Positions 1 to 24,898 of a stretch of 24,898 nucleotides of DNA are shown here, piece after piece. Numbering within the stretch: position 1 is the stretch's first letter; the number at the start of each line of letters is the position of its first letter. Below the pieces are notes generated by a model. The model worked only from the letters and a program-made list of their open reading frames with translations. It was not told where the DNA came from and searched no databases. A program made the translations under genes and the position numbers. The DNA comes from a virus. The stretch spans positions 1-24,898 of IMG/VR virus record IMGVR_UViG_3300034166_001322. The stretch is one strand, 5' to 3'.

Positions 1-1058
1 CGACCAGTGATGTCGGCAAGCTGCTTCAGAAGATGCGCGGCAACATGCAGATCGTCACGATGGGCATCAAGATTGCGACGGCGACGCAGCAGCTCACCGG
101 CCTCCTCCAGGCCGTGCCGATGCTGGGTTCAGTAGAGATGGCTGGTGGCGTTGTGCGTATGCTCAACAATCCGTTTCAGCTCCGCGAGAAGTCCGAGTAC
201 ATCATGGGCAAGTCTGAGTTCATGCGGACGCGCGTTCGCACCTACAACCGAGATGTGCGTGAGTTTCTGCGGCGCGTCGAGGACGACTCGCTCTATCACA
301 AAACGCAGCGCAATGCGTTTGCCCTGGTCGGCGCAATGGACTGGGCTGTTAGCTCGGTCGTGTGGATCGCTGCTTACGAGAAGGCTCGCGCTGGCAACGT
401 CGATGGTATCGATGGTGGCGTCGAAGAAGACGCTGTGCGTTTTGCCGATAGCATTGTGCGTCAAACGCAGAGCGCCGGTCTCAACCAAGATCTCCCGCTC
501 GTTATGCGCAACACCGAAGTGGAAAAGATGGTCACCGCCTTCTACTCGTACTTCTCGGTGCTCTACAACTGGACCGCGTACGATCAGGTTCTCGGTGTTC
601 GCAAGAAGCGAGTGCCGCTCTACATGGCGGCGGGTAACTTCTTCCTGATCTACATCCTAGCGCCGCTGATCACCGAGTGGCTTGCCGGTCGCTGGGACAA
701 GGAAGGCGAAGACGACGAAGAGCGCCTGCAGCGCATGTTGCGTGTGATCGCGCGCATGCCGTTCTCTTCGGTGCCGATCCTGCGTGATATCGCGAACACC
801 TACGGCTCGTTCTACGATTACTCGCTGACGCCATTCGAGAGTGGTCTGCAATCGGCAATCGATACGGTAGAGGACATCGCCAGCGGCGAGATCCTCACAA
901 ACGAAGGTGCGCAGAAGAATGCCGCATTCGCCGTCGGTTTCGTTTTCGGTCTTCCAACCGCGCAGATGTACATTACAGCCGACTACATTCGCGACTATGC
1001 GGAGGGCGAAGAAGAGGGTCTCGATCTGACCGAAGCTCTGCTAAGGGACACGCGTTAA
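1..1058 (+). CDS. C-terminal part of a large phage virion or polyvalent protein (5' end outside window)
   Basis: The frame is open from base 3, with no stop before the first in-frame ATG at 33, so this is the last ~352 residues of a protein that begins upstream. It ends with TAA at 1056-1058. The visible part mixes charged helical stretches with hydrophobic segments, around residues 93-110 and 200-217 counted from the ATG at 33, and has an acidic tail. Helix-rich C-termini with hydrophobic patches, located just before tail fibre genes, are typical of large internal virion or polyvalent proteins of podovirus-like phages (LPD38-type C-terminal domains look similar). I infer that class from general appearance and position only. 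It could be an ejected internal protein that contacts the host inner membrane. An independent gene starting at ATG 33 is less likely because the frame continues upstream. Confidence 0.6.
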   Translation, partial: TSDVGKLLQKMRGNMQIVTMGIKIATATQQLTGLLQAVPMLGSVEMAGGVVRMLNNPFQLREKSEYIMGKSEFMRTRVRTYNRDVREFLRRVEDDSLYHKTQRNAFALVGAMDWAVSSVVWIAAYEKARAGNVDGIDGGVEEDAVRFADSIVRQTQSAGLNQDLPLVMRNTEVEKMVTAFYSYFSVLYNWTAYDQVLGVRKKRVPLYMAAGNFFLIYILAPLITEWLAGRWDKEGEDDEERLQRMLRVIARMPFSSVPILRDIANTYGSFYDYSLTPFESGLQSAIDTVEDIASGEILTNEGAQKNAAFAVGFVFGLPTAQMYITADYIRDYAEGEEEGLDLTEALLRDTR

Positions 1059-1073
1059 CAGGGGTGATGTCGA

Positions 1074-3779
1074 ATGCTGCCCAACGAAACTCCGTGGGTT
1101 CTGTACGAGGGCAGCGGCAATCGCGGACCTTTCTCTCTCGTCGTCAGCGGGACTGCGATCAGCTACGCCGACAAGGCGCACATTCGCGTCACGCGTTTCG
1201 CTGCCGACGGCACGAACACCACCCTCGTTGAAGGCACCGATTATCAGCTGAGCGCGAACTCTGCGCTGCCGGATCTCAACGATCCGCAGCGCCCAGTGAC
1301 GACCGCGACCTGTACGCTGAAGGCTGTACAGCCCGTGCTCGCCGCCGGTCAGCATCTACTTATCGAACGCATCGCACCGGCAGAGCAGGATCTCGCTTAC
1401 ACCGCAGCCGGTGGCTTCAGCTCTCGGACGGCAGAGCGAAACCTCGATGCGATCATGCGCGTCGTGCAGCAGATCAACACGTCAGTCTCGCGCGGTATCA
1501 TCTCCAATCGACTGGATGCGACACCGCTCGCGCCTCTTGAATTGCCGACCGCTGATGATCGCGCCGATAGCGTCTTCACTTGGGATGAGAACGGCGATCC
1601 AGACTTCACACCCATCGCTGACTTTACACCTGAGTGGCTCGTCGGTGCTGGCGCTCCGAGCGCATCGACCGGCGCTGATGGAGATATGTATCTCAACAGC
1701 TCTAACGGTGATGTGTACGGGCCGAAGGCAAGCGGTGCGTGGGGATCACCGACGGCGAACATCAAAGGCGCGACGGGCGCTACCGGCGCAACGGGAGCTA
1801 CCGGATCTACGGGTGCGACCGGCGCACAAGGCCCTGCTGGCGATACGGGGCCGCAAGGCCCGCAGGGAGACCCCGGCCCGACGGGCGCGACCGGGCCTAC
1901 CGGCCCGACGGGATTGACCGGAGCGACGGGCGCGACCGGCGCGACTGGTGCAGCTGGCGCTAACGGCGCGACGTGGTCGCAAGGCACTGGCGTCCCTACT
2001 GGCGGCGTTGATGGTGACTTCTATCTGCGCACAACAAACGGTGACGTCTATCAGCGTGCAGCCGGTGTGTGGTCTGTCATCGCTAATATCACCGGACCAA
2101 CCGGCGCGACTGGTGCAACCGGCGCGACGGGACCGACCGGCGCGACCGGCGCGACTGGACCGCAAGGCCCCGCCGGATCCGGCAGCGGCGATCTGCTATC
2201 CACGAACAATCTCTCGGATCTCGCAAACGCCGCTACCGCGCGCACGAACTTAGGCCTCGGCACTGCTGCAACACTCGCATCAAGCGCGGTGGCGCAGACT
2301 GCAAACAATCTCTCAGATCTCGCAAACGCTGCGACCGCTCGTACGAACCTCGGTCTCGGCACCGCTGCGACGCTCGCGTCGAATGCGGTCTTTCAGACTG
2401 CAAACAATCTGTCCGAGGGTAACGCGACCACGATGCGGTCGAACCTCGGCCTCGGCACCGCAGCGCTCCTGTCGCCTTCAGCAAACGTTAACAGCATCCT
2501 CGGTGCTGCCGACTACGCGGCGATCAGAACTCTGCTCAACCTTGTCGTTGGCACAAACGTACAGGCTTATGACGCCGATCTAACAACATGGGCCGGGCTC
2601 ACACCTAGCGCTAACGCTCAGTCGCTCGTCACTGCAGCGGACTACGCTGCTATGCGCACACTGCTCGGTCTCGTCATTGGCACCAACGTCCAGGCGCAGG
2701 ACGCTGGCCTTCAATCCATTGCTGGTCTCACCACTGCTGCGGATCAAAGCATCTATACGACCGCCCTCGACACTTACGCCACATTCTCTTTGACCTCAGT
2801 GGCGCGCACGCTGCTTGCTCAAACCTCGCAAGCGAACATGCGGACAACCGGGCTTGGCCTCGGAACGTCGGCGACTGTCGCGACCGGCACGAGCGGCGCG
2901 ACTATCCCGCTGCTCAACGGCGCGAACACGCACAGTGGCGCGAATGTGTTTTCGGGCTCACTAACGCATTCTGCCGCTGCGTTCGCAACCGGCATTATCT
3001 CGCCAACAGCGCTCGCCGCTGACACGAACGATTGGGCTCCGACGAGCTTCGCGACGTGTAACGTCATCCGCGCTTCGGCCACAACAACATCGCGCAATCT
3101 GACCGGCTTGGCTGGGGGCGCGAGCGGTCGCCGCGTGACCATCCATAACGTCGGTTCAATCAACATCGTGCTCGTCGATGAGAGCGCGTCGTCTACTGCC
3201 GCGAACCGCTTTGCTTTGGAAGGCAACATCACGCTCACGCCAGATAGCTCCGTCACGCTGTGGTGGGATACAACCTCGTCGCGCTGGCGCGCTGAGGGGC
3301 GGACCGCTGTGACCGGCGATGTCACGTCTGCCGGGTCGGCGCTGACCATCGCTGCCGGTGTCGTGACGTTCGCGAAGATGGCGAGCGCTGCTATCGCGAG
3401 CGCGTCAGAGTATCTCGCCAACACCGCGAGCAAGCTGATCAGTGTTGCTGCAGCGTGGGCTGCGGCGGTGCCGGTGACGATTACATTCGCCGCGTCGCAG
3501 ACGCTGGACTTCAACACGTTCATCAACGGCAAGATCACGCTCACTGCTAACATGACGTTGCAGACGCCGACCAACCTGAAGCCGGGTCAGTGCGGATGCA
3601 TCGAGTTCATTCAGGACGCGACTGGATCTCGCACGCTCAACATGACGAACGCATCGTTCATCTCTGCGAGCGGCACCGACATCACGCTCTCGACGGCGGC
3701 TAACGCACGCGATCTGATTTTCTATCAGGTGCTCGCCGACAGTAAGGTTCTACTCAACGCAGTGAAGGCGGTGGCGTAA
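1074..3779 (+). CDS. Large collagen-like tail fibre protein, 901 aa
   Basis: This is probably a receptor-binding fibre. Residues 1-135 resemble the T7 gp17-type virion-attachment domain (beta-rich, ending in a [15 protein letters not shown] helix). [14 protein letters not shown]-type module sits at about 190-228, then a Gly-X-Y collagen stretch at about 232-298, a second GDFYL..NGDVY module at 301-340, and a second Gly-X-Y stretch at 341-367. After that come 33-residue [19 protein letters not shown] repeats (from about 378) and two ADYAAxRTLLxLVxGTNVQAxDAxL repeats typical of phage fibre shafts. The C-terminal ~100 residues (motif TNLKPGQCG) look like a tip domain shared with the second fibre at 4154. 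The ATG at 1074 follows AGGGGTG. The stop overlaps the next start (TAATG). Confidence 0.88.
1767..2180 (+). repeat. Two blocks of collagen-encoding Gly-X-Y repeats
   Basis: Bases 1767-1967 and 2094-2180 encode runs of Gly-X-Y dominated by Gly-Ala-Thr, Gly-Pro-Thr and Gly-Pro-Gln. At DNA level this gives low-complexity 9-bp units built on ggcgcgacg or ggcgcgacc. About 22 triplets lie in the first block and about nine in the second. A 41-residue globular module separates them. Such DNA is prone to slippage, so shaft length may vary between relatives. Confidence 0.85.
2205..2470 (+). repeat. 99-bp tandem repeats inside the tail fibre gene
   Basis: Units begin at 2205, 2304 and 2403, exactly 99 bp apart. 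Each encodes a 33-residue unit starting NNLS and containing TNLGLGTAA or a close variant. Units one and two are nearly identical in protein and close in DNA; the third has diverged ([18 protein letters not shown]). A similar unit occurs twice in the second fibre gene, around 4915-5060. These are fibre-shaft repeats, not a mobile element or CRISPR. Confidence 0.85.
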
Positions 3780-4144
3780 TGCTCCCAGGTTTTGCAGGCA
3801 TCGTCGGTTTCGCGGGTGGCGCTGGCCCGGCAAGCATCAGCTCTGCTTGGTCTGCAATCGATCTCGTTTATACCACCGTCAATGGAACCAACGAAGATCG
3901 CACGATCACTTGGACCGGAGGCGGCACGCGCAATATCGATTATGCGGGAGCCTCTTTTGGCACGTTCGAGTATCGTATCGATAGCGGATCGTGGCTGTCG
4001 TACAGCTCACCGTTCGCGCTGAGCAGCGGGCAGACGGTCGGCTGGCGCTACACACCAACCGGAGATGAGTCAGTGACAATAGAAGTCAACGTGGACAGCG
4101 TGCTGCTAACGTCGTTTGGCGTGAGCGCGACTGGCTATCCATAA
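3779..4144 (+). CDS. Small unknown protein between two tail fibre genes, 121 aa
   Basis: The ATG shares its A with the stop of the large fibre (TAATG), so translation is probably coupled. The N-terminus [16 protein letters not shown] is Gly-rich and hydrophobic. The rest is Ser/Thr/Gly/Tyr-rich with alternating polar and hydrophobic residues (for example TFEYRIDSGSWLSYSSPFALSSGQ), which suggests an all-beta fold. There is no Cys and no catalytic motif I recognise. Small GF.G-rich N-terminal proteins are common in phage tail regions. Its place between two fibre paralogues suggests a fibre accessory, tip or assembly protein, but that is inference. Ends TAA at 4142-4144; the next gene starts 10 bp later. 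Confidence 0.75.
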   Translation: MLPGFAGIVGFAGGAGPASISSAWSAIDLVYTTVNGTNEDRTITWTGGGTRNIDYAGASFGTFEYRIDSGSWLSYSSPFALSSGQTVGWRYTPTGDESVTIEVNVDSVLLTSFGVSATGYP

Positions 4145-4153
4145 GGAACGATC

Positions 4154-5581
4154 ATGATCTCCGAAGAAACCCCGCGCGTCGTTCACCAGGGAAGCGGATC
4201 TCTTGGGCCGTTCGCTCTTTCAGTTGACGGCACGCCGATCACATACAGCGCGCCCGCTGAGATCCGCATCACACGTCACTACAACGACGGCACGTCTGCA
4301 GTGCTGGTCAACGGCACGCACTACACGCTCACCGATGAGAGCATCCTGCCTGATGTCGGTGAGACCGATCAGCCGATCTCTGCCGGATCGTTCACGCTTG
4401 AAGCGGATCAGGATGTACTCGCCATCGATGAGTACATCGAAGCTGAGCGCATCACTGTCGCTCGGCAGGATCTCGTGCTGCGCACTGCTGGCGGTTTCAG
4501 TTCGTCATCTTTTGAGCGCAAGCTCGATGAGATCGTCAGGCTGATCCAAGAGCTGCGCACGAAGAGTGATCGCACGCTCACGCTTCACCCGCTGGATGAT
4601 GATGGCGCTCTGGCTTTAGACCGCGCAGCAGATCGAGCCGACAAGCTGCTGGGGTTCGACGGCAGTGGCGCTCTTGAGTTCGTTGACAACACCTTCACCG
4701 GCCCGACTGGCGCGACGGGCGCTGCCGGTGCGAACGGCACGGTCTGGTACACAGGGACAGGAGCGCCGTCAGCAGGCCTCGGCACGACGACCGACCGATA
4801 CCTCAACACGTCGAACGGAGACGTCTACACGAAGGCGTCAGGATCCTGGGTTGCCGACGGCAACATTCGCGGCGCGAGCGGCGCTGGTACTGGCGACATG
4901 TTGAAGACCGAGAACCTTTCCGGTCTTTCAAACTACACAACGGCGCGCAGCAATCTCGGGCTTGGGACTGCATCTGTCCTTGCAGCGACAGCGATTTTTC
5001 AAGTCGCCAACAATCTGAACGAAGGCAACGCCGCGACGATGCGCGGCAACCTCGGTCTAGGCTCGCTCTCGACGTTGAGCACCATCAATAACGGTAACTG
5101 GTCTGGCACCGATCTCTCTGTCGCTAACGGCGGGACCGGCGGTAGCACGCCGGAAGACGCGCGCGCCGCGCTTGGTCTCGTACTTGCGACAACAGCTGAG
5201 TATCGCGCCAACACTGCGAGCCGCGTTCTCACGACCGATCAAGTCTGGGCCGCTGCTGCATTCGTCGCGCTCACCGACGGCGCAACGGTCACGCCAGATC
5301 TATCTCTCGGTTTTAATTTCACCTGGGCGATTGGTGGCAACCGCACGCTGGCCAATCCGACGAACCTGAAGCAGGGGCAGAGCGGCCACATCTACATCAC
5401 GCACACGGGAGCGGCGCGCTCAATCGCTGCGTTCGGCAGCTTCTACAAATGGGCCGAGGGTGCAGCCGGTGCGCTCTCAACTGACGGCGCAGGGACCGTA
5501 GATCGGATCTCTTACATCGTCGTGAATGCGGGGTCGGGAACGGAAATGATCGAGCTGACAATCGCGAAAGATATCAGTTAG
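4154..5581 (+). CDS. Second, shorter tail fibre protein, 475 aa, paralogue of the 901-aa fibre
   Basis: Residues 1-135 align by eye with the N-terminus of the large fibre (ETPxVxxxGSGxxGPF near the start; the helix after GGFSSxxxERxLDxI), so both probably dock at the same kind of virion site. A very short Gly-X-Y run lies at about 182-195, followed by one NTSNGDVY module (about 200-240), two NLGLG repeats (about 255-310) and a C-terminal domain with TNLKQGQSG, matching TNLKPGQCG of the first fibre. The long collagen shaft and the NVQAxDA repeats are missing. The ATG has AAGGAA ten bases upstream. Ends TAG. The two genes likely arose by duplication; the short one may be a second receptor-binding fibre or a side fibre. 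Confidence 0.85.
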   Translation: MISEETPRVVHQGSGSLGPFALSVDGTPITYSAPAEIRITRHYNDGTSAVLVNGTHYTLTDESILPDVGETDQPISAGSFTLEADQDVLAIDEYIEAERITVARQDLVLRTAGGFSSSSFERKLDEIVRLIQELRTKSDRTLTLHPLDDDGALALDRAADRADKLLGFDGSGALEFVDNTFTGPTGATGAAGANGTVWYTGTGAPSAGLGTTTDRYLNTSNGDVYTKASGSWVADGNIRGASGAGTGDMLKTENLSGLSNYTTARSNLGLGTASVLAATAIFQVANNLNEGNAATMRGNLGLGSLSTLSTINNGNWSGTDLSVANGGTGGSTPEDARAALGLVLATTAEYRANTASRVLTTDQVWAAAAFVALTDGATVTPDLSLGFNFTWAIGGNRTLANPTNLKQGQSGHIYITHTGAARSIAAFGSFYKWAEGAAGALSTDGAGTVDRISYIVVNAGSGTEMIELTIAKDIS

Positions 5582-5656
5582 CGGTATTGGAAAGACCACC
5601 ACCCATTCCACCCGAGGCCGAGCGCGGCTAGAGACTGGCTTAAGGAGTAAGGGGCT

Positions 5657-6391
5657 ATGATGCTCGACATCAAAAACACTTCGCGCGACTGGAAGCTCTT
5701 CTTGCAGGAGCTGGCAGCTGAAGCTGTGCGCGACGCTGACACAACGCCGCCCGAGATGGCGTTGCACAACGTACTCCACGATCTCTCTCTTGTTGCCAGG
5801 GCCTACGCTGGTCGTCTTGATGACGTAGAGCGCGGCAGTGGCGACGACGATCTCAAGCAGCTGGTCCCAGACGAGGCAAGTCAGCTGGTCACTGATGCTC
5901 CGTCTGCCACACCCGTGGGGCCGGTGTCTCCTTCCGAGTTACCGGATTGGCTGCTTGAGACCATTCGTTCAATGAGCGATGAGATTGAAGCGCTCAAGGT
6001 GCGCCTGTCCGCGCTTGAAGGACAGGCTCAGATTTCCAGTATCGTTCCGACCGAAACCTATCGCGTCGATGAGTTAACGATCTTCGATGAAGATCGGTCT
6101 GCGTGGAATAGCGTGGAGCGCGCGCGTAGCGCACTGCGCGGTATGATCGGTCGCGAGCATCAGAAGAGAACACGGATCCGCCAAGCGATCCTTGCTCGCG
6201 TCACTATGCTGACGGCGCTGCCGGGAGAACTCACGTCCGACGAGCGCGCCGAGTTGCGTCAGCATCAAGACCGTGCAGCCGAGCTGGGTGAGATCGACGC
6301 CATCGCAGGCGTGAAGCTTGATGAGATTGCGGGCATCGATGATCTCGTCACGCTGCGTGAGTACGATCCCATCAAGGGGTGGCCGGAATGA
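5657..6391 (+). CDS. Unknown phage protein with central coiled coil, 244 aa
   Basis: I do not recognise this protein. ATG at 5657 (a second ATG follows at 5660) has AAGGAG at 5642-5647 and GGGG close by. The N-terminal third is helical and acidic, a Pro-rich linker (TPVGPVSPSELP) lies near residue 90, and a heptad-like stretch (MSDEIEALKVRLSALEGQ) near 107-124 suggests a coiled coil. The C-terminal half is helical and charged (RTRIRQAILARVTML, then an Asp/Glu-rich end). No signal peptide or membrane segment is seen. It sits between fibres and lysis genes and overlaps the next start (ATGA), so it is likely a late gene, either structural or chaperone-like for the fibres. The 75-bp gap before it holds no clear terminator. 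Confidence 0.72.
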   Translation: MMLDIKNTSRDWKLFLQELAAEAVRDADTTPPEMALHNVLHDLSLVARAYAGRLDDVERGSGDDDLKQLVPDEASQLVTDAPSATPVGPVSPSELPDWLLETIRSMSDEIEALKVRLSALEGQAQISSIVPTETYRVDELTIFDEDRSAWNSVERARSALRGMIGREHQKRTRIRQAILARVTMLTALPGELTSDERAELRQHQDRAAELGEIDAIAGVKLDEIAGIDDLVTLREYDPIKGWPE

Positions 6392-6771
6392 ACCCGCGTC
6401 GCTGGCCTCGCCCCTGGCTGATGTACATTGGCGTGTTCATCGCGCTGCTTCTCGTTGCCTTCTTCGTGAAGCTCGGTCTCTCCGTGCTTGAGGTGTACGA
6501 GCGCGCGGCGGCAGAGTTCAGACCTGTTCCCGACATGAGTGGCGGCATTGCTGCGATCCTCGGTGCGCTCGCGATGCTGCTCCCGGCCATCGTTCAGGTG
6601 ATGCAAGTTGTCGGTCAGTACGGGCGCGAGCGCCTCGACCAACAAGCGCGAGGTATCCCGCCAACCGGGATCCCTACTCAGCCGCCGCCGGTCTCCGTGC
6701 CGACGGCGGTCGAACCCTCACCAACCGGAGGGCTGGTCAACAACGAAGCGTTGGGTGGAGGACCGTCGTGA
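6388..6771 (+). CDS. Small membrane protein, holin-like candidate, 127 aa
   Basis: The ATG at 6388 overlaps the previous stop (ATGA); AAGGGG lies about eight bases upstream. An alternative GTG at 6379 would add three residues and is less likely. Two hydrophobic segments are visible, about residues 12-32 (WLMYIGVFIALLLVAFFVKL) and 52-72 (GGIAAILGALAMLLPAIVQVM). A polar, Pro-rich tail follows (PPTGIPTQPPPVSVP). Two transmembrane segments, small size and position immediately before a spanin pair fit a class II-type holin. Holins share little sequence, so this rests on topology and context only. The gene also overlaps the next start (GTGA). Confidence 0.68.
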   Translation: MNPRRWPRPWLMYIGVFIALLLVAFFVKLGLSVLEVYERAAAEFRPVPDMSGGIAAILGALAMLLPAIVQVMQVVGQYGRERLDQQARGIPPTGIPTQPPPVSVPTAVEPSPTGGLVNNEALGGGPS

Positions 6772-7613
6772 AATACGCACCGGCCATAGCGATTGCGTTC
6801 GCAGCCATCCTCGGTTTCTTGTTACTCAGAACCGGCTTCGCAATCTTCGGCTGGCTGATGATTGTCGCCATCGTTCTGGTCGGTGCGTTTCTTGCGTGGC
6901 GCAACCGCGCTTCGCTTCGCCTGTGGTGGGCGCGCAAGACTACTGAGTGGCGCAACGATGCACGCACGCTGCGGTTCTGGCTGCAGCTTGCATTCGCCCG
7001 CAAGCGTGATGCGCAAGCCACGGCTGCGATGGCTCACCAGCAGCACTTCCTGCAGGGCCGCGCGATGGATCCTGTCAATATGATCGTGATCGCGACTGTC
7101 GCGGTCGTGGCTTTGCCGATCATCGGCGGGATCCAAGAGTGGCGGATCAATCGCGTGAAGGCCGAGCGCGATGCGCCGTGCTCTGACGTTGAGGTCAGTC
7201 GCAACAGAAACGGAGAGTTCAGAACCCGCCGCCAAGCATGCTCTGCACTTGGCGCAACAATTGAGAGCGCGCTCGACTGGCGCAATCGTGCAATCGAAGC
7301 AGAGGCGACGTTGATCCGAGATATCGCTCGGATCCGGCAAGAGAACGAACTTGCTCGGATAGCAGAGATGGAAAGGCGCGAGAGAGCGGCGCGTACGAGC
7401 GACAGACAAAGGAGACGACAAAATGAAGCGATCACTGCAGCTCTTGGCGGTCCTAGCCCTGACCTCGACCGGAGCCTGTGCGAGCTTGCCGGGCGCGTCG
7501 ATTGTGCCGCGACCGGAAGCGAGACCGGAGCAACCCCAACTGCCGGTCCCGACAGTGTGTCGGGTGAGAGCGGACGAGCCGACGAGCCTGCCGCTACCGA
7601 CCCTCCCGCCTGA
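6768..7613 (+). CDS. Inner-membrane spanin (Rz-like) with an extra N-terminal membrane domain, 281 aa
   Basis: The GTG start overlaps the previous stop. Hydrophobic segments lie at about residues 3-21, 24-44 and 104-123. The third is followed by a long periplasmic-type helical region (130-225, rich in Arg/Glu with heptad character) and a low-complexity polar tail. The part from Met100 (base 7065) alone has the layout of a classic i-spanin: one N-terminal membrane segment then a coiled coil. The lipoprotein gene overlapping its 3' end in another frame supports the spanin call. Residues 1-99 are an addition to the usual ~150-aa family length and could be a fused membrane or holin-like domain, or Met100 could be a second start. 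Tail residues after 225 are constrained by the overlapping gene. Confidence 0.72.
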   Translation: MKYAPAIAIAFAAILGFLLLRTGFAIFGWLMIVAIVLVGAFLAWRNRASLRLWWARKTTEWRNDARTLRFWLQLAFARKRDAQATAAMAHQQHFLQGRAMDPVNMIVIATVAVVALPIIGGIQEWRINRVKAERDAPCSDVEVSRNRNGEFRTRRQACSALGATIESALDWRNRAIEAEATLIRDIARIRQENELARIAEMERRERAARTSDRQRRRQNEAITAALGGPSPDLDRSLCELAGRVDCAATGSETGATPTAGPDSVSGESGRADEPAATDPPA

Positions 7614-7815
7614 AGAGCCAGCGGTTCCAGGCCGCGCTCGCCCCACCGACGTTGATTGGCTGCAGGGAATGCTTCGGCATTTCCAATCGCGCACCTTGCG
7701 CGCGGAGGTAACCCAGTCTTATGCGGTCAATGTTGCGGACGAAGAGCGACGCGTTCGCTTGGAGAACGCGACCAACCAGAACGGATGCGCCGACCAACTG
7801 GAAGCGCGCGAGTAG
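7423..7815 (+). CDS. Outer-membrane lipoprotein spanin (Rz1-like), 130 aa
   Basis: The N-terminus is a lipoprotein signal: MKRS, a hydrophobic core, then lipobox TGAC with the lipidated Cys at residue 19. The next 50 residues are Pro-rich (for example PRPEARPEQPQLPVP), as in Rz1-type o-spanins. The start has AAGGAG about ten bases upstream. Its first 191 bp overlap the 3' end of the i-spanin gene in the +1 frame, the hallmark arrangement of Rz/Rz1 pairs. The product would bridge to the i-spanin and fuse the inner and outer membranes in the last step of lysis. At 130 aa it is longer than lambda Rz1, with a polar C-terminal extension. No endolysin gene is seen in the window. Confidence 0.8.
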   Translation: MKRSLQLLAVLALTSTGACASLPGASIVPRPEARPEQPQLPVPTVCRVRADEPTSLPLPTLPPEEPAVPGRARPTDVDWLQGMLRHFQSRTLRAEVTQSYAVNVADEERRVRLENATNQNGCADQLEARE

Positions 7816-7833
7816 CAAAAGCGGGGGCAAGTG

Positions 7834-8316
7834 ATGGCGACACCGGAAGACTGGATGCGTGATCGCATCATCTTGATCGAACGCGAACTCGGCGGTGCTG
7901 CCGAGCGCGCGCGTTCGCTTGAGCAAAGCGACACTCTCCTTCGCCGGGAGATCACCGAGATCGGCACTCGCATCACCGAAGAAATGAACCGACAGCACGC
8001 GCACCTTCGCGGCGAGATCAGCCGCCTCGGCGATATAATCTCGGCAGAGCGCGGCGAAATGCGCGCTAGGTTTGAAGCCTCGACTAAGAACCTTGAGATC
8101 TCATTGCACGACGCAATGAAGGGATCCCAAGCGACCGTCATGCAGCAGCGTCAGAGGGAGCTGACTGAACAGAACGAGGTGTTCAAGGAGGAGATCGAGA
8201 AGAGCAAGCGCACCAACCAACACCTCGTGTTTGCGTTCGGCATCATCATCGTTATCGGCGAAAAGATATTTGACTACGCGCCGCAGCTCATCTCGATGAT
8301 CAGCCCGACCCCTTAA
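7834..8316 (+). CDS. Coiled-coil protein with C-terminal membrane anchor, 160 aa
   Basis: ATG at 7834 follows GGGGGCAAGTG; a GTG at 7831 would add one residue. Residues 1-130 are almost entirely charged and helical with repeated Arg/Glu heptads (for example TEIGTRITEEMNRQHAHLRGEISRL starts near residue 45 and is part of a much longer run). One hydrophobic segment lies near the C-terminus (HLVFAFGIIIVIGEKIF, about 134-150). The layout is that of a tail-anchored protein with a cytoplasmic coiled coil. It lies between the spanins and the membrane-protein/Hsp70 group, so a role in lysis timing or in a membrane complex is possible. I recognise no family. Confidence 0.7.
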   Translation: MATPEDWMRDRIILIERELGGAAERARSLEQSDTLLRREITEIGTRITEEMNRQHAHLRGEISRLGDIISAERGEMRARFEASTKNLEISLHDAMKGSQATVMQQRQRELTEQNEVFKEEIEKSKRTNQHLVFAFGIIIVIGEKIFDYAPQLISMISPTP

Positions 8317-8339
8317 AGCTACCCAAGGAGACCGACCCC

Positions 8340-9539
8340 GTGGAAGAAAACCTTTGGCTAAAAGCCATGCGCGAATACTGGCGCGACCCCGTCAACGTGA
8401 TCGGCCCGCCGGGTGCTCTCGTGCGTCGCTGCATCAAAGGTCTGTGGATCGTACTCTCGATCTACGTCCTGTTCTGGATTGCTGGCCCGTCGCAAGTCGC
8501 GAGCTGGCAGCTCTGGATGGAGGACGACCGCCTCGCTCATGATCTCGCCTGGGGCTTCACCTTCGCTTCGGCTCTCTGCTTCGCTGTCGTTGCGTATGCA
8601 GCTGAGGGGTCCAAGCCGATCCGCATCCCGGTGTTCCTGCCGGTGTTCGACGGATCGTGGCGCAACCTGAAAGTCCACACTGCGCGACTGCACCTACCCA
8701 ACGTACGCGTCTCGCTTGGATCCGCGTTCGCGATCAGCCTCTTCCTCATGAGTTTGTTGGGGATGTGGAATTATTACTTGCACGAGAACATCAGGACCGG
8801 CGGCGCTAGCGTCGCGGCGGTCGAGGGTTCGACGTCACGCGTGGCCGAAGCGGAGGCGGCTCTCGCCGCCCACCAAACACAAACGCGCGAGGCCTTGGCC
8901 CAGGTCGATGCGGCCATCGCTCAGACCAGCGCCGGATCTCCGACCGGCAGATCTCGCCTTGTTGACCAACGCACGCGCCTCATGACCAGCGCCGCTGAGA
9001 CCGAGGCCCAGTTGCGCGCCGAGCTGCGCGAAGCGCGCGGCGCGACCGTCGAGGTTCGATCTGTCGCGGCGGATCCGCGCCCGGTCGATGGCATCGTGGC
9101 CGGTGCGACCGGCGTCGAGCGCGGCATCGTCGCTTCGTTTCTAGATCTCATGCGCTCTGGTGTGGTCGAGGCCCTGCTCGTTCTCGGCGTGGGCCTGGGT
9201 CTAGCCGGTGGCACCAGCCAGATCGGCGTGCCTAAAGCCAGGGACGAAGAGCCCGAGCCCGAGGCCGAGCCCGAGCCGGTCGAGGAGACCGAGCCCGCGC
9301 CGCCCGAGCCCGAGCCAGATCTGCCGCGCCGCCGGTACGTCCTGCCGGAAGCGACCGATCAGGATCGCACAGAAGCGTCGGCTGTAGGCCCGCACGCTCC
9401 CGTCCAGGCCAAAGCGCCGGAAACCGACAACGTCGATCCTGGGGCTCCTGAGGCCCAACCAGAGGAGCCGGTAACTGAGGATGACCTCGATGACCCGCTG
9501 GCCCGTGAGTACTACGAAAATAACAAGGAGAACGCGTAA
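8340..9539 (+). CDS. Multi-pass membrane protein with coiled coil and acidic Pro/Glu tail, 399 aa
   Basis: A GTG start with AAGGAG nine bases upstream. Hydrophobic segments appear at about 33-49, 70-90, 127-146 and 276-293. Residues 160-240 between the third and fourth are Ala/Glu/Arg-rich and likely a coiled coil. After the last segment comes an extreme Pro/Glu tract (EPEPEAEPEPVEETEPAPP, about 304-323) and an acidic, probably disordered tail to residue 399. The stop overlaps the ATG of the Hsp70 gene (TAATG), so the two are translationally coupled, and the disordered tail could be a chaperone client or docking site. I do not recognise the family, and a function in the host envelope is inference from topology. 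Confidence 0.72.
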   Translation: MEENLWLKAMREYWRDPVNVIGPPGALVRRCIKGLWIVLSIYVLFWIAGPSQVASWQLWMEDDRLAHDLAWGFTFASALCFAVVAYAAEGSKPIRIPVFLPVFDGSWRNLKVHTARLHLPNVRVSLGSAFAISLFLMSLLGMWNYYLHENIRTGGASVAAVEGSTSRVAEAEAALAAHQTQTREALAQVDAAIAQTSAGSPTGRSRLVDQRTRLMTSAAETEAQLRAELREARGATVEVRSVAADPRPVDGIVAGATGVERGIVASFLDLMRSGVVEALLVLGVGLGLAGGTSQIGVPKARDEEPEPEAEPEPVEETEPAPPEPEPDLPRRRYVLPEATDQDRTEASAVGPHAPVQAKAPETDNVDPGAPEAQPEEPVTEDDLDDPLAREYYENNKENA

Positions 9540-11080
9540 TGGCCGACCGCATCGTAGGCATCGATCTCGGCACCAGCACCAGCGTCGTCGCCGCCCTCGA
9601 TCAGGGTGCGGCCAGGATCCTGGCGTTGGACGAGCGCGAGCGTGTGATCCCCACCGTGGTGAGCATCGCGCAGAACGGTGAGATCGTCGTGGGAGCTATC
9701 GCCCGCGATCAGCTTGAGACCAATCCCGAGTACACGTTCACCGGACTTAAGCGCTTGCTCGGGCGCAAGGCCGACGATCCGCAGATCCTCGAATGGGCCA
9801 AGCTCGTTGCGTACGACATCGTGCCAGGGCCGCAGGGCGAAGCGTTCGTGCGCGGACCTGACAAGATCCACGATCCGGTCGATCTCCTTTCCCACGTCTT
9901 CGCCAAGCTGCGTGAGACCGCACGCCAGACACTCGGTGAAGACGTCAACCGCTGCGTCGTCGGCGTACCCGCTCACTTCGATCTCGATCAGAAGGAAGCG
10001 ATCCGGCGCGCGGCCAAGCTCGGCGGGCTGGAGGCTGTGCGCCTGCTGCCCGAGCCGACGGCTGCTGCGGTGGCATACGGTGTGGACCGCGCGAGCAATC
10101 GCACCATCGCGATCTACGATCTCGGCGGTGGCACGTTTGACATCACGATCTTGAAGATCGCCGGTCAGCGCTTCCGCCCACTGGCCACAGCTGGCGATCC
10201 CTTTCTCGGTGGCGAAGACTTCGACCAGCGCATCATGAGCTGGCTGCTGCAGCGCTTCCGCGAGAAGCACGGCATCGATCTTCGCGACGACCCAAGCGCA
10301 CGCAACCGCGTGCGCCTCGCTGCCGAGAAGGCGAAGGAAAGCCTCAGCGCTCAAGGCGCTCACCGGATCTACGCTCGGAACATTGCGCACAGGCCGCTGC
10401 TGCTGGATCTCGATGAGACCATCGACCGCGCCGACTATGAGAACATGGTGCTCGACCTGATCGATCGGACGCGCGGCCCGTGCCGCGAGGCGCTGCGCGC
10501 TGCGAAGGTTGATGTGCGCGACATCGATGAGGTGGTGCTGGTCGGCGGCATGACGCGGACGCCTGCCGTCGGTGAGCTGGTGCGCGAGATCTTCGGACGT
10601 GTGCCGTCGCGCCGCATCGACCCCATCGCCGCCGTCGCTCTTGGCTGCGCGCTGCAAGGTGCTGCTCTTGCCGGTACGCTGAAGAGCGTGGCGCTGACTG
10701 ACAACACGACGATGCCGTTCTCGGTTCAGGTGGGCAGCGGCGCTCTCATCCCGCTCATCAGGGCTAACACGCCGCTGCCTGCGCGCGAGGAGAAAGTCTT
10801 CGGCATTGCGAACCGCGAAGCTGCAGAGGCAGCGGTGCGCGTCTATCACGGCCAGCGCCGCGTCGCGACGCTGATCGTCAACGACATGCAGGAACAGGTG
10901 AAGAGCGAACCCCTGCTCCGCGTGCAGCTCGACGTCAACGACGACGGGATGCTCACGGTCACCGCTCGCAACCCCGCCACGAAGACCGAGGTCACGCATT
11001 CCGTTCACGCCGACACCGGCATGACGGCCAGCGAGATCCAGGGCCTGCGTGACATTGATGAAGAGGAAGCAGCAGCATGA
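9539..11080 (+). CDS. Hsp70 (DnaK/HscC-like) chaperone with shortened C-terminus, 513 aa
   Basis: The full actin-like ATPase domain is present: phosphate 1 loop GIDLGTSTS (7-15), EPTAAAVAYG (172-181), phosphate 2 DLGGGTFD (194-201), LGGEDFD (223-229), AAEKAKESLS (261-270), adenosine loop VLVGGMTRTP (333-342) and DPIAAVALGCALQGA (361-375). A beta-type substrate-binding domain follows (about 380-490). The protein stops near 513 instead of about 610-640, so most of the C-terminal helical lid is missing, with an acidic EEE end. Length and lid loss resemble HscC. It would bind and release unfolded polypeptides under ATP control. No DnaJ or GrpE gene is visible here, so host co-chaperones would be needed. 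It is coupled to a membrane protein upstream and a microprotein downstream. Confidence 0.93.
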   Translation: MADRIVGIDLGTSTSVVAALDQGAARILALDERERVIPTVVSIAQNGEIVVGAIARDQLETNPEYTFTGLKRLLGRKADDPQILEWAKLVAYDIVPGPQGEAFVRGPDKIHDPVDLLSHVFAKLRETARQTLGEDVNRCVVGVPAHFDLDQKEAIRRAAKLGGLEAVRLLPEPTAAAVAYGVDRASNRTIAIYDLGGGTFDITILKIAGQRFRPLATAGDPFLGGEDFDQRIMSWLLQRFREKHGIDLRDDPSARNRVRLAAEKAKESLSAQGAHRIYARNIAHRPLLLDLDETIDRADYENMVLDLIDRTRGPCREALRAAKVDVRDIDEVVLVGGMTRTPAVGELVREIFGRVPSRRIDPIAAVALGCALQGAALAGTLKSVALTDNTTMPFSVQVGSGALIPLIRANTPLPAREEKVFGIANREAAEAAVRVYHGQRRVATLIVNDMQEQVKSEPLLRVQLDVNDDGMLTVTARNPATKTEVTHSVHADTGMTASEIQGLRDIDEEEAAA

Positions 11081-11211
11081 TCAAGCTAGACCAAGCGTCG
11101 CTCACCAACGCCTTGAACTTTGTGCTCAAGTGGCTGGCCGTTTCCGTCGTCGTCTATTTTGGTTGGAATAAACTCGCGCCCTGGATCGACGGTCTCATCA
11201 CATTTATCTGA
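11077..11211 (+). CDS. 44-aa single-pass membrane microprotein
   Basis: The ATG overlaps the Hsp70 stop (ATGA), and the frame runs 44 codons to TGA at 11209-11211. One hydrophobic segment (about residues 13-30, FVLKWLAVSVVVYFGW) is followed by an amphipathic end (APWIDGLITFI). Translational coupling to a chaperone gene and a clean membrane segment argue for a real gene. It is the last + strand gene before a bidirectional terminator. The function is unknown; it could anchor or modulate the Hsp70 or the upstream membrane protein. Confidence 0.6.
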   Translation: MIKLDQASLTNALNFVLKWLAVSVVVYFGWNKLAPWIDGLITFI

Positions 11212-11310
11212 CGCCTGCGCCGCGCGCTGTCGCGCGCCGATCTGACGAGGATCCGTCCTCAGAAAGAGAGCGCGGCAAACGCTAGCGCAGAAGCGGTGCC
11301 TGAAATGCAA

Positions 11311-11337
11311 AACGCCCCGGCGATTAGCCGGGGCGTT
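11311..11337. terminator. Bidirectional intrinsic terminator between convergent genes
   Basis: A perfect 11-bp stem (AACGCCCCGGC / GCCGGGGCGTT) with a GATTA loop lies between the end of the + strand Hsp70 group and the end of the - strand gene at 11359. On the - strand the stem is followed by TTTT, so termination is probably stronger in that direction. Bases 11212-11310 hold no gene that I can support. Confidence 0.85.
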
Positions 11338-11358
11338 TCACTTTGGTGGGCGCTGGCC

Positions 11359-12078
11359 TTAGTCCTTGCGACCGCCAGCGAAGATCTTGAGGCCGCCCGC
11401 CTTCTTCTTCTCAGCTGCCTTCTTCTCAGCAGCGCGACGGCGGCGGGTTTCCGCACCTTGCTTCGCAGCGGCGCTGCGCTTCAGGTGCTCGAACTCTGCC
11501 TTCGTCATCGGGGCCGGAATGCGAAGCACGTCGGCACCGAAGAGTAGGATGGCCTGGAAGAAGATCGCCATCCAGAACTCAAAGTCCAGAACAGACAGAG
11601 CGATTGAGCCCGGCGTCTTTTCTTGGATGCGCCAGCGAGCAGCGTTACGCTCCATCACATCCGACTGGGGGTCTTCGACAACGTCGAGATCCAGTTGGTA
11701 CGACGACGGGTGGCCCGCCATTGCAGGCGTCGAGTAGGCGAGCCACTCGTCCTGCATGTTGTCGGCCTTCACAGCCGAACCGAAGAACGACGCCGGGACA
11801 ATCGCTAGGGCGATGGCCAGCACGCGAGCCGGGAAGGCGCGAGCGCGGACGTGGCCACGGTAGTCTTCCTTCAGCGAGCCAGCGACTGCGAAGGACACGA
11901 CAGCGAGCAAAGCGAAGATGCCCGAGATCATGGCCCAGCTGATGCCAGCGAAACCGTCGTTCTCGTGAAGCGCACCCACGATGGAGCGTGTCTCGACGGT
12001 GATGACAGCGACGACGATCAAGACGCCGATGCCGATGGAGGCCCATTGGTGGCCCTTCAGATCTTTAAAGTTAATCAT
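11359..12078 (-). CDS. Multi-pass membrane protein with basic C-terminal tail, 239 aa
   Basis: The start chosen is ATG at 12078, preceded by AAGGAG; the frame extends further upstream but across its own promoter. Hydrophobic segments lie at about residues 15-34 (WASIGIGVLIVVAVI), 44-67, 87-108 and 156-178. The C-terminal 45 residues are Lys/Arg/Ala-rich (EKKAAEKKKAGG), cytoplasmic by the positive-inside rule. A central region (115-150) is polar. I do not recognise the family. It has its own operator-bearing promoter (12115-12144) and terminator (11311-11337), so it is a single-gene unit, probably an early or host-takeover membrane protein by that regulation. Confidence 0.75.
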   Translation of the reverse strand: MINFKDLKGHQWASIGIGVLIVVAVITVETRSIVGALHENDGFAGISWAMISGIFALLAVVSFAVAGSLKEDYRGHVRARAFPARVLAIALAIVPASFFGSAVKADNMQDEWLAYSTPAMAGHPSSYQLDLDVVEDPQSDVMERNAARWRIQEKTPGSIALSVLDFEFWMAIFFQAILLFGADVLRIPAPMTKAEFEHLKRSAAAKQGAETRRRRAAEKKAAEKKKAGGLKIFAGGRKD

Positions 12079-12114
12079 GTTGGTCAGCTCCTTGCCCTCT
12101 CCGGGGCGGCGCAT

Positions 12115-12144
12115 TCTATAACGCAACTCGCTCTGGATGTCCAG
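12115..12144 (-). promoter_or_regulatory. Module A: promoter with CTGGACATCCAG operator over the -35
   Basis: On the - strand, -10 TATAGA (12115-12120) is 17 bp from TGGACA (12138-12143), a five-of-six match to TTGACA that lies inside the 12-bp palindrome at 12133-12144. A protein bound to the palindrome would cover the -35. It drives the gene at 11359-12078. Confidence 0.7.
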
Positions 12145-12149
12145 CGTAC

Positions 12150-12176
12150 AAAAAAAGCCCCGCTCTCGCGGGGCTT
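12150..12176 (-). terminator. Intrinsic terminator after the 179-aa gene
   Basis: A 9-bp stem AAGCCCCGC / GCGGGGCTT with a 4-base loop is followed on the - strand by seven T. It separates the gene at 12200 from module A. Confidence 0.88.
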
Positions 12177-12199
12177 CAAGTTAGTTGGTCGGGAGCGAC

Positions 12200-12739
12200 C
12201 TAGAGAACAACGGTCCAGCAATTCTTGTCGAGCTGGTAACCGACTTGCGCCGCTGCGTGGCGCGCAATGAGCCGCGCGATGCGTTGGCTGCGGCGGTTGA
12301 TCTTTGAGCCCTCGCTAAAGTAATCGAAATACCAGCCAGGAACGCGGGCCGGATGGTCGTCGCCGAGATTGATGAGCGGGACGTGAACGCGAACATGCGT
12401 GCCGCTCTTCGATGCGATGATGCCAGCTTTGCGAAGCTTAGCGGCAACCTTCGTCGCGCGCTTATCGGCGTCGGTCACCTTGCTCTTCTTGATCTCGTTC
12501 GCCTTCGCGTTCGTGATGACTTCAACCTTCAGCGTCTTCGCCTCGACAAAATTGCCGCTCTTAGCGTAGCGGCTTGTGACCGCGTTCGCGAGATCCAGGC
12601 GCGACGCCCAACCGGCGTCGGTCCACTTGTTTGGTTCGCGCTTGCTGCGCACCGCAGTCATGTACGCGTACGTACGGCTCTGCGATGAGCGACGGAGGAT
12701 TGTGCCGTCGGGTGCGATAGCTTGGAAATGTGTGGTCAT
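12200..12739 (-). CDS. Unknown protein, 179 aa, basic and helical
   Basis: ATG at 12739 with GGAG eight bases upstream; TAG at 12200. The sequence is rich in Lys, Arg and Ala. The middle (TNAKANEIKKSKVTDADKR, then ATKVAAKLRKAGI) looks helical and basic, and the C-terminal third (RSQRIARLIARHAAAQVG) is also a basic helix, which would suit nucleic-acid binding. There is no Cys pair, signal peptide or membrane segment, and I recognise no family. It has its own operator promoter (module B) and its own terminator, so it is probably expressed with the other operator-controlled early genes. Confidence 0.72.
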   Translation of the reverse strand: MTTHFQAIAPDGTILRRSSQSRTYAYMTAVRSKREPNKWTDAGWASRLDLANAVTSRYAKSGNFVEAKTLKVEVITNAKANEIKKSKVTDADKRATKVAAKLRKAGIIASKSGTHVRVHVPLINLGDDHPARVPGWYFDYFSEGSKINRRSQRIARLIARHAAAQVGYQLDKNCWTVVL

Positions 12740-12771
12740 GTGGTCAGCTCCGTGTGTTGTCGTTGGCCGAT

Positions 12772-12800
12772 TGTATAATCTGGATGTCCAGATAGGTCAA
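12772..12800 (-). promoter_or_regulatory. Module B: promoter with operator in the spacer; upstream stop codon inside the -35
   Basis: Reading the - strand, TTGACC (12795-12800), a 17-bp spacer holding CTGGACATCCAG (12780-12791), then TATACA (12772-12777). The TGA stop of the preceding gene (12797-12799) is the TGA within TTGACC. No terminator hairpin separates the two genes. Confidence 0.82.
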
Positions 12801-12985
12801 TAGCCCAGCGCTTCCAGCAGCTGGCGACGGCTGACCATGCCATCCTTCACCTCGACCACAACCCACCCGGCGTCATCGCCCGTGCCTTGTAGCGCGGCCA
12901 GTGTGGTGCCGTGGGCGCGAGCGATGCGCTCGGCGATGGCGACGCCACACGTCTCTTCTTCGTCGGCCCAATCTTCGCTGGTCAT
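12797..12985 (-). CDS. Small acidic protein, 62 aa
   Basis: ATG at 12985 has AGAGGAG about ten bases upstream. The N-terminus is acidic (TSEDWADEEETCG), followed by a short helical part and a beta-like stretch (WVVVEVKDGMVSRRQLLEAL). The end, DGMVSRRQLLEALGY, resembles the small helix seen in many phage proteins of unknown role. There is no promoter in the 54-bp gap before it, only a terminator hairpin (13012-13033), so expression depends on read-through from 13040-13426. Its stop codon lies in the -35 of the next promoter. Confidence 0.62.
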   Translation of the reverse strand: MTSEDWADEEETCGVAIAERIARAHGTTLAALQGTGDDAGWVVVEVKDGMVSRRQLLEALGY

Positions 12986-13011
12986 GTGATGTCTCCTCTA
13001 CTTAAAGCAAA

Positions 13012-13033
13012 AGCCCCGCCTTGCGGCGGGGCT
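13012..13033 (-). terminator. Intrinsic terminator or attenuator after the DUF6011-like gene
   Basis: A 9-bp stem AGCCCCGCC / GGCGGGGCT with a TTGC loop, then TTTTGCTTT on the - strand. The downstream gene at 12985 has no promoter of its own, so termination here may be partial. Confidence 0.8.
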
Positions 13034-13039
13034 CTCAGG

Positions 13040-13426
13040 TTAGCGCTTGGCGCACTCGGGACCGAGGCCGGTCTTGATGCTCTCGGGAACGGTGAGCTTC
13101 CGAGCGCAGCGACCGCACCGGCCTTCGTGGTGGATCTCCAGATCCGCGTGGTTCGGATTGCGGATCGCGAAGTCCAGTGCTTTCACCGGCAGGCTGTCCG
13201 CGTTCATGCGGGACTTGGCGGTGAGACGAACGCCGCGCTGTGAAGCGAGGCCGAGGTAGACGTAGTCTACCTCGTTGTTGGGGCCAGCGAGGAGAGAGGC
13301 GAAGAACGTGTCGCCATCTTTGGCCTTGCGGACCCGGTAGGTGTAACGAGCTTGGGTCTTCTTGGAGACCACGGTGACCGTGGCGTTACCGGCGAAGATG
13401 AAGCTGGCTGCGTCTTGAACTTGCAT
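13040..13426 (-). CDS. DUF6011-like zinc-binding protein, 128 aa
   Basis: The start chosen is ATG at 13426, since longer readings would run through the promoter at 13452-13480. The C-terminus carries GRCGRCARKLTVPESIKTGLG, then GPEC: Cys104, Cys107 and Cys125 with the L-x-x-P-x-S spacing typical of DUF6011, a small phage and actinobacterial zinc-finger-like motif. Residues 15-80 are beta-rich (TVTVVSKKTQARYTYRVRKA), the usual partner domain in such proteins. It probably binds zinc and perhaps nucleic acid; the biological role is not known. It has its own operator promoter (module C). Confidence 0.78.
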   Translation of the reverse strand: MQVQDAASFIFAGNATVTVVSKKTQARYTYRVRKAKDGDTFFASLLAGPNNEVDYVYLGLASQRGVRLTAKSRMNADSLPVKALDFAIRNPNHADLEIHHEGRCGRCARKLTVPESIKTGLGPECAKR

Positions 13427-13451
13427 GTTGCACCTCGTTGTGGAGGCCCAT

Positions 13452-13480
13452 TGTATAACTGGACATCCAGACAAAGTCAA
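13452..13480 (-). promoter_or_regulatory. Module C: promoter with CTGGATGTCCAG operator in the spacer
   Basis: On the - strand: TTGACT (13475-13480), 17-bp spacer containing the palindrome (13459-13470), TATACA (13452-13457). The -35 begins in the descending arm of the terminator at 13478-13507. Confidence 0.85.
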
Positions 13481-13507
13481 ACGCCCCACCTTTCGATGGG
13501 GCGTTTG
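13478..13507 (-). terminator. Intrinsic terminator whose 3' arm and T-tract form the next -35
   Basis: An 11-bp perfect stem (CAAACGCCCCA / TGGGGCGTTTG) with an 8-base loop; on the - strand the arm runs on as GTTTGACTTTG, giving both the T-rich tail and the TTGACT box of module C. It lies just after the stop of the gene at 13517. Confidence 0.82.
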
Positions 13508-13516
13508 CTCTCTGAT

Positions 13517-13858
13517 TTACTCCACGTCCCAGACGAACGAGGAGCACAAGCCGCAGACGAACGCGGTTGTGCGTGCCGCAACCATGCGCTTGCGAGCGGC
13601 GGCAACTAATGATGCGCGCTTCAGCGTCATCACGCGGCGTGCTTCGTACACCTCACGCTCTCGTGCTTCCTTCGCGATGGCGTCGAAGTCAGCCGCCGCG
13701 CGCTCCTGCGCTTCCGACAAGTCCAGGCCGCGATCCATGAACCGGCGAACCGCATCGCTCGCCTGCCCGAAAGCGCCCTCGTTCACCGCGTCCTGCTCGC
13801 GGCAGGACAAAGCGCCCCAATCAGCCGCCGCGCGTTCGTCAATGTTTTGGTCGATCAT
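13517..13858 (-). CDS. Unknown helical protein with C-terminal CxxC, 113 aa
   Basis: ATG at 13858 preceded by GGAG; TAA at 13517-13519. The body is Ala/Arg/Glu-rich and helical, with repeated AxxxFD and AREREVYEARR stretches that could form a coiled coil. The end FVCGLCSSFVWDVE has a CxxC pair, perhaps metal binding or redox. There is no signal peptide or membrane segment, and I recognise no family. It is a single-gene unit between module D and the terminator at 13478-13507. Confidence 0.7.
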   Translation of the reverse strand: MIDQNIDERAAADWGALSCREQDAVNEGAFGQASDAVRRFMDRGLDLSEAQERAAADFDAIAKEAREREVYEARRVMTLKRASLVAAARKRMVAARTTAFVCGLCSSFVWDVE

Positions 13859-13883
13859 CGCTCTAACTCCGTGGTGAGCCCAT

Positions 13884-13912
13884 CATATAATCTGGATGTC
13901 CAGAAAAGTAAA
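13884..13912 (-). promoter_or_regulatory. Module D: promoter with CTGGACATCCAG operator in the spacer
   Basis: On the - strand: TTTACT (13907-13912), 17-bp spacer with the palindrome at 13892-13903, TATATG (13884-13889). The -35 is made from the T-tract of the terminator at 13910-13935. Confidence 0.8.
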
Positions 13913-13935
13913 GCCCCGCCTTTCAGCGGGGCTTT
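13910..13935 (-). terminator. Intrinsic terminator after the 100-aa gene, fused to module D
   Basis: A 10-bp stem (AAAGCCCCGC / GCGGGGCTTT) with a 6-base loop; the - strand continues ACTTTT. It begins five bases after the stop of the gene at 13941 and shares bases 13910-13912 with the next -35. Confidence 0.85.
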
Positions 13936-13940
13936 TCAGT

Positions 13941-14243
13941 TTACCGGCGGGAGAGATCCAGTGCGTCTCGCACCTTCACCAGCTTGTTCGCTTCGCGAAC
14001 GTCCTGCGGTGGGCAGTTCTCCAGAATGTACTGGCAACCCTCGGGCGTGAGCGTCCACCCGTCAGGCTTGATGCGTGCCAGGATCTCCATCGGTCGGCAG
14101 ACTTCCTGGGGAAGCTCCTTGTTGTTCTCGTCCCAATAGCGACGAGTGGCGAGATCGCCGCCGGGCGAAGTCAACATCAGATCGCCTCGGGCCGAGACCA
14201 TCAGCTTGGTGACTACGCGGTTGTGCCATGCTTGTGCTTGCAT
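13941..14243 (-). CDS. Unknown protein, 100 aa
   Basis: ATG at 14243 with GAGGAG about nine bases upstream; TAA at 13941. The central part (ATRRYWDENNKELPQEVCRP) is polar. A later stretch, PDGWTLTPEGCQYILENCP, has the LTPEG element seen in winged-helix and other small regulatory domains, but I would not assign a family from that alone. It is a single-gene unit with module E upstream and a terminator five bases after the stop. Confidence 0.7.
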   Translation of the reverse strand: MQAQAWHNRVVTKLMVSARGDLMLTSPGGDLATRRYWDENNKELPQEVCRPMEILARIKPDGWTLTPEGCQYILENCPPQDVREANKLVKVRDALDLSRR

Positions 14244-14266
14244 CTGTGTGCTCCTCGTGAGCCCAT

Positions 14267-14295
14267 CGTATAATCTGGATGTCCAGAAAAGTAAA
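14267..14295 (-). promoter_or_regulatory. Module E: promoter with CTGGACATCCAG operator in the spacer
   Basis: On the - strand: TTTACT (14290-14295), 17-bp spacer with the palindrome at 14275-14286, TATACG (14267-14272). The bases from -35 to -10 are nearly identical to module D, so D and E look like recent copies. Confidence 0.8.
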
Positions 14296-14318
14296 GGCCC
14301 CGCCGAAGCGGGGCCTTT
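14293..14318 (-). terminator. Intrinsic terminator after the metalloprotease gene, fused to module E
   Basis: An 11-bp perfect stem (AAAGGCCCCGC / GCGGGGCCTTT) with loop CGAA on the + strand; on the - strand a TTCG tetraloop and a TTTACTTTT tail that also supplies the -35 of module E. Confidence 0.88.
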
Positions 14319-14322
14319 CTTT

Positions 14323-15060
14323 CTACAGCAAGTTTGACGGGACGTACTTCCAGGCTTTGGCTCGCGCCTCGGCCTCGGTCATCGGGACGTTCCAGCGCTT
14401 CGCGTCGTTAAGGTAGAACGTGGTCTGCGCTTCGATCCACGCCTCGCACTTCGCGATGCGCTTCGCTTCGGCGCGAGCCCGAGCCTTCTCGGCGAACGCG
14501 GCGCGAGCCGCGATCTGAGCTGGCGTCGCTGCTTTCACCGCACGCTTCACCGGCTTGGTGAACTTGACGCCGTGGGCCTTGAAGCTGGCCTTCAGTTGAT
14601 CGTGAGCTTCCTTGCCCATGATGAACTTCACGACGTCGAGGTAGATCGCGGCGAAGCGCCAGCCGTGCGACGCACGCTCGTACGGGTTCTCGTTGGTCGA
14701 GAAGATGTCGTTCAGCTCGTGAGCCATCTCGTGGCACACGATCCAATCGAGCATCGCAGGCGGGCCGTACTTGACGTAGCCGCCGTAGCTGGCAGCGCCA
14801 CCGCGCTTGCGGCGGGTGTCGATCTTCACCGTGACCGAGCGACCTGGGCGACCGCCACGATACTTCGTGTTCAGGCGCTTCGACATCCCGATCTTCCAGT
14901 GCAGCGCTTCCATCTCTTCAACCGACACGCGGTTGCCGAGCTTCATTGCACCGGGCGTAGCGCCCGGCGCGCCGCTCAGTACGCGGCCAGGGTAGTACGA
15001 AAACACAGCGCGCTCTGCCTTGTAGAGCTTGCTGCGTTGTGTGTCTTTTGCTCGTGCCAT
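14323..15060 (-). CDS. HExxH zinc metalloprotease-like protein (SprT-like), 245 aa
   Basis: The motif CHEMAHELND (His110, Glu111, His114) is a zincin active site, and a downstream SHGWRF (His132) is well placed as third zinc ligand, as in SprT-type proteins where HExxH is followed by HGxxF. The N-terminal 100 residues are basic (KRLNTKYRGGRPGRSVTVK). The C-terminal 80 residues are a long Ala/Lys/Arg helix followed by a compact end. SprT-family proteins cleave DNA-bound proteins or occur as uncharacterised phage proteins; a DNA-associated protease is a reasonable guess, not a demonstration. The ATG at 15060 has GAGGAG upstream. No membrane segment. Confidence 0.72.
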   Translation of the reverse strand: MARAKDTQRSKLYKAERAVFSYYPGRVLSGAPGATPGAMKLGNRVSVEEMEALHWKIGMSKRLNTKYRGGRPGRSVTVKIDTRRKRGGAASYGGYVKYGPPAMLDWIVCHEMAHELNDIFSTNENPYERASHGWRFAAIYLDVVKFIMGKEAHDQLKASFKAHGVKFTKPVKRAVKAATPAQIAARAAFAEKARARAEAKRIAKCEAWIEAQTTFYLNDAKRWNVPMTEAEARAKAWKYVPSNLL

Positions 15061-15090
15061 GTGGTCTTGCTCCTCGTCGTCAGGCGAGGA

Positions 15091-15131
15091 GCCTTACCAC
15101 GGCAGCGTTTAATAGTCAACTGGACATCCAG
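15091..15131 (-). promoter_or_regulatory. Module F: CTGGATGTCCAG operator abutting a weaker promoter
   Basis: The palindrome is at 15120-15131, only four bases after the TAG stop of the RHH gene. Directly downstream on the - strand comes TTGACT (15114-15119), 17 bp, then TAAGGC (15091-15096), a poor -10. Here the operator lies upstream of the -35 instead of in the spacer, so regulation may differ from the other modules. No terminator is seen before it. Confidence 0.6.
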
Positions 15132-15135
15132 ATGC

Positions 15136-15357
15136 CTACCGGCTCTGGCTCCTGCCTCGCGCGTGAGAGTAAAGGTAGACGCGCACTGCAGCGGCCAGCG
15201 ACATCGTGGGGTCAGTGCGCGTCTCGCCGATCTGCGCGACCAGCTTTGGCGGCGTGGTCTTGCGCTCATCAACGAGCTGCTCAAGGCCATCCCAGAAGAC
15301 GGCCTCCAGAGCGAGGCTGGTGCGCAGGCCGTTAATACGCATGGACTTCTTGATCAT
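15136..15357 (-). CDS. Ribbon-helix-helix DNA-binding protein (RHH_4-like), 73 aa
   Basis: Residues 3-20 (KKSMRINGLRTSLALEA) form the basic ribbon, followed by FWDGLEQLVDER and a PPKLVAQIGETR / SLAAAVRVYLYSHAR helix pair. This pattern, with the RTSLxLExxFWxxL signature and a final AxRVYL helix, matches the RHH_4 family common in Alphaproteobacteria. Such proteins dimerise and bind short inverted repeats. The gene is last in the operon started by module G, overlaps the gene before it (TAATG) and ends four bases before operator F. It is therefore the best in-window candidate for the protein that binds CTGGAYRTCCAG; that link is inference. Confidence 0.85.
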   Translation of the reverse strand: MIKKSMRINGLRTSLALEAVFWDGLEQLVDERKTTPPKLVAQIGETRTDPTMSLAAAVRVYLYSHARGRSQSR

Positions 15358-15563
15358 TATCGGCCCCTCTTCTTCGATGCCATCTCTACCAGCGCCATGC
15401 GCAGGATCTCTGGGTCGCTCTCGCTGAATACGCGACGCAGCTTTGCCAGGGCGGCAGCGCTCTCGGCGCTGTGACGCACCAGCGTCTTCGTGCTGGTCTC
15501 TTCGCGGCGCAGCTCAGCATCGATCTGAGCCTGCGTCCGCTCGCGCTTAATGCTTCGTTTCAC
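15357..15563 (-). CDS. Small basic helical protein, 68 aa
   Basis: I choose GTG at 15563, which has GGAGG six to seven bases upstream inside the end of the preceding gene; a longer reading to 15608 lacks a good ribosome site. The protein begins VKRSIKRERTQAQIDAELRRE and is helical and charged to the end (ILRMALVEMASKKRGR). It overlaps the previous gene by 17 bp and the RHH gene by one base (TAATG). The charged helices would suit a small nucleic-acid-binding or partner protein; I recognise no family. Confidence 0.62.
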   Translation of the reverse strand: MKRSIKRERTQAQIDAELRREETSTKTLVRHSAESAAALAKLRRVFSESDPEILRMALVEMASKKRGR

Positions 15564-15741
15564 TCTGGGCCTCCAGTTCCATCCGATAGATCTCAAGAAA
15601 CGGCACATAGCTTACGTTACCGTCCTTGTCTTGTCGGATACCACCTGACCCGTGGAGCGCAAGATCCTGCGCCCAGCGCTCTAGATCTTCCTCTGAGAGC
15701 TGCTTCAGCAGCGCCTTAAAAGTATTCTGATCGATGGTCAT
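15547..15741 (-). CDS. Small unknown protein, 64 aa
   Basis: ATG at 15741 overlaps the stop of the previous gene (ATGA). The sequence (MTIDQNTFKALLKQLSEED, then LERWAQDLALHG) is acidic and helical, followed by a short beta-like stretch (DGNVSYVPFLEIYRMELEAQ). No motif is recognised. It is in the middle of the seven-gene operon that begins with the SNF2 helicase. Confidence 0.65.
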   Translation of the reverse strand: MTIDQNTFKALLKQLSEEDLERWAQDLALHGSGGIRQDKDGNVSYVPFLEIYRMELEAQSETKH

Positions 15742-15923
15742 GCTTCCACCTCCGGCGTGCGTACGTCGTAATAGACATTGCGCGGCACCTCCCTGCCGAC
15801 TTCCTGAAAGAGAAGCTCGACGGCTCGGTAGGTGTAGCGGCTGAGAACCCAGACGCCTGGGGTCTCAATTAGTGCGCGGGCGGCGCGGCGCTCGCCGGGC
15901 GTGCCGAGATCTTCAAGCTTCAT
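15738..15923 (-). CDS. Small unknown protein, 61 aa
   Basis: ATG at 15923 overlaps the previous stop (ATGA) and its own stop overlaps the next start (ATGA). The body (GERRAARALIETPGVWVLSR) looks like a compact alpha/beta fold with a hydrophobic core. No Cys, membrane segment or known motif. Its reality rests on the coupling at both ends and its typical codon use. Confidence 0.65.
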   Translation of the reverse strand: MKLEDLGTPGERRAARALIETPGVWVLSRYTYRAVELLFQEVGREVPRNVYYDVRTPEVEA

Positions 15924-16069
15924 GCCTTCTCTCCCTCAATGATAGCACGCGCAGCGGCGATGGCTTCTTCAAGCCGTTCTGATGGTGGGATGCCGCGCCC
16001 TGTCCCGCTGAGCTGACGCTCGATGGCGGTGATCAGTTCGTTCACGATCTGCTTCTCGCGTTCGTTCAT
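15920..16069 (-). CDS. Very small unknown protein, 49 aa
   Basis: The frame runs from ATG at 16069, whose A is shared with the stop of the previous gene (TAATG), to TGA at 15920, which overlaps the next start (ATGA). The product starts MNEREKQIVNELITAIERQL and continues with SERLEEAIAAARAIIEGEKA: two amphipathic helices joined by a Gly/Pro linker. The perfect fit between its neighbours argues that it is translated. Function unknown; a small helical adaptor is one possibility. Confidence 0.62.
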   Translation of the reverse strand: MNEREKQIVNELITAIERQLSGTGRGIPPSERLEEAIAAARAIIEGEKA

Positions 16070-16290
16070 TAGTAGCGCCCCCGATAGAGCGCCGGATCAA
16101 AGTAAGGCGAACGCTGGCAACGCTTACAGGTGACTTGCTCCTTCACCTCAGTCGCGATCAGGGCGTTCTCTTCGTCCAGGCCGCACGCAATCTTGCGCGT
16201 GGTGAATGCATTCTCGTGGGCTACGATGACCGCCACGAAATGCGTAGGTCGGCGGCGGATCTTCCGCCCCTTATAGTCAAGCTCGCTCAT
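16069..16290 (-). CDS. Small zinc-finger-like protein, 73 aa
   Basis: ATG at 16290 overlaps the stop of the SNF2 gene (ATGA). The protein has Cys36, then a CKRC pair at 55-58, in the setting VTCKRCQRSP. The central part (THFVAVIVAHENAFTTRKIACG) is beta-like. Such one-and-a-half zinc-knuckle layouts occur in many small phage proteins. It could bind zinc and nucleic acid or partner with the helicase encoded just upstream; that is inference from position. Confidence 0.68.
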   Translation of the reverse strand: MSELDYKGRKIRRRPTHFVAVIVAHENAFTTRKIACGLDEENALIATEVKEQVTCKRCQRSPYFDPALYRGRY

Positions 16291-18407
16291 GCCTTGCCTC
16301 CGTCGGTGAAGATCTGATCGTAGAGATCGCGGCCATACTGGCCCTTGTACTTGCGCACGATGTGAGCGCCGAGAGCAGCGGCTTCCGGCGTCAGCGTTTC
16401 CATGCGGGCCAGAGCGCGACCGATGCCGGTGTCGGCCTGATTGTAGCCGACGCCATTGCGCTCGGTGGCGCTGTCGTAGTTGGCGTCGTTCAGCATACGC
16501 ACGGCGGTGTGGACCGCATCGATCTGGCTCTGCGTCAGCACCTTGGCGACACGCTCTAGGTTCGACGCACGCAGGGCGTAGGCGGCGCTGACACGGTCGC
16601 TGTCACTGTACACCCGCTTCGTGAACTCGCGCTCCTGCACGGCCTCCCAACCCTTGGCGACGGTGGCCTGCGAGACTGGCGCGAAGCTTTCCAGCTTCGG
16701 CTCTGCCACGATGGCGTCGCCTTCGATGTCGAGGGCGCGGTCGATCACATCCTGCTTATCGACAAGGACGTTGGCGATGCGCGCATCGATGCTGCCATCG
16801 GCCACGAGGTGCTGGATGAGTACGCTGCCAACCTGACCGATGCGGTGAATGCGGTCTTCAGCCTGACTGACGTTGCCCGGCACCCAGTCAAGCTCGACGA
16901 AGAACATACTGGCAGTGCGCGTGATCGTGTAACCGACGGCGGTCTTGATGGTGCCGATGAAGACGTTGGCTTGGCCGGTCATGAAGGCATCGACCGCAGC
17001 TTGGCGGGCCTCGACGCTCTTACTGCCGTGGACGACGACGCTGCCGAGATCGGCGAACGCTTCGGCAATCTGCTCGGCGACATCTTGGTGGTGGCACATG
17101 ATCGCCACACAACCCAGCTCTTCGATGGCTTCGCGGATGTACTCGATGGCAGCGCCAACCTTCGCGAGAGCGATGTCGTGACGAGCCTGGGCCATCTCTT
17201 CGAAGGCAAAGCCAGTCTCATCTTGCAGCTCAGCGACACGCGCCTCGTACTTGCTATCGACCAGGGCGAGCGCCTCGGCGACAGCCAGCTCAGCCATCAG
17301 CGCTTCGTAGCGCGCAGCGCTGGTGCCTTCTTTGCCGACGATCTTGGCAATCTCAGGTGACGTGAGCGGTACGATCTGACGGCGCTTCGGCGGCAGCTCA
17401 GCCAACACGTCGGCCTTCAGGCGGCGCACCATGAACTTGGCGCGCAGCTTTTGCTGCAACTCATCGAGGTTAGAGCTGCCGGTGAAATCCCAGCCGTGGC
17501 CGTTATTGTAGGCGGCGCAGTAGCGCTTCGCGAAGGCGAAGAAATTGCGGCCCAGATCCTGCGGATCGAGAGCTTGCACCAGCGGCCACAATTCAATCGG
17601 TCTGTTGAGGATTGGCGTGCCGGTCATGAATACACGACGGCGGGCCACGAGACCAGCGGTCGCTTCCTGGCCGCGCTCCTTGGATCCAAGTACCGCTTTG
17701 GTGCGCTTGGCTTTCGGGTTCTTGAGGTAATGCGCTTCGTCAACGACGAGCAGATCCCACTGACGCGCATCGATCTCGGCGCGATACTTGTGCAGGATGT
17801 CGTAGTTGATGATGACGACGTCGGCGAAATCGCACTCGGCGACCCAGCCTTTCTTACCGACGACCGAGACGTTCAGGTGCTTCACGCACCACTTACGCCA
17901 TTCGCGCTGCCAGTTGATCTTCAGGAACGCTGGACAGATCACCAGCACCTTGCGCACCGAAGCGTCAGCGTTGCTGACGCCGATGGCTTGGATCGTCTTA
18001 CCCAGACCCATCTCGTCGCCGATCAGGGTGGCGTCGCGCTCCATCGCGTAGGCAATGCCGCCGCGCTGATAGCCCAGGTAGTTGAGGCCTGCGTTGGATG
18101 GGATGTCGATCATCGCGTCAGTCGCGCGCGATGCCTCAAGGCTACCGGCGGCAGCTGCGGCTTGAGCCGCGCGCTCGGCGTTAACCTTCTCGATCCGCGC
18201 AGCTTCGGCCACGTTCCAGACGTCGAGGGCGTCGCCACCCTTGAAGGCTTGAGCGGCCAGCTCGTCCTTCGTCCACCATACGCGAGCGCTCGGATCCCAG
18301 CGAAACTTGAGACCCTTGGCGGTTTGAATGAGAGCAGGATTGTACGCAAAGCGCGCCTCCCAACGGGCGGCGCGCTCGACGTACTCGATTGTGATCTGAT
18401 TTGTCAT
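16287..18407 (-). CDS. SNF2-family DNA helicase/translocase, SMARCAL1-like, 706 aa
   Basis: Numbered from the chosen ATG at 18407, motif I is DEMGLGKT (131-138), motif II DEAH (223-226), motif III MTGTP (261-265), and motif VI QAEDRIHRIGQ (515-525), the SNF2 signature. The N-terminal 70 residues, with KFRWDPSARVWW, resemble the HARP-like region before the helicase core of SMARCAL1-type annealing helicases. About 150 residues follow motif VI. It would use ATP to move on double-stranded DNA and could aid phage replication fork handling, recombination or removal of host proteins. A frame extension to 18443 lies over promoter G and is unlikely to be used. It is the first gene of a seven-gene operon. 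Confidence 0.92.
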   Translation of the reverse strand: MTNQITIEYVERAARWEARFAYNPALIQTAKGLKFRWDPSARVWWTKDELAAQAFKGGDALDVWNVAEAARIEKVNAERAAQAAAAAGSLEASRATDAMIDIPSNAGLNYLGYQRGGIAYAMERDATLIGDEMGLGKTIQAIGVSNADASVRKVLVICPAFLKINWQREWRKWCVKHLNVSVVGKKGWVAECDFADVVIINYDILHKYRAEIDARQWDLLVVDEAHYLKNPKAKRTKAVLGSKERGQEATAGLVARRRVFMTGTPILNRPIELWPLVQALDPQDLGRNFFAFAKRYCAAYNNGHGWDFTGSSNLDELQQKLRAKFMVRRLKADVLAELPPKRRQIVPLTSPEIAKIVGKEGTSAARYEALMAELAVAEALALVDSKYEARVAELQDETGFAFEEMAQARHDIALAKVGAAIEYIREAIEELGCVAIMCHHQDVAEQIAEAFADLGSVVVHGSKSVEARQAAVDAFMTGQANVFIGTIKTAVGYTITRTASMFFVELDWVPGNVSQAEDRIHRIGQVGSVLIQHLVADGSIDARIANVLVDKQDVIDRALDIEGDAIVAEPKLESFAPVSQATVAKGWEAVQEREFTKRVYSDSDRVSAAYALRASNLERVAKVLTQSQIDAVHTAVRMLNDANYDSATERNGVGYNQADTGIGRALARMETLTPEAAALGAHIVRKYKGQYGRDLYDQIFTDGGKA

Positions 18408-18414
18408 GGCGGTC

Positions 18415-18443
18415 TGGATATCAACTGGACATCCAGGTGTCAA
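18415..18443 (-). promoter_or_regulatory. Module G: strong promoter with operator in the spacer; stop codon inside the -35; likely leaderless
   Basis: On the - strand: perfect TTGACA (18438-18443), a 17-bp spacer that starts with the palindrome CTGGATGTCCAG (18425-18436), then TATCCA (18415-18420). The TGA stop of the preceding gene (18440-18442) is inside TTGACA. Only seven bases separate the -10 from the ATG at 18407, so the transcript would begin at or next to the start codon. Confidence 0.82.
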
Positions 18444-18940
18444 CCCTCCTGGGCCTGGGGTCCGACGACCGACATGTCCAAGATGATCACGCCCTCTTCG
18501 CTATGGAGCGGCCCGGCGATGGTCGCATAAACCGCAGCGAGGAGGGGGCCGGTGGCTTCGCCGGATCTGATGGCTTCGGCGGTAAACGCCGGGCGGGATC
18601 CGACCGAGACAAAGGCGTCGCGGGTGTAAGTCGAGACCGATCCCTCGATCATCCGGTCGAGATCGATCTCTTGCTGAGGATCCGCACGGAAGAGGACCGA
18701 TACGGTCAGCTCGATAGGCTGGCCGTCGGAGCTGGCGAACTCAACCTCGTACCAACCGACGCGCTCTTCGTGCCGGATGTGATAGCCCCGGCGCTGATCG
18801 TAGACGGCAGTATAGCCGTCGGGCGCATCGCGGGGGTCCGGTCGCGGGGTGCTTGGCCAGAGCCATGCGAAGAAGCTGATGCCGACAACGATGAAGAGCG
18901 CAGCGATCATGATGTACTGCATTGGTGAGAGGGTCTTCAT
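18440..18940 (-). CDS. Membrane-anchored protein, possibly SPFH/prohibitin-like, 166 aa
   Basis: One N-terminal hydrophobic segment (residues 9-28, YIMIAALFIVVGISFFAWLW) anchors a soluble domain. That domain has WYEVEFASSDGQPIELTVSVLFRADP (about 62-88 in total, shown in part), which resembles the core strand pattern of SPFH/prohibitin proteins where a promiscuous 'DGQ-x-hydrophobic' turn is followed by alternating strands. The length is shorter than full prohibitins (about 280 aa) and no coiled-coil tail is visible. I rate the family as possible only. ATG at 18940 with AGGAGA upstream; ten bases separate it from the GcrA-like gene. It is the last gene of its operon, and its stop codon lies in the -35 of module G. 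Confidence 0.7.
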   Translation of the reverse strand: MKTLSPMQYIMIAALFIVVGISFFAWLWPSTPRPDPRDAPDGYTAVYDQRRGYHIRHEERVGWYEVEFASSDGQPIELTVSVLFRADPQQEIDLDRMIEGSVSTYTRDAFVSVGSRPAFTAEAIRSGEATGPLLAAVYATIAGPLHSEEGVIILDMSVVGPQAQEG

Positions 18941-18949
18941 GGGGGTCTC

Positions 18950-19618
18950 CTAGTAGCGGTTGAGGGATTGCTTGATGCGCTTAAGCTCGTTGTCTCGGCG
19001 CTGATCTTCCTTTGGGTCATAGACGAGGAGCCGGTGGTCTTCGCAGTAGGGCGTCACGCCATCCTCACCGACACGGCGGCATGGTTTAACGAACGCAGCG
19101 CGCCCGCAGTAGGCGAAGCCTGGGAGCTTCGGATCCCCAATAGGGTAGTGGCAGAGGCCGTGCCGGATGTCCGTGATGGAGAGGGGGTTGCCGTCGGACT
19201 TAGCAAGTGGCCCCAGCTTGCGGGCTGCTTCCTTGGTCTGGACGTCCAGTCGAACGACGTTCGATGGCGGTAGCGCCTCGGAGTTTACCGGCGTCGGCGC
19301 GGTGGACCCGCTGTGATCGATCTTAAAGTAGCTGCTCTTAGGCTTAGGGCGACCACCTTTATCCCTCACAGGTGGGCGGTCACCCTTCGCCCGCGACAGC
19401 TTGCCGACGACGGCGTTGCGGCTTGGCGGAATGTCGTTCGGCCATCGCTGGCCCAGCATCTTGCTGATCTTACCGGCGGACGCGCCGAGCCTCGCTTGCT
19501 CGTACACGAACGCGTCGCGCTCGGCGTCCCACGGATAGTTGGTTGTGCGTTTGCGTTCTTGCTCTTTCGGCGGCGCAGCCGCGCGCTTGTCGATCTGGCC
19601 TGCGGAATATGCGCTCAT
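18950..19618 (-). CDS. gcrA-like: GcrA-family cell-cycle regulator homologue, 222 aa
   Basis: The start chosen is ATG at 19618, with GGAGGG upstream and the previous stop one base before; a longer frame reading overlaps the previous gene. The N-terminal domain (about 29-75) has the GcrA pattern: W-x-x-E-x-D, GASAGKISKMLG, then SRNAVVGKLSR. The C-terminal part (about 154-200) matches the GcrA end: CHYPIGDPKLPGFAYCG, then TPYCEDHRLLVY. Host GcrA binds RNA polymerase sigma70 and promoters methylated at GANTC by CcrM. The phage copy could redirect host transcription or act on phage promoters. The ~75-residue linker between the two domains is longer than usual and Pro/Ser-rich. Confidence 0.85.
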   Translation of the reverse strand: MSAYSAGQIDKRAAAPPKEQERKRTTNYPWDAERDAFVYEQARLGASAGKISKMLGQRWPNDIPPSRNAVVGKLSRAKGDRPPVRDKGGRPKPKSSYFKIDHSGSTAPTPVNSEALPPSNVVRLDVQTKEAARKLGPLAKSDGNPLSITDIRHGLCHYPIGDPKLPGFAYCGRAAFVKPCRRVGEDGVTPYCEDHRLLVYDPKEDQRRDNELKRIKQSLNRY

Positions 19619-19619
19619 C

Positions 19620-19865
19620 TCAGCCCTCCAGTGTTGATGTTTCGGCCCGAACGAGGGCGGTGTGCATGTGATCAAGCTCCAGCTTGGCCTGGACGATCCA
19701 GTGCCGAGCCCCACTGAGGCTGACTGTCTTCTCCTGAGTGAAATAGTCAACATTCTCCAGGGCGCGCGCGAGCATCTCCCGGCATCCTGGGTATGCTGTC
19801 TTGTTCAGGCTTTCGGTTTGCTTTGCCGCGCGGTCGGCGACGGCCTTAAGGTCTGCTTCGGTCAT
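19620..19865 (-). CDS. Small helical protein, 81 aa
   Basis: ATG at 19865 with AAAGGAG about nine bases upstream; TGA at 19620. The sequence is almost fully helical (LKAVADRAAKQTESLNK, then REMLARALENVDYF and ARHWIVQAKLELDHMHTAL). A helical bundle is likely. It is the first gene of the operon driven by the - promoter at 19891-19920 and is followed one base later by the GcrA-like gene. I recognise no family. Confidence 0.7.
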   Translation of the reverse strand: MTEADLKAVADRAAKQTESLNKTAYPGCREMLARALENVDYFTQEKTVSLSGARHWIVQAKLELDHMHTALVRAETSTLEG

Positions 19866-19890
19866 GCTTGTGCTCCTTTGCAGGGCGAGC

Positions 19891-19920
19891 CCTATAGCTT
19901 GTGGGTTGAGGAAGAGTAAA
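19891..19920 (-). promoter_or_regulatory. Leftward promoter of the GcrA-like operon
   Basis: On the - strand, TTTACT (19915-19920) is 18 bp from TATAGG (19891-19896). It lacks the CTGGAYRTCCAG palindrome but is directly preceded by the inverted 14-bp element at 19921-19934. Confidence 0.6.
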
Positions 19921-19934
19921 GAGGCTGTGGCCTC
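19921..19934. promoter_or_regulatory. Left copy of a 14-bp operator-like element
   Basis: The sequence GAGGCTGTGGCCTC is a perfect 5-4-5 dyad and abuts the -35 of the leftward promoter. Its reverse complement recurs with one mismatch at 19972-19985. Confidence 0.55.
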
Positions 19935-19964
19935 CTTGCCTGTGGATATCTTTCAGATTGGGGG

Positions 19965-19994
19965 TTGACTGGGGGCCACAGCCTCCCGCATAGC
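19965..19994 (+). promoter_or_regulatory. Rightward promoter of the replication operon, with operator-like element in the spacer
   Basis: TTGACT (19965-19970), 18-bp spacer, CATAGC (19989-19994). The 14-bp element GGGGCCACAGCCTC (19972-19985) fills most of the spacer. The ATG of the HTH gene is at 20004, nine bases after the -10, so the leader would be very short or absent. Confidence 0.6.
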
Positions 19995-20003
19995 GCCCGT
20001 CCC

Positions 20004-20231
20004 ATGCATCAAGACTACACCACACAAGAGCTGCTCAACGCAGCACTCACCCGGTTCGTCGCTGACGCGCGGGCCACAGCCAAAAAACGTAAGACCACCC
20101 TCAAGGCCGTCTCCAAAACGATCTTCGGCGACACACGCACGCTGCCGTCGATCATCAGGGGCAAGCGCCAAACGTCGGTCGGTCGCATCGTAGCGGCGGC
20201 GAAGATCCTAAAGGAGATGGACGACCAATGA
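20004..20231 (+). CDS. Small Cro-like helix-turn-helix protein, 75 aa
   Basis: I choose ATG at 20004; an in-frame TTG at 19965 lies in the -35 box. The region TTLKAVSKTIFGDTRTL followed by IIRGKRQTSVGRIVAA reads as a helix-turn-helix: a first helix, the FGD turn, the recognition helix with RTLPSIIRGK, and a closing helix. The RATAKKRKT stretch before it is basic. It sits at the head of the + strand replication operon, immediately beside a divergent control region with two copies of a 14-bp element in opposite orientation. A repressor of both promoters is the natural guess. It overlaps the next start (ATGA). Confidence 0.72.
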   Translation: MHQDYTTQELLNAALTRFVADARATAKKRKTTLKAVSKTIFGDTRTLPSIIRGKRQTSVGRIVAAAKILKEMDDQ

Positions 20232-21034
20232 AGATCATCACAGCAGACGAGCGTCTCGCCGAACGCGGCGCTCCCAAGATCCTGATCGGCGGTCGTAGTG
20301 GTGTCGGTAAGACGTCGCTGCTGCGCACCCTTAACCCAGAGACCACGTTGTTCTGGGACTTAGAAGCTGGCGATCTCTCGGTGCGAGATGTGCCGGTCGA
20401 TAGCGTGCGCGCTCGCACATGGAAGGAATGCCGCGATCTCGCGTGCTTCCTGGGTGGCGCAAACCCGAACCTCACCGAAGACAAGGTGTACGGTGCTGCT
20501 CACTACGAACACGTCGTGTCCGAGTTCGGCGACGACGGGCAGCTCGACAAGTACCGGACGTACTTTGTCGATAGCATCACGGTCGCCGCGCGCCTGTGCC
20601 TCGTGTGGGCGCAGCAGCAGCCCGAGGCCTACAATGCGCAGGGCGCGCCCAATCTGCTCGGCGCTTATGGCCTCCTTGGTCGCGAGATGATCAGCTGGAT
20701 CACGCAGCTGCAGCACGCGAAGACCAAGAACGTCGTCATGGTTGGCGTCCTTGAAGAGACCGTCGATGATTTCAAGCGCTCCTTCTGGGGCCTGCAGATC
20801 GACGGGCAGAAGGCGGCAAAGGAGATCCCGCCCATCGTTGATGAGGTGATCGCCCTGCACATGGTCACGTTCGACGGCGACGACGCGCCGACGCGCGTGT
20901 TCTTGTGCTCGCCTGATGTCGGCAATGCCCACATCAAAGGCACCTTTCCGATCAAGGACCGCAGTGGCAAGCTCGATCCTTACGAGCCGCCGCACCTTGG
21001 CGACCTGATCCGAAAACTAGGAGGCGAAGCTTGA
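20228..21034 (+). CDS. Sak4-like RecA-fold ATPase (AAA_24 type), 268 aa
   Basis: The Walker A motif is GGRSGVGKTS (21-30); a Walker B-like YFVDSI occurs near 112-117. The start ADERLAERGAPKILIGG and the FWDLEAGDLSV stretch are typical of the phage AAA_24/Sak4 group, single-strand annealing or RecA-like recombinases of about 220-280 aa. The context supports this: a DUF669-like protein and a Cas4-like nuclease follow in the same operon, the usual Sak4 partners. It likely promotes strand exchange or annealing during phage recombination. AAGGAG lies upstream; the start overlaps the HTH stop and the end overlaps the next gene (TTGA). Confidence 0.82.
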   Translation: MKIITADERLAERGAPKILIGGRSGVGKTSLLRTLNPETTLFWDLEAGDLSVRDVPVDSVRARTWKECRDLACFLGGANPNLTEDKVYGAAHYEHVVSEFGDDGQLDKYRTYFVDSITVAARLCLVWAQQQPEAYNAQGAPNLLGAYGLLGREMISWITQLQHAKTKNVVMVGVLEETVDDFKRSFWGLQIDGQKAAKEIPPIVDEVIALHMVTFDGDDAPTRVFLCSPDVGNAHIKGTFPIKDRSGKLDPYEPPHLGDLIRKLGGEA

Positions 21035-21306
21035 GAGATCTGCCCATGCAAACCGTGCTGATCGATGTCGCCGAGGAGCTGAACCGCATCGTATCGATCT
21101 CGCAGCTCATCCCCAGCACACATCTTAGCGTGCTTGAAGACCTCATGGTTCAGCTTCGCGAGGACGATAACCAAAAGACACAAGAGGGCGCAGCGATAGC
21201 GCTCGACATGATCCTCGCGACTGTCGAGCTGAAATCAGCTGCGCATGCGTACGCGGAGTTCATCATCGGATTGGCTGATCAAGTGCGCGATCAGTCGTCG
21301 GGCTAA
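21031..21306 (+). CDS. Small helical protein, 91 aa, TTG start
   Basis: The TTG at 21031 is favoured over ATG 21046 because AGGAGG (21019-21024) is six bases before the TTG and too far from the ATG. The TTGA overlap with the Sak4 stop also fits coupling. The product is helical (LIDVAEELNRIVSISQL, then LSVLEDLMVQLRED and AIALDMILATVELKS), mildly acidic, with no catalytic motif. It could be a partner of the recombinase, but this is inferred from position only. It is followed by 62 bp without a gene. Confidence 0.62.
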   Translation: MRDLPMQTVLIDVAEELNRIVSISQLIPSTHLSVLEDLMVQLREDDNQKTQEGAAIALDMILATVELKSAAHAYAEFIIGLADQVRDQSSG

Positions 21307-21368
21307 TCTTCGAGCCTCGGGCATCAGCGCCAACACGAAGAAGAACAGCAAAGCAAAGGCAAAAACCA

Positions 21369-21992
21369 ATGAGTGATATGTACGATTTTAGTGACGCGGA
21401 AGCCAGCAACGGCGATTTCGATCTCCTGCCTGCTGGCCTCACTGCGTGCGTGACGACGACGGTCAAGGCCGGTGATGAGGACACGCCAGAGAACGCTTTT
21501 AAGCGCACATCGACCGGCCTCCTGATGCTCCAGCTGGAGTTCACGATCACCGAGACCGAGGACGGTAAGTACGTTGGCCGCAAGTTTTGGCAAAATCTGA
21601 TCCTCGGCGCAGTCAAAGGCACGCAGCTGACCGACGGCCAAGAGAAGGCGATCAACATCGCCAAGGGTACGATGCGCCAGATCCTTGAGGCTGGTCGCGG
21701 TTACGCGCCGACCGACGAGAGCGAAGCAGCGATCAACGCACGCAAGTTCGACAGCGTGTTTGAGCTTGATGGCCTGGAGTTCTGGATCGATGTCGGTGTC
21801 GAGAAGTCGAAGGATCCCCAGTACAGCGACAAGAACAAGATCAAGAAGGTTCACGCTGTCGCTGGTGCCGACGAGACGGAGAAGGTTGCGCCGAAGACGG
21901 CGGCAAAGCCTGCAGTAGCGAAGCCTGCCGCTGGTAAGCCAGCTGCTAGCAAGGCACCGGGTGGCGCGCCGAAGCGCCCGAACTGGTCATGA
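21369..21992 (+). CDS. DUF669-like single-stranded DNA-binding protein candidate, 207 aa
   Basis: Residues 15-165 have the DUF669 look: a 'DLLPAGLTACVTTT' first strand, an 'LMLQLEFTITETEDGKYVGRKFW' strand pair (shown in parts: LMLQLEFTITE; GKYVGRKFWQNL), then GTMRQILEAGR and a closing beta region FWIDVGVEKSKDPQYSDKNK. DUF669 proteins act as phage SSBs beside Sak4 recombinases. The C-terminus is unusual for an SSB: it is not acidic but a Lys/Pro/Ala repeat (AAKPAVAKPAAGKPAAS), perhaps a basic DNA-contact tail. The ribosome site is weak (AAAGG). The stop overlaps the next start (ATGA). Confidence 0.75.
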   Translation: MSDMYDFSDAEASNGDFDLLPAGLTACVTTTVKAGDEDTPENAFKRTSTGLLMLQLEFTITETEDGKYVGRKFWQNLILGAVKGTQLTDGQEKAINIAKGTMRQILEAGRGYAPTDESEAAINARKFDSVFELDGLEFWIDVGVEKSKDPQYSDKNKIKKVHAVAGADETEKVAPKTAAKPAVAKPAAGKPAASKAPGGAPKRPNWS

Positions 21993-22303
21993 GCGGCTTC
22001 CACCGCACGCAGGGCCAGATCGAGATCATGGCCGAACGGAAGAGGGTGGCGCAAGCCACCCTCGACCAGCTCCTCATGCAAGTCGGCGACGCCCTCCTCT
22101 CCGAGGATGAGCTGTCGGGACTTGAGCACGGACTGCCGAGGCTCTTCGATCTCGCAACCGAGATGGGTATCAGCGACAAGCCGCTCTCTGAGTGGAGCAA
22201 GGTTGAGGTGGTGCGCTTCCTCGCTATCGGCGTGAGAGCTGCGGTGCCTCTCCGAGTTGTCTCTTTCACCCTCGCGACCGACGACGGATCGCCACCATTC
22301 TAA
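21989..22303 (+). CDS. Unknown protein, 104 aa
   Basis: ATG at 21989 overlaps the previous stop (ATGA). The N-terminal half is helical and charged (QIEIMAERKRVAQATLDQL), the middle has DEPLSGLE-like helix and LFDLATEMGISDKPLSEWSK, and the C-terminus has beta character (VPLRVVSFTLATDDG). The hydrophobic pattern suggests a small soluble helical protein. I recognise no family. Its TAA stop runs into AAGGAG, the ribosome site of the nuclease gene, so it is the gene directly coupled to it. Confidence 0.65.
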   Translation: MSGFHRTQGQIEIMAERKRVAQATLDQLLMQVGDALLSEDELSGLEHGLPRLFDLATEMGISDKPLSEWSKVEVVRFLAIGVRAAVPLRVVSFTLATDDGSPPF

Positions 22304-22313
22304 GGAGCCGCCA

Positions 22314-23138
22314 GTGACCGACACGTTCGTTTTGAAAGACTTCAACCACACTGCGCAACAGCGCCACTCAAAAGCTGATCGCGCCGAGTTCGCCGCGCTC
22401 GTCAACACGCTGATCGATCAAGCTTTGGTCGATGCTCACATCGCTGAGCCGCCGCGCGCCTACAACATCAGCCCGTCGTCGGTTGGCGACGAGTGCCTGC
22501 GCCGCGTTCAATACCAAACGACGAGGGTTGAGGGCTCACCGCCCAGTGGCAAGCTGCTGCGGATCTTCGCGCGCGGCCACATCTTTGAAGACTATGTCGC
22601 CAAGCTGATGCGTGACGCCGGTTTCGATCTGCGTGTCACCAGCCCCAAGGACGGACGCCAGTATGGCTTCCAGCTGGCCAAGGGGCAGATCCGTGGACGT
22701 CTGGATGGCATCATCATGGACGGCCCGTATCTGCCGGGCCTGCTCTATCCATGCATCTGGGAGTGCAAGGCGCTCGGCGCGAAAGGGTTCGCCAGCTGCG
22801 TCGCTAAAGGCATCACCGAAGCGTACCCAAAGTACGCGGCGCAAGGCTATCTCTATCAGGCGTACATGGAGCTTGAGCACCCCGAGCTTTACTCGGTTCT
22901 GAACGCCGACACGATGGAGCTGCACCACGAGCCGGTGCCGTTCGATGAAGAGCGCGCGCAGTGGGCGTCGGATCGCGCCGTCCAGATCCTTGAAGCCAAT
23001 CGCTGTGGCGAGTTACTGCCGCGCGCTGGATCGGACCCTGAAAAGTATCCATGCAAGTTCTGCGACTTCCGCGATCACTGCCATGACGGCACACCGCTCG
23101 GCGGTGATCTCGGGCCGGTGCGAAAGGGGGACCAATGA
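22314..23138 (+). CDS. Cas4/RecB-like PD-(D/E)XK nuclease with Fe-S cysteines, 274 aa
   Basis: GTG at 22314 has AAGGAG (22302-22307) six bases upstream; a longer reading from 22257 overlaps the previous gene and lacks a ribosome site. The Cas4-type order is visible: Cys61 in ISPSSVGDECLRRVQYQ, His89 in GHIFEDYV, Asp131 in GRLDG, the E-x-K pair Glu150 and Lys152 in WECKAL, Gln177 and Tyr181 in QGYLYQ, then Cys247, Cys250 and Cys256 in YPCKFCDFRDHC. These four Cys would hold a 4Fe-4S cluster, as in Cas4 and AddB. No CRISPR array or cas1/cas2 is nearby, so it is a phage recombination exonuclease working with the Sak4-like ATPase. Confidence 0.86.
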   Translation: MTDTFVLKDFNHTAQQRHSKADRAEFAALVNTLIDQALVDAHIAEPPRAYNISPSSVGDECLRRVQYQTTRVEGSPPSGKLLRIFARGHIFEDYVAKLMRDAGFDLRVTSPKDGRQYGFQLAKGQIRGRLDGIIMDGPYLPGLLYPCIWECKALGAKGFASCVAKGITEAYPKYAAQGYLYQAYMELEHPELYSVLNADTMELHHEPVPFDEERAQWASDRAVQILEANRCGELLPRAGSDPEKYPCKFCDFRDHCHDGTPLGGDLGPVRKGDQ

Positions 23139-23209
23139 TCAAAGAGTTCCCTGGTGTCGCGATGACCGCCACCGTCCATGACTGTCCGTATCAAGAGGAG
23201 AACTATTAA
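23135..23209 (+). CDS. 24-aa micro-ORF chained between two genes
   Basis: ATG at 23135 overlaps the nuclease stop (ATGA) and the TAA at 23207-23209 overlaps the next ATG (TAATG). AGGGGGA is close upstream. The 24-residue product (MIKEFPGVAMTATVHDCPYQ, then four more) has no recognised motif, and its last codons carry GAGGAG, the ribosome site of the next gene. It may be a translated small protein or just a coupling leader. Confidence 0.4.
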   Translation: MIKEFPGVAMTATVHDCPYQEENY

Positions 23210-23466
23210 TGGATACTTTAGGCGAACGGGTAGCGTGCGTTGAAGCAGCCAACGAGATAGGGGCGTACATTTACGGCCTGGATGCGTCTGGTTACACGCC
23301 CATCGAAGTCATGGTCGGTATGTCGATGGTGATGAACAGGTTCATCGAGGATCTGCAGGAGGCGAACGGTGGTGTGAAGTTCATGGAGTTTCAAAACCTC
23401 CGAGCCGCAAACATCCTCTTTCAAGGGCTAGTGGTCGAGCGTCTCGTTGCGCCAGTTAAAACATAG
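23209..23466 (+). CDS. Unknown small protein, 85 aa
   Basis: ATG at 23209 has GAGGAG about eight bases upstream, inside the micro-ORF. The product is helical with a hydrophobic middle (IEVMVGMSMVMNRFIEDLQ), too polar for a membrane segment, and a Val-rich end (LFQGLVVERLVAPVKT). No motif is recognised. It overlaps the next frame by about 20 bp. Confidence 0.62.
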   Translation: MDTLGERVACVEAANEIGAYIYGLDASGYTPIEVMVGMSMVMNRFIEDLQEANGGVKFMEFQNLRAANILFQGLVVERLVAPVKT

Positions 23467-23674
23467 CCCATGGGATGTCGAAGACATCCTGTCGATGTGT
23501 CGGGATGCCGAACACGACGGGATTGATGACTACGCCCAGAACTTTGTTGACGACACACGCAATCGCGTGATCCGCTGGGGGTTGGCGATGGCCCTCAGCG
23601 AGAAGCAAGAGAACTTTCTGATGAGCGCAGCGGACAAAGGTCTGCGCGCGCGTCGGTCGAGGGGGAAAACGTGA
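23447..23674 (+). CDS. Unknown small protein, 75 aa, start uncertain
   Basis: The reading from TTG 23447 gives MRQLKHSPWDVEDILSMC; ATG at 23495 is an alternative that would shorten it by 16 residues, and neither has a strong ribosome site. The body is charged, with a motif ALSEKQENFLMSAADKG near residues 48-64 that resembles the LSxKQxxFL element in many small phage DNA-metabolism proteins. The end is basic (GLRARRSRGKT), which would suit nucleic-acid contact. The stop overlaps the next gene's GTG (GTGA). Confidence 0.6.
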   Translation: MRQLKHSPWDVEDILSMCRDAEHDGIDDYAQNFVDDTRNRVIRWGLAMALSEKQENFLMSAADKGLRARRSRGKT

Positions 23675-24898
23675 GCGAAGACGTGTTGCACCAACTACCG
23701 TGCAGGCCTGACCGCGAAGCGATGGAGCGCTTCGTCAGCGAGATCTTCAACACGCTGGGCATGCGTGGCCTTGTCGAGCTGTGCTGGACAAGCGTTCGCG
23801 CGCCTCACGCTCTGGAGTTCGCGCGTCAGTACGATGTCGGTGATCTAGACCAGCTGGTGCAGGACGCGGCGCGCATGAATGCGTCGCCGAACTGCAACGT
23901 CTACATCAGCGCTGGCCTGCGCAAGTCAAACACATACCCAGGCAAGCGCGCCAAGGACGAGCATGTTCAATCCATCGTCGCGTGCTGGGCTGACTTCGAT
24001 AAGCCGGGCGCTCTTGAGCGCGCGATAAAGAAGGCTACCGATCTGGGCATCACGCCAAACATCGTGACCTACACCGGCCACCATCCACACACGCGTGGTC
24101 AGATGTGGTGGACGCTCGATGAGCCGTGCGAGGATTTCGACGTTCACATGCAGATCCAGCGCAAGCTCGCGCTTGAGCTGGGCGGCGACAAGACGGTGAT
24201 CAACAGATCGCGCGTGATGCGCTTCATCGGCAGCGTGGCGTGGCCGCTTAAGGCTGAGCGCACGCTGGAGATGACCGGCTTCTATGATGCCGCCACGCGC
24301 CAAGCGCCATACACATTGGATGAGCTGATCCATTGCTTGCGCCAGTCGAAGAGTGAAGCGCCGCGCAACCCGCTCTACGATTTCAGCACCGCTGAGCCGA
24401 CGATAGAGACGCAAGATCTGATCGCGTTCAGCGTTGAGCCGCATCAATTCCACGAGAATGCACGCAAGGCGACAGCACGCCTGATTGCGCAGGGCATGAG
24501 CCCTGATGATGTGTACGGTGTGATGGCCGGTGCGGTGCGTGCTGCTGGCGTCAACGTGCCAGAGCGTCTGATCCAGCTGAAGAACCTCGTTGCGGGCGCG
24601 GCGACCAAGTACTCTCCATCAGGGAAAGAGACCGCCGCGCCCTCATCAGCGCCGGATCCTGGCGCGACTGGTGATCGGGTTAGCCCGTTCATGAGCATCG
24701 CGCAACTGCTTGCGCAGCCCGCACCCGAGTACATCATCGACCAGTTCCTGATCGAGCGCGGCATGTCGGCGATCTTCGGCGCGCCCGGCACGTTCAAGAC
24801 GTTCATCGCTCTCGATCTGGGGCTCAGCGTTGCGCACGGGATCCCGTGGCATGGCTTCGCCACCAAGCAACGCAAGGTGCTCTACATCTGCGCCGAGG
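23671..24898 (+). CDS. Primase-helicase: RepB-like primase domain plus RepA-like AAA_25 helicase (3' end outside window)
   Basis: GTG at 23671 overlaps the previous stop (GTGA), with AGGGGGA upstream; the frame stays open for 409 codons to the window end. Residues 75-220 look like an archaeo-eukaryotic-type RepB primase: VYISAGLRKSN, the metal-binding WADFDKP (about 109-115), TYTGHHPHTRGQMWWTL in the place of the usual 'SG-x-G-x-H-x-YW' element, and SRVMRFIGSVAWP. A linker follows, then a RecA-fold helicase start: EYIIDQFLIERGMSAIFGAP, with Walker A GAPGTFKT at about 369-376 and VLYICAE before the cut. The Phe in GTFKT is common in RepA-like AAA_25 ATPases. The protein should prime and unwind DNA for phage replication. 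Confidence 0.82.
   Translation, partial: MSEDVLHQLPCRPDREAMERFVSEIFNTLGMRGLVELCWTSVRAPHALEFARQYDVGDLDQLVQDAARMNASPNCNVYISAGLRKSNTYPGKRAKDEHVQSIVACWADFDKPGALERAIKKATDLGITPNIVTYTGHHPHTRGQMWWTLDEPCEDFDVHMQIQRKLALELGGDKTVINRSRVMRFIGSVAWPLKAERTLEMTGFYDAATRQAPYTLDELIHCLRQSKSEAPRNPLYDFSTAEPTIETQDLIAFSVEPHQFHENARKATARLIAQGMSPDDVYGVMAGAVRAAGVNVPERLIQLKNLVAGAATKYSPSGKETAAPSSAPDPGATGDRVSPFMSIAQLLAQPAPEYIIDQFLIERGMSAIFGAPGTFKTFIALDLGLSVAHGIPWHGFATKQRKVLYICAE

Follow-up and report, generated by a model that had tools for sequence, protein, structure and literature searches.

The Hsp70s described so far in phages are mostly close copies of the host-type DnaK and come from large genomes. Among other members of the family, HscA works with the J-protein HscB, Ssz1 and HSPA14 are lid-poor Hsp70s found within stable complexes, and the Hsp70 homologues of closteroviruses assist virion assembly. 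The Hsp70 described here is phage-encoded, like the DnaK/DnaJ of moraphages and the DnaKs of huge and Lak phages, but those belong to large genomes, whereas the podovirus lineage with the lidless Hsp70 has a genome of roughly 57 kb. The huge- and Lak-phage DnaKs that we checked are full-length (621-656 aa), their J site is acidic, and in the tree they fall within or close to the branches of cellular DnaKs; the moraphage proteins were compared by description only (PMC12619734).

The window, i.e., the whole analysed stretch of 24,898 nucleotides, belongs to a BPP-1-like podovirus, and gene order places the Hsp70 gene at the 3' end of its late tail-fibre/lysis-like operon. The host of this small-genome phage is probably an alphaproteobacterium, since the phage encodes a GcrA homologue. 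The three open reading frames proposed by a sequence-only reading were confirmed. All lie on the plus strand, in the order 399-aa membrane protein (8340-9539), 513-aa Hsp70 (9539-11080) and 44-aa membrane peptide (11077-11211), and they are joined, as had been described, by a TAATG overlap at 9537-9541 and an ATGA overlap at 11077-11080. The membrane protein gene starts with GTG and the Hsp70 gene with ATG, each with AAGGAG upstream. A perfect 12-bp inverted repeat assigned to neither strand (AAACGCCCCGGC-GATTA-GCCGGGGCGTTT, 11310..11338) closes the operon and, judging from its sequence, is a probable bidirectional terminator. The relative described below has a similar hairpin at the equivalent position; the output of a consensus scan did not include the repeat.

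We found one independent relative, the 57-kb contig G002, in which the order of the triad is kept, the membrane protein is 53% and the Hsp70 64% identical, and the genes for these two proteins overlap as well. The earlier reading had tied the Hsp70 to both membrane proteins, and no relative carrying the Hsp70 without the larger one turned up (n = 1 relative). For the third gene the proposed co-occurrence is weaker: the 44-aa peptide (11077..11211, plus strand, ATGA-coupled to the Hsp70 gene), which has one hydrophobic segment, corresponds to a 44-aa peptide with one helix in the relative (L083:19102-19236) by length, position and helix only, with undetectable similarity. Homology of the two peptides was not supported, as their alignment was no better than that of shuffled sequence (z = -0.5). 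A search for further relatives through a nearby two-helix membrane protein gene and the internal virion protein led back to G002 and otherwise only to L176, a distant contig (27%). With just two phage kinds available, the co-occurrence therefore amounts to one independent comparison, and genes of a late phage operon may be neighbours by chance.

The product of 9539..11080 (plus strand) is, by its sequence, beyond doubt an Hsp70. It matches PF00012 with E=5.6e-134 and 448 bits against a gathering score of 20.6, and its PHROG match is phrog_22485. The AlphaFold2 model (pLDDT 79.5, pTM 0.70) comprises a nucleotide-binding domain (NBD, about aa 1-381), a linker, a beta-sandwich substrate-binding domain (SBD-beta, about aa 393-500) with eight strands after the linker, and a short end helix; Foldseek matches it over its full length to DnaK structures with E=3.8e-53. 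As the sequence-only reading had stated, all ATPase motifs are kept: the DnaK residues D8, G10, K70, E171, D194, T199 and D201, which cover phosphate-1, phosphate-2, adenosine and catalytic positions, are identical. The protein shares with DnaK the NBD fold, these motifs, the SBD-beta and the interdomain trigger network R167/D393/D481, and thus appears complete and competent for ATP hydrolysis.

Unlike DnaK, the phage protein has no lid. Both phage Hsp70s stop 18-28 residues beyond the substrate domain, and we therefore regard the lid as absent and not merely shortened. Past the position of DnaK residue 507, the C-terminus consists of 18 residues, compared with 82 in HscC, 112 in HscA and 131 in DnaK. 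The loss of the lid had been anticipated, but as a partial loss resembling HscC; it is complete, and the comparison with HscC, which retains 82 residues, was wrong. HscC does have a C-terminus shorter than that of DnaK and a linker ending in LTD, but differs from the phage pair by its 82 residues after SBD-beta, its acidic hairpin (-2) and its tree group. C-terminus length and tree position rule out an HscC-like assignment.

In both Hsp70 trees, built with FastTree, the two phage proteins form a deep branch of their own outside DnaK, HscA, HscC and the huge-phage DnaKs. The window protein falls far below the NCBIfam DnaK equivalog cut-offs (458.5 vs 648 and 439 vs 822 bits) and also misses that of HscA (355.9 vs 708.6 bits), from which the pair branches separately. 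The closest DnaKs found, in a plasmid collection, are alphaproteobacterial and plasmid-borne, with up to 40.6% identity; this value and the separate branch disfavour a recent capture from a host. A host Hsp70 captured by chance and now decaying without function for the phage could account for the missing lid as well. This reading was already disfavoured and we consider it very improbable, because two phages retain an undamaged copy of the gene (64% identity; dN 0.32, far lower than dS 1.40), and because the two proteins share lineage-specific changes, lack a close host DnaK and form their own branch. The dN/dS comparison indicates purifying selection, with dS near saturation.

The substrate-binding domain is less conserved between the two phages than the NBD (48% vs 69%). 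The substrate pocket differs by M404G and V436A, the linker has VALT where DnaK has VLLL, and N170 of DnaK is replaced by P or S; together with the lost lid and an inverted J-docking charge, these set the protein apart from DnaK. Lid loss, divergence of SBD-beta, the pocket substitutions and the VALT linker would also fit a protein that no longer cycles as a chaperone and acts mainly as a structural, nucleotide-dependent part of a membrane complex, for which Ssz1 and HSPA14 offer a precedent as lid-poor Hsp70s in stable complexes. They share with the phage protein the loss of the lid and a presumed stable partner, but are eukaryotic and ribosome-bound together with a J-protein, and were compared by description, not by sequence. 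We think such a role improbable, since all catalytic residues and R167/D393/D481 are kept, which would be unexpected if hydrolysis were dispensable.

The second major departure from DnaK concerns the J-domain docking site. DnaK has a negatively charged groove here, into which the positive helix II of the J-domain fits (PMC5519331, PMC7289447). The corresponding lobe IIA hairpin of the phage protein (TILKIAGQRFRPL, DnaK 203-219; 10145..10183, plus strand) has a net charge of +3. The value is +3 in both phage Hsp70s, and no other stretch in the entire NBD is as positively shifted. Elsewhere, the same segment is negative in 92 DnaKs (-3 to -5), six alphaproteobacterial DnaKs (-2 to -3), seven Hsp70s from phage records (-2 to -4) and HscC (-2), and carries +1 in HscA; alphaproteobacterial DnaKs have the same short hairpin length as the phage protein. 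The acidic lobe IIA surface for helix II is absent from the phage Hsp70, which should therefore not work with host DnaJ in the usual way. HscA/Ssq1, specialised Hsp70s with the private J-proteins HscB/Hsc20, are a known example in which an altered J-docking surface insulates a dedicated Hsp70. However, the HscA patch is near-neutral (+1) and HscA is nevertheless partnered by HscB, so a shift in charge is not enough to rule out a J partner. HscA also differs from the phage protein in keeping its lid and its J partner, and no Fe-S genes were seen in the phage.

The sequence-only reading had noted the absence of a J-protein, and this held: PF00226 gave no match even at E=10 in the window, in a second contig of the same phage or in the 57-kb relative, and no gene of the cassette contains an HPD motif. 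GrpE is likewise not encoded in these three sequences, the relative giving only a sub-threshold coiled-coil match of 12.7 bits. Another reading is that the Hsp70 draws clients or partners away from host DnaK, for example to blind DnaJ/DnaK-dependent defences or to alter the heat-shock response. Such a role has parallels, as counter-defence or takeover was proposed for the moraphage DnaK/DnaJ and sensing by bNACHT25 requires DnaJ (PMC12619734); the J-protein of phage RB43 acts on DnaK and sigma-32, as cited in that paper. With its J-docking surface inverted, however, the protein would be a poor decoy for DnaJ, its gene lies in a structural/lysis-like block and not in an early region, and PADLOC gave no match for it. 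We regard counter-defence or host takeover as quite improbable.

The orphan membrane protein directly upstream (8340..9539, plus strand, 399 aa; 53% identical to L083:16228-17490 of the relative) had been called multi-pass. This is supported by four transmembrane helices predicted from hydropathy (8430-8486, 8544-8600, 8709-8765 and 9147-9203), with both termini predicted to be cytosolic, to which we add an extracytoplasmic helical hairpin (aa 165-235; 8832..9044, plus strand) seen in the AlphaFold2 model and the alignment. The hairpin tip TSAGSPTGRSRLV is identical in both phages. The model, built from two sequences, has helices at 155-195 and 201-244 and is confident in this hairpin only (pLDDT 76-92 over aa 171-230). 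Apart from the one relative, the protein belongs to no known family in Pfam, PHROGs, PADLOC, PDB, phages, plasmids or viral/genome contigs, and in the database searches it was found only together with the lidless Hsp70. It is under purifying selection (dN 0.48, dS 1.96, the latter near saturation).

The long acidic Pro/Glu tail attributed to this protein is present (aa 299-399; 9234..9536, plus strand), proline-rich and predicted to lie on the cytosolic side. Its net charge is -22 in the window phage and -19 in the relative, and it is the least conserved region of the protein (30% identity vs 53% overall). Within it, RRRYVLPEAT (9327..9356, plus strand; KRRYTLPAAT in the aligned relative) is similar to YLPRP, the segment of ARV-1502 bound by DnaK (PMC8864165), and is a speculative candidate for an Hsp70-binding segment. 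As a statistically clear docking site, the YxLP motif was rejected, since the RRY.LP.AT cluster is not significant (p=0.19).

The membrane context extends beyond the triad, with four further membrane or lipoprotein genes upstream (about 6379-6388, 6768, 7423 and 7831). The first (6388..6771, plus strand) encodes a protein with two transmembrane helices, holin-like by topology only, which is 62% identical in the relative and had no match in the phage search. The next (6768..7613, plus strand) encodes a membrane protein with a coiled C-terminus, a candidate inner-membrane spanin by its architecture. In another frame within its 3' end lies the gene for a Pro-rich lipoprotein with an LTSTGAC lipobox (7423..7815, plus strand), whose sequence makes it a candidate Rz1-like outer-membrane spanin. 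A transmembrane protein gene with an out-of-frame overlapping gene for a Pro-rich lipoprotein is the Rz/Rz1 architecture, and the overlap is also present in the relative; Pfam and PHROG gave no relevant spanin profile match for either gene. The fourth (7831..8316, plus strand) encodes a coiled-coil protein with a C-terminal transmembrane segment, 29% identical to its counterpart in the relative (z=8.2). The Hsp70 gene stands at the end of a fibre/spanin-like gene block.

This location could also reflect a soluble specialised chaperone that folds or holds the collagen-like tail fibres and the very long internal virion protein, which has 3220 aa in the relative; the membrane genes would then be neighbours with no direct part, as in the lysis half of late operons. 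The Hsp70 gene shares strand and gene block with the fibres and the internal virion protein, and collagen-like and LPD repeats are difficult to fold. The Hsp70 homologues of closteroviruses assist virion assembly, and the structural matches of the phage protein include closteroviral Hsp70h and p65; Hsp70h is likewise virus-encoded, but it comes from plant RNA viruses, is about 20% identical and has an unrelated genome context. However, similar giant virion proteins and fibres occur without an Hsp70 in Carin1, Jess A and further BPP-1-like phages; Carin1 and Jess A, whose architecture is the same, have a murein-hydrolase lysis cassette where the Hsp70 would sit. In addition, both the window phage and its relative have the Hsp70 gene at the operon's lysis end, in overlap with the gene of the orphan membrane protein. 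We consider a soluble chaperone rather unlikely.

The position of the Hsp70 directly behind the membrane protein in both known phage kinds suggests a private, membrane-based chaperone of late infection. Our preferred reading, to which we give slightly less than an even chance, is that the triad forms a dedicated, late phage chaperone module with a membrane recruiter. The Hsp70, which keeps its ATPase motifs and allosteric trigger network and has lost its lid, would be insulated from host DnaJ, and the four-helix protein would serve as its private recruiter in the inner membrane. The acidic tail would face the cytosol near the site of Hsp70 synthesis and, with its net charge of about -20, may dock on the basic hairpin; the recruiter would tether the Hsp70 to the membrane. 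At this site, the chaperone's substrates could be exposed stretches of the phage's membrane, tail or lysis proteins, and fast, lidless ATP-driven cycles might promote the insertion, folding or timed release of these clients at the end of infection. Within this scheme, the odds that the two proteins are physical partners seem about balanced, a role in the exit or assembly stage is plausible but tentative, and binding of the tail to the hairpin is doubtful. Unlikely, in our view, is the fully self-contained version, in which the disordered acidic tail replaces a J-domain protein, docks at the charge-inverted J site, delivers its own YVLP segment to the lidless cleft and, at the end of infection, ties the action of the Hsp70 to the inner membrane.

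This phage Hsp70 is old and divergent; it is without a lid, and the charge of its J site is the reverse of that in nearly all Hsp70s compared. If it still cycles, it would offer a natural test of two long-held points, whether a chaperone Hsp70 works without a lid and whether anything but an HPD J-domain can drive its ATPase. For phage assembly or lysis, the triad offers a concrete case of possible chaperoning at the membrane.

The Hsp70 gene of the window forms a conserved pair with the gene directly upstream, which encodes a predicted membrane protein. The three genes lie where the sequence-only reading had placed them, with a four-helix membrane protein at 8340-9539, the Hsp70 (513 aa) at 9539-11080, and a 44-aa peptide at 11077-11211, and both the TAATG and the ATGA junction are present. 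Good Shine-Dalgarno sequences precede the first two genes. The middle gene undoubtedly encodes an Hsp70 (PF00012, 448 bits). The highest-scoring DnaK-type models give 337-458 bits, each under its equivalog cut-off. Neither the four-helix protein nor the peptide had a convincing family match in Pfam, PHROGs, NCBIfam, PDB, or PADLOC searches.

The expected co-occurrence of the three genes was borne out in G002, a distantly related contig of 57,369 bases, for the four-helix protein (53% identical) and the Hsp70 (64%; 69% in the nucleotide-binding domain (NBD), 48% in the substrate domain SBD-beta), but the 44-aa peptides have their length, place, and single helix in common and not their sequence. 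For both conserved proteins dN is well below dS, and the alternative that the Hsp70 is a decaying passenger is unlikely. Searches of viral contigs, genome contigs, phages, and plasmids detected the four-helix protein only in these two phages. In the present data it is therefore never without this Hsp70 lineage, nor the lineage without it, which amounts to one independent comparison and not a broad pattern.

Both Hsp70s have lost the lid. Past the equivalent of DnaK 507 they retain 18 (window) and 28 (G002) residues, compared with 131 in DnaK, 112 in HscA, and 82 in HscC. Seven phage-record Hsp70s have 82-150 such residues; the remaining viral-contig hits extend at least 71 residues past the match, and about 100 or more where no contig end cuts them. 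The AF2 model comprises the NBD, SBD-beta, and one short helix, and its top Foldseek ranks are DnaK structures, truncated constructs among them. In FastTree trees with limited sampling of cellular Hsp70s, the fully supported pair forms its own long branch outside DnaK, HscA, HscC, and huge-phage DnaKs. A 558-aa HscC-like Hsp70 is encoded in a 27-kb human faecal 'bacteriophage' record (MT835719.1, 7020-8462).

In DnaK and Ssq1, a negative lobe IIA surface receives the positive J-domain helix II (PMC5519331, PMC7289447). This charge is inverted in the phage pair: the hairpin equivalent to DnaK 203-219 (TILKIAGQRFRPL in the window, TLLKITGQKFRPL in G002) carries +3, compared with -3 to -5 in 92 DnaKs, -2 to -3 in six alphaproteobacterial DnaKs, -2 to -4 in phage-record Hsp70s, -2 in HscC, and +1 in HscA. 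Relative to the 92 DnaKs, no other part of the NBD is shifted as far towards positive charge, and the strongest negative shift (-7.6) falls on DnaK 293-309 in lobe IIB, a second changed surface that may be a nucleotide-exchange-factor side. Neither J-protein nor GrpE genes were found in the window, G002, or G001, a contig of the window phage. The trigger residues R167, D393, and D481 are retained and, judged from the residues, the catalytic machinery is kept; changes include N170 to P/S, a VALT linker, and V436A and M404G in the pocket. A rival reading of the Hsp70 is an Ssz1-like structural subunit.

Hydropathy and charge predict that both ends and the basic TM2-TM3 loop of the four-helix protein are cytosolic and that the 127-residue TM3-TM4 segment lies outside; in the G002 protein one of the four helices is below the hydropathy threshold. 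AF2 is confident only for a helical hairpin within the TM3-TM4 segment; the two phages have the same hairpin tip, TSAGSPTGRSRLV. The Pro-rich C-terminal tail (net -22 in the window, -19 in G002; low confidence in the model) is less conserved than any other region. Within it, conservation is highest in RRRYVLPEAT/KRRYTLPAAT, which looks like a DnaK-binding segment such as YLPRP (PMC8864165); clustering of conserved residues there is not significant (p=0.19).

The window is an IMG/VR virus record of 24,898 bases. G001 is 99.7% identical over window 9414-24898 and extends into genes that resemble the terminase and portal genes of G002 in place and sequence. The G002 order is terminase, portal, capsid, tail, internal virion protein, fibres, membrane/lysis-like block, and Hsp70. 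The internal virion protein (3220 aa in G002) ties both phages to BPP-1-like podoviruses of Caulobacter, Cobetia, Vibrio, Pseudomonas, and Bordetella, none of which was among the Hsp70 matches of the phage search. In two such phages, Carin1 and Jess A, the genes that follow the fibre form a lysis cassette of an amidase or a glycosylhydrolase with small proteins.

The block shared by window and G002 begins with a soluble protein and a 2-TM protein (60-62% identical), followed by a membrane protein with a coiled C-terminus, an out-of-frame overlapping Pro-rich lipoprotein (window 6768-7815 for the two), and a coiled protein that has a TM segment at its C-terminus. Next come the four-helix protein, the Hsp70, and the one-helix peptide, and a strong inverted repeat separates them from convergent genes. 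From layout and lipobox, not profile matches, the overlapping genes are a candidate Rz/Rz1-type spanin pair; no recognised endolysin adjoins them in the window. G002 has a weak SLT domain (7828-8793) distant from its spanin-like pair. In each phage the product of the convergent gene (window 11359-12126, G002 49627-50478, minus strand) is a multi-pass membrane protein, and the two show no clear sequence similarity. The position of the Hsp70 block suggests late expression. A soluble chaperone for virion proteins and a role in counter-defence are further rival explanations for the Hsp70.

The palindrome CTGGAYRTCCAG occurs eight times without a mismatch, always in the early region (12133, 12780, 13459, 13892, 14275, 15120, 18425, and 19238), where 0.12 copies are expected even with one mismatch allowed. 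Several adjoin TATAAT or TTGACA, and the palindrome is probably the operator of a phage regulator; none occurs within the 17 kb of G002 checked. The early block also holds, on the minus strand, genes for an SNF2-type helicase (16287-18443, 126 bits) and for a protein whose SprT-like match is weak and below threshold (14323-15060). A GcrA-like cell-cycle regulator (18950-19753, minus strand; PF07750) suggests an alphaproteobacterial host and, since GcrA is a regulator of alphaproteobacteria, the phage may influence the cell cycle of its host.

Phage DnaKs are known from large phages such as moraphages (PMC12619734), and our phage search also found them in huge and Lak phages. Nothing found in the open-access literature searched describes an Hsp70 lineage of a BPP-1-like podovirus that lacks the lid, has an inverted J site, and is paired with an orphan membrane protein. 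Some specialised Hsp70s are known to have a partner of their own, as Ssq1 has Hsc20, and coevolution of the interfaces may insulate such pairs (PMC7289447). The pair is conserved, with the Hsp70 at the end of a structural/lysis-like block. We infer that the four-helix protein would bring the Hsp70 to the membrane, where the lidless chaperone would be insulated from host DnaJ and may cycle fast on late membrane or virion proteins.
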